A DNA stretch of 64,000 nt from Chimonanthus salicifolius. Lineage: Eukaryota > Streptophyta > Magnoliopsida > Laurales > Calycanthaceae. Made by a program: the position numbers and the translations under genes. The number at the start of each line of letters is the position of its first letter. The first letter of the stretch is position 1. The notes under the pieces are model-generated. The model had not been told where the DNA came from and made no database searches. It saw only the letters and a list, made by a program, of their open reading frames with translations. The stretch lies in the NCBI GenBank assembly GCA_013350335.1, contig CM023535.1:39864069-39928068 (forward strand). Direction: 5' to 3'. This document shows positions 1 through 64,000 of this stretch, in pieces.

Positions 1-636
1 TTAGGAGAACCCTAGAGCCACCTTTCCTTGTCCGTTGCATATATATTTCATATTAGATCTAGGCCATCGGAGCATAACAAGGAGAAGGGCATTCAAGAGC
101 ACACCGAAGTTACTTCAAGTAACTCGAGGCTAGTGTTCTTGGTATTTCTCAAAAACTATTCTTTCCATTATTTATATAGAAAATTGTAAAGGGTGGTGTA
201 ACCCTTGTGAAACCTCAAGAGAGGTGTTCTCTTGTGTGTCATCGGTCAAATCTTAACCCTTGAAGAAGATCAAGTCTTGTAAAGGTTCGTTCTCCACTCG
301 TGAAGGAGATCAAAGGTTGTAATAGGTTTCTTCTCCACCCGTGAAAGAGAAGGTTAGTGGAATCCTCAAGTGGCGTACTTGAGACGTGGATGTAGGCAAG
401 GTCGCCGAACCACGTAAAAATCGTCGTGTCAATATATTTCATCTCATCTCATCTTCTCTCATTATTGTGTTTGTGTTTTATCTTATATCTTAATCACACA
501 ATTTAGGGATAAATTGGATTAATTTGTTAAGACCAATAAATTAATTGACTCACGTTTTAAAGAAATTTAAAATTCCTCCATAGTCCTATTCACCCCCTCT
601 AGGACTATTCTAGATATCGTGCTAGCTCGACTAACA
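1..636 (+). mobile_element. Copia-type LTR (element Q), 3' part
   Basis: The right end is fixed by the terminal CTAACA at 631-636 followed two bases later by a primer-binding site. The C-rich tract before CTCTAGGACTATTC at about 588-610 is shared in position and flanking sequence with the other Copia LTRs here (their minus-strand copies show a G run next to CCCTAGAGG). The left end is outside the window, so length and target duplication are unknown. AT-rich TATA-like sequence lies near 37-50. The small ORF on the minus strand within it is not believed. Confidence 0.75.
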
Positions 637-638
637 AG

Positions 639-650
639 TGGTATCAAACC
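639..650 (+). other. Primer-binding site of Copia element Q
   Basis: TGGTATCAAACC, two bases after the LTR end, resembles the initiator-Met tRNA complement TGGTATCAGAGC with two changes. This sets element orientation (+) and the LTR boundary. Confidence 0.75.
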
Positions 651-716
651 GAGGTCTCTTGCATACGACTTAACTAAGGGTCAATCTTGAAGCTAGAAAC
701 GTCTAAGAGTGATTGT

Positions 717-1100
717 ATGGCCGTGATGTGTCCTCCAATTCTTGATGTCTCAAACTATGCTATTTGGAAAGCCAAAATGAAAATGTATTTAATGACATTG
801 GATGAAGCTCAATGGGGAATAACCTTATATGGTTGGACTAAAGCATCCAAGAACTCTTGGAGCAATGAGAAAGGACAATGCACTTGGCAAATGCAAATGC
901 TCTATATGCCATACTTTGTACCGTTTCACCAAATCTTTTAGAAAATATCCTATCTTGTGAAACCGAAAAGGAGGCATGGGACATATTAAAGAAAATTCAT
1001 GAAAAGCCCAGGAAAATTGAAGACATAGATAATGTCTATTGCCCAGGACCCATTCAAACACTTGAACCCCAAGATGAAGATCTCCGTAATTCATTTTATT
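717..1100 (+). pseudogene. Copia gag fragment (UBN2-type), frameshifted and truncated
   Basis: Starts with ATG at 717 (MAVMCPPILDV). The N-terminal gag signature of plant Copia elements is visible: SNYAIWKAKMKMYL followed by a GW motif. This aligns by eye with SNYASWKAKMKSFF of the copy at 57706. The frame shifts near 875, after which the next frame carries NILSCETEKEAWDILKKIHE, matching the CETAKEAWEVLDRTHE block of the same copy. Similarity ends near 1005, and 1005-1100 (including an ...LEPQDEDLRN stretch) is unassigned. The gene is cut at about 1100 by an Athila/Tat-like sequence. In intact elements this would be the structural capsid protein. Confidence 0.75.
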
Positions 1101-1941
1101 AGGAGATGCATGAACCATTTTACTATCTTGTTTTTCTAGATATTGTGAATGCAATCCTACTTTACCACACAAACATTCAAGCAAATATGCAAGACAATAA
1201 TAAAACAAATCTAACTAATGCATGAATCTAACATCCTAATATGCATGAACAATTTAAATGTGCAATTAAGTTAAAGAACATCCTAGAAAATTTCTATATG
1301 AATGCATGATAAAAGTGAAAATTAAAATGAAATGATTAGGCACTCAGCTTAGCCTGGCAAGCAAGTTTTCCCGCAATTTTTTAGCATTTTTCAAGCACTT
1401 CGCAAGCGATTTTCAAGCATGCATTTAAAAAAAATCCTACAACACAACATAAGCAAACTGTGGTGTAGAGTCTAAAGAAAAAATGCATGATACCTAAACT
1501 AAAAGAATTGTTCCTAATCTATAACTAAAGAAAGATATGTGATATAATCTATAAACAAGAATTCCAAACTATGATAAGATTATGAAAGTTAAATCAAAAT
1601 TCAGCAAATTAAAAATTTATTCCATGATTGCCTAGATTTGACATCTTATTTTGAAGATTTCACAAGTTAGATAGAAGTTCGAAGTTTTAGAAACGTTCTA
1701 TGTTTGGAAATTTTTCTAAAATTGGAAGGTTTCCAAAAATAGGTTTTTCTAAAAATAGAAAACTTCCAAAAATAGATTGATTCAAATTACTGAGATTTTC
1801 AAGAATTTATTATTTAAGTTAACTATCCAAACATAGAAAAGTTTCCATTTAAAAAAAAAATTGCCAAAAATCGAACTTTCCAAAAGTAACAAATTTTTCT
1901 AAAAATAATTAATTTTTAGATAGAACATAATTTAATGATTT
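1101..1941 (-). mobile_element. Leader of Athila/Tat-like element L
   Basis: AT-rich, non-coding sequence between the primer-site region at 1942-1961 and the junction at about 1101. The stretch 1105-1230 matches 61620-61773 by eye (ATGAACCATTTT, then GTGAATGCAATCCTA, then GCAAATATGCAA, then AATGCATGAA), so both belong to one repeat family. Many AAATAGAAA/TTTCCAAAAAT repeats lie at 1690-1930. No gag is present before the sequence is lost at 1101. Confidence 0.5.
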
Positions 1942-1961
1942 TCCCGGCAACGGCACCAAAA
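1942..1961 (-). other. Primer-site region of Athila/Tat-like element L
   Basis: Read on the minus strand this is TTTGGTGCCGTTGCCGGGAA, the sequence that characteristically follows the 5' LTR in plant Athila and Tat/Ogre Gypsy elements. It places the LTR to the right and the element on the minus strand. Confidence 0.7.
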
Positions 1962-1964
1962 ACT

Positions 1965-3684
1965 TGTTGATGTGTTTTAAATTTGTAAATCTCGCAAGCG
2001 CACGAACCGTTCATAGTATAGCAATGTGAGAGTGAGGTCGAACCCAATGGAAAATCTCAAAGTACATGAATTTAAATTTATGACCTCTAAAAAAAGAATT
2101 GTTTTTAAGAAATTGAATCATTATATGAGTCATATATCTATCTTGGAAAATCAACAAATAAAATATGTGATTTCATATTCTTACATGGTGAATTAAATTA
2201 TAAGCTTAATCATAATTACAATTTCAAGTTGCAAAATTATTTAACTCATCTTCCAAACTTTAATTGAATGAATTTCTGAGAGAGAGTGATTAAAGAGAAA
2301 TTAAATAATTAAATAATGAATCATAAATTAAAGAATTAAAAGGTTAAATCATACAAGATTTGGATTAAAACAAATATTACACAACAAACATGAGATTTAA
2401 CATAATTAAAAGGTAGAGAATTAAATTGCATGAAAATAAATGACTGAAATTAAATGTGCAGTAACGTAAAGGTTGGTTGTTTGGAATAAATCATTCATCA
2501 CCCAAGATATGTAAACAAAGCAAAGGCCTAGATCTGAAATTCATGCAAAGATCTAAAATGCAATTCATATTTACTAATAAAACATGATCCACAACTTTTT
2601 AATTTAATTAATCAAACTTTAGTAATCATGATTCAAAATTTACAATCAAGATCCTAACTATTGCATACGCTCATGTTCAATCAAATGAATAAAATTCGTG
2701 ATTTCGAAATTAAAAGTAAAATAATCATAACAGAATTTTAGAAATTGGATGTTCCGAGATTCCAAATGAATGCTTTTCTTTATTAAATAGAATAATTAAA
2801 GTACAAGGGTTTGGAATAAATTACATAGAAGAAATAAAATTAAAATGGAAAAATTAATTGCTCACCTGGAAATCGTGTGGTGCTCTATCTTCTAGTCCTT
2901 TCTTCAGCCTTTAGTCCTCTAGAATTCCAGGTCATATTAGAATTTTATCCTTGGGATAATGGGGTATTTATAGGTTTTGAAAAGATATGAATGGCTTGGA
3001 TTAAATCAAGTTTTAAGTTGGGAAATCAAGGGACTGGATTGGGTCTAATTGGGAATGGATGATGGAGATTTAAGCTTGGCTTTTAGGGTTGCTAAATGGA
3101 TGTCACACGAATTTGGTGTGTGTGTGTAGGTGGCTTGGCTTGGAGGTTAAGTCAAGGTGGAGGGAAGGTACGAGATTAGGAGAGAAAATAGGATTGGGAT
3201 TGGCAATGGGAAATTCGAATTTGCTATGTAGTTTTAGGGTTTGTGCAATGAGATGATGAATAAATGGATGAGATTAAGAGATGAGATGAATGATTGGATG
3301 GATGATAGGAAGATGACATGGAGGGTTGACTAGGTGTGAATTTCGAATGGATTGGATTGGGATTGAGAAAAATCGTGTGAGGTGTGATGATTGGGATGAT
3401 GAGGTGTGTTAAATCTAAAAATTATTTATTAGTCATAGACTCTCATAACTAGATCTAGATTAATTAATTTACATGAAAATCCTAGAAAGTGACATAAAAT
3501 AATTATAATAATTCTAGGTGTTCTCTTTAAAGCTCTAAACTTGCAATCTTCTGTTGTTTTAACTTGATTTTCTTGAACTTCCCATTTTTTACTACAAAAC
3601 TAACAAACTACATTAAATGCATCATTATAAACAAAATTGAGGATTAACTAACCCAATAATCAAGGGTAAAAATGTAATATTTCA
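1965..3684 (-). mobile_element. Athila/Tat-like LTR (element L, 5' LTR)
   Basis: The left (3') end is set by the primer site, with TGTTGATGTG at 1965. The right (5') end is placed at ATATTTCA (3684), because beyond it a Copia reading frame resumes; this edge is less certain. A TATA box is present on the minus strand (2965-2973). The 3' tail, with GGTTCGACCTC and a GCGCTTGCGAG-like string, resembles the LTR ending at 56024. The element's 3' side is missing. No ORF in it is credible. Confidence 0.55.
2965..2973 (-). promoter_or_regulatory. TATA box of LTR L
   Basis: CTATAAATA on the minus strand, about 700 bp inside the LTR from its presumed 5' end, followed by CCCC. Position and sequence suit a Pol II LTR promoter. 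Confidence 0.5.
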
Positions 3685-4621
3685 ATGTTCAGCAAAGGGT
3701 ATCGAGAATCTTGAACCGCGCTATCAGATCTGGCAAAGGAGGAGAAACTGGAGACTAGTTCCTGTAAGGATAACCTGATGTGTAACACCCCATCCCGCTA
3801 CGGGCGCGTTATCTCCAAAATATCACAAACATCACAAAAAAAAAAAAAAAAAGATATCAGGTACTTTCTTTTTTTTATATATATTATTTTGGGAAACGGG
3901 TTAACCACCTTCCATTCGACAACTACCAGTCCATAATACTAGGAGACATAGCAGACAACCATAAACTGCTCAAATATGTTTATACAATCACCCGAACAAA
4001 CAAGATACAAATAAAGTTCATACAAACAAGTATCTCAACTAAGAATAAACACGATTAGTAAATATCTACTGTTACTGCTCCTCTCCAGGTGCCTACTCAA
4101 GGGACCCACCTTGTCTCTCGGTGTTCGAGGTACCTGAAAGGTAAGGGGTGAGCTAACTAGCCCAGTGAAGAGATAAAGCATATCACATGTCAGCAACATA
4201 TATATCATGTGCATGAATGCAAGAACATCATGATAACAAATGTTCTCATGGACACGCACAACCCAATAACATCAACAACTAATAATCCACTGATCAAATC
4301 CGAGACATCATCTCGGTAGCCCACACCGGGTCCTCTAGTAAACTTCGGTCTCCCTACTAGTGCCATTGGAAGACTACTCAATACGACCAGTCCAATGAAG
4401 AGATAATGCATATTACCTATTAGCAACATAAATACCGTATGCATGAATGCAAAAATGTCATAATATAATGAATATCTCTGTATATGAGTGTACAACTATA
4501 CTACTAACGAATGGTCCCACTAACTAATCCGAGACACCACCTCCATAACTCTCAATGGTCCTCCAACAACTCCAGTCTCCCTACCAATACAACCGGGAGA
4601 CCATACAATACAAAGCTGCCT

Positions 4622-4790
4622 CAACCGCCAAAATGCAACGGGGAAACTCGCATCCCATATGGGGGTCTCAACCGCCGGAGCATAACGGGGAAACCAATCT
4701 CAAGGGCAGGCGCCTCAACCGCCAAAACGCAAAGAGGAAACCCGCATCTCCTATGGGGGTTTCAATCGCCAGAGCGTAACGAAGAAGCCC
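4622..4790. repeat. 47-bp tandem repeat in LTR N
   Basis: About 3.6 units start with CAACCGCC (or CAATCGCC) at 4622, 4669, 4716 and 4763. Units vary between AAAATGCAACGGGGAAAC and GGAGCATAACGGGGAAAC versions. The two overlapping ORFs here are by-products of the repeat. Confidence 0.85.
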
Positions 4791-5639
4791 TCCCAACAAC
4801 CAAATCATCGTCTCATCTCATCATAAACATACACATATAAACAATTTCTCAACCTCAACACCCAACGACACATTGTCCGTTGCGGTTTACTTCCCCTTCA
4901 TGTACATAATGTTAGGAACAAGTATAATAGTATAAACATGTTTTGTCCTCCCAACAACCAAATCATCTCATCGCTATGAATGTATACACAAACAAATCCT
5001 CACATCCATGCACATGGTTTCATAATCATGTATGACAACACCAACACGTTCTAACATAATATCATTATCAACAACATACCACATCATACGGTCAATAACA
5101 CATGACAATTCTTAAACACATACCTTTATATCCAACTTGATTTCATTCGCATCCATTGCATGGATACGCAATGTATAATCAGAATAATCCAAGCATCATA
5201 TATAATATTTACTTGTTCGATTAAAATTTTCTTTAATTGCAATATAATTGACAAGAGTGCACCAAACAGATCTCTTGCCACATGATCATTTTCAACATTT
5301 GACCCTTACCGAGTGGCTTAAAATAATAAAGGATCTCATTCAGGCCACTCCAAGTCCAGGAATAAGTATTGGTAGATGCAAATGAATGCTTAATAGGTGA
5401 TAAGTCCCCTCACCTGTGGGTATTTCTGAAATCCAAGATGATGAAAAAAGGTCGATGGATTGAAGGAAGAGACACACGAGCAACCAGGCCTGAGAAGTTG
5501 GGGCGGATCTACAAAAACTAGGACGATCCAGTAAAATTGGGTCGATCCCACAAACTTGGCCGGAGATGAGCAAGACACGATCCAGGAACGATCCAAAAGG
5601 GCCTGGAAAAACTCCAGAAGTGATCCCAAAACAACTCAG

Positions 5640-5960
5640 AAGCAGCCCAAAACTAGACCTTAAAGGGATCCAAACGGGCCGGGCCCGAGAGTTGGGCCGG
5701 GTCTGAAACTTGGCCGGGCTGGGTTGCTGGATCGGACTTGGAAAAGGGTCGGGCCGGGTCTGGAACTAGATCGGGTCACAGGATGGGCCGAGCTCAAAAT
5801 AGAACTAGATTGGGCCTCGTCTGCTGGGCTAGACTAGACTGGACCTGCTTGCTAAAGTGGGTTGTGCTTGTTGGGCTGGAGTTGGGCTGACAACAGGTTG
5901 GGCTTAGAGGAATGGGCTTGGATCTGCAGTGAGTTGGGCCCCAACTATTGGGCTCACTCG
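5640..5960. repeat. GC-rich GGGCYGGG-like low-complexity block
   Basis: Dispersed GGGCCGGG, TTGGGCTGG and GGGTTGGGC words on the + strand, in an otherwise AT-rich LTR. No reading frame is supported. Confidence 0.6.
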
Positions 5961-6924
5961 GACATTCTCACGATTCAACTTAGTGACTCAACTGATTCAA
6001 CTTAGAGACTTAGAAGAGAGGGCAAAATGGGGAAAACCAGAGAAAGGAAGGGAAAAGAAGTGAAGAAGGAGAATCCGAGAGAAAGAGAGGGAAAAGGATG
6101 GAGAGGCGTGTTTAGGGAGGGCCAGCGACTAAGAAGGGTTAGGGTTTTGATATTTTTTTTTTTTTTTTTTTACAGAAGAGAGAAATCTCTTAGGTTTTCA
6201 AAGCCAATGAAAAAATATTGAAATATGTGTTTTCAAATTTTTTTTTTTTTGAAAAAAATCATATAATAAATAAAAATTACCAAAATGCCCTTCGAGCCTC
6301 CAACCTCGAAATCCGACAAATCGGGGCCCGCTGCGGAGTCCACACTCTCTCCACTGCCACCAAAATACCTAATCCGACACGGAGATCTAAAAAATCTCCC
6401 ACAAAACCCAAAAGATCGAGTCAGTCGTTGCATGATGTCATCTAAACTTCTTTTAAAGAAGTCTATTCTCTTTTCAAGTGTGAAGACCCTTCTTCCTAGA
6501 CTTACTTTGTCTTGAGAGGGATATTGGTATTCTTCTTCTTCCTCTGTGTCTCTACAAAAGTCCTCAGAACAATGTATTTCTTCCTCACTGCTGTCATCAG
6601 GGATAATGACATGGTCTTCGTTACTAGTTTTAACACCATTCTCCTCTTTTGCATCTTCTCTCCTTCCCTCATGACGTTCTTCAATGACGATGATATCTTT
6701 GTCAATGATGGGGTCTTCTTCAACCTCTAGTTGGGTTTTTTGGTTAAAGCTGGATTCTGTCTGTGGGGAGAGAACTTACCATCCCGAACAAATGCAGGAT
6801 TTCAAGAGCTAGGGCCAGGGCAAGATCGAAAGGCTGGTCTTTTGGTTCTTTTAGGCCACTGACTGGTTCCACCTTGTTCTTCAGAGGTTTGAGGGCGTGA
6901 CCGTGTTGCCTTCTTTCTGGGCAT

Positions 6925-7849
6925 GGTTTTTTCAAGAGGAGATCCTCAAGCTGTATGAGGTGAAGATTGAGCCTAAACTGATTTAAGAGAATCACCAAAA
7001 CCATGATTTTTCAGGCTTCTAGAGATGGGAGGAAGAAAAACCCTATTGTTTTTTGTCGAAAAATCACTCCGAGAGGTCCTATCGACTGGTCTAGGGCACG
7101 GGAGGCGAAATAAGGACCACCAGACCTTCATGGGAGAGGAAACGACAAATTCGAATGAATTGTCATTTTCGTAGAGAAGGGTCCCTTTTAATTTAAACAT
7201 TTTGTCTCGTCGACATGTTGTTTCTATCGACAGGTGACCTTTTCAACAATTTTTGCCTTTTTCAACAATTTTTGCCCTTTCAACAGTGCTCGATTTAGCA
7301 CATTACCGACATGTTTGTCACACCGATTTGTCTATTCACTGACATGTGTATACCGAGAAGTTAAGATAGCAGAGCAATCATCCTTCATTTGTGCAACTTG
7401 ATGAAATCATATTCTATGCATGGCAAACACAGATTTGTTCCAACACCCAGATATGCCAAACACAATTCATCAAATCATTAAAACATGCACAAGATCAAAA
7501 TTTTCATTCCAAGACACCTAAAGTTCAAAATATTTTAAATGGAATGTATGTCTTTCCAAGTAGAATATGTACTATAGCCAGGAAGAGTACATTCTACACT
7601 TGTAGTTAGCCAATTTTTCTCTCCTCATGCCACATCACTTTTCTGCTATCAGAACTCACATGGTCTCTTGTGAGTCCATTTGTAGTGGTCTAAGATATGG
7701 AAGTGAATCTTAAACCAAAACAAAATATGAATGGTGGCCTATCTCCTAGGTACAAATATTGTGGCATTTGGTGTTGCATACATAACCCTATGATTGTACC
7801 TTTGATGACCAACCTTGGAATCCTTCAACTCTTTTAAGACATGATTCAG
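6925..7849 (-). other. Copia element R region between gag and third ORF; non-coding
   Basis: Only about 1 kb separates the gag zinc knuckle from the third ORF, too little for protease, integrase, RT and RNase H. Sequence at 6980-7340 resembles 18030-18430 of element T, both upstream of the third ORF (compare minus-strand reads PCPRPVDRTSRSDFSTKN and PYPRPAIRTFRSKISLEN). It contains dispersed ACCGACATGT-like words at 7200-7345. I see no ORF I would keep. Confidence 0.45.
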
Positions 7850-10800
7850 CTATCTTAACAAAGAGTCTTGCCTTGTGTCCACCTTCCTTGGGTTTCTTTT
7901 AAGGTTATGATTGTGCCTTTTAGCTTGCGGTTGCGTCTCCAAGTGTTTCTTCCAATGGTAGCAATTTCTTTTACAATACCCAAACTTGTGACAGAAATAG
8001 CACTTACTCGTTGAAGGGTGAGAGACACTTGTTTTTCCAAACACTCTATGATTCATAGTTTCTTTGGTGGATGAGGCACCAAGACCATGTTAACACCCTG
8101 GAATTTCAAAGTTATATGAAAATATTCATATTTACGGAATTGCCATTGTGATAAAATTGATTTGAATTTAAATGGGTCAATGGCTCAATCAAGACCCAAA
8201 GGATGGTAGTTTGTTTACAAAACAAATAAATGGGTAAGATAAATTTAAACGGGTCAAGAATCATATTTGGGTCAAATTTTGATAAATGGGTCAAAATGGC
8301 TAGATGGGACCCAATGGGTCGTGCGAATGGCATGATTACCCATGGATGGAGTTCAAGCTTAGTTAATTTAAGTTTATTAGTTGCTTGAGTTTGGTTTGAG
8401 TTGAAATGAATGATGGGTTAAGTTGTGTTGAATTTATTAGTTAAGTTAAATTAAATGAATGACTTAGGTTGGGTGAGTTGAATAATTGAGTTGGAGGAAT
8501 ATGTATTTTAATGTAAGTGAGTGAAGTGTGTGAATGAGAGGGGAAGTGTTTTAAATTCCAAATTTTGAGCAAGGAAAAACGTTGGTGCATGGGAGACATT
8601 ACCATGCATGTAACCCCCATTTAGTGATGAATAAAATGGGAGTTACATTTTGAATGGGAGTTACATTTTGAAGTTACATGGGATGCATAGGGACGTTGGA
8701 TGCATGAGAACATTGCATGCATGTAATGGCTACAATGGAGATAGTGGGATGGCTGTTTTGAGAGTTACAAATGCAAGGATAATGAGAGATGAATAAAGGA
8801 GAGAATGCAAATAATTACAAAGATATACATGGAAGATGTTGGAGGTGGGAGTGTGATTTCAAATACAAAGTGGATTTTTGGGATTTAAATCAAATTAGAA
8901 TCATATGGTCAAATGATTAACTTGCTGCCATGTACATAGGGTATTCGGATTTCTAGAACGGTGTACAAAGTCGTGATCGAAAGACGGTCCAAAGGAAGGG
9001 TCGAACAAAGTAAACTATTGTAGGTTTCCTACCTTGTTGTAACCACATAACTTATTTGCTGTTTTATGTTTATTTGAATAAGTTATTTGAATCAAATGTT
9101 ATATTTACAAATGGCATGTTGCATAGACATCTCATGCATAGCATGGGATGATGGGGAAGTAACCGGAGGCCACACTCCGTCCGGGCGTCCGAAAGACCAT
9201 TGTGGGGTACCCTGATGATGAGAATCCCATCAGGAGGAATCCGGAGGCCACACTCCGTCGGGGCGTCCGAAAGACCACTGTGGGTTACCTTGACGATGAG
9301 AATCCCGTCAAGTGATGGCTATGTTGAATGGTGATGGGTGGGACTCATTACATGTTCATTTCATACATAGCATATTTTTACAGAATTTTGTCACACATGT
9401 ATAACTATTATCCTATTTGCATGTTTTTGACTAACCATGTGGTAGCCCTATTCGGAAACACTACTGGGCGCGTTGATCTAACGCCCTATCTATATCTTTA
9501 GTGGATGATGCAGGGAACGGAAAGAACGTGGTTGGAGAAGAGGACCAAGTACGAAAACTTGGGCGATTTGAATGATTGAAATGGACTATGAATGGATTAT
9601 TTATGGACTTGTTAGTTGATTTATTTGGAACAATGTAATTTGTTAATTAGATGTTGGCATGTAATAAGTAGTTAAGTAGATGCTATGGTTGGATTTATTT
9701 GAATGGTTTGGAATGAATAGTAGACTAAGGTTATATAATAATTTTGGAGAATAAATAAGGTACTTTGCTATCTAAGAATGGAAAGTTGGATTAGTCATAG
9801 GATCTATTATAACCTCAGTTAGATTTAGACTAAATTAATTCCGCTAGTTATATATGTACCATGTGCAGATCAGTTTTATGGACTTAGTTCATACGCACAT
9901 GGGCTTGGCCAGTTAAGGGTCGGATTTAGAGATCCGAACTTAACTCGCGTCGTGACATTCCGCCCCGATCACTTGTTGATTATTATTATATAAAAAAAAA
10001 AATAATAAACTCTGAAAATTTAGAGTGAAAAGGGCGGGGTGTTACATACCAGACCTATCACCATATTATTTACCCGACCATAGGAGCCTTTTAAGTCTTT
10101 CATCTCATTGGGTAAACTTTTCTTGGAATTTTTCTTTATGAATTCTTAACTCTTTTGATTCCAAAGATAATTTTTTAATATCCTCTTCAAGAAGATTATT
10201 GTTACAATTGTGGGATTGTGGCTATCAACTTTTCTTTCAGTCTCTTTTTTGAAATCACTCTTTGATTCAGAGGTCTCCACATGGGTTACACCCACATTCA
10301 TAGCCACATTAATTTTATCTAAGGGACATTCATTCATTAAGTGTCCTCTCCCCACAAATCTATAATAGGTTTTCTCCTTGGCAACCTCTCTTTCCTTCCC
10401 TTTCCCTCTAATTTCTTCTTGCATTTTAAGGTATCTTTTACTTGATTCACCATTTCCCATTTTTCTCAAGTTGTTTCTTTTAACAAAGTTTTTATAAAAC
10501 CTTTTGGTAAACATTGGCATTTCATCGCTTGAGAACTAATCTTCTGAAAAATTATCTTTTTCTTTTGTTTAAGGAAGATTTCAAGGCAATGGATTTGTCT
10601 TCACCTCGAGAGTACATTTGATTCATTTTAATCCTATCAAATTGATTTTGGAGGATCTGAAATTTGGACCTCTTAACTATCGTGAGTTCTTTTAAGAACT
10701 TCCCATGCCTCCTTTGCAATTCCACAGGTCATAATTTGCATGTACTCGCTATCAGATACTACACAGTTAGGGGCATTCATGGATTTGTCATCAGCTGTCT

Positions 10801-10917
10801 GAGCAGTTTTTTCAGCATGGTCCAAGAGTCAAAAGGTTTGGGTGTCATATACATGGTCAAGGTGGATGCTACCATCTTCTCTTCCATGGGTTCCTGCCAT
10901 TCAGTCTTTACAATATC
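7850..10917 (-). pseudogene. Copia gag of element R, split by a solo LTR, 5' end lost
   Basis: Reading right to left, 10917-10600 carries the block equivalent to residues ~40-150 of the copy at 57706 (TEWQEPMEE, then MTPKPFDSW, then KEAWEVLKRTH), with frameshifts and a stop. A deletion of roughly 250 bp relative to the other copy joins the motif IKM to DKSIALK. Next, 10520-10146 reads KRFYKNFVKRNN and a first zinc knuckle in which two cysteines are changed (YYRFVGRGHLMNEC). The solo LTR 8088-10046 then intervenes. At 8056-7850 a second knuckle CYFCHKFGYCKRNC has Tyr in place of the zinc-binding His. Two knuckles separated by an acidic coiled region fit SIRE/Maximus-like Copia gags (inference). 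It starts directly at the LTR of element T, without its own primer site. Confidence 0.7.
8088..10046 (+). mobile_element. Chromovirus solo LTR (1.96 kb) in Copia gag
   Basis: Begins TGTTAACACCCTGG (one T more than TGTAACACCC) and ends GGGCGGGGTGTTACA. Flanks are GACCA (8083-8087) and TACCA (10047-10051), a 5-bp duplication with one mismatch. The uninterrupted site is seen in the related Copia gag near 56172-56190. The first ~250 bp and last ~1.15 kb match the 3' LTR of element A, but the middle (about 8340-8900) is different and contains no GGTTCGGCC palindrome. It carries two copies of the CCGGAGGCCACACTCCGT block at 9163 and 9241 (78-bp spacing). Confidence 0.9.
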
Positions 10918-10973
10918 TGAAAGTTCCCATTATCAATGTGCTAGAACATCATATTGACCCTAGAGGGGGGAGA

Positions 10974-10999
10974 GGGGGGGGGGGGGGGGGGGGGGGGGG
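10974..10999 (+). repeat. 26-nt uninterrupted G run
   Basis: A homopolymer of G within LTR S, preceded by GAGGGGGGAGA. LTR J has a shorter, interrupted run at about 20312-20338. It could form a quadruplex, and it is a likely sequencing-error site. Confidence 0.9.
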
Positions 11000-13149
11000 T
11001 GTTGAACTGGTCAATCCCATTTTTAATGGTGTTTACAAATTTCTTGATTATTTAAGGTGCAGCGGAATATTTATCAAGAGATTTGTTTAGTGTGATGATT
11101 TCTTTAAACAATCACATTAAGATTATGATCTTTTACACAAACTTTGATTATCGATGCTTGTGAGCAATGCTTATAGTGAGATAATTAATATGGAAAGTGA
11201 TTTGTGGTAAGAAGAGTACTTAAATACTAAATACAAACACACATGAATCAAACATCACAAGACCAATTTAAACTGGTTCGGTTAGCCAACCTACATCCAC
11301 TGTTAGGACTCGCTCAACCTTGAGCTATCCCCAAAATCCACTAAGTGGACACATACACCATCACAATTACAGTAGAAATTCCACCTCACTCAATCGGCTG
11401 GAAATTTCATCCACCACTGTCGAATAAGAATTCCACCTATCCACTTGGCCGGGAGTTCCACCCACCTCTGTGCCATAGACAACGCTCCAGAAATTTTTAT
11501 AGTGGTTCCGGGGCACCTCACCTTAATCCACTTTAAGAACAAAGGTTTTAAAGAAAATTAAAACCAAGAAGCACTTCACTTTGAATCTCGTTCCTCTGAG
11601 ATGTGCTAATTCGAGATTGCACCCATGTATGCCGACGCTCCGCCCCGTAGCCGTCGTTTAGCAATTTCAGTCCAGGGTGTCAAGGAAACTGGTTCTACCA
11701 AAGGCTTCCTAATTTATGGTTCTCTCCTTCTCACTTTCAAACTCAATCCTCAGATTGGTTGTTTATGAGTTTTCATCCTTCCTCTCTCTCTCACAACTTA
11801 ATCTATTTGATTGGTTGTATTTGATTCCCCTAGTGTAAGCACGAGAGAGAGACTGATCCTTCTGTTGACCCTTGTTTAAGCTCACTTGTAAATATGAGAG
11901 TCCAACTGATCCTTCCAAAGGATACCAACTGGTTGCATAAAGGTTGGTTTATATAGCTAAGGCAACTAGTTGAAGTAATGGTAATGTACCGACAGGTCGG
12001 TTGCGCTGAGGGGTCGGTGACAAGAAATGTTACCATTACAATTCCGACTGTCGTGCATTAAGTTCACTCCCAACGGTAATATTCTTTCTCGGTCGACATG
12101 TCATTGTCGCTGATGGGTTGCCACTTATGGTACGGAGAGCTTGGTCCATATGAGAGGCTCATTCTGGTGCAAAACATTCTTGACAGCAATTCCCATTTTT
12201 GAAACTTGTTTCCCAAAATGACCTGTCGCCCATTACCGAGGGGTCGGTCCTAGTACTGTCTATCGGTCATTGATTGCCAATATGTCTATTTCGTCAAAAG
12301 TCCACATGAGTGCAAGGTTTCACAGAACTCAAGATCTTGGTCGACGAGTCGTTGACCACGAGGGGTCGTGTCAGCCTTTCACCGAGGGATCGGTGCATAC
12401 GAGACTCTCGATCAGAGGCAAACCCAGAATGACAGTTTAATGTCCCAGATCTTAATGTCATTCGGACCGACTAGTCTTTGACCACGATGGGCCTGTAACG
12501 CCCCGCCCTCTCCGAGAAATCAGAGTCTAATTTTTTTTAATAGAATAACAACAGAAGAGAGCGGGCGGCGTCACGATGCGAGCTAAGTTCGGACTTCCCA
12601 AGTCTGACCCTCAACTGGCCACCCATGTGTGCATGGACTAAACCCACGATAACAAGCCACACATGGAACTAAACAAGCTATACGGAATAAACTAGACTAA
12701 CTGCGAAATTAAACTGTATAGAATGCAAGTACCAATCTCAATTATTAAAATAACTTAATCCAACCATCCATTGTCAATATCATAAACAAACCATAGCAAA
12801 GGTATCAATTTATTACATGTCCATAAACGAAATCCAAATAACAGTAAATTATAAAAATCATTCCAACATCAAGCTCTTAAGCTTGGCTCCCCTCCTGGTC
12901 ATCGACCTTCTCTTTCCCCTTCCTTGTTCCTGTATTATCCTCTAAGGATAGAATTAGGGCGTTAGATCAACGCGCCCAGGAGGTTCCCGATCAGGGCTAC
13001 CACATGGTTAGCATATAAATCATGCATATATGTCATAGTATATATGGTCATCAAAATAGGCAAATCAATGCTATGAAATATGCACATGTAATGAGTCCCT
13101 CCCAACATGCATATACATAGCCATCACTTGACGTGTCTTATATCAACAT

Positions 13150-13335
13150 ATTAATCCTCCTGGCGGGAATCTCACCGCCTAAGGAGGCCCCACAGTTGCA
13201 TCACGGGCATTCCGACGGAGTGTGGGCTCCGGTGTCCATAACCGTCAGATAATCCTCCTGGCGGGACATCTCACCGCCTAAGGAGGCCCACAGTTGCATC
13301 ACGGGCATACCGACGGAGTGTGGGCTCCGGTTTCC
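13150..13335. repeat. Two-copy LTR block (period about 97 bp)
   Basis: Each copy carries AATCCTCCTGGCGGGA, then CCTAAGGAGGCC, then CGACGGAGTGTGGGCTCC. The CGACGGAGTGTGG core is the counterpart of the CCACACTCCGTCGGGG block seen twice in every full LTR of this family (9163, 42070, 42467, 51000, 54093 on +; 35890-35990 and 62450-62560 on -). Confidence 0.8.
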
Positions 13336-13644
13336 ACAATCATCATCCCATGTCCATGCATGAGATGCCAATGTATATATAAAACATGTAAATAATATCC
13401 ATCATTCAAAACCAATAAAATAAACATGAGTCTCATAAAAACCAAGATAAAACTGTGGTTACAAGTAGGTAGGAAACCTACCGAAGATTAGCTTCGGTGT
13501 TTGTTCTTTCTTAAAGCGTCACTTGCTCACGACTTGCACGCCGTTCAACTTCTGCTTCCTTGTTATACAATCAGCAAGTCAAGTACTTGATCTACTTGAT
13601 TTCTAATCAAGTTTAGGTCTCATATATCATAAAAGTACCTTGGT

Positions 13645-14720
13645 AGGGTTCGGCCATACAACATGGCCGAACCATACCACTTTGGTTTAGGTCCATACAT
13701 CCAATCCTATGATCATTCCATCTTTGATCAATTCATCAATAATTACCTTTATGCCATTTAGGCTAATTTGTTTAATTTTCCTTAAACACCACTAATCATA
13801 TCCAAACCAACTTAGTGGGGTCCTTTACATCATTCATACATACATATAAATTAACCACTAAGTCCATCCATCAACATTAGTAACTACACACTAGGGTCAC
13901 CAATGACCATTAGTGGGGTTCGGCCATACTTCATGGCCGAACCTCACCAATCTGATTTTTGTCCTACTTTCCATCATTATCATGATTGATCAAATTAATA
14001 TTAGATCTATAACTAAGCATAGGTGTTTCTTAGAACAAAAGCATAAAACAAACCTTAGCTTCCAACATGATTTTAATCCAAATCTCCCATCAAAACAGTC
14101 CATATGGCCGAACCCTTATGGTTCTTTTGCTCAATGGTTCCATTATTTACATACCAATTGGACTCTACCCTTTAGCCATGTTAACCACATGGTTCAGCCA
14201 TCCAATGGCTGACCCAAAACAGCAAACTTATATTCATTTAAATCCCATAAAAACACCATAATCTTGTATGGTTTTTATCTCTCAAAACCATCAGAATTAC
14301 CATACAATAATCACATGATTTCATGGGGTTCGGCCATACTTATTGGCCGGACCCTATGGCCTTTGATTTGAACCTCTTAAAAATTTATCTTATGTCTAAT
14401 TTAATCATCCAAAACAGTCCATCATTTGCATGGTTTTAACTTACAAAAACCATCAACATGACCATAACATTTCATGGGGTTCGGCCAACCAAGGTGGCCG
14501 AACCCTATGGCCCATATTTTCTAACTTTTAAATCTCATCATACAATTTTTAAACCAATGATTAATTCGGCCATACATGACCAAATCATGACCTTTAAATC
14601 CCTGATTCATAATCCTTTATCTTGCATCTTAAACACATATAATTCTCCATAATTTTTGGATGGTTTTTAGCCTCCAAAACCATCAATCTTAACCAAATAA
14701 TTTCATGGGGTTCGGCCATT
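13645..14720. repeat. GGTTCGGCC palindrome array of LTR I
   Basis: Full hairpins at 13645-13673, 13916-13944, 14191-14215 (both arms changed: TTCAGCC with GGCTGA), 14326-14354 and 14476-14506. Half copies occur near 14100 and 14706. Confidence 0.85.
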
Positions 14721-16501
14721 ATCCATTTTATCATTTTTAAACGACCATTACCCAAAGTTTAAACCTTGATGCATTCAGCCATACCCATGGCCCAAAACAT
14801 GTTCCATTTGTCCCATCTTATTAAACAAAAATCCATGGAAATGCTTACCAAATTCCAAGCTTCTCTTCTTGTCTTTGCTCTTTGCCTTCTTCCCTCTTGT
14901 TTCCTTCTTTCTTCCTTAGCTTCTAGCCGAATTGACCTTGCTGGAATCCCTTGGAGTGATTCAACCAAATAAGGTTTTGATTGAGAGAAAAACAGAATTT
15001 CAGCCTTGATGTGAACGATCACCACTTTGACGTGCAACTTCTTTGTTCTAAGTCCACTAACCTTGGTGGTGTGATCGGCCAAATGAATGATTTGTGGGAG
15101 AGAACCAGCAGCCACGGTTTTGTCTCTTGGAAGGTGAAAGAATGATCAAAGGAGAGAAAGAGAGATAAGATGGATATGCTTAAGTGTTGGGAGTTAACCA
15201 AAGGTGGTGACCCTTGATGGCACCCCCTTGGTAACTCCCCTCCCCATCATGTCTTTCATTTACTCCCTTTGTTAATCAACCCAACCTCCCTCATCTCTCC
15301 TCATTAATCCTTGATAAAACCAAGGAGGCATTGGGTGCCATCCAAGGCACCCCTTGGCACCAACCGATGCACCCACTGAATTCAGCCCATGCATCTCATG
15401 AGATGAGATGTTGCCGCCCATCCTTGGTGTCCCTTGGCTTGGCCAAGGCACCCTTTCACTCCAACGGCTGGGATTGATTCTCTAAGTATTGTGTGAGATT
15501 AAAACACCCTTCCATATCCATTTAACTCACTTGACTCAAGGCCCTTTTTATTCCAACTCAACTCACCCAACACAACATACTTAATGCATCATATTTAATA
15601 CATTTGAGTCAACTCATTTCTTAATTAAAACCCAATCCAATTCAGTCCCAAATTGACCTGAATTAACTCACACTTGAGCTCATTTGAGGGCCCACACAGG
15701 TCAGCCGTGGTCAATCTTGGTCAACCCGACCCATTGGGTCCCCATTTAGCTTGTTGACCCGTTTTGACTCCATGACCCATTTATGGGTTGTTTTAGCCAT
15801 TTGCATTTGGTTTGCACATGTGCATCAAGCCTACCCATTTATGCTCCACTTGATTTCCAATCAATCCAGCTTAACTCCATTAAATTTGGGCTCACTCGAT
15901 GGTCTAATAAGTCCATTATGACCCACTGGGTCCAATTGGGTCCTTTGACCCAATTACCCATATTGACCCAAATTGATGTACATTACCCATCCAATCAAAT
16001 TTGACATTTATAATGTGCTCATAGGGTCTTAGTTTGAGCAATGGGCCCCACTATTTTCTCATTTAACATCATAATTAATAAATTTACCAATCTAGGGGTA
16101 TTTTCGTAATTATCCATTTCATTGAGAAATTGGGGTGTTACAGGGCCGATCTTGACTGCACCGAGGAGTCGGTGAGATAAGACTGGTCGAGCTGATAGTT
16201 AAACCAAATACATATTTCCAAGTTGGGTTCCAATTCACTGTCAAATTTCCTCTCTAGGTTTTTTATAATTTAACCATTTGTTCTACTAAGCTTAGGGATA
16301 GTCCTCTCTAAGGTGTGGGTGCCACCTAAATTCATCTATGGCCATTTTACCTATTTTGTGTTGCCATAACGATGAGCTTCAATCTAGTGGAGCATGATCT
16401 TTACTCTTTATCATCTTGGATCTTCAAGCTTCCAGCAAGTGCTTCTTTTCGAATCACAGAATTGACAAACAAACAGGCTTGGCCAAACCGAGGCAATAAC
16501 A

Positions 16502-16516
16502 ATCTCCCTCTTTGTC
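16502..16516 (-). other. Polypurine tract of Copia element T
   Basis: Minus strand GACAAAGAGGGAGAT ends exactly where LTR S begins (TGTTATTG). This fits the plus-strand primer of an LTR element and fixes the LTR boundary. Confidence 0.75.
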
Positions 16517-17607
16517 AATTTCATGACGAAACCTAGAAGCTAACCCATTTACAAACCCACCGTTATTACAAAACATTTGAATACAAAAATATTACATTGA
16601 TTACATGTACATATTCAAAATGGAAAACAAGACTATGGTCTTTACATATTCTTGTTCAGCTTGTTTCATTTCATTTTCCTGTTCAAGCACATAAGTAAAC
16701 AACACTAGAAAATCATTAGAGGGGTTAGTCCCAAAACATAGAGATGCATTAATGGACTTAACATAGAGATGCATTTAAGTTCCCCCATACTCCCTGATTT
16801 CACAGTGACCATCACTCCCATAGTTTATCCAAGCTATCAGTGTTAAGAAGATTTCTCCCCCAATCTTCTTTAAGTTTGATCTCTCAATCTTCCAAGCATA
16901 AACATTCTCCCTATGTCCATTGGCTTCGATGTCTTCTAGCTTCTGCTAATTCCCCCCCCCCCCATTTTTTCATTCAATTGAAAAAGATTAGTAGGTAGAC
17001 ATCGAGATTTAAGAACTCCCCCTTGCTTATTCGCATTTAGTGCTTGACTAGGTTCTGCTTTAACTCATGGTTTTCCCTCTTGGTTCAATGTACACTTCTC
17101 ATTTGTCAAGATTAGTTTGTCTTTGCACAAACTAAGATTTTAGCATTGTTGCTATCATCCATGAGTGGAGCAATTGTCCCATCATTCCTAGAGTTTTCTC
17201 CCCCATTCTCCAAGTTGTCTCCCTCACCTTTCTCGACCCAGTCCCCCATAAACTTAGTTGCCTCTAAGTTTATTTCTCTCCAAGCTTTCTTACAAGCTTG
17301 CTTCATCTTCCCCCTTAAGCTGTCATGACCAGTGACAGATGCTAATTAGCACATAATTTGTGCTCCCCATTCTCCAAGGATGTGTGTAACATCTTATTCG
17401 GATATCTTCCTAACAGCCTGCATGTTAGTTTGTTTTACAAAATCCATGTAACAAATAGACATGACGTAGACGGAAAAATGCATCAAATCAGCACACATAC
17501 TAAAATAGCCACATCATTTCATTTATTAGTATGTTCATTACATATGGTTTAGAGGGGAGGAGGGGGCATCTAAATATCAGAAGTATAGTTTTACATGAAA
17601 AACTATC

Positions 17608-18045
17608 CTAAGTTGATTCATCTGAGGAAGATGTTCGTTGAGATCTATGAACAATTTCCTCTCTGTGGAGTTTCCGTACAACCACCTTGATTTCGTACAC
17701 TATTTCTTCAAGGTCATCCATACTCCTTTCAAGCAAGGAGACTCTTTCATCAAGAGGGATATTCCTTTGTCGAAGAGATTGAAACTCTTTCAGAAATACC
17801 TCAAACATACGTGTTTTTTCCTCTTTAGGATCCTTGATTAAGATCACTTATTTTTCACCTCCTAGGTTGGATACAACATTTGTGGCCGGGGTCTTTCTGC
17901 GAGGGGTACTCTTTTGAGCAGAGCCGACAGCGCTAGATTTGGAAAATCCCTTGCGAACCTAGGAGATCTCTTGAGGAAATGGGGTCTAAACTCAGGGATT
18001 TTTCCGGTGGTCGAAGATCGAGATTTAGTTCTCCCCTTTTTCGGC
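17608..18045 (-). pseudogene. Third ORF of Copia element T (basic N-terminus, coiled-coil end)
   Basis: Starts at ATG 18045 with MPKKGRTKSRSSTTGK, a basic and Ser/Thr-rich start like MPRKKATRS at 6924. The frame breaks near 17880 and, after a stop, continues as DPKEEKTRMFEVFLKEFQSL and a heptad-rich segment (RVSLLERSMDDLEEIVYEIK), ending TSSSDEST at 17608. It sits about 1.1 kb before the polypurine tract. Function is unknown. It is most like an additional or env-like ORF of SIRE-type Copia elements by position, but no signal peptide or membrane segment is visible in what remains. Confidence 0.45.
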
Positions 18046-19139
18046 ATGGTTGCAGGGGAGGAGCTGACCAAGACTTTTCTGATAACTAAATCTCACAAAC
18101 ACCGTGACACCCTTGCTTCTGGTAGTGAAGGAAACAAAAACACCAATGTTTTCTAGCGAAATTTTGCTTCGGAAGGTCCTAATGGCTGGTCTAGGGTACG
18201 GGAGTGGAGAAGGAAATCGCCAGAGCTCAATGAGAGAAGAAACGATGATTTGACATGATCTATCGTTTTTCACAGAAAGAGATCTTTTTAACTTAGTCTT
18301 TCTGATATACCGACCGGTCGTGACCAACGACTTGTCTATGTTGATATGTCGATATATACCGACCTGTCCCCCTTTTAGACAGTGTTCTGAAATTCAGTAG
18401 TACCGACTTGTCTGTTCTTTCGACTAGTTTATCCTTCGACCTGGGTTTTACAATGAAGGAAAACTGGGTATGTGTGTGTTTGTGATGTTCATGGTTCTTC
18501 AAGCTTCACTTATACACCTTTTAATACCGGTGATGATACATACATTTATACCGTATCTGTGCCATTTGAAGATTTGATTCATTTTTCTGAAAATAGGCAA
18601 AGAACATGGATTATGGGTCTCTTTTCTGGATCCAAATTAATCCAAGATTCTTGGACACATTTAATTCACTAATTTAAATATATTGTCCAAGTGTGTGATG
18701 TCATAAGATGCGGCATTTCCAGATTTTAGCAGGGCAAGGAGTATATGAACATAATTCATTCCACATAATGTATAAATTGATGTTTATTGGAACGAAAGTC
18801 AAAGCACACTAGTCATACATTCATTTCCTAATTTGAGTATTGATCAAGCATACAAGAATGAGGTATGACCCTTCACACACAGTTCTTATGCTTATTATCA
18901 TGTTATTACCCAGAACATGATAAATAGCTCTACCATTCTTTCAAGGCAGTTCTAATTTCTTAAAAGGAGTAGGTACTTGAATGGATTATTCGATCATTAC
19001 ATTTGGTAGGTCGCACCAAAACAAAATATCCACTTTATTCGACATAGAGCATGTTTCATTCCACAAAGAATTCTTAAGTTTTAGAACTTTGGAATGAAAC
19101 GACACTGTGTATGTGTATTGAACCAGTTTTAATCACAAA

Positions 19140-19445
19140 CATGCCCTACACATGAGGTAATGCACACATTACATTGATTTCCTAAAGATGCACAAATCAC
19201 ATGACATATAAAATAAGAAAAGATATGTATAATCCAATACTAGAGTGCAAACCTGCATGTATAAACAAGTATCTTGCATAAAATTAATCCATCATGCCCT
19301 ATAGATGAGGTAATGCACACATTACATTCATTTCCTAAAGTTGGACAAATCACATGGCATATAAAATGAGAAAAGATATGTATAGTCCAATACTAGAGTG
19401 CAAACCTGTATGTATAAACAAGAATCTTGCATAAAATTAATCCAT
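19140..19445. repeat. 153-bp tandem duplication
   Basis: Two diverged units start CATGCCCTA at 19140 and 19293 and share AGGTAATGCACACATTACAT, then ATAGTCCAATACTAGAGTGC-like sequence, then AAATTAATCCAT at the end. Confidence 0.9.
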
Positions 19446-20247
19446 CAATCAAACAAGAACATGGATTAAAGGCAAGATACATGATGATTCCAAAACATGT
19501 TTCAAATGTGATACCAACAGCGTTATCCCTTCACACATTTGAACCTAACAATGTGAGACTTGGAATCTAAGTTCACAATTCTGTGATGGCTTTTTATCAA
19601 ATCTGGTTTTAGCCATGGGTGCCTTCCCATTTGTTCTTATGGTTCAGCATTCTAGATTTTGTACCATGATGTTGGTCTCTAAACATCTCGGTACATGGCC
19701 AGATAGGATACTTGGAGGTTACTACCTTCTTCAAGTTCCTTTCTCGGTCATCTTCTTCTCTTAGAGGATATAGCTTGGACTTTCTTAATGGATGAAATTA
19801 CCCAATCACCTATATTTTCAGCTCACAAATTTATTGATAGTTGATGTTATCCATTGGACTAGAAGAGACGATTTTTCAGTGGATTCTTTCAGCCTCTTTT
19901 GTTGTTTCATGTCTTTTAAATATTTTAACAACATATCATGAACCAACACTGACGATTGCTACATATGTTTGTTTTACGTGCATAGCTAATTCATCACAAG
20001 TCCAAGCAGTTTTGATCTTTGCGCTGCATGGTCATGGAAGTTGAAGGTTTACCCAATACCTCTTCCATAAGCACAAACCACTTTCTACTCACCTATTTCC
20101 AACTATGTTTTATGATGTAAACATTTATAGTTCTTCAGTCCCTTTTTCATCAAAAACAGAGTCTTGGAAATATCATTACTTTCTCTTATAGGCATAGTTG
20201 TAGCACGAATCAACTCGGATGGTTAAATCCTTTCTCAAGAGCACCAA

Positions 20248-20259
20248 GCTCTGATACCA
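20248..20259 (-). other. Primer-binding site of Copia element T
   Basis: GCTCTGATACCA on +, that is TGGTATCAGAGC on the minus strand, a perfect initiator-Met tRNA complement, two bases from LTR J. Confidence 0.9.
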
Positions 20260-20261
20260 AT

Positions 20262-20871
20262 TGAAAGTTTCCATTTTCAATGTGCTAGAACATCATATTA
20301 ACCCTAGAGGGAGAGAGGGGGAGGGGGGGGGGGGTGGGGTGAATAGGTTAATTCAATTTTTAATGGTGTTTACAAATTTCTTGATTATTTAAGGTGCAGC
20401 GGAATGTTTATCAAAAGATTTGTTTATTGTGATGATTTCTTTAAACGATCACACTAAGATTATGATCCTTTACATAAACTTTGATTATCGACGATTGTGC
20501 GCAATGTTTATAATGAGATAATCAATATGCAAAGTGGTGTGTGTTAAGAAGAGTACTTAAATACTAAATACAAACACACATGAACCAAACACCACAAGAC
20601 CAATTTAAAGTGGTTCGGTTAGCCAATCTACATCCATTGTTAGGACTCGCTCAACTTTGAGCTATCCCCAAAATTCACTAAGTGGGGCCTTACACCCTCA
20701 CAAATAGAGAAGAAATTCCACCTCATCAATCGAATAGGAATTTCTCCCACCACTGTCGACTATGAATTCCACCTATCCTTTTGGCCGAGAGTTCCACCCA
20801 TCTTTGTGCTAGAGACAATGCTCAATAATTTTTTTATAGTGGCTCCGGGGTACCTCCCCTTAATCCACTTT
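20262..20871 (-). mobile_element. Copia 5' LTR of element T (LTR J), truncated
   Basis: Starts TGAAAGTTTCCATT next to the primer site and follows LTR S closely up to the shared TTAATCCACTTT, where it stops abruptly and chromovirus RNase H sequence begins. About 1.3 kb, including the U3 end, is missing. Confidence 0.85.
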
Positions 20872-23762
20872 CATGTTGAGTTCCTTCTGATCAAATAAAT
20901 ACTTCAGACTCTTGTGATCCGAGAATACCTCAAACTTTTCACCATAGATGTAGTGTCTCCAACTTTTGAGAGCAAAGACCACCGCTGCTAGTTCTAGATC
21001 ATGTGTGGGATAATGGCGTTCATGAATTTTCAACTGTCTTGATCCGTACGCCACTGCACGATTACCTTGACTGAGTGTACACCCCAGTCCCTCACCGGAG
21101 GCATCGCAGTACACCTCATAATTTCTGCCTCTTTCCGGCAAGATCAGAATAGGAGCGGTCATAAGCCTCTCCTTTAACTCCTCAAATCTCTGATTGCACA
21201 GATTGGACCACTCAAACTTGACTCCTTTCTGAGTGAGTCGGGTAAGTGGAGCTGCAATCTTGGAGAAGTCCATGATGAATTTCCGATAGTAACCGGCCAA
21301 TCCCAGAAAACTGCGGATCTCGGTCACATTTGTTGGCGCTTTCCATTCCTTAACTGCTGCTACATTAGCCGGGTCCACGGCTATACCTTCCTTTGATATG
21401 ATGTGCCCCAAAAAGTTGACTTCAGATAGCCAAAATTCACACTTGCTGGCTTTGGCATACAATTGGTTCTTTCTCAAGGTGTCTAAGACTATCCGCAGGT
21501 GCTAGGCATGTTCCTTCTGACTTTTGGAGTAGATCAGAATATCGTCGATGAATACGATCACAAACTGATCTAAGTAAGAATGGAATATCCTATTCATCAG
21601 GTCCATGAACACCGCCGGTGCATTAGTAAGCCCAAATGGCATGACTACATACTCATATAGACCATACCGTGTCCTGAAAGCTGTCTTTTCTATGTCCTCC
21701 TCTCTAACCCAAATTTGATGGTATCCGGACATCAGATCAATCTTGGAGAAATGAGAGGAACCCCTAAGTTGATCAAATAGATCATCAATCCGGGGTAGGG
21801 GATACTTGTTCCTGACAGTCAACTGGTTTAATTTTCTGTAATCCACACACATTCGCCGGGTACCGTCTTTCTTCTTCACAAATAACACTGGGGCTCCCCA
21901 TGCGGATGTGCTGTTCCGAATAAAACCCAGTCTGAGCAGTTCATCTATCTGCTTTTTTAACTCGGTCATCTCAGCTGGTGCCATCCTATAATGAGGTAAT
22001 GATACTGGAGCGGCGCCGAGGTATAACTTGATTTCGAAGTCTATCTCCCTCTTGGGTGGTAAACCAGGGAGTTCTATAGAGAATACCTCGGCAAAATCTG
22101 CCACTACCGCCGAAAGTTCAACTGTTGGTGCCTTATCTAGTCTGAGGCTGTTCAAGGCGAGATGGTTCAATTCCTCCTGCAACCTTCTAGGGATACCCTG
22201 TCTGTCAGCGTGTACCACGTACCGCTTTCCTTCGGGTGACCAAAATGTTACCCTACGAAGATGGCAGTCAATATGGGCCTGATACGTAGTCAACCAGTCC
22301 ATGCCAAATATGAGATCATATTCCGCCATATCGATTACTAAATAATTGAACTCGAATCTGAATCCCGCGAGTTCCGTGTTCAATGCCGTACATATAAGTC
22401 CTAATGATGTGTCTCCGACGGGGGATACAATGGTGAGTGATGTGGACAGGTTTTGTACTAGTGTAGGCGTGGCAGATATGAATGCAGCAGATATAAATGA
22501 ATGTGATGCTCCAGAGTCAAATAAAGTAACAGCATAGGAACTACCAATTACAGCCATACCTTGCATCACTGAACGGTCCACTGCTACTGGAGATGGTATG
22601 GTGAAGAGTCGTCCAGATCCCGCAGGGTTTGGTGCCCGCCCCGCCTGTTTGTATGTTCTGCCTCCCCGCGACTGTGTCGGTCTAGTTGGAGGGCGGAAAG
22701 GGCCCCTGAAGTTGGAGGGTCGGCTAGTCTGTGGACACTCTCTCTTGTAGTGGCCCTGTTGGCCACACTGATAACAGGTGTTCCCACCCCAGGGAACCTG
22801 TGTGACTGATGCTGATGTAGAAGGCTGATTAGGGCGGAAGCCCCCGGTAGATCCCGTGGAGGGTGAGGGCCTGCTAGGATTCAGGCGGAACTTCTTGCTG
22901 GGTTGGAATGTACTTCGCCCGCCTTGCCCTCGGCGGTTGTCAAACTGCACTATCTCATTCAATTCTCAGTCTGCGATGGTGGCCCTGCTAACCACCCCTG
23001 CCAGTGTGGGCTCTTTGAAAATGGTCACTCTAGCCTTGATGCTTGGCCTAAGGCCACGTTCAAATTTGCGGGCCCTTCGGTGTTCAGTATCCACCATGTA
23101 CAATGCATAGACGGACAGTTTAAGGAATTATCTGTGGTACTCTGCCACTGTCATGCTGCCTTGTATCAATGAAAGGAAAGCTTCAGTCTGGCTCTCTCTT
23201 TCTTCTTCCGGAAAATATTGTTCTAGGAAGGTGGCTGAGAACCATTCCCATGTCATGATGGTCCTTTCCCCTTCTGGCACCAGTGCTTGTTGCTTTTCTA
23301 CAATTTCCCACCAACTACTGGCATCCTCGATCAGTTGGGAAGTGGCCAACAAGATTTTATCAACAGGATTGGAAATTTGGAACAAATTAAAGATCTGATT
23401 GATCCTTTTTAACCAGTATTCCTCTCCGACGGCCCCTTCTGTTCCCCTAAAGTAGGGAGGGTGCTGTTGTTGGAAGTCCTTGATCATCTTCCGTTTACTG
23501 GAGTCGCTGGCGGTCGCATTTCTGCTTGAGTGTTGTTGAAGAGCAGAAGCGACTGCCGCTTGAACTACATCCCTTAACTCGGGAGGTACACCTTGTATAT
23601 TTATACTGTTCTATCCCTCGGCTGGATGAGGTGATGGCACCTCCTCTTGATGCGGTGGGTGCACTTCCTCTTGATGAGGGGTGGCACATCTTCTTCATGT
23701 CGAGGGGGTGTTACCTCTTTCTCTACTCGTGGGTTGCGACGGGTTCTTCTTTTTGGCGGCAT
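20872..23762 (-). pseudogene. Chromovirus gag-pol of element H, 3' half missing
   Basis: Start at ATG 23762 (MPPKRRTRRN). An early frameshift precedes a gag domain at 23487-23128 (FQQQHPPYFRG, WWEIVEKQQALVPEGE, FLEQYFPEEE). Stops interrupt it at about 23125 (AEYHR*), 22970 and 21500. Then come a zinc knuckle [14 protein letters not shown], protease [10 protein letters not shown] with [18 protein letters not shown] and [10 protein letters not shown], and RNase H with [10 protein letters not shown] and [11 protein letters not shown]. The frame ends artificially where Copia LTR J is joined, so the rest of RNase H, integrase, chromodomain and 3' LTR are absent. It is the same family as element A but clearly older. 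Confidence 0.9.
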
Positions 23763-24226
23763 TTTTTCCTAAGTCATTGCAAAAATATTGACTTAGTTTC
23801 TTCATAATATTGGCGCGTTCATATTTAGTTTCGAAAACATTTGCCATTATACACATACTTAGTTTTTGAGGGGAATTCCTAAGTATTACGTATTGTCTCT
23901 CATATTGGGGAAAATTGCCAAATATGCATACTTGGTTTGGGGAAAAACTTCCCAAATAGCTATGTTTGTCCATCTTGGTGAAATGGGGGAAATTTTCCTA
24001 CGTTCGATTAATCCATCAAGGTTATAATGATTGTACATCCCTTACTACCATTTTCTTACATCAAATGTGGCGCTCAGATTGAATGTTTCAGTCTGAGTCA
24101 ATCGAAGTAGATTAACCCGGCCCCCGTGCAGCGAACTCAGAAGTGTCGGTCAGTTGGGATTCTTATCCGTCAGTGAGACGTGAAACCGTCTTAATCATAC
24201 TTCGAGAGATTCATTCTTCCGATTTC

Positions 24227-24238
24227 GCTCTGATACCA
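24227..24238 (-). other. Primer-binding site of element H
   Basis: GCTCTGATACCA on +, perfect complement of initiator-Met tRNA on the minus strand, two bases from the LTR at 24241. Confidence 0.9.
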
Positions 24239-24944
24239 ACTGTAACACCCGCCCCTTTTTCACTCGCTTTTCGAAAATCAGAGTATATTTTTTTTTTTGA
24301 AATGGAGAGTGAGAGAGGGCGAGGACGTCACCACGCGAGTTAAGTCTGAGCTTCTAAAGCCCGGCCCTTAACTAGCCAACCCCACGCGTGCGCGGAACTA
24401 AGTCCACGAGAACGGCTCACCGTAGGAAGTAAGCTCGCGGATTATAATCATTGCGGAACATGATAATAGAGTCTATCCTACCGATTTTTAGATAGAATGG
24501 AAGATACAACATTGAATTACCAAAATGCCCCTATGATTCATATTTATATCACAAAATATAATCGTCCATGACTAAAGTCCAAACCATCGCGAGAAATATA
24601 ATTTATACAGTCTGACAAGCTAAGTTACTCAAATTACATTTCCAAAATATAAAACTTAAATAAATTTAGTATCCGCTTCCCAAGCTCCTAAGCTTGGCCT
24701 CCGGTATGTCCACCGTTTCCTCCATCTCCTGTGTCATCATCTAGGGTAGAAGTAGGGCGTTAGTCAACGCGTCCAGTAGGACTCCGAGTAGGGCTAGCAC
24801 ATGGATTAGTGATAACACGCATACCGATACAATAAAATATAACAAAATAAGCATGTAATGAATGTTATGCCATGGGTGCCTATATCATGTGTCCCACCCA
24901 TCATCCGTATGATCATACAATGTATTGTCCCCATGTTTGCTTCT

Positions 24945-25165
24945 CGGTCGCCCCGACGGAGCATGGACTCCGGTTATAGCCCTCAAGCTATCCCCATATC
25001 TGATTCTCGGTCACCCCGACGGAGCATAGACTCCTGCTATAGCCCTCAGGCTATCCCCTTGTCTGATTCTCGATCACCCCAACGGAGCATGGACTCCGGT
25101 TATAGCCCTCAGGCTATCCCCATGTCTGATTCTCGGTCGCCCCGACGGAGCATAGACTCCGGTTT
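24945..25165. repeat. 63-bp tandem repeat (about 3.5 units)
   Basis: Each unit carries TCGGTCGCCCCGACGGAGCA, then GACTCCGGTTATAGCCCTCA. It is an expanded version of the two-copy CGACGGAGTGTGG block. Because 63 is divisible by three, it gives a false open frame with repeated SDSRSPRRS. Confidence 0.85.
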
Positions 25166-25702
25166 CATTATTTTCCCGCCCATGCCATGCATGAAACGTA
25201 CGTGCATTATGCTATGTAGTATATAGAAAAACCGGAGTCCCATAATCATATAATTCATAAATTAAAACTCATCATAATACAAGTCCCATAATCATCAAAA
25301 TAGATTAAAATAAACATCACATATCCACGGCTTACAAAGAGGTAGGAATCCTACCGAATACCGCGTAGCGTTCTGTTACGTTTCCGTTTGATACTCCGGT
25401 CTCCAATCGCGTACCGTTTGCGACGTCCCGATACCTTATTAGATTTACCGAATTAGTCCATACGTTTTTCCATGATTAAGTCCATAATTGATTCATCTAC
25501 TTAGACCCATTAATGGCCATTAGTTATGTTACAATTTCATCGAAAATCAGCCCTTAACTTAGCCCATTATCCATTGGTTTTAAACATATACATAAATCCG
25601 ATTTTGGCCATTTCAAATATTCTGATTGGCGAGCCTAAAACGCAGCATCTATCCGTTTCATTTATTATTCATAATGTATTCGATTTCATGTCTAATCTCC
25701 AT

Positions 25703-26837
25703 AGGGTTCGGCCATGTACCATGGCCGAACCCATGGTTCTTCAAAGTGGCCACTAATTATGGTTTTGCCACTACCTCTCCCATGGTTAGACATTCACTTA
25801 ACCATATGCATTTTTTGGATCCATGATTGTTCATTAAACTTAGACTCCTTAGTGATCCCTAACTTAGGTCCGTTAATGACCCATGACCTCACATCCATAA
25901 CAATAGCCACTTGATTTAATTTATTTTTTGAAAACATTAAATCCCATACATTATTCCATTCTTGGCCCTAAGCATGGCCCACAAAGGGGTCATGGGTTCG
26001 GCCATACACCATGGCCGAACCCATGATGTTCATTTTTCAATTTCTTGGGTCCATCTTGTCTCATCAACCATGCCATACGATCATTTAAAATTTAGCCATT
26101 GATTAGACTAATTTCCATTCATTTACGCATATACATATATACATTAACCTTAGACCAAAATTAAATCAAAATTTGGGTCATGGGTTCGGCCATACACCAT
26201 GGCCGAACCCATGATGTTTCTTTCTCCATTTTTTTTTTCTTGGTTTCATTTACCCACTTTAACATACCCCCAATGAAAATTAAATCATCCATTTAAATCC
26301 TCATTTCCATCCCAAAAAAATACTATATACCATACTTACCAATCCATTCAAATTTCCATTCCTCTCCATCATTTTCCATACCTAGAAATCCCAAAACATT
26401 ACCATAGGGTTCGGCCATACACCATGGCCGAAGCCATGGTTCATGGCCCACCTTCCTTAGAGCCATTTAGGACCAAAGTTCTACTAATATTTGTCCATGA
26501 TTTTTCTTTGTTAACAATCCCATTTAAAATCAATAATATCATTCATTTGGTCCCTTAAAAACTCATGTCATACACTTTGTAAATCCATTAAAACTATCAT
26601 TTCCTCCATTAATTTCTATCATTTTTCATCCATTAAAATTACTAACTATCACCAACTTTAAATCATTTGAAACCTAATTATCATTAACCATTCCCATAAT
26701 TTCCAAACCTTAAAAACCATTAATCATTTAGCATTTAAGAACCCTAAGCCATTTTTCCTACTTACAAAACCCTAATCAAATGCATACATCCTCTAATCAC
26801 CCACCATGGGGTTCGGCCATGCTATATGGCCAAACCC
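25703..26837. repeat. GGTTCGGCC palindrome array of LTR H
   Basis: Five hairpins at 25703-25732, 25994-26022, 26182-26210, 26407-26433 and 26808-26837. The arms are GGGTTCGGCCAT and ATGGCCGAACCC with a loop ACACC or similar. Spacing is 185-400 bp. Confidence 0.9.
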
Positions 26838-28240
26838 TATGGCCAAACATTTTTCTTCCAATGTTACATAAATCTATGCTTAATCCATTCCTCTTATTTT
26901 TCCTTAAACCATCTCTAATCCATTTATTCTTAATCTATCTCACCCAGTTTATCCATTTCTTACTTTATCTTTGGATGGATCTTAGATCCATGGCCCATGA
27001 TGTTTTTGGCCATTATCTAATAAATGGATTCCATTTTTTTTTTTTAAACCATAAACAAAAATCTAAACTCTTGTTTAGAAATACTTATGGATCCGACGGC
27101 TCCTCCGGTCTTTCTTTCTCCTCTTGATTTCCTTAGCCTCTTTTCTTCTTCCTCTCCTTGTTTGATCGGCTAGATGTGCTTGATCAATGGTGAAACATGC
27201 TTGGATCGGCTAAGGTAGATGGGGTTTAGGTTGAGAGAGGGAGAGTATGGAGATGAGGGAGAGATCTTCAAGGGTCTTGGTGGCCCAAAGCTTGCCTTCT
27301 CCTTCTCTTTTCTTCTCTTCTCTTTCTAAGTTTTTCTTCTAAGTTTTTTTTTTTTTCCTTTCTTGAAAGATAGGGGACGTTTTTTTTTTTTTGTGTGTGA
27401 AGAGAGAGAGAGTGTGAAATGGTTTGTTTGGAAAGAGATGGAGATGGGTGGAGTAGCCTACACTCAAACATTCATTTCCTCACCAACCAACATGGGCATT
27501 AATGGTGGTGGTTGGGATAAAACCACCACTTAAGCCCATGGTTTCATTTTTGTGTTTCTTAGGAGTGGTTTGTGTTTGTTTGAGGGGTTTTGACCATTTG
27601 ACCAATTTAAATGAGCTTGATTAACTTAAATCAATTTGATGCTTAGGTTAAGTTAATTAATTACTTCCCACTTAATTTAATCCCATTCAATTCCCTCTAT
27701 AAGATCCACCCATGGTTGACCAAGTCAACCATGGTGGTCGGCCCCACCATCCTTGGGTCCATTGGGTCCCATATGGTTAGTTGACCCAATTACTTACCAT
27801 TGACCAATTAAATGAATTAACTCTAATTCATGGTCTATTGGGTAATCATTGGGCCCATGGCCCAATTAGATTCCCTCCTTATCCACTTACCTTAGGGTTG
27901 GAATCGATTTTTGTTCCATTGGGTCCCACATGGCTATCGGGCCCACTTTGACCATCGTTGACCCACTTAGTCCTCATTGACCCATTAAATGGATTTCATC
28001 CAATCCATGGTCCAATTGGACCATTCTTGGACCCTTGTCCCAATTTTTTATCCATTCGGTATTCCATCATGTCAAAATTCAAATTAAAATCAACAAATGC
28101 CAAATATATATTGATTTAAAATTTCGGGCTATTACACACCATGGCCGAATCTCACCCTTTTTAATTTGGTCCCTTTTATTTAACTGATCTCATCCAAATG
28201 ACCCATTTAAAACCCTCAATCCATAAAACACACCTTGATG

Positions 28241-29524
28241 AGGTTCGGCCATACAACATGGCCGAACTTCATCATCTTGGTTTTGATCCTTTAGTCCCCT
28301 TTAATTAAGTCTCATTGTCAATCCATTCATCTAATCATTCACACATTATCCATCTAACACACATAACATCATAAGTCCATAAAAATATTACCCATGGGGT
28401 TCGGCCATACATCATGGCCGAACCCATGATTCATCAATTTCTCATTTTTACATTCTAGATTGTATTTACGGTTTTGCCATTGGTCTAACCCATGTTTAAC
28501 CTTTCACTCACTTTAATCCATCATACATTGGCCCTATGTCCAGCAAATGAGTCCCATGGGGTTCGGCCATACACCATGGCCGAACCCATGGTTCCTTACT
28601 TTCACCTATTGTAACGCCCGCCCCTTTTCACTATGCTTAATTGACCGAAAATCAGAGTCTATTTTTGTTTTTTTGAAATAAGAGTGACAAAGGGCACGGG
28701 ACGTCACAACGCGAGTTAAGTCCGAGCTTCTAAAGCCCGGCCCTTAACTGGCGACCCTACGTGTGCGTGCTCGAGGAATTAGTTTCCACGCACACGTAGG
28801 GTTGGTTAGTTAAGGGTCGGGGTTTAAAAGCTCGGACTTAACTCGCGTCGTGACGTCCCGCGCCCTTTGTCACTTTTTATTTAAAAAAAAAACAAAAATT
28901 AACTATGTTTTTCGGTCTATTAAGCATAGTGAAAAGGAGCGGGCATTACACCTATTTACAATTTTGCCATTTTTTCCCTTAGATAATCATTTGTACAACA
29001 ATTGTTTAACCTTGCTAACAACCTATGTCCTCAAACATTACTCTATTTAATCCCTTCAAAGTCCTTCAAATCATTAACATGCATCCACCAATTTCATGTT
29101 TTGAAACCCTTAAAAAAAAAATATTAAAACAGTCCACTTAAATTCAATATCCAAAAGCTCTAAGTCCATACATATTCTTTGGTGGGGTTCGGCCATACAA
29201 CATGGCCGAACCTCACCCTTTTAATCCATGACTTTCCACCCATTCCATACATGGTTCATGATTAGCATCTTAGCCATAATAACATTAGGGTTCGGCCATG
29301 CAATGGCCGACCCAAAACCTTAACCTTATCTCCATTTAAAACACCTTTAAAACCTTCATAACATTGTATGGTTTTTAGCTCTCAAAAGCCCATAAAAATA
29401 ACCAAGTCTTTTCATGGGGTTCGGCCATACATATGGCCGAGCCCTATGATCCATGTTCTTCCTTTTTTAAACATCATTAACCATGATTTTAACCCTTGAT
29501 AGGTTCGGCCATACAATGGCCGGA
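28241..29524. repeat. GGTTCGGCC palindrome array of LTR F
   Basis: Hairpins at 28241-28268, 28396-28423, 28559-28588, 29185-29213, 29288-29313, 29416-29445 and 29501-29524. The 29185 copy has flanks GGTG and CACC. The 28559 copy has CATG and CATG. Confidence 0.9.
28610..28950. mobile_element. 341-bp fold-back insertion of two inverted LTR U5 ends, TSD CCTAT
   Basis: The left arm 28610-28769 starts TGTAACGCCCGCCCC. The right arm 28787-28950 is its imperfect inverse, ending GGGCATTACA. The spacer is 17 nt. Each arm equals the last ~160 bp of a chromovirus LTR of this family: A-rich tract, GACTTAACTCGCGTCGTGAC, GTTAAGGGTCGG, then the CACGCACACGTAGGG block. Perfect CCTAT repeats flank it (28605-28609, 28951-28955), and the host LTR sequence continues on both sides. 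It has no U3, no primer site and no coding capacity. The 5-bp duplication and LTR-type ends argue for retroelement integrase rather than a DNA transposase. Confidence 0.9.
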
Positions 29525-30002
29525 TCATGTTTCCTTAACCATTTTATTTAACAAAGGTTTATGGAGCACTTACCAATTCCGCGACTCCTCCGGTTCTTTC
29601 ACTCTTTCTTGATCTTCTCCTTCCTTAGTCCTTCCTTCTTGATCTTTTAGCCGAGCCTAACCTTGCTGGAAACCCCTTGGAGTGGTTCAGCCAAATGAGG
29701 TTTTGATTTGAGAGAGAGAGAGAAACTTGGCCTTGGATGAGAGTGATAAAACCTTGAGATGTAACTCCTTTTCTCTAAGTCCTCTTGTCTTGGTGGAGGG
29801 ATCAGCCAAGGACTGATTTGTGTGATAGACAACCAGCCAAGGTTCTTTGTCTTGAGAGGTGAAAAACGGCCAAGGGAGAGAGAGAGAGAGAGAGACTAAA
29901 ATGACAAATCCTTTGGTTAATAAAATTCAGCCCATGGTGGTGTCTCTTGGTGGCACCACTTGTAACTCCCCTCCCCATTCATTTCTTTCACTTAATCCAT
30001 TT

Positions 30003-30680
30003 GGGGGTTTCATCCTTGAGATGAAACCCTCCCAACGGTTTTGGCTCTTGGGCTGCCTTGGTGCAACCTTCTCCATGTGTGAACCCATTTGTAACTCCAT
30101 TCCTTAATGCCTCCCTTGGGGGCTTCATCCTTAAGATGAAACTCCCAAGGCACCCAACGGCTTCCAAAGATTATCTTGGTGTATACTTTCCTCCCATTAT
30201 CCTTCTTTCATTACCGTTGCATGTGAGAGTTTCATATTGAAATGAAACTCCCAAAGGCTACAACGGCTAGCCTTAGTTGGCCTTGTGTAACCGCCACTCT
30301 TCATTAGTTGCCCATGTGGGAGTTTCATCCATGAGATGAAACTCCTTGAGCCCAACGGTTTTGTCTTAGTCCTTGGACCACCCAACCATCCAACTCCCCT
30401 TTAATTCTTATTTGGATTTGAATTTGAAATAAGAACTCCTCCACTTTTCATTTAAATCTTCATGTGGGGGTTTCATCTTTGAAATGAAACTCCCATGTGC
30501 TAAACCGTCCTTCCCATTGACTCTCCATTTGAAGTCCCATGCATAGAATAAACTCTCATGCAATCCAACGTGTATATTATTTTGAATTTGAAATACAACC
30601 TCTCCCCATATGTAACTCCCACAAAAACGTCACTTACATTCATTGTTTATCTAAGAGTTTCATGCATGAGATGACCTCCC
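30003..30680. repeat. GTTTCAT/ATGAAAC hairpin series in U3 of LTR F
   Basis: Six hairpins with arms GGGAGTTTCAT and ATGAAACTCCC around a 5-8 nt loop, at 30003-30033, 30118-30146, 30225-30252, 30318-30345, 30466-30494 and 30654-30680. Related copies are at 48983-49016 and about 49078-49107 in the 3' LTR of element A. Confidence 0.85.
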
Positions 30681-30751
30681 ATGCATCCAACGTGTACCCC
30701 ATCTTTTTGGGGTTTGAAACAACAAACCTTCTCTTTCACATTTCACTTACA

Positions 30752-30905
30752 TTACTCTACTCAATCCAAACTCAACATTTAATTCAACTCAATCCAAACT
30801 CAATCATTTAATTCAACTCAATCCAAACTCAATCATTTAATTCAACTCAATCCAAACTCAATCATTTAATTCAACTTAATCCAAATTCAATCATTTAATT
30901 CAACT
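30752..30905. repeat. 29-bp tandem repeat
   Basis: About 4.5 units of ATTTAATTCAACTCAATCCA plus AACTCAATC, starting near 30781, 30810, 30839 and 30868. Confidence 0.85.
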
Positions 30906-31176
30906 TAACCCAATTAGGCTTGAGCTCACCTAATGGTCAATCAAGTCAAATACGACCCATTGGGTCTCAATTGGGTCTTTTGACCCAAATAATCACATTG
31001 ACCTAATTAGATGTACATTACCCAATTACTTTAATTTGATCCTTATAACATGTACATTAGGTCTTAATTGAACAATGGACCCCACTATTTACCCATCTAA
31101 GGTCATATCCTTTTAATTCACCATTTCAATGGCAATTTTCGTAAATATTGATAAACTGAAAATCTGGGATATTACA

Positions 31177-34100
31177 TAATCCGCCAGATATTCCATCCAT
31201 CTGCGCTGCCTTAAGTTGAGCTCTTTCTGATCAAACAAATACTTCAAGCTCTTATGATCTGAAAACACTTCAAATTTCTCGCCATAAAGATAATGTCTCC
31301 AACTTTTGAGAGCGAAGACCACTGCGGCTAGTTCCAGATCGTGCGTAGGACAGAGACGTTCATGTATTTTCAACTTTCTTGATCTGTATGCCACCACACG
31401 ATTACTTTGACTGAGTGCACACCCCAGTCCCTCTCCAGAAGCATCACATTGTACCTCATAACACTTGCCTCTTTCTGGCAAAATTAGGATAGGAGTAGTG
31501 GTAAGTCTCTTCTTCAGCTCTTCAAACCTCCGATTGCACAAATCTGACCATTCATATTTGATTCCTTTCTGAGTGAGTCGAGTAAGTGGAGATACAATTT
31601 TTGAGAAGTCCATGATAAATTTCCTGTAATAACTAGCCAATCCCAAAAAGCTACGGATCTCGGTTACATTATTTGGTGCTTTCCAATCTCTTACTGTAAT
31701 GGCCTAGAAATTGTAAATCAATATATAGGTGGATATGATTTATTTTAATGGTAGAAATTGGAAATTTGATGGAATAAATGGTGAATGGATCAAAATATGG
31801 ACAAAGGCCCAAGTATGGTCCAATGGACCATGGATTGGATTTAAATTCATTTAAAGGGGCAATGATGGTCAATTAGGCCAAAGATGGTCAAATTGGGCCC
31901 AATATCCATTTGGGACCCAATGGATCAAGATGATGTAAGCTCTAAGGTAAATGGGTAGGAGGTGAATGTAATTGGGCCATGGGCCCAATGGTGATCCAAG
32001 TAGTTGAAAATGGATTAAATTAAATCACCTAAGTTGGAATTTATTTAAAACTAGGTGACATGGCCAAATGGGACCCACCTCCACCTCACCAAGTGAGGTG
32101 GCGTGTGGACCAAGGATTGGTGGGGCCGGCCACCATGGTTGAATTGGTCAACCATGGGTGTAAGCATGAAGGGAATTTAAGCAAATGGAATTAAGTTAAA
32201 TGGAATTAATTAACCTAATGATCTAATTAATTAATTAATTAAATTATCCAAAAGGTGGTCAAAGGGGTCAAAGTTGGAAGACCGAACCACCCATTTCAAG
32301 ACACCAAAACGTTGGCTAAGGTGGTGGTTTATCCCAACCACCACCATAAAGCATAGAAAATATCTTATGTGGTTGATGGGAAAATTTATGGTGAAGTGTA
32401 GCTTAAGCAAGCCTTGGGATAAGATGGGTTTTCTTTTCATTCTCTCCCATTTCATTCTCTTCCTCTCTTTCCCTCTCTCATAGCCGTCCCACACTAAGAA
32501 GAGAAAGAAGAAGAAAAGCTTGGAAGAAAAAAAAAAATTAGACTCTGATTTCGGTGAAAAGGGGCGGGCGTTACACTTACTGCCGCTACCTTAGCTGGGT
32601 CCACGGCTATACCTTCTTATGATATAACATGTCCCAAAAAGTTGACCTCAGATAGCCAAAATTCACATTTACTGGCTTTAGCATATAGTTTGTTCTTCCT
32701 CAAAGTGTCCAGAACTATTCTCAGGTGCTCAGCATGTTCTTCTTGAGTTTTAAAGTAAATCAAAATATCATCAATAAACACAATGACAAATTGGTCCAAG
32801 TAAGAACGGAAAATCCTATTCATAAGATCCATAAACACAGCAGGTGCATTGGTGAGTCCAAATGGCATGACTACAAACTCATATAATTCATATCGCGTTC
32901 TGAAGGCCGTCTTTTCTATGTCCTCCTACCTAACCCGGATTTGGTGATATCCGGACATCCGATCAATCTTAGAGAAATGACTGGAACCTTTAAGTTGATC
33001 AAATAAATCATCGATCCTGGGTAGAGGGTACTTGTTTCTGACCGTCAGCTGGTTCAGTTTTCGGTAATCCACACACATACGGAGTGAACCATCCTTCTTC
33101 TTTACAAATAAAACCGGAGCTCCCAAGCCGATGTACTGTTCCGAATGCACCCCAGTCTGAGTAGTTCATCAAACTGCTTCTTTAACTCGGACATCTCTGC
33201 TGCTGCCATTCGGTAATGTGGTAATGACACTAGTGCAGTGCCAGGGTACAACTTGATTTCAAAATTGATCTCCCTCATGGGAGGCAAATCAGGGAGTTCC
33301 TTTGGAAAAACGTTTGCATAGTCCCTTACTATTTCCGGAAGTTCAACCACCGGTGCCTTGTTGATTCTGATAATGTTCAATACCAGATGATTCAACCCTT
33401 CATGTAGTCTGCTTTGTTTATCAGCACGCACCACATGTTGTTTTCCCTCGGGCGACCAAAATGTCACCCTGCGACGATAACAATCAATGTTGGCCTTAAA
33501 GCTAGCCAACCAATCCATGCCGAAAATAATATCATATTCTAACATATCGAGTACCAAATAATTGAACTCAAATATGAGTCCAGCAAGTTCAGTATTCACT
33601 GCTGTGCATATAAGTCCCAATGATGTGTCTCCGACGGGGGATACAATGGTGAGTGATGTGGACAGTTTTTGTACCAATGTACCAGTAGCAGTTATAAATG
33701 CAGTAGATATGAAAGAGTGACATGCTCCCGAATCAAATAATGCAAAGGTGTAGGAACTACTGACTACTGCTTTACCTTGAATCACAGAATGATCCTCTAC
33801 TGCTGGAGGTGTTAAGGTGAATACCCATCCAGATCCTGTAGGAGGCCATCCCGCCTGGTTAACTGTCCTGCCCCATGTGAATTAGCTGGCCTAACTGGTG
33901 GATGAAATGAACCTCTGGTATTAGAGGGTTTGTTGAGTTGTGGACATTCCCTCTTAAAATGGCCAGGCTGATCACAATGAAAGCAGTTGCTCCCACCTCT
34001 GGGAGCCTGAGTGACTGATGCAGATGGGGAGGGATGATTGGGACGAAAGCCCCCTGTTGACCCAGTGGATAGTGAGGGTCTACTAGAGTTCGGTCGGAAC

Positions 34101-34953
34101 CTCTTGTTGGGCTGAAATGTACCCCTCCCACTTTGAGCCCGGCGATTGTCAAATTGTGTCAACTTTGCCATTCTTGCTATTCGATTGTGGTCCTGCTGAC
34201 CACCTCTGCCAATGTGGCTGCCTTGAATATAGTTACCTTGGCTCTTATGCTAGGCCGAAGGCCCCGTTCAAACTTGCGTGCCCTCCGATACTCTGTATCC
34301 ACCATATAGAATGCATATACAGATAAACTAAGAAATTCCTGGTGGTACTCTGCCACCGCCAGGGTACCTTGTACCAAAGATAGAAAAGCCTGTGTCTGGC
34401 ACTCCTTCTCCTCCTCAAGAAAATAATGTTCCAGGAAGGTAGCTGAGAACTGCTCCCAAGTCATTGCAGTCCTCTCCCCTTCCGGAATAAGTGTTCGCTG
34501 CTTCTCTATCACCCCCCACCATTTACTAGTATCATCAATCAGCTGTGATGTGGCCAGTAAAATCTTATGAGCATGACTCATGATATTCATTAAAGTCAGA
34601 ATCTGTGAAATCTTCTTTAGCCAGTTTTCTGCTCCGACAGCCCCTTCTCTCCCCTTGAAGTAAGGAGGGCGCTGTTGCTGGAAGTCCCTGACCATGCTCC
34701 TGTCATTGTTTTCTTGGTGGTTCCATTCTCATTTAGGTATTGTTGAAGCACCGAAGTGACCACCGCTTGAACCAAATTTTGCAATTCAAGAGGCACCACT
34801 GGTATGTTCACGCTGCTTTTTTGCTCCTCCTCTTGGTGGGATTGTTGTTCTTCGAGAATGTCGTTCCTCCTCATGATGAGATTGTCGTTCCTCCTCGTCA
34901 CCCCCATTTGGGTTTTGTCAGGTATTTCTCCTTGGCCTTCCCCTTGGAGCCAT
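31177..34953 (-). pseudogene. Chromovirus gag-pol of element D, broken, split by solo LTR E
   Basis: Starts at ATG 34953 (MAPRGRPRRN), matching [10 protein letters not shown] of element A, with a stop at codon 12. Gag (34695-34177) has [11 protein letters not shown] and FLEHYFLEEE. A zinc knuckle CFHCDQPGHFKREC lies near 33950. A frameshift follows, then protease DSGACHSF, RT ([20 protein letters not shown]) with a frameshift near 33120 and stops near 32925 and 32616. Solo LTR E splits the frame in the [12 protein letters not shown] segment of RT/RNase H. RNase H ([21 protein letters not shown]) continues to WMEYLADY, where LTR F interrupts it. Integrase and 3' LTR are gone. Confidence 0.9.
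31695..32575 (+). mobile_element. Short chromovirus solo LTR E (881 bp) with TSD CTTAC
   Basis: From TGTAATGGCCTAG to GGGCGGGCGTTACA, flanked by CTTAC at 31690-31694 and 32576-32580. Its first ~830 bp are the U3 side (like the right end of LTR H). It then jumps, at the purine-rich GCTTGGAAG/AAAAAAA junction near 32528, straight to the last ~50 bp of the U5 end. Palindromes, the two-copy block and the GGGCGCGTT block are missing. Confidence 0.9.
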
Positions 34954-35212
34954 TTTTCCCTAACCCATTGAAACATATCAAGACTTAGTTTTCATCATAA
35001 AATTTGTATTTCCTACCTGTTGGGGAAAATTTCCAAATAAGCACTCTTGATTTTGTTTTTGTTTTTGGGGAAATACATCCTATGTTGCTATGTTTGATAA
35101 TCCGATTATTTTGACTGTACTTTATTTGCTATCATCCGTCTGAGTCTAACGAAGTAAATTAATGCACGGAAACCAGATTAATTTACCTTGAAAGATTCAA
35201 TGTTTCGGGTTC

Positions 35213-35224
35213 GCTCTGATACCA
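35213..35224 (-). other. Primer-binding site of element D
   Basis: GCTCTGATACCA on +, the initiator-Met tRNA complement on minus, two bases from the LTR start at 35227. Confidence 0.9.
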
Positions 35225-36371
35225 ACTGTAATGCCCCGCCTTTTTTCACTCACTTCTTCCAGTAAATCAGAGTCTTTTTTTTTTATAACAGAGTAGAGTG
35301 AGAGCGCGGGACGTCACGACACGAGCTAAGTCCGAACTTCCAAAGTCCGACCTTTAACTGGCCAACCCTATGTGTACATGGACTAAGTCCACAAAAATGG
35401 TTCACACATAGCAATATAAACATGCGGAATAATAACATCACATTTGCGGAAACATAATAGAACCAAGTTTTATTCCATTCAGATAGCAAAGTACGTCAAG
35501 TCCTTAATCATCATTAAAATACCATAATTATCCAAAAAAAATCCAACCATCTAAGTTATTACATTCCGAAATCTTGATACTCAAAATACAAGTTCATGAG
35601 TAACTTTATTAAAAATATAAACTAAATCATCCAAGCTCCTATGCCTGGCCCGTCTTGCGTTCATCGTTCCCCTGATTTCCTGTGTCATCCACTAGGGTAG
35701 AAGTAGGGCATTAGAACAACGCGCCCAGTAGGTATTCCAGTTACGACTAACACATGGCTAGTACAAAACATATATAATAACGTAATGTCAAAAACCATAT
35801 AAATCCATGCCATGCAATGATGGCAAATGTAATGAGTCCTACCCATCACATGTACATAGAAGTACCCACCACATAGGTCTTTCGGACGCCCCGACGGAGT
35901 GTGGACCCTCTGGTTTCTTCCTGATGGAAAAGTACATCAAGGTACCCGACATAGGTTTTTTGGACGCCCCGACGGAGTGTGACCCCTCCGGTTACAAATC
36001 CTCCACGCCATGCCATGCATGAGGTGCCAATGAGACAGATGTTATTTTATAACGTAAACATAGCATTTAAAGAATCATATTTAAAACACATACTTTTTCC
36101 TCATATAGAGATAGCATTTAAAATTCAATGTAAAGCATATCCTTTGAAACATAATATCATCAAAAATAAGATAAAACAACTGTACAAAACCCATGGTTTC
36201 AAAGAGGTGGAATCCTACCAAAGACCGTTACGTGTCCTTGCGTCTTTCGTCCGATAACCGTTCACGATCGTAAACACCTTGTGAGGTCCCGTTACCTTAT
36301 AATATAACAATTAATTATAACCAAGTCCCACTTGATTTTCAATGTTCTAAGTCCATAAACAAAACCCCATG

Positions 36372-37785
36372 GGGTTCGGCCATACACCATGGCCGAACCC
36401 ATAGTCCATTAATTCAGTTAATTACAATAATGGCATTGCACATAACCATAGCCATTTTCCTTGCTTAGGTTCCAAAATAGTCCATACATACTTCTTTTAA
36501 TCCAAACACATAGTCCCATAAATAATCCATGGGGTTCGGCCATACACTATGGCCAAACCCTATGTCCAATATTTCCACATATTCACAATTTTGCCATCCA
36601 TGGCTTACATTACCCATTATTCTCATTCACAATGTACTTAGACTAATAATTAACCAAATAATCCAAGTTCATGGGGTTCGGCCATACACCATGGCCAAAC
36701 CCATGATCTTCCATTTTTCAGCCAATATTACCAAATTGCCACTACCTTATGTTTTATGTCTCTTCATTAATCCAGTCACCTTATTAAGTCCATACATGAT
36801 CCATAAACCATGACATACAAGACATAACATTTGGTTCATGGGGTTCGGCCATGTCCATGATGTCTAACTTCCATTTTCATCAACTTCCATTGCTAGCAAA
36901 TCCATATTTAACAAGTCCCTATTTAGAAGATCTATATTTAGAAACTTTCTAAATTCATCAACCTCCTTCCATAAATAGAAACCTTCTTATTTTAATCTCC
37001 TCCTTCTATTTTTAGAAGGTTTCCAAATTAAAATTCCATAATTAGAAAGTTCCTAAATTAAAACTTTCTAATTTAGTCTTCACTTTCCAAAAATAGAAAC
37101 TTTCAAAATAAGCCAACTTCCATAAATAAATGCTTTCTAATTTGGCAACCGCCTTCCATAATTAGATAGTTTCCTAAATTAGTAACCATCTTCCATAATT
37201 AGAAGCTTTCTAATTTAGCCAATCAACATCCATCAACCATTCCAAAACAACTCCATGGGGTTTGACCATACACCATGGCCGAACCCTATGGTCCATGATC
37301 TTGACCATTTAATCCCTTCAAAATTTACATACCAATAACATCAACCTCTTATTAAAATTAACCAATGGCCATCCATTATAATCAATTAAAATCCATAAAT
37401 ATAATTGGTGGGGTTCGGCCATACACCATGGCCGAACCTCACCGCCCCCCTTTTTTTTTATTCTTTTGATCCAACATCCTAGCCATAAGAAAATCATGGT
37501 TCGGCCATGCAATGACCGACCCACATTCCTAACCATATCTCCATTTACAAATCCTCTTAAAACATAAGCATAAATCCATGATCTTCATGCTTGAAAACCC
37601 CACAAACTTATTAACAACTTCCATGGTTTTCATTATTAATAACCCAATAAAATAAATCATATCTTTCCATGGGGTTTGGCCATGCACTATGGCCGAACCC
37701 TATGGTTCTTTCTTTCCATTTAAAAATCATCAAATCATCACCCAATCTTCTTCCATGGGTTCGGCCATACACCTTGGCCGAACCC
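36372..37785. repeat. GGTTCGGCC palindrome array of LTR D
   Basis: Hairpins at 36372-36400, 36532-36560, 36673-36702, 37257-37286, 37410-37439 (flanks GGTG/CACC), 37497-37522, 37672-37700 and 37757-37785, plus a degraded one near 36840. Confidence 0.9.
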
Positions 37786-38020
37786 TATGGTTCTTTTATT
37801 TCAAAACAAATTTATCAAATAAGAATACTAACCTTTTCCATTTGATTTCTTGCTCTTCCAATCCTTCTCCTTTCTTCTTAATTTTTCCAAACCAAGAACA
37901 CCTCTTCCTAGCTGCCTTCTTCTTCTCCTTGCTCTTGTCGTGAATGAGAACTTGAGAGAGGGAGAGAGAAATAAAATTCGGCTATGAAGGGTGTAAACCG
38001 TGTGCCCTTGTCCTCCTCTC

Positions 38021-38028
38021 CTTTTATA
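38021..38028 (-). promoter_or_regulatory. TATA box of LTR D
   Basis: TATAAAAG on the minus strand, followed by GAGAGGAGGACAAGGGCACA. The equivalent CATAAAAGGAGAGAAGGACA of LTR C is at 38587 on the + strand, showing conservation of the promoter region. Confidence 0.65.
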
Positions 38029-39887
38029 ATCTTCCCTTGGTCCCATATTTAGAAAGTGCTTAAGTTAGCCAACCCCCTTTAGGCCCGTGCGTCCCTTGTT
38101 TAATTTTAGTAAATATCATGCACCCCTTGCTATTTAATTGGGACTTGCCGACCTTGGCTTCCCATATTTAGAATGTGCTTAAGATAAACAATGCCCCAAT
38201 GCCGTGTGCCCTTCTTTTAGAAGGCGCTATGCACATATCAGTAATCATAGCCTAAGCAATCTTTTAATTTAGACACTTCTTTTATTTAATTTAAGACAAT
38301 ATGCATACCCTTTTTAAAAGATCCCATGCGCCTGTCATAGATATGAATCTCTCTGTACATGGCCATGCAATATTATCTCCTTCCTTATTTATATAATATT
38401 GCAATACCAATTTAAATTCAATTCCATTTAATTTTTATTGAAAACAATTCCAAAATCGTTGGGTCCTAATTGGGCCAATAACCCAACTCTTTACCCAATT
38501 TAAGATCCATAACTAATGTTCACAAATTAAATGGATTAATTTCATACAAAATAATAAATTGAAAATCCGGGGTGTTACAGGAATTGCATAAAAGGAGAGA
38601 AGGACAAGGGCACACGGTTTACACCCACCATAGCTGAATTTTCTCTCCATTTCAATTCACATTCACGGCAAGAACAAGAGAAAGAAAGAGCAGCCAACAA
38701 GAGGTGTTCTTGGTTTGGAGAAAGAATCAAGACGAAAGGGGAAGGATTGGAAATCGGAACCGGTTAGTATTTATTATTTCATAAATTTTGGCCAAACCCC
38801 ATGGAAGAAAATTGGGAGTTGATTGGAGTATTAATTAATGGAATGTTGAACCATAGGGTTCGGCCATGTGATATGGCCTGTAACACCTCGGGTTTTCAGT
38901 TTATTATTTATTTAATTTTGATTATGAATTTTGGAATTAAATCTTATATGGATAAGGAATTGGGCCATAACCCAATTAGGACCCAACCAATGTTGGAATT
39001 TGTTTTACTAAAATTTAAATGGGTAGGATTAAATTAGTGGTGAATCATACCCAATTTTGAATAAAGGATATTATGGCCGAGTAGTGGATTTGAAATATCC
39101 AAGTAGATGTTAAAAAAAAAATCAAATAAAGATTATCTTGGCCGAATTTTAGATAGTGATTTACATATTATGCACATGAGAGATATGTGGGATTTTTAAA
39201 TCCACAATGATATGCTAGATATTTAAAAAGGGATGAAATATCTATGAATTAAATTAAAAGATTATTTGGATTATGATTAGGGTTATGCGCATAGTACTTG
39301 CTAATAAGAATTAAAGGAAGTCTTAATAAGGTAAGGGAAAGTCGGATATGGCTAATTAAAGAGGGAAAGTCAGCCATGGTTAAATAAGGAAGGTTTGATA
39401 TATGTCCAGTGTTTTGGTTATAACTTTTCACTCTTATATCTGATTTCTTTGATTCTTTTTGTGTTAGAAAGAATATTTCAAGATCTACAACTTTGTAGTT
39501 TACCACTTTTTCTGATTCGGAAGTTAACAAGGTTAAAACTGTGCTACAATATAGTATATGTGTAAAAAAAAAATGGGAAACACAAGAGGGCAAGATTCTA
39601 TTAAGAACATTCTAATATGGGATTAAGGAGAGCTTAATAAAAAGAGAGATCCATAGCGGTGCACGGTTTTTACAAACCCATTACCAAGTTATATTCCTCT
39701 CTCTCTTTCTCCCTCTCTCAAGTCCTCTCTTACACGGCAAGAGCAAAAGAAGAAAGGGCAGCAACTAGAAGGAGTTCTTGTTTGGAGAAAATCAAAGAGA
39801 AAGGAAGAGAAAGATTAGAAGAGCAAGGAAGAGGTTAGTATCTAAGTATTAATGTTATAATTTTATTTATGAAATCAAAAGAACCAT

Positions 39888-41620
39888 AGGGTTCGGCCAT
39901 GGTGGTTGGCCGAACCCCATGAAGAGAAAATTAGAGATGGGTAAATGGTTTTAAAAGAGAAGAAAGAACCATAGGGTTCGGCCATAGTGCATAGCCGAAC
40001 CCCATGGAAAGATTTGCTTAATTAATTGGTTTTAAAGATTGGAAACCATGGAGAGTGTTGATTTATTAATTGGGTTTATGTTCCTAGATCTTAAGTCACC
40101 TTTGGTGATTGTATGTTTTAGATTCAAGAAAATCAATGAAAGAATATGGAATATGGGTCGGCCATGGCATGCCCGAACCATGGTTGTTTTATGGCTAATG
40201 GAGGGGATCTAAAATAATAAAAAGGAGGAGTGAGGTTCGGCCATGGTGTATGGCCGAACCCCACCAAACATTATATGGATTGATGATTAATTTTGGATTA
40301 GATATAAACCAAGGGCCAAGATCATGAACCATAGGGTTCGGCCATGGTGCTTGGCCGAACCCCATGGGTTAAAATTGGAAAGAAAATGTAAAAGATGGAC
40401 CTAGTTCTAAAAGGGTGAGGGTCGGCCATAGTGCATGGCCGAACCCCACTAGAGTTATTTTTGGAAACCTTATTATGGAAAGTATTGCTAAATTTGGGAA
40501 GCAATCCACATATGGAAGGAGTGGTTAATTATGGAAAAACAATCTAATTTTGGAAGCTGTTTCCAAATATGGAAAGGAGGTTACTTATTAAGGAAAGTTT
40601 CCATTCTTGGAAGTGGATATTACTACTAGAAAGTATCTACTTAAAGACCATAAAAGTTATTTATGGAAACCATACCAAGAATGGAAGGTAAGGCTTGATT
40701 ATGGAAGCTAATTTAAATGAACAGATTGGTTGCCATGAGTGAGGTTCGGCCATAACTAGATTAGTTTTTGGAAACCTTGTGAATTTTGGAATAAGATATT
40801 CAATCATAGAAGGGTTGTTGTTTAATTAAGAAACCTTCTAAATGTGGACCTTAGGTTAAAAATGGAAGGTAGAGTTATTTTTAGAAAACTTTCCATCTAT
40901 GGAAGGAGGTTTATATTTTTGGTAAGTTAAATAGGGAAACCTTCTAATGATAGTAGGAGAGATTAATAAAGGGAAATTCTATTCTTGGAAGGAGAAATCT
41001 AAATTTGGAGACCTTCCAATTATAGAAAGGTGGAGATTAATTGGAAATTATACACCATCGGGTTCGGCCATGGTGTATGGCAGAACCCCATGTTCTAAAT
41101 TAAGGGATTAAATGTGTCTTTAAATTATGGTTTAAGGACTAATTTATGAATCAGATTATGAACCTACATTATGAGTTAGGTTATGTTAGTTTTAATTAAA
41201 ATAAAGGGTACAATGTATGATATGAATTTATGGAGAAAGTAATGGCAAAAATGTAATTAAAAAATACCAAAGTAGGAGAACCATGGGTTCGGCCATGATG
41301 TATGGCCGAACCCCATGAGATGTGATTGATGAACTTATTTGATTAGAGAAATTTTAAGGTCTAATTATGAAAGATTTAAAGGGAAGAGGAAGTCAATGGC
41401 ATTTTGGTAAATATGAGAGAATGTTGGACATTGGGTTCGGCCATGGTGTATGGCCGAACCCCATGAGTTATTGTATGGTATTATGTATTTTGGAAGCATG
41501 AATGAATAACTTGGAACCTAAGCAAAGAGAAGGGGCTAGGGTTACCAACAGTGACATTTTTGTAAATATGTATAAAAAATGGTAAACCTTGGGTTCGGCC
41601 ATGGTGTATGGCCGAACCCC
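39888..41620. repeat. GGTTCGGCC palindrome array of LTR B (11 copies)
   Basis: Hairpins at 39888-39918, 39973-40003, 40155-40180, 40234-40262 (GTGA/CCAC flanks), 40333-40363, 40418-40447, 41060-41090, 41285-41313, 41433-41462 and 41591-41620. A half copy is at 40742. The usual form is GGGTTCGGCCAT, loop GGTGT, ATGGCCGAACCCC, within CATAG and CATG flanks. Confidence 0.9.
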
Positions 41621-42203
41621 ATGGGGTTTTGTTTATGGACTTAGAACCTTGAAATTAGGTGAGACTTGGTGTTGATTTATCATTATATTATAAGGTAATG
41701 GGATCTTGCAAGCGGTGCACGATCGGTGATAGAACCTTGGACGAAAACGCAAGGACTTGTGAACGGTCTTAGGTACGATTCCACCTCTTTGAAACCATGG
41801 ATTATGTACTTGTTTTTATCTTATGTTTGATGAAAATGTGTTTCAAAGGATCTGATTTATTATTGAATTTCAAATGCTACGTTTACCTTGATTTAAATGG
41901 CATGGATTAATTATGTTCAAAAGGTGATTTTACATGCTAGGTTTTATTTGTATAAAGAGCATGTATTGGATATGTTTTCAAATGATGATTTTCAATGCTA
42001 TGTTTATGTTATAAAATAGCATGCGTTTCATTGGCATCTTATGCATGGCATGGGGTGAAGGATTTATAACCGGAGGGGTCACACTCCGTCGGGGCATCCA
42101 AAAAACCTATGTGCAACACCTTGATGTGGTTTCCATCAAGAAGATTTCCAGAGGGTCCACACTCCGTTGGGGCGACCGAAATACCTATGTGGTAGGCACA
42201 TTT

Positions 42204-42284
42204 TGTAACACCCCGCCCGTTTCACTGTTAAAATTTCAGAGTTTATTTTTTTTTTTTAAATAATAATAATCAATAAGTGATCGG
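42204..42284 (-). repeat. Inverted copy of U5 end at the left tip of element A
   Basis: TGTAACACCCCGCCCGTTTC onward is the exact inverse of 43268-43348 in the same LTR as far as I can align it, including the T12-14 tract and AATAATAATCAATAAGTGATC. The switch point lies in GTGATCGG, which occurs in LTR sequence (50810-50817) and, as CCGATCAC, in the U5 region (about 43268). Confidence 0.92.
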
Positions 42285-42466
42285 AAGACGGTCCAAAGGA
42301 AGGATCAAACAAAGTAAACTATTGTAGGTTTCCTACCTTGTTGTAACCACACAACTTATTCGCTGTTTTATGTTTATTTGAATAAGTTATTTGAATCATA
42401 TGTTATATTTACAAATGGCATGTTGCATAGACATCTCATGCATAGCATGGGATGATGGGGAAGTAA

Positions 42467-42616
42467 CCGGAGGCCACACTCCGTCGGGGCGTCCGAAAGA
42501 CCATTGTGGGGTACCCTGATGATGAGAATCCCATCAGGAGGAATCCGGAGGCCACACTCCGTCGGGGCGTCCGAAAGACCACTGTGGGTTAATTTGACGA
42601 TGAGAATCCCGTCAAG
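42467..42616. repeat. Two-copy CCGGAGGCCACACTCCGT block in 5' LTR of A
   Basis: Units at 42467 and 42545, 78 bp apart, each with GTCGGGGCGTCCGAAAGACC and followed by ATGAGAATCCC. GGAG and CTCC inside the unit can pair. Same block at 51000 and 51078 in the 3' LTR. Confidence 0.9.
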
Positions 42617-43350
42617 TGATGGCTATGTTGAATGGTGATGGGTGGGACTCATTACATGTTCATTTCATACATAGCATATTTTTATAGAATTTGTCACACA
42701 TGAATAACTATTATTCTATTTGCATGATTTTGACTAACCATGTGGTAGCCCTATTCGGAAACACTACTGGGCGCGTTGATCTAACGCCCTATCTATACCT
42801 TTAGTGGATGATGCAGGGAAAGGAAAGAACGTGGTTGGAGAAGAGGACCAAGTACGAAAACTTGGGCGATTTGAATGATTGCAATGGACTATGCATGGAT
42901 TATTTATGGACTTATTAGTTGATTTATTTGGAACAATGTAATTTGTTAAATTAGATGTTGGCATGTAATAAGTAGTTAAGTAGATGCTATGGTTGGATTT
43001 ATTTGAATGGTTTGGAATGAATAGTAGACTAAGGTCATATAATACTTTTGGAAAATAAATAAGGTACTTTGCTATCTAAAAATGGAAATTGGATTAATCA
43101 TAGGTTCTATTATAACCTCAGTTAGATCTAGGCTAAGTTAATTCCGCTAGATAAATATGTACCATGTGCGGATCAGTTTTATGAACTTAGTTCATACGCA
43201 CATGGGCTTGGCCAGTTAAGGGTCGGATTTATAGATCCGAACTTAACTCGCGTCGTGACACTCCGCCCCGATCACTTATTGATTATTATTATTTAAAAAA
43301 AAAAAATAAACTCTGAAATTTTAACAGTGAAACGGGCGGGGTGTTACAGT

Positions 43351-43362
43351 TGGTATCAGAGC
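43351..43362 (+). other. Primer-binding site of element A
   Basis: TGGTATCAGAGC, perfect initiator-Met tRNA complement, two bases (GT) after the LTR end. It is followed by a 391-bp leader to the ORF, in which I see no other feature. Confidence 0.95.
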
Positions 43363-43753
43363 GAAACGGGAAGTTGAATCTTCCGAAGTAAGATTAAGAC
43401 GGTTTCATGTCTCACTGACGGATAAGAATCCCAACTGACCGACTCTTCGGAGTCCGCTGACTGGGGGCCGGATTAATTTACTTCGTGGACTCAGACTGAA
43501 CAAATCAATCTGAGAACAACAGTGAAAGATAGCAAAAGTACATTATTATAAATCATCTATCAAACGTAGCAAAATAGGATATACATTCCCCAATACTCCC
43601 CAAATGAGAAAAACAAACATAGGGAATTTAGAGACTCTCCCCTCAAAAACAAATAGAAAATCAAGTTGGCTTATTTGGAAATCTCCCTAAAATTGTGAAA
43701 AATACAAACTGTACGAGGAAACTAAGTCAATAATGTTTTTATGACTTAGGGAA

Positions 43754-46700
43754 ATGGCTCCAAAGAGAAGGATCCCTCAGAATCAAAAAGGGAAGGAAAA
43801 AGTGTTGCAAATCACGCAACATGAAAAAGTGTTACCACAACACGAAAAATCTGTGCATGAGAAGGAGCCGTCTATACATGAGAAAGAGGTAACCCAACCT
43901 GATGAGGAGCAACCTGTTCATGAAAAGTCTCACAATGGGGAAGAATCACAGCACTCATGGAGGGAAGAACAGGGGAGTGAGAATGCATCACAGAAAGAGG
44001 GAGAAGGAAACAGTGGTGTACATATACCACATGTGCCGCCTGAGCTTCAGGGATTAGTCCAAGCGGTGGTAACCTCAGTACTCCAGCAACATATGAATGG
44101 GAGTGAAAGTTCCAGGGATGCCAGTGACCGGAGTATGGCACGAGAATTTCAACAACAGCGTCCTCCCTACTTCAAAGGGAAAGAGGGGGCTGTCGGAGCT
44201 GAGCATTGGCTGAAGAAGATCACTCAGATCTTAAAATTACTTAAGATCTCGAGTCATGCTGACAGGATTTTACTGGCTACTTCACAATTGATAGAAGATG
44301 CCGGTAAATGGTGGGAGGTGGTGGAGAAGCAGAGGGAACTCATACCAGCTAGGGAGAGGACGGCCATGACATGGAATGAGTTTTCAGCAACCTTTCTGGA
44401 ACATTACTTTCCGGAGGAGGAGAAGGAGCGACAGACGGAACTTTTTCTGTCCTTGGTTCAGGGCTCTATGACGGTGGCAGAGTATCACCGTGAATTTCTC
44501 AGTTTATCCATTTATGCATTCTATATGGTGGACACAGAACTTCGCAAGGCAAGAAAGTTTGAGAGGGGTCTACGGCCAAACATCAGGGCCAAAGTGACCA
44601 TATTTAAGTGCACCACATTGGCTGAGGTGGTCAGCAAGGCCACAATAGCAGAAAAGGAGTTGAATGCAACAGTACGGTTTGACAATCGTCGAGCTCCAAG
44701 TGGGAGGGGTGGGTTTCAGCCCAACAAGAGGTTCCGTCCGAACTTCAGTAGACCCTCACCATCTACTGGGTCCGCGGGGAGCTTTCGTCCCAACCAGCCC
44801 TCCCCATCTGCATCAGTCACCCAGTCATTCAAAGGGGTGAACAACTGTTTCCACTGTAATCAGCCGGGTCACTTCAAGAGAGACTGTCCAAAGCTCAATA
44901 GGCTCTCATATTCCAGAGGATCTTTCCGTCCACCAGCTAGGCCAGCTAACTCCCGAGGAGGCAGGACATATAATCAGGCGGGACGGGCGCCTACTCCTAC
45001 CGGATCTGGACGACTATTTGCTCTGGAACCTCCTGAGGATGTGGATCATTCTGTGATTCAAGGTATGGCCGTTGTCAATAGTTCTTATGCTTATGCATTG
45101 TTTGATTCTGGAGCATCGCACTCTTTTATATCTGCATCCTTTATAACTGCTACTGGAACACTAGTACAAAAGCTGTCCACCACACTCACAGTAGTATCCC
45201 CTGTCGGAGACACGTCTTTGGGACTCATATGCACGGCCATAGATACAGAACTCGCTGGGCTCAGATTTGAGTTCAATTATTTGGTACTCGACATGACTGA
45301 GTACGATATTATATTTGGCATGGACTGGTTGGCTAGTTATGAAGCCAATATTGATTGTTATCGCCGAAGAGTGACATTTTGGTCACCCGAGGGAAAGCAG
45401 TATATAGTTCGTGCTGACAAGCAAAGCAGATTGCAGGAAGGGTTGCATCACTTGGTGTTGAACAATATTGTCATCAACAAAGCACCAGTCACTGAACTTC
45501 CAGCAATTGTGAAAGAATTTGTTGATGTTTTTCCAAAAGAACTTCCTGGTATACCGCCTATGAGGGAGCTCAATTTTGAGATCAAGCTATATCCTGGTAC
45601 CTCACCAGTGTCTCTACCCCATTATCGAATGGCACCAGCAGAAATGTCCGAGTTGAAGAAGCAGCTTGATGAATTACTCAGACTGGGTTGCATTCGGAAC
45701 AGCACATCGTCATGGGGAGCTCCAGTGTTGTTCGTGAAAAAGAAGGATGGTTCACTTAGAATGTGTGTGGACTACCGGAAGTTAAATCAGCTAACTGTCC
45801 GGAACAAGTATCCTCTACCCAGGATCGATGATTTATTCGATCAGTTGAGGGAATCCAGTCATTTTTCCAAGATTGATCTGATGTCCGGTTATCATCAAAT
45901 CCGGGTCAAAGAGGAAGATATCGAGAAAACAGCTTTCAGAACACGGTATGGACTATTTGAATTTGTAGTCATGCCATTTGGGCTTACCAACGCACCGGCT
46001 GTGTTCATGGACTTAATGAACAGAATATTCCGTCCATATTTGGATCGGTTTGTTATAGTGTTCATTGACGATATCCTGATCTATTCCAAGAGTCAGGAGG
46101 ATCATACTGAGCATCTTCGAATAGTATTGAACACCTTGAGACAGAACCAGCTGTATGCCAAAGCAAGCAAATGCGAATTTTGGCTACCTGAGGTCAAATT
46201 CTTAGGGCATGTTATAACAGCAGATGGTATAGCCGTTGATCCGGCTAAGGTGGCAGCGGTAAGTGAGTGGAAAGCACCAAAGAATGTCACCGAAATCCGT
46301 AGTTTTCTGGGTTTGGCTGGATATTATAGGAAGTTTATCATGGACTTCTCCAAAATTGCATCCCCATTGACTCGACTCACTCAGAAAGGAGTCAAATATG
46401 AATGGTCAGAGCTGTGCAATCAGAGATTTGAGGAGCTGAAAGAGAGACTTACAACTGCTCCTATTCTAGTTTTGCCGGAAAGGGGCAAAGGTTATGAAGT
46501 ACAATGTGATGCATCAGGAGAGGGACTGGGTTGTTCACTCATGCAACGTAATCGGGTGGTGGCATATGGTTCAAGACAACTAAAGATACATGAACGCCTC
46601 TACCCCACACATGATCTGGAATTAGCTGCGGTGGTCTTCGCTCTCAAAAGCTGGAGACACTATCTATATGGGGAGAAGTTTGAAGTATTTTCAGATCACA

Positions 46701-48385
46701 AGAGCTTGAAGTATTTATTTGATCAGAAAGAGCTCAACCTGAGGCAGTGCAGATGGATGGAATATCTGGCGGACTATGAATTTGCGCTCCGATATCATCC
46801 GGGAAAGGCCAACAAAGTGGCGGATGCTCTCAGCCGCATGTCTCATGCATCAGTGGCATGCTTGATCAGGACTGAGTGGGAGATGTTGAATTCCATTCGT
46901 GAGTTTAATCTATACATCACAAACCATGGGAGTATGTACAATTTGATCATACGATCCAACATGGTTACGAAGATTGAACAGGAGCAACGAACAGATCCGG
47001 AAATGGCAGAGACATGGGCCAAGATGTCTAATGGCGAGGTTGTACCGGATTGGGAATTACGACCAGGACAGGGTCTTATGTTCCGGGGTAGAATATATGT
47101 GCCAAGAAGCTGCAGAAAAGAATTATTGATAGAGGCACATCAGAGCAAGCTGTCCATTCATCCGGGTAGCACAAAAATGTATCATGATTTAAAAAGACAT
47201 TATTGGTGGCATGGACTCAAGAAGGATGTTGCAGACTATGTGGCTCATTGTTTAACTTGTCAGCAGGTTAAGACGGAACATCAGAAGCCACCAGGGTTAC
47301 TCAAACCCTTAGCAGTGCCGGAATGGAAATGGGAGCACATTTCCATGGACTTTGTGACGGGGTTGCCGAGGTCCTCGAAGGGCAATGACGCTATATGGGT
47401 TGTGGTAGACCGATTGACCAAGTCCGCGCATTTTATTCCTATCAAGATGACGGATTCATCAGAGACATTGGGTCGGAGATATATCAAAGATATCATCAGA
47501 TTACATGGTATTCCACAGACTATAGTGTCTGATAGAGATGGCCGATTCACCGGCAGGGTATGGCAGAGCATGCAGTCGGCCATGGGAACCGATCTACTTA
47601 TTAGCACAGCATTCCATCCACAGACCGATGGACAATCGGAAAGAACAATACAAACGTTGGAGGACATGTTGAGGGCATGCATGCTAGACTTCAAAGGTGG
47701 ATGGGAGGATCATTTGCCATTGGTGGAATTTTCTTATAACAATAGCTACCAGGCAAGCCTCCAGATGGCACCATTCGAAGCTTTGTATGGTAGACCATGC
47801 AGGTCACCAGTGTGCTGGACCGAGGTCGGCGAACCTGCACTGATAGGACCTGAGTTGGTTGCAGAAACTACTGCACAGATCCAGTTGATACGTCAACATT
47901 TGTTGACCGCACAGAGTCGGCAAAAGAGCTATGCGGATAAAAGGAGGAGGTTTCTTGAATTTGAAGTGGGAGACATGGTATTCTTGAAGGTCTCGCCACG
48001 AAAAGGGCACATGAGATTTGGGAAGAAAGGAAAATTGTCGCCAAGATATGTGGGACCGTTTTCAATTATCAGAAGGATGGGAGATGTAGCCTATCAGTTG
48101 GCACTTCCTTCGCAATTGGCGTCTCTACATGATGTATTCCATGTATCTATGCTGAGGAAGTACAACCCTGATCCATCTCATGTTTTGAATGTGCAAGATA
48201 TAGATGTGCAAAGCGACGTCACTTATGTCGAGAAGCCGGTTGGAATATTGGAAAATGAGCAAAGGGTGTTGCGTAACCGAGCGATTCAGTTCGTCAAGGT
48301 GGTATGGGATCGACATGGTGTTGAGGAAGCCACTTGGGAATTAGAATCGGAGATGAGAGCATCTCACCCTGAATTGTTTGTATGA
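43754..48385 (+). CDS. Gag-Pol-chromodomain polyprotein of element A (1,543 aa)
   Basis: One uninterrupted frame encodes all proteins needed to package, copy and integrate the element. Approximate residues: charged, repeat-rich N-terminus (HEK/VHEK) 20-60; gag domain 130-310; zinc knuckle [14 protein letters not shown] 365-378; aspartic protease DSGAS 451-455; reverse transcriptase with FIDD at 770-773; RNase H with D919, E956 and D981; integrase zinc-binding residues H1136, C1166 and C1169 and catalytic D1199, D1260, E1296 (35 residues between the last two); GPY/F-type motif near Y1432; C-terminal chromodomain about 1489-1543 ([14 protein letters not shown], then ATWELESEM). The chromodomain and long LTRs suggest the Tekay/Del clade; the chromodomain would bind chromatin marks and steer insertion. 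Start: the first in-frame ATG, whose MAPKRR start is conserved in elements D and H. All catalytic residues seen are present. Confidence 0.95.
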
Positions 48386-48447
48386 TTTATTTTGAAATCC
48401 TACTTCGTTCGATTTTCGGGACGAAAATTATTAAAAGATTATTGTAT
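48386..48447 (+). other. Degenerate polypurine-tract region of element A
   Basis: Contains TTCGGGACGAAAATTATTAA, a decayed form of the TTCGAGGACGAA-plus-G-rich purine run that precedes the 3' LTR in chromoviruses. The G-rich purine run itself is missing; the sequence next to the LTR is AAAAGATTATTGTAT. Confidence 0.6.
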
Positions 48448-51400
48448 TGTAACACCCTGGAATTTCAAAGTTATCAGTTTATGTGAAAATATTCATATTT
48501 ACGGAATTGCCATTGTGATAAAAATTGATTGGAATTTAAATGGGTCAATGGCTCAATCGAGACCCAAAGGATGATAGTTGGTTTACAAAACAAATAAATG
48601 GGTAAGATAAATTTAAACGGGTCAAGAATCATATTTGGGTCAGATTTTGATAAATGGGTCAAAATGGCTAGATGGGACCCAATGGGTCGTGTGAATGGCA
48701 TGATTAACCATGGAGATATGAGAATGATGGCTTTGAGAGTTACAAATGTATGAATGAAGGAGAATGAAGCACATGGGAGTTTTATTTGGTTGCATGGAAA
48801 TTATGGCCTATGCATGAAACTCCAAAGATGGAGACAATTGGAGTTGCCGTTTCATGGAGTTACAAAAGGGGTCCTTGACTTTTCAAATTCAAAAAGGTTA
48901 GATTACACGTTGGAAAGGGCATGAGGGTTTATTCCATGCTTAAGTATTCAAAGAGACAACCAATGGAGGGAGGATGAAGCACATGGGAGTTTCATTTACA
49001 TGTGAAACTCCCACATGCAAAATTAATGCAAAATGGATAGTGTGAGGAATGCACACAGCAAAACCGTTGGGAACCCTTGGTGTTTCATTTCATAGATGAA
49101 ACCCCAAGGAACTTAAAGGATTCTAATTATGGAGAGATGAGTTACACAAGGGCTGAATTAACCTTGGACTGTTTTTGATCAAGCAAAGGATTTTCACTCT
49201 CTCTATCTCTCTATCTCTCTTGGACGTCCTCTATCTTTCTAAAAACTAAGAGCAGTAGCTGGTTGTTAATCAGTCCTTGGTTTGATTCCTTTTCATCAAG
49301 ACAAGTTCAGCAAAAAGAGAAGGAACAAGCGGGAGTAAAGATCAAGTGGAGGAGTCGCGGAAACGGTAGGTGTTCGATAAACTATGTTGTTTAATTAAGA
49401 AATATGATCCGGCTATTGGATGGCTGAATCTAACAAGTGTTAAATGTTGGTTAGAAGTACAAGAATGAGATCAAAAGATGGACCATAGGGTTCGGCCCAT
49501 TGGATGGCCAAACCCCATGGAAATGATGGATTTGTTTAGATGGTTTTTGGAAATTAAAACCATACAAATTTGGGACTGTTTTTAGATGATTTTAAGTATG
49601 GGTTTTAAAAAGGTTAAAACATAAATAAGGAAGTTTGTTTTGGACAAAAATGAATGATCAAGAAGTTCAAAACCAAAGGTCATAGGGTTCGGCCACCATG
49701 GAGGGCCGAACCCCATGCAAATAATGGTTTGTTTTGATGTGTTTGGAACAAATAAACCATGAAGTTGATGGACTGTTTTGGGTTATTAATTTAAGATGTA
49801 AGTACATGTTTTACAATGGTTTAAAAACATGGATTTGGGTGCTGGTTTCAGACCTAAGATGAAGGACTAAAGGTTCAAAATTAATCTCATGGTGTTCGGC
49901 CAATATACATGGCCGAACCCTATGAAATTGGTCTAATTTTGGAGGACTGTTTTGAAGGTTAAAAACCTGATTTAGATATACGGATATTACCTGGTTAATT
50001 GAGGTTTAAAAACAGTAAAAGTAATCATTGGGTTCAGCCATGATAGAGGGCCGAACCCCATGTAAAACGGTGTGGGTTTTCATGTTGAGAACCCCATGGA
50101 AATCATGGAAACCATGAAAATCCATGGACTGTTTTGTGGAATAATTGGGTTAAGTTTATGATGAACATTAGATGTTATAAATATGCTTTGATATAAGAAT
50201 AATATATGTTGTTTATGGAGTTAGTATGGGTAAGTAATCAGCCAATGTGAATGATGGAGATTGAGCAAAAAGAGCACATTGGTGAGGTTCGGCCATGTGT
50301 ATGGCCGAACCCCACTAATGATAATTGTGGGACATAATTGTTGGTTTATATGAGGATATGGAGGGTTAAAGAAGGATCAAATTAGGTGATGAGGTTCAGC
50401 CATGTGTATGGCTGAACCCCACTAAAGATGGTTTTATGTATGGTGATGAAAGTTAGTTAATTTAGAGCAAAGGTTGGTCTCAATGGCACAATTGTAATTA
50501 TGGCTGAAATGATCAAAAATAAAATGATCATATGATGGGATAAATGGGCTAAAACCAAAGTGGTAAGGTTCAGCCATAATGTATGGCCGAACCCTACTAA
50601 GGTTCGTTTAGAGGTTTGGGTAATTAGATAGGTTTTAATTAAATAAATGATTGACCTATGTTTTAATGGATGAGGTTCGGCTATGGCTTTGGCCGAACCC
50701 CACTAGGTGATTCTTGGAACATTAAGCTTTGCTGGAAATTAGGTGGATAAATGATTAACTTGCTGTCATGTACATAGGGTATTCGGATTTTTAGAACGGT
50801 GAGTGAGCCGTGATCGGAAGACGGTCCAAAGGAAGGATCAAACAAAGTAAACTATTGTAGGTTTCCTACCTTGTTGTAACCACACAACTTATTCGCTGTT
50901 TTATGTTTATTTGAATAAGTTATTTGAATCATATGTTATATTTACAAATGGCATGTTGCATAGACATCTCATGCATAGCATGGGATGATGGGGAAGTAAC
51001 CGGAGGCCACACTCCGTCGGGGCGTCCGAAAGACCATTGTGGGGTACCCTGATGATGAGAATCCCATCAGGAGGAATCCGGAGGCCACACTCCGTCGGGG
51101 CGTCCGAAAGACCACTGTGGGTTAATTTGACGATGAGAATCCCGTCAAGTGATGGCTATGTTGAATGGTGATGGGTGGGACTCATTACATGTTCATTTCA
51201 TACATAGCATATTTTTATAGAATTTGTCACACATGAATAACTATTATTCTATTTGCATGATTTTGACTAACCATGTGGTAGCCCTATTCGGAAACACTAC
51301 TGGGCGCGTTGATCTAACGCCCTATCTATACCTTTAGTGGATGATGCAGGGAAAGGAAAGAACGTGGTTGGAGAAGAGGACCAAGTACGAAAACTTGGGC

Positions 51401-51899
51401 GATTTGAATGATTGCAATGGACTATGCATGGATTATTTATGGACTTATTAGTTGATTTATTTGGAACAATGTAATTTGTTAAATTAGATGTTGGCATGTA
51501 ATAAGTAGTTAAGTAGATGCTATGGTTGGATTTATTTGAATGGTTTGGAATGAATAGTAGACTAAGGTCATATAATACTTTTGGAAAATAAATAAGGTAC
51601 TTTGCTATCTAAAAATGGAAATTGGATTAATCATAGGTTCTATTATAACCTCAGTTAGATCTAGGCTAAGTTAATTCCGCTAGATAAATATGTACCATGT
51701 GCGGATCAGTTTTATGAACTTAGTTCATACGCACATGGGCTTGGCCAGTTAAGGGTCGGATTTATAGATCCGAACTTAACTCGCGTCGTGACACTCCGCC
51801 CCGATCACTTATTGATTATTATTATTTAAAAAAAAAAAATAAACTCTGAAATTTTAACAGTGAAACGGGCGGGGTGTTACAATAGGGCGGGGTGTTACA
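48448..51899 (+). mobile_element. 3' LTR of element A (3.45 kb)
   Basis: Starts TGTAACACCCTGG, like solo LTR 8088. U3 has hairpins near 48983-49016 and 49078-49107; palindromes lie at 49488-50701. It matches the 5' LTR from 50810. The canonical end GTGTTACA is at 51881 but is followed by an extra 18 bp, ATAGGGCGGGGTGTTACA, before the TSD, so the terminus is doubled. Confidence 0.9.
49488..50701. repeat. GGTTCGGCC palindrome array of 3' LTR A (8 copies)
   Basis: Hairpins at 49488-49517, 49685-49714, 49893-49920, 50030-50059, 50285-50313, 50393-50420 (TTCAGCC paired with GGCTGAA, a compensated change), 50567-50594 and 50674-50701. The last five are more diverged than in LTR B, and flanks of the GTGAGG/CCCCAC type dominate. 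Confidence 0.9.
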
Positions 51900-52749
51900 C
51901 ATTTATGTACAGGTGATGGGTGGGACTCATTGCATATTTGTCATCATTGCATGGCATGGATTTATATGGTTTTGATATCACTATGTTATATGATATGTTT
52001 TGTACTAACCATGTGTTAGCCGTAACTGGAATACCTACTTGGCGCGTTGTACTAACGTCCTACTTCTACCCTGTAGTTGGTGATACAGGTAATCAGGGAA
52101 ATAATGAAACCAAGATGGACCAGGCATAGGAGCTTGGAAGATCTAGTTTATATGTTTTGAAATAAATTACTCATGAACTTGTATTTAAGTATTTGGATTC
52201 CAGAATGTAATAACTTAGATGGTTGAATGTTTTGGTTTGATGATTATGGCGTACTTTGTTATCTGAATGGATTAGAACGTGGTTCTAATATAATTCCACA
52301 TATTGATGATTATGATTCCGCGGTTGTATGATTTTATTCCGCAAGTCGGTATGGCTATGTGTGAACCATTTTATTGGACTGAGTCCATACATACATAGGG
52401 TTGGCCAGTTAAGGGTCGGACTTAGCTCGCGTCGTAACGTCCCGCGCTCTATCACTCTACTCTGTTATAAAATATATATATATATATATACACTGAATTT
52501 ACGGGAACAAGCGATTGAAAAAGGGCGGGGCGTTACATGGCCGAACCCCATGAAGGAACCTTGATAATTCTTTTAATGGAAGAACCTTGATGATTCTTTT
52601 TAATGGAAGGATTTTGGAGATTTTTAATGGAAGTTCATTGGTTATGTTTATGGGTTGGAAACCATGGAAGGAACACCAATGTTTTGAAGAGATTAAATGG
52701 AGGGTTAAGTTGTTTTAATTCCATTTAAAAGAGAACCTTATGAACCATA

Positions 52750-53711
52750 GGGTTCGGCCATGGTGTATGGCCGAACCCCATGGAGTGGTATTGGTATTAG
52801 TATTGGATTTTAATTGATTAAATGAAAGATCAATGTTTAATAATTTTTAGAAGGAGGATTGTGAACTATAGGGTTCGGCCATGGTGTATGGCCGAACCCC
52901 ATGGAGTTGTTTTGGTATGGTTGATGGATTTTGATTGGCTAAATTAGAAAGGTTCCAATTATGGAAGGATGGGTGCTAAACTTGGAAACCTTCTAAATAT
53001 AGAAGGTGGAGATAAACTTGGAAACCTTCTAAATATAGAAGGTGGAGATAAACTAGGAAACCTTCTAAATATAGAAGGTGGAGATAAATTTGGGAAGCTT
53101 CCAATTATGGAATGATGGATGCTAAATTGGAAACCTTCTAAATATGGAAGGTGGAGTTTAATTTAGAAAGGATTTAAAAATAGAAGGAGGATATTGAATT
53201 TAGAAAGTTTCTAAATATGGACTTGTTAATTATGGATTTGCTAAGTTGATGAAAATGGAAACTTAGACATCATAGGGTTCGGCCATGGTGCTTGGCCGAA
53301 CCCCATGAACCAATCTTGGATCTAATATATTCATGTGTTAATGAATGGAAGGTTTGAAAATGATAGACCATGGGTTCGGGCATGGTGTATGGCCGAACCC
53401 CATGGGGAATAATTTATGGTTTTAATAATTGAAAGGATTGGATTATGGAATGATAGACCAATGGCAATTTGGTAAATAAGCCATGGATGGCAAAGTTGCA
53501 AATATATGGAAATATTGGACGTAGGGTTCGGCCATGGTGTATGGCCGAACCCCAAGAATTATTTATTGGACTATATGACTGGATTAAAGAAGTATGTACG
53601 GATTATTTTGGAACCTAAGCAAGGAAAGTGGCTATGGCTATGTACAATGGCATTATTGTAATTAACTGAATTAATGGACCATGGGTTCGGCCATGGTGTA
53701 TGGCCAAACCC
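52750..53711. repeat. GGTTCGGCC palindrome array of LTR C
   Basis: Hairpins at 52750-52779, 52871-52900, 53275-53304, 53372-53401, 53523-53553 and 53683-53711. A seventh is split between 38861-38878 and 52538-52555 by insertion of B. Confidence 0.9.
52981..53100. repeat. 36-bp tandem repeat with internal hairpin
   Basis: GGAAACCTTCTAAATATAG begins at 52984, 53020 and 53056, each followed by AAGGTGGAGATAAA. ACCTTCTA and TAGAAGGT form an 8-bp stem. Diverged relatives fill 40440-41040 (LTR B) and, inverted, 36890-37230 (LTR D). Confidence 0.85.
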
Positions 53712-54865
53712 CATCGGGTTTTGTTTATGGACTTAGAACATTAAAAAAATCAAGTGGGACTTGGTTATGATTAATTGTTATATTATAAGGTAACGGGACC
53801 TCACAAGGTATTTACGATCGTGATCGGTTACCGGACGAAAGACGCAAGGACACGTAGCGGTCTTTGGTAGGATTCCACCTCTTTGAAACCATGGTTTATG
53901 TGCATTGTGTTTATCTTATTTTTGATGAATTTATGCTGCAAAGAATATGTTTCAAATGATGATTTTAAATGCTATGTCTATATGAGGAAAGAGCAAGTGT
54001 TTTAAATATGATTTTAAATGCTATGTTTATGTTATAAAATAGCATGTGTTTCATTGGCATCTCATGCATGGCATGGGGTGGAGGATTTGTAACCGGAGGG
54101 GCCACACTCCGTTGGGGCGTCTAGAAAACCTATGTGGGGTACCTTGATGTACTTTTCCATCAGGAAGAAACCAGAGGGTCCACACTCATTCAGGGCGTCT
54201 GAAAGACCTATGTGGTGGGTACTTCTATGTACATGTGATGGGTGGACTCATTTCATGGCATGGTTTATATGGTTTTTGACATTACGATATTATTATATAT
54301 GTTTTGTACTGACCATGTGTTAGCCGTAACTAGAATACCTACTGGGCGCATTGTTCTAACGCCCTACTTCTACCCTAGTTGATGATACAGGAAACAAGGG
54401 GAACGATGAACGCAAGGAGAGCTAGGCATAGGAGCTTGGATGATTTAGTTTATGTTTTGAATAAAGTTACTTATGGACATGTATTTGAGTAACTAGTTTC
54501 CGGGAATGTAATAACTTAGATGGTCGGATGTTTATTTGGATAATTATGACGTTTTAATTATGATTAAGGACTTGACGTACTTTGTTATCTGAATGGAATA
54601 GAACTTGGTTCTTTATTATTCCGCATGTTATGATTCCGCAGTTATGATATTTTATGCCGCAAGTTGATATTATTATGTGTGAACCATTTTCGTGGACTTA
54701 GTCCATGCACACATAGGGTTGGCCAGTTAAGGGTCGGACTTTGGAAGTTCAGACTTAGCTCGCGCTATGACGTCCCGCGCTCTATCACTCTACTCTGTTA
54801 TAAAAAAAAAAAAAATAGACTCTGATTTACGGGAAGAAGCAAGTGAAAAAGGACGGGGCGTTACA

Positions 54866-56024
54866 GCTAAAGCCATGGTCTACTGTATTTCCATGTGCCC
54901 ACCTCCTTTCCATTTTATTTCATCTCATCTTTAGATACTTAGATCTTTCTAAGTTTTCGCCCCTGTTTCCTATAAATTGAGACCATGAGACTCTATGCAA
55001 TTCAGACTTGGCTGAATTGAAAGTAAGTCTGTGCATGGGATTAGAAGAAAAGAAGATGGTGCAAGCTTAGGTTGGTTATTTATTTATGTTTTATTTTTTT
55101 AATTTTTCTTGCATTGTGTTCTTGTATTTTTTTTTTTTTTCAAAATCTCATTGAATTGTAATTCCAATTTCATATTTTAATGATAAAGTAAAGGTGTACT
55201 GAAATATTAGTCTGTGGTTTTCCAATTATTTAATTCATGTATTATGATGATTTAATTTTATTTTAACTCTTTTTATAAAATACATGTTGGATTTAATTAT
55301 AGATTTTTCAAATTAGATACACTGAAATATTTAGACTAATTAGACTTCCTTCTTCGATCTGAGGCTCTTGTTTTCAATAGTGCACTGAAATATTAAGGTT
55401 TGGAGAAAAAGTTAAAATTCTAATTAGTCTAAGGTTTAATTTGAGAAATTCTTGATTATTGAATTCATGGCTTTTATATTTGGAATTATAATTGATGAAA
55501 ATTTTGAATGTATGGTTAGTAATTTACCTGAGCTCTGTAGTCTAGGCCTTTATTTTGTTTTCAAAATATCGAAAATAATACCTCCTTGATTCTTTGAGCT
55601 AGTTCCACTGTGAATATGTATAGAGGTAGTTTAGGTGTTTTAAATTTTATTTTTGTTTTTAAAATTCAAAATCTCATCAAATTGGAGAAGTAGGTAGGTA
55701 ATTAAGTAATTGAATCATATTTTTGTTTTCTAAAATAGATTAAGATTATTTATATTTTTAGATTAAATCCACCATCTTAATTAGAATTAGTTAAATTGTT
55801 AGATTCTATGTTTAAGTCTAGAATGTTTCTAAATTAAAATTAAAATACATAGATTAGATAAATAATTCCATATTTATGATTTATTTATAAAATTACATAA
55901 ATCAATGGTATATTTTTCATGGGTATATTTTCCTAAGTTCCGATGGGTTCGACCTCGCACTCAATCACTATACTATTTAATAGTTCGTACACTTGCAAGT
56001 TATAAATTTAAAATTTGCACAACA
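54866..56024 (+). mobile_element. Athila/Tat-like LTR K, 5' part missing
   Basis: A TATA box TATAAATTG lies at 54971-54979. The 3' tail GGGTTCGACCTCGCACTCAA, then TTAAAATTTGCACAACA (end 56024), matches the tail of LTR L. It is directly followed by Copia gag sequence with no primer site, so it is probably a solo LTR inserted in that gag. The left side is lost at the insertion point of LTR C. No ORF is credible. Confidence 0.6.
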
Positions 56025-57706
56025 GCTTGACCACTCAAGTGTCTCTTCCTAAGGTTGCATTCTCTTTTGAAATGTCCAACCTTATATAAATAAAAACATT
56101 TACCCTTTGGAGGGTGAGAGACACTAGCCCTAACAAACACTACATGGTTCATTGGTCCTTTGGTGGATGAGGCACCAAGTCCCGACCTATCACCATAATT
56201 TCTTTCCAGAATTTAGGAGTTTTTGAAGTCTTTCTTCTCCTTGAGTGAATTTATCTTGAAATTTTTCTTTATGAGATTTTAAGTCTTAATTCCAAAGACA
56301 AATTTTTAACTTCCTCTTCAACATGCTTTTTGATGTCCGACAAGTTTTCAATATCTTCGCAATGAATTGCAAACTCTTCTTGAAGGGTTCTTTCATTTTC
56401 TTCCAACTTGTTGTTTTCTTCATTGGAGGATTTTAAGTTTGAAATGAGGAGTATTTTCATTTTTCAAGGCTTCAAGTTGGTTAGACATGTTAGAATTTTC
56501 AAGTTTAATTTTGTCTAATTTTTTAGCCAACTTCTCACTTTCAAGGTACAAAGCATGATAGGATTCTTGAAAATTTTCATCTTCACTCTCATCATTCTCC
56601 GTTTCAATTATGGGGCTTTCCGGATAACCAAAGATTGAGGCTATGAAACCTTTTGTTGTTTCAACCTTTTCTTGGGTTTCTTTATTGGAATCACTCTCCG
56701 ATTCGGATGTGTCCTCATAGGTCACATTTGCATTCATAGCCTTTTTAAATTTTTTGGAGGGGCATTTGCAAAGAGTCCTCTTCCACCACAATTATAACAT
56801 GTTTGTTCCTTGGATTTCCTTCTCACCTTATATTTCTCTAGTTGCTTCATGTCTTTTAGGATGTTTTTCACTTGTTTTTCCTTATTTATTTTTTCTCATC
56901 CTATTCATGTTGCTAAATTTTTTATAGAATTTATTAGCAAGCATGGCCATTTCTTCACTAGAGTGTTCTTCATCTTTTGATTCAGTTTTTTTTTTTTTTT
57001 TTTTTTATTTCTTTGTTTTTACAGAAGACTTCAAGGCAATGGATTTATCCTTTGGTTGTTCAAAATGTAATTCATAGATTTGTAAAGAACCTACCAAATC
57101 ATCAACATTCATGAGAGATATATCTCTATGGTCTTCCATAGTGACCACCTTGGGTTTGAATCTTTCGGCAAAATTCCTCACAATTTTGGTACACATCTTG
57201 TCCTCGAGCATCCTTTCACCAAGAGCCCACATTTAATTGACAATGTCGCTCAATTTTGAATAGAAATCCATGAAGACTTCATCCTCTCTCATTTTGATAG
57301 TATCAAATTGATTTTGGAGGATTTGAAACCTTGACCTCTTAACTATTGAGGTGCCTTCATGGGTTCGATCAAGGACTTCCCATGCTTCTTTTGCTGTCTC
57401 ACAAGTCATGATCCGTTTATATTCATTATCAGATACTGCACAATTTATAGCATTCAAGGCTCTACCATTTGTCATATACATGGCCTTTTCATTTTGAGAC
57501 CAAGTAGAAAAGGGCTTGGGAGTCAAGACCTTGGTACATGAGGTTTCAAGGGTTCTCTCTTCTATAGGTTCAGTCCAACCAGTATTTACCGAATCCCAAA
57601 TGGTTCCATCAAAGGAGATAAAGAAACTTTTCATTTTGGCCTTCCAAGAGGCATAATTCGATCCATCAAAGTATGGAGGTTTGGAAATGGCATGACTATC
57701 TCCCAT
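56025..57706 (-). pseudogene. Copia gag of element P, frameshifted
   Basis: ATG at 57706 (MGDSHAISKPPYFDGSNYAS). Residues 1-157 read through the UBN2-type domain (GSNYASWKAKMKSFF, TGWTEP, CETAKEAWEVLDRTHEG, FQILQNQFD). A stop at 57233 precedes 57232-57005 (MWALGERMLEDK, then VGSLQIYELHFEQPKDKS). A T run (about 56988-57006) and frameshifts follow. The first knuckle is decayed (CYNCGGRGLFANAP). An acidic coiled region (56791-56420, SESESDSNKETQ and LESEKLAKKLDKIKLENSN) leads to a second knuckle near 56097-56056, CFYLYKVGHFKREC, with one Cys replaced by Tyr. The rest of the element is cut away by LTR K. Confidence 0.8.
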
Positions 57707-57761
57707 GGTGTTCTAGTTTGTATCAACTCAGACGGTTAAATCCTTTATAAAGAGCACTCAA

Positions 57762-57773
57762 GCTCTGATACCA
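57762..57773 (-). other. Primer-binding site of Copia element P
   Basis: GCTCTGATACCA on +, the initiator-Met tRNA complement on minus, two bases from the LTR at 57776. Confidence 0.9.
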
Positions 57774-57775
57774 GT

Positions 57776-59498
57776 TGAAAGTCCCTTGTAGTGCTAGAAC
57801 ACTATCCAAGATTGAGCCTAGAGAGTAGGTGAATAGGGCAATCTACAAATTTGCTGGTCCTTTAAAAATTCGTTGATTAATTACCCAATTTGCAGCGGAT
57901 ACAAGTCAATCAAGTGTGTGTGTGTGCGTTAGCAATTGTAATTAAACAAGAATTCAAGCAATTAGCTCTAACACCACAAGACCAATGTAAAGTGGTTCGG
58001 AGTAAACCCTCTTACATCCACTGATGGCATCACTCAACTTTGGGCTATCCCAAATTCACTAAGTGGGGAATTACATCCACACTAATAGATTAGGACTTCC
58101 ATCTAACCAAATGGTTGGGACTTTCACCCAACACTAATACCTAGAGTAAACCCTCTATTTTTTATAGTGGTTCAAGAGTATACCCTCTTTAATCCACTTC
58201 ACAACAAGATGATTTAAAACAAAAAATCAAACCAAGAAGCTTTGCAATGTGCAAATGTGCTTCTCAAAATTCCTTCCCAATGCGATCTCGCAAGATGACG
58301 ATGATGTACCGAGTGTAGAGCAATCACAAGAACTTGGGAAGCCTCTAGGAAATTGGTTTACCAATCCCCATCCCAGAGTGTTTGCATTTCCCCTCTCTCT
58401 CTCTTTTTCTATCTCAATCTAAAAAGATTGGATTTTTAATTAATTTACCAAGTGTATTCACAAGAGAGATGATTCACTTACTCAAGGGTATTAATTCTCC
58501 AATGTACTCTGGTATATCAGGATCATTAATTCTTAAAAGAGATCTATTAAATAGTATCAAATGGTTTCATATTTATAGAGAGACAAAGCAGTTTTTTGAA
58601 ACAGTTCATCATCGACAGGTCTACTAGACCAATGGGTCGGTGAACTTAAATGTGACCGTTCCGCCACTCGACCGTTGTGCATTAATTACACACAACGGTA
58701 CAGAAACTGGAATTACTGATGGGTCGACAACCTTATGTTCGACATGTCGATCTTGTCGATGGGTCTATCCAGATTATCAGAGAGCAGTATAAAAATACAG
58801 AGCTTGCTCTTCCAGAACCTTGAAAATACTGATCGACATGTCTGTCCACCGATGGGTTGGTCCTGGTACTCTCGATGGGTCTGTTACATCGATGTGTCGG
58901 TTCCGAGAGAACCCCAGAGTCCTAAGTCCAGAACTCATACTTGACCCAAATCGACATGTCAAGCTCGCCGATAGGTCGAACTCGATTATCATAGAGCAGA
59001 CTGAATTTAAAGTATAATTCCAATCGACATAACGAGAACCGACCACCTAGGGGTCGGTGGACACGATATGCTCGAGCCCTGAATGGCAGTCCTTCCAGTC
59101 TAGAACCATTCTCAATACAGACGATGTGTCAATGACCTCGATGGGTCTGTCCTGTCTCACTGATGGGTCGGTGGAGTCAACGGGTCGACCTGACAGATTA
59201 CCATATTTGAAATGTTTATCCCATCTGGTTCTATGACTGTCTAGGCACCACATAGACTTAGATTAATTTTACTAATATGATCCCTAACTCTAGGCATGGT
59301 CCACTAAGGGTGTGGGTTCCACCTATGGTCATCTATGGCCAGTTTTACCTGTGTGATTGCCATACACCAATGAACTTAGAAACTTGGACTTTGATTTACA
59401 ATCTTCTGATCACTTTGAGTCTTCAAATCTTCTGGTAAGTGCTTGTCCCAGGTCATGGAATTGACAAATTAAGGACTTCGCAAGCCAGTGCACTAACA
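57776..59498 (-). mobile_element. 5' LTR of Copia element P (1.72 kb)
   Basis: On the minus strand it runs from TGTTAGTGCACTGGC (59498) to ...GGGACTTTCA (57776). The candidate TSD on the right is AGTAC (59499-59503); its partner is lost. It shares AATCCACTT, ACTAAGTGGGG and the GGTCGGT words with LTRs S and J. The ORFs at 58777-59253 are frames through the repeated words. Confidence 0.85.
58613..59190. repeat. Dispersed TCGACATGTCGA / GATGGGTCGGT words in Copia LTR
   Basis: At least a dozen imperfect, partly palindromic 10-13-mers (CGACATGTCGATC, CCGATGGGTTGGTC, ACCGACCACC with GGGGTCGGTGG, TCAACGGGTCGACC). The same words occur in LTR S at 11990-12480 and next to the third ORF at 7200-7345 and 18300-18430. 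Confidence 0.7.
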
Positions 59499-61773
59499 AG
59501 TACTTTGAATCAGAAAAGTTAGCGGTTTCATAATTTTGAATGGAATATTTCTTCCTCTATTTTTCTTTCAGCACTTTTTCTAAATATTTTTTTTTCTTTT
59601 TCTTTTTCTTTCACGTCCTTCTTTTTTTTGAAGTGCCTATTTTTTTTTAGAGTACCTTCCCAATATTTCATCTCTAACATTTTTCTGAGCTCTTAGAATA
59701 GGTCACAAATATTTCAATGAGGCTCAAACTCCATAACCGGTGTTGGGTATGGTAAAAAGGGCTAAACAATAAAACAGGATAATTTTTCAATAAGGCTCAA
59801 CTCGGAACTATCATTATAAATTGACCAAGAATAGGTAGGCATGAAGGATCAAACGATCCAAATATGTCTTATATCCTATCCTAAGCTTCATACAGTAATT
59901 TCCTTGTTTCAAATAAAATTTAGAAAAATTTCAAGTGTACTAACCGAAATTTGATGGCGTTCTCACTAATATGACCAAGATGAAGGATAATGAGATCAAC
60001 AACGACTAAATGCGCTTTACAAAAAAATTGAATTTACTTATAACCCTTAGAAAAAATAGAATGACATTAAAGCTCACTGGATATAAGTCTCCGCTAGTAT
60101 TCCTCCGGTGATCACTAGAATCATGAATATTTTTATTTTCCCAACTACTATTAATATGGCTGTGTATGAATGATTCTGAGTATAAATTCCATAAAAATCT
60201 CTCTGAAAATGTGTGATATAAAAAAAAAAAATTTACCCATTAATCCTAAAAATTAACTTTGGCTTTTTTTTTTCTCACAAAGTGTAGTAGTCTCAGTCTT
60301 CACGTATTCTTCCCTAGCTAAAAAAGAAATCTTCTTTTCTCCTTTTTTTTAGACTAAAAGACGCAAAACAAAGTTCTTTTTGGCAAGGGGTAGTCTTAGT
60401 TTTTGTTTGTAAACTTACTCTTCCCTTGATTTTTAATGAGGGTCTTAGTTCTTTCGAACTTACTATTCCCTAAATTTTTCGGACACACAAATTTTTATTG
60501 GGCTCAACAAGTGTAACCCCTTTATACCCCCAAACTTAAATCAGACATTGTCATCAATGTTCCTTAATCTACAGTGATTAATTGCAAATCAGAAAAAAAA
60601 TTGGAACAGTGTTAATTAGGGTTTAGATGTACCTAAGAGGGTTCACTTACAATGGACTTAAAAACAAAAATAATCCTAAACTAGACTGACTCAATAAAAA
60701 TCCTAGACTAACTCTAAATTGACTCAAAATTCCTAAACTGACTTACTCTAAAAAAGACCTACGAGGAATGCAAAGTCAATTATTTTTTAACACAATGTAC
60801 AACCTAGACCTTCTTGAGTGAGTTTCATTCTATTCGGCAAGTGGTGACGATGAATGTGTTCAAGGGAGTACATAACATCATGAGCATAATATCGCTTTTC
60901 CACCACATTTTCACCTACGGGTATGATGAATGCCCATGGATCATTAATGTCAAAAGGGATAAGTTCTTGGGTAGGTTCTTCCCTAATGATTGGCTTTTCC
61001 TCAATGTGTGGCTCTTCCTTAAGCTCTTCCTTAATGTTAGGCTCTTCCTTAATTTTCACATTATCAAGATTTTTGGCCAAACTCTTCTCACCACGGATGC
61101 AACTAGTGAGATTTGATGAAGGTTCTATAGTTGAAATTGACATGACCTCATAGGCCCTACTGTCGTCCATAATGGATTGATGACTAACGTGATGTTCACC
61201 AATTGCGGGTTCAATTCTAACCAATCGCTTGGTCGAATCGCGTTTCCAAATAATCATTTTCACCCAAGACAAATACAAGACCAAACAAGACTCAAACAAG
61301 AAATGACCTAATCCTAAAAATTCTTAAAACTAATCCTAACACTCTAGACAGCTCCTAATATTTTCTCCAAAAATTTTAAACCTCCAGTAGAAGTTTAACC
61401 TCAATCGTTGCAAGGTAAGTTCCCAGGTAAGTGGAGGAGCACAGACGGCATATCCTTCCAACCTATCCATATACATGCTCGATCTCACTCCTTGGTGACA
61501 GAACTAGCCTTAGACACCGTTATTGAATAAAAACAAAGATTGGTTATCTAAAATTAATTGAATTAAAGATTGTCCTAATGAGCAGGAAATACCCTAAAAA
61601 TTATCTAATGGTTTCTAAATTGATTTTACGTTGAATGTATGAACCATTTTTATTTATTAATCTTTTTTTTTTTTCTATTTTTGTGAATGCAATCCTAAAT
61701 CTAACAATGCAAGATACGAAAGCAAATATGCAAACAATTAAGCAAACAATCTAAGTTAATGCATGAAACTAAC
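59499..61773 (-). mobile_element. Athila/Tat-like internal region O
   Basis: Flanked left by Copia element P and right by LTR M. On the minus strand it contains leader-like sequence (61773-61620) shared with 1105-1230, one ORF (60787-61299) and, at about 60497-60545, a CATTGATGACAATGTCTGAT string followed by TTAAGTTTGGGGGTATAAAG, a signature commonly seen 3' of the coding region in plant Gypsy elements of this lineage. The rest (59540-60490) is AT- and T-rich with nothing recognisable. No RT or integrase is present, so it is a deleted or non-autonomous copy. Confidence 0.45.
60787..61299 (-). CDS. Unrecognised 170-aa ORF in region O
   Basis: An open frame from ATG 61299. The middle has an imperfect acidic repeat (IKEEPNIKEELKEEP, then HIEEKPIIREEP), followed by an NDPWAFIIPVGEN segment and a His-rich C-terminus (SLEHIHRHHLPNRMKLTQEG). 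There is no signal peptide apart from a short hydrophobic start, and no known catalytic motif. It lies between leader-like sequence and the GGGGGTAT motif, so it is either the C-terminal remnant of an element polyprotein or a small ORF of a non-autonomous element. A fixed 170-codon frame in an AT-rich region may be chance or residual coding. Confidence 0.4.
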   Translation of the reverse strand: MFESCLVLYLSWVKMIIWKRDSTKRLVRIEPAIGEHHVSHQSIMDDSRAYEVMSISTIEPSSNLTSCIRGEKSLAKNLDNVKIKEEPNIKEELKEEPHIEEKPIIREEPTQELIPFDINDPWAFIIPVGENVVEKRYYAHDVMYSLEHIHRHHLPNRMKLTQEGLGCTLC

Positions 61774-64000
61774 TGTAACACCCCGCCTTTTTCACTCTAC
61801 TCTTTTCGAAAATCAGAGTCTATTTTTTTTTAAAATAGAAGAGTGAGCAAGAGCAGGACATCATGACGCGAGCTAAGTACGAACTTTTAAAGTCCGACCC
61901 TTAACTGGCCAACCCTATGTGTGCATGGACTAAGTCCATGAAAACGGTTCACACATAACAATATAAACAAAAGGAATTAAAATCATAACATGAAGAATTA
62001 TAATAGAACCTAGTTCTATTACATTTCAAATAGCAAAGTACGTCAAGTCTTAAATCAATAATTAACATAACATAATTATCCAACTAAACATCCAACCATA
62101 GCAAATCATCTAAATTATTATATGTCCGAAGTCTAGTTACTCAAATTACATGTCCATAAGTAACTTAAATAAAATATAATCCAATCACATATCCAAGCTC
62201 CTTTGCTTGGCCCTTTTCGCGCTCATCGTTCTCCTTATTTCCTGTATCATCCACTAGGGTAGAAGTAGGGCGTTAGAACAACGCACCAAATAGGTATTCC
62301 AATTAGGGCTAACACATGGTTAGTACAAAACATATATAATAATATCATAATGTCAAAACCATATAAACCATGCCATGTCATGATGTCAAATGCAATGAGT
62401 CCCACCCAGCACAAATACATATAAGTACCCCCACATAGGTCTTTCGAATGCCCCGACGGAGTGTGGCCCCTCCAGTTTCTTCTTGATGGAAAAGCACATC
62501 AAGGTATCCCACATAGGTTTTTCGGACGCCCCGACGGAGTGTGGCCCCTCCGGTTACATATCCTTCACCCCATGCCATACATGAGATAACAATGAAACAC
62601 ATGCTATTTTATCATATAAACATAGCATTAATACTCACAATTTGAAACATAACTTTTACAGCATAAATTCATCAAATTAAGATAAAAACATTGTACATAA
62701 ACCCATGGTTTCAAAGAGGTGGAATCCTGCCAAAGACCACTAACGTGTCCTTGCGCTTCCGTCCGGTAACCGCTCACGATCGTACACACCTTGTGAGGTC
62801 CCGTTACCTTATTACACAACAATTAATTAAACCCATGTTCCAATTGATTTCTTATCATATCTAAGTCCAAAAGCACCTAAGTCCATAAAACATAACCTTG
62901 TGGGGTTCGGCCATACAACATGGCCGAACCTCACCCCCTTAAGTTAATCATTTAATCACTTCCTATTTATTTAATCCAACATACATAAACCCTAAGTCCA
63001 TCAAAACAATCCCCATGGGGTTCGGCTATACACCATGGCCGAACCCATGGTCTATTAATTCACTTAATCACAATATTGCCATCCATGGCTAACATTCCAT
63101 TAATCTAACCATTCATTCATTAAATCCATAAGTCATTCCCCATGGGGTTCGGCCATACACCATGGCCGAACCCATGGTCTATCATTTTCACACTTATTTA
63201 CATTCTTGCCATTACCTTATGTTTATGTCCAACCCGATCCATAATACAGCTCCATAAATAATCCATTAACCATGACATAAAAAAATCCCAAGTCCACCAA
63301 ATAATTCCCATGGGGTTCGGCCATACACCATGGCCGAACCCATGGTCCATGATTTTTACCTATTTACAACATTGCCATTAGAATTTTTGAATCCATAAAA
63401 TAAACCCTAGTGGGGTTCAGCCATACACCATGGCCGAACCTCACTCATAGAGACAATCCAACCGTTCCCACCACTTTCTAAATTAATAACATCTTCCATG
63501 GGGTTCGGCCATACACCATGGCCGAACCCTATGGTTCAAAATCTTCTCTTTAAAAATCATTCATCCTTGATCTTTCATGATCTAACTACATGTAATCAAT
63601 TCTATATTTCTCCATGTAAAACCTTTTAAAAAAATGAATAATTTTCCATGGAGTTAATCCTTCAAAAACCCATAAATTAAACCATGCCTTTCCATGGTTT
63701 CCAACCCATAAAAATAACCAATGTTCCTCCATGGGGTTCGGGCCTTCATCATGGTCGAACCCTATGGTTCATCAACTTCTCTTCAACCATTTAAACCCAT
63801 ATAAATTTCTTAACCACTTCCATGGTTTTCATCTTTCAAACTTCCATTAAAAATCACCAAAGTCCTTCCATGGGGTTCGGCCATACAACATGGCCGAACC
63901 CTATGGTTCATCCCTTTTCATTAAAAATACCATGATCATCTCCCAATTCTCTTCCATGGGGTTCGGCCATACAACATGGCCGAACCCTATGGTTCCTTAT
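61774..64000 (-). mobile_element. Chromovirus LTR M, runs off the window
   Basis: Begins TGTAACACCCCGCC (U5 end) with left duplication candidate CTAAC (61769-61773). It contains TCATGACGCGAGCTAAGTAC, GGGCGTTAGAACAACGC (62269), a two-copy block at 62440-62560 and nine palindromes. The left flank is region O, not a primer site, so it is a solo LTR or the 3' LTR of an element whose body lies to the right. Confidence 0.9.
62902..63988. repeat. GGTTCGGCC palindrome array of LTR M (9 copies)
   Basis: Hairpins at 62902-62930, 63017-63046, 63143-63172, 63311-63341, 63412-63440, 63499-63529, 63732-63762, 63870-63900 and 63958-63988. These are among the best conserved, with ACACC or ACAAC loops. The copies at 62902 and 63412 carry GTGG/CCTCAC flanks, the rest CATG flanks. 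Confidence 0.9.

What the first reader, a model, noticed from the sequence alone, without database searches (positions are those of the whole stretch)
28610..28950. A 341-bp mobile palindrome built only from two LTR U5 ends, with its own TSD
Seen: arms of 160 and 164 bp, 17-nt spacer, each arm equal to the last ~160 bp of this LTR family, and perfect CCTAT duplications. It has the same architecture as the left tip of element A but is free-standing. Inference: snap-back, self-primed minus-strand strong-stop (or early minus-strand) cDNA became double-stranded and was integrated by the element's integrase. Together with element A this suggests a recurrent route producing fold-back mini-elements, distinct from solo LTRs, TRIMs and MITEs. 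The arms differ at several positions, so it is older than A.
Basis: partly seen in the sequence, partly recalled or inferred. Interest (0 to 1): 0.92.

Follow-up and report, generated by a model that had tools for sequence, protein, structure and literature searches.

The report
Self-primed retrotransposon end, inserted as palindrome
A plant retrotransposon seems at times to let the first stretch of its DNA copy fold back and copy itself, and the resulting palindromes are found inserted in this genome, alone or as false left ends of longer elements.

Summary
P (28610-28950) has arms of 160 and 164 nt, a 17-nt spacer and a CCTAT duplication; a paralogous empty site holds one CCTAT. Both arms are the U5 end of a Del-like Ty3 LTR. 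One exact-pattern search of the own genome (852.6 Mb; a lower bound) found 8 U5 palindromes, 0 for the reversed control. Two of 8 are free-standing with 5-bp duplications (P; a 267-bp one on C6 with identical arms). Six of 8 adjoin a primer-binding motif: element C (three near-identical copies), D, E and F. C, D and E were traced to an ordinary 3' LTR and a matching 5-bp duplication; F has U5 palindromes at both ends. P, C, D and E turn around in a conserved, covarying LTR stem-loop. In D and E the self-copied arm keeps one base from beyond the stem, a trace of priming from the folded cDNA end; nine positions separate D from E, so they look independent. I read this as self-priming of minus-strand strong-stop DNA followed by integrase insertion. 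Whether P was inserted alone or is the solo-LTR remnant of a capped element is open.

The parts
28605..28609 (.). target-site duplication CCTAT, left copy
   Evidence: single CCTAT at paralogous site 63299-63379
28610..28769 (-). P left arm, 160 nt of U5 in antisense; read as the self-primed copy
28770..28786 (+). 17-nt spacer, matches the sense loop of the LTR stem-loop and is continuous with the right arm
28787..28950 (+). P right arm, 164 nt of U5; with the spacer read as the complement of the RNA-templated cDNA
28951..28955 (.). target-site duplication CCTAT, right copy
28137..31176 (-). LTR fragment that P sits in (U3 tip at 31176; limits partly inferred)
42199..42203 (.). element A target-site duplication CATTT, left
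   Evidence: joined flanks match three other LTRs across the site at 82-86%
42204..42284 (-). element A left cap: 81-nt inverted U5 tip, 100% identical to its own U5
42277..43348 (+). element A 5' LTR remainder (1072 of 3434 nt), identical to 50810-51881; shares 8 nt GTGATCGG with the cap
48448..51881 (+). element A 3' LTR, 3434 nt
51882..51899 (+). element A right cap: ATA plus a second 15-nt U5 tip
51900..51904 (.). element A target-site duplication CATTT, right
43161..43207 (+). conserved covarying LTR stem-loop, copy in A's 5' LTR (others at 24380-24426 -, 35366-35412 -, 12622-12668 -, 61913-61959 -, 52354-52400 +, 54672-54718 +, 9858-9904 +)

Best explanation
P is an inserted product of self-primed minus-strand U5 cDNA. 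Minus-strand synthesis starts at the primer-binding site and copies U5 and a conserved stem-loop, probably near the RNA 5' end. The cDNA folds on that stem, its 3' end primes on its own U5, and copying to the 5' end makes a hairpin whose free end is a true U5 end. With a full minus strand available, the self-primed strand also copies the primer-binding site and can take the place of plus-strand strong-stop DNA, giving elements whose 5' LTR is a U5 palindrome (C, D, E; F at both ends). Alone, two U5 ends suffice for integrase to insert a palindrome with a 5-bp duplication (P and the C6 copy). Shown: anatomy, duplications, the shared stem-loop, the trace base in D and E. Inferred: strong-stop DNA as substrate, order of strand transfers, opening of the hairpin. 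Self-primed origin about 0.8; direct insertion of P, rather than solo-LTR formation from a capped element, about 0.45.
For: Palindrome, 5-bp duplication and empty-site match. Stem-loop in the 12 LTR copies aligned: 97.2% of 179 cells paired, 7 of 15 pairs with changes on both sides (1 of 500 shuffles reached 7), slid controls 16-69% paired; P, C, D and E turn around there. In D and E the arm next to the primer-binding site reads CACGCGTAGAG where outer arm and own 3' LTR read CACGCGTAGGG; that A is the next base of the antisense strand beyond the stem in both 3' LTRs. D outer arm equals its own 3' LTR U5 (0 of 139 differ), E 1 of 138, and 9 columns separate all D rows from all E rows. In C the three U5 copies differ about equally (8/146, 6/150, 6/146), as expected if the cap dates from insertion. 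Matching 5-bp flanks: P CCTAT, C6 TGCCA, A CATTT, C TTTCC, D GATCT, E GTTGG, F GAGAG.
Against: P and C lack the trace A, and P lacks three bases of the parental loop; P is old, so this is not decisive. P's arms have changed unequally: against the eight window LTRs, 13 differences fall on the right arm, 5 on the left and 1 is unclear; equal numbers are expected of two copies of one molecule (a sign test of mine by hand gives about 0.1). P's left arm is closer to a genomic LTR (96%) than to the right arm. In E the arm next to the primer-binding site differs from the other two U5 copies at 4 of 138 and 4 of 137. A hairpin has one end, and how two ends are made is not shown. The C6 palindrome turns before the loop with about 1 nt of overlap by eye, and A joins in U3, so not all cases use the stem. 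Counts come from one pattern with exact arm letters. E's GTTGG is also how the sequence after an LTR begins before the primer-binding motif, and F's GAGAG lies in a GA-rich stretch, so these two duplications are weaker. The trace A could be a non-templated base added by reverse transcriptase.
Confidence: 0.75

Rival explanations
1. P is the solo LTR of a capped element: an element with a palindromic 5' LTR (like C, D, E) inserted with CCTAT duplication, and recombination between its 5' palindrome and normal 3' LTR removed the body.
For: Such elements exist with 5-bp duplications; P has the same fold; a solo LTR with duplication GGGCC lies at 12494-16142 in this window. A hybrid arm would also fit P's unequal arms.
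Against: Shared homology would be only about 140-165 nt of U5. The second free-standing palindrome (C6, arms 0 of 129 different) has a fold not seen in C, D, E or the F end examined.
Confidence: 0.4
2. Two separate U5 cDNA ends were inserted together by one integrase complex and their inner ends joined by host end-joining at a short match.
For: Explains the short junction on C6 and the 8-nt match plus ATA-containing right cap of A; [quoted passage not shown]
Against: Does not predict the same fold at the stem in C, D and E or the trace base in D and E.
Confidence: 0.15
3. The palindrome arose after insertion, by inverted template switching in an ordinary LTR during host DNA replication or repair.
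For: U3 and U5 tips share a short inverted repeat, which could place the outer break; foldback inversions at breaks are known in yeast (PMC11724301, passages).
Against: In A, C and D the cap is about as old as the LTR pair; the event recurs at one stem in elements at different sites.
Confidence: 0.07
4. P belongs to a multiplying DNA transposon or MITE family with inverted repeats, moved in trans.
For: Terminal inverted repeats and TG..CA ends; Ginger transposons have TGTNR ends, long inverted repeats and 4-5 bp duplications (PMC2836005, passages).
Against: With P as query, 40 of 5952 candidates were scored and only P and the three C9 places (element C) matched end to end; D and E caps match their own LTRs, not one another.
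Confidence: 0.05

Closest known systems
Self-priming of HIV-1 minus-strand strong-stop DNA at the TAR hairpin
   Same: A stem-loop in R lets the first cDNA prime on itself (PMC4668388, passages).
   Different: There described as heterogeneous DNAs that go with poor strand transfer and are reduced by nucleocapsid; here the products are found inserted in a genome with 5-bp duplications.
Solo LTR
   Same: Free-standing LTR-derived insertion with a 5-bp duplication.
   Different: P has no U3; it is U5 twice, head to head.
TRIM and other short non-autonomous LTR elements
   Same: Small, non-coding, depend on another element's enzymes (recalled).
   Different: No direct terminal repeats, primer-binding site or polypurine tract in P.
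Del (Tekay) lineage of plant Ty3 retrotransposons
   Same: Likely parent family: long LTRs (about 3.35-4.5 kb in those measured), U5 end with GGG at -8 to -10 (type A in PMC4029996, passages), 5-bp duplications.
   Different: No chromodomain match in the last 143 aa of A's ORF. The words 'palindrom' and 'hairpin' do not occur in that paper's main text.
Ginger DNA transposons
   Same: Long inverted repeats with gypsy-like ends (PMC2836005, passages).
   Different: Those encode a transposase; P does not, and its arms are the U5 of a retroelement present here.
Foldback inversions at DNA breaks in yeast
   Same: Hairpin-primed inverted copying (PMC11724301, passages).
   Different: Most are 5-34 bp by the abstract shown in the listing, joined by end-joining; the passages read describe no duplicated target site.

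Membership tests
Del/Tekay-like Ty3 retrotransposon (parent of the arms) | Protease, RT, RNase H, integrase order in one Pol | tested here: met
   A's ORF 43754-48385: RVP_2, RVT_1, RNase H, Integrase_H2C2, rve below its curated cut-off, SH3_Tf2-1
Del/Tekay-like Ty3 retrotransposon (parent of the arms) | U5 end type A, GGG at -8 to -10 | tested here: met
   GGGGTGTTACA at 43348; same GGG in P (definition)
Del/Tekay-like Ty3 retrotransposon (parent of the arms) | Chromodomain at the integrase C terminus (recalled) | tested here: inconclusive
   No Pfam chromodomain at E<=1 in 47954-48385
Solo LTR | Flanked by a short target duplication | tested here: met
   CCTAT
Solo LTR | U3-R-U5 order | tested here: not met
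   Both ends are U5; no U3
TRIM | Direct terminal repeats with primer-binding site and polypurine tract | tested here: not met
   341 bp consist of two inverted arms and a spacer
MITE / DNA transposon family | Many copies of one inverted-repeat element | tested here: not met
   Only P and three C9 places (element C) matched end to end among the 40 of 5952 candidates scored; the unscored ones were not seen
Ginger DNA transposon | Gypsy-like transposase gene between inverted repeats | tested here: not met
   P is 341 bp with a 17-nt spacer; autonomous partners were not searched for
Self-primed strong-stop DNA (TAR type) | Conserved stem-loop at the fold | tested here: met
   15-pair covarying stem-loop; P, C, D, E turn around there
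Self-primed strong-stop DNA (TAR type) | Stem-loop at the 5' end of the RNA | not testable with these tools
   No transcript data; D and E share a cDNA end one base beyond the stem

The most novel reading that the evidence does not exclude
Self-primed minus-strand strong-stop DNA is a recurrent, integrase-competent by-product of this retrotransposon. It inserts alone as U5-U5 palindromes (P, the C6 copy) and replaces one or both LTRs of longer elements (C, D, E; F at both ends), a source of fold-back elements with inverted repeats moved by a retrotransposon integrase.
Probability: 0.45. Interest if true: 0.88.

Novelty: new variant of a known kind. Interest (0 to 1): 0.8.

Why it matters
Self-priming of strong-stop DNA is known from retroviral test-tube work; inserted products would show that it happens in nature, that two U5 ends suffice for integration, and that an LTR stem-loop sets the fold. 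It gives a mechanism for palindromic 5' LTRs, and a route from retrotransposon to an element with terminal inverted repeats. A transcribed palindrome of U5 could also seed small RNAs against its own family (speculation).

Tried and rejected
Distant DNA search of 72,556 plasmid records: no match. I first placed the RNA start from TATA-like motifs (at -192 to -199 in LTRb, LTRe, both LTRs of A and e10046, absent there in LTRa, LTRc, g and f); their distance to the stem varies, so I do not use it. I first read the loop orientation in C as excluding intramolecular snap-back (note); that assumed that the full minus strand snapped back. With strong-stop DNA as the snapping molecule the orientation is as expected, and the D and E trace supports it. 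The 881-bp insertion 31695-32575 (U3 part joined to a 40-nt U5 tip) was considered as another capped case; an ordinary deletion between A-tracts explains it as well. Literature: 10 searches were answered; the rows listed (12 of 182, the whole result in the others) showed no report of inserted self-primed strong-stop DNA or palindromic LTRs, in a library without most subscription journals. Guo et al. 1997 was seen only as a reference and is not held. Passages of PMC13185573 were seen and not used. A broader arm pattern and a search with A's left junction did not complete.

Full report
What is there. P at 28610-28950 consists of a 160-nt left arm, a 17-nt spacer and a 164-nt right arm, with 17 mismatches in 160 aligned pairs and 3 gap events (19 mismatches in the alignment). 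It folds better than each of 100 shuffles. CCTAT flanks it on both sides, and the joined flanks match a paralogous LTR repeat unit with one CCTAT over 81 nt without a gap. Arms and spacer are LTR sequence: the arms match U5 ends in the window, and three genomic LTR copies (L005, L006, L007) show the likely parental subfamily; their matches to one arm, or one arm plus spacer, are 90-96% identical.

The family. LTRs in this window end in GGG..TTACA and are followed by TTGGTATCAGAGC where a 5' LTR is preserved; that this is the site for initiator-methionine tRNA is recalled. A's ORF of 1543 aa carries gag, protease, RT, RNase H and integrase matches. The U5 end fits type A of the plant Del lineage (PMC4029996, passages only); no chromodomain was found.

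Element A. A spans 42204-51899 with CATTT on both sides, and its joined flanks match three other LTRs across the site at 82-86%. Its 5' LTR keeps 1072 of 3434 nt, identical to the 3' LTR, and starts with an 81-nt inverted copy of its U5; cap and LTR share 8 nt. [quoted passage not shown] Its right end carries ATA plus a second 15-nt U5 tip. I read the left cap as a short antisense U5 cDNA whose 3' end primed inside U3.

The genome. The own assembly has 852.6 Mb in 591 contigs. With P as query, 40 of 5952 candidates were scored; end-to-end matches were P itself and three places on C9. A pattern of two inverted arm words 76-136 nt apart gave 8 loci, each on both strands, and 0 for the reversed control. 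By flanks: P and C6:41195234-41195500 are free-standing with CCTAT and TGCCA; the other 6 of 8 adjoin the primer-binding motif. The three C9 loci share more than 99.6% over 4.3 kb, and I count them as one event.

Capped elements. C (C9:58582985-58595910) has a 327-bp palindrome as 5' LTR, primer-binding site, body with a nested LTR, a 3654-bp 3' LTR and TTTCC on both sides. D (C3:31925837-31934463) and E (C10:12361791-12366333, minus) have palindromes of 305 and 302 bp, 3' LTRs whose U3 starts I placed by motif, and duplications GATCT and GTTGG. GTTGG also begins the stretch between LTR and primer-binding motif, so E's duplication is weaker. F (C2:61085151-61088396) ends in a U5 palindrome with inward primer-binding motif on both sides and is flanked by GAGAG in a GA-rich stretch, so its duplication is weak too. 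F's second palindrome escaped the exact pattern, which shows that the count of 8 is a lower bound.

The fold. The 12 LTR copies aligned (eight in the window, L005-L007, and C's 3' LTR; A's identical 3' LTR left out) share a stem-loop of 9 and 6 pairs with a 9-nt bulge; 97.2% of 179 cells pair, 7 of 15 pairs change on both sides, and slid versions pair 16-69%. The shuffle control does not allow for relatedness, and one of its five measures (further pair types) was reached by 341 of 500 shuffles. P, C, D and E turn around in this stem-loop; the F end examined does so with three extra bases by eye; the C6 copy turns earlier, with a 9-nt spacer; A does not use it.

The trace. In D and E the arm next to the primer-binding site reads CACGCGTAGAG where the outer arm and the 3' LTR read CACGCGTAGGG. 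In the 3' LTRs of both, the base before the 5' stem arm is T (ATCTACGCGTG), so an antisense strand running one base past the stem ends in A. Snapping back on the stem and extending from that A gives exactly the observed arm. Nine columns separate all D rows from all E rows, and D's outer arm carries D's own unusual tip (CCTTACA), so each cap seems to come from its own element's RNA and not from a shared master. In C, D and E the loop is continuous with the outer arm, as self-primed antisense cDNA predicts. In C, pairwise differences of 8/146, 6/150 and 6/146 make the cap about as old as the LTR pair. Against this: C and P lack the A, and in E the inner arm differs from both other copies at 4 positions (4/138, 4/137).

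P's arms. Against the eight window LTRs, 13 of the 19 differences between P's arms fall on the right arm, 5 on the left and 1 is unclear; for two copies of one molecule equal numbers are expected (a hand sign test gives about 0.1). An arm partly replaced by recombination with a 3' LTR, as in the solo-LTR rival, would also give this.

Mechanism. Minus-strand strong-stop DNA folds at the stem and primes on itself; the self-primed strand copies U5 and the primer-binding site and replaces plus-strand strong-stop DNA, so that the finished DNA begins with an inverted U5. Integrase could accept it because U3 and U5 tips begin alike. Without the body, the same product with two U5 ends gives P. Self-priming at TAR, and its reduction by nucleocapsid, is described for HIV-1 (PMC4668388, passages). 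The remaining choice for P is direct insertion or solo-LTR formation from a capped element; the evidence does not decide.

Limits. 

Noticed in passing
window 51882-51899: Element A's right end carries ATA and a second 15-nt U5 tip before its target duplication.
   Followed up: partly
window 31695-32575: 881-bp insertion in a pol region with duplication CTTAC: U3-like part joined to a 40-nt U5 tip at an A-tract.
   Followed up: partly
C2:61085151-61088396 (L031 6952 to L021 1732): Element F, about 3.2 kb, has U5 palindromes at both ends with primer-binding motifs pointing inward; by eye the inner part next to one end reads as antisense integrase (not tested).
   Followed up: partly
window, e.g. 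39877-41664, 52738-53597, 62885-63995: LTR interiors hold many degenerate repeat units around GGGTTCGGCCAT..ATGGCCGAACCC, themselves small palindromes.
   Followed up: no
window 12494-16142: Solo LTR of 3649 bp with duplication GGGCC.
   Followed up: yes
window 52943-53205: Tandem array of about 36-bp units with AACCTTCTAAATATAGAAGG.
   Followed up: no
window 8609-8665: Small imperfect palindrome TGTAACCCCCATTT..AAAATGGGAGTTACA followed by partial repeats of its end.
   Followed up: no
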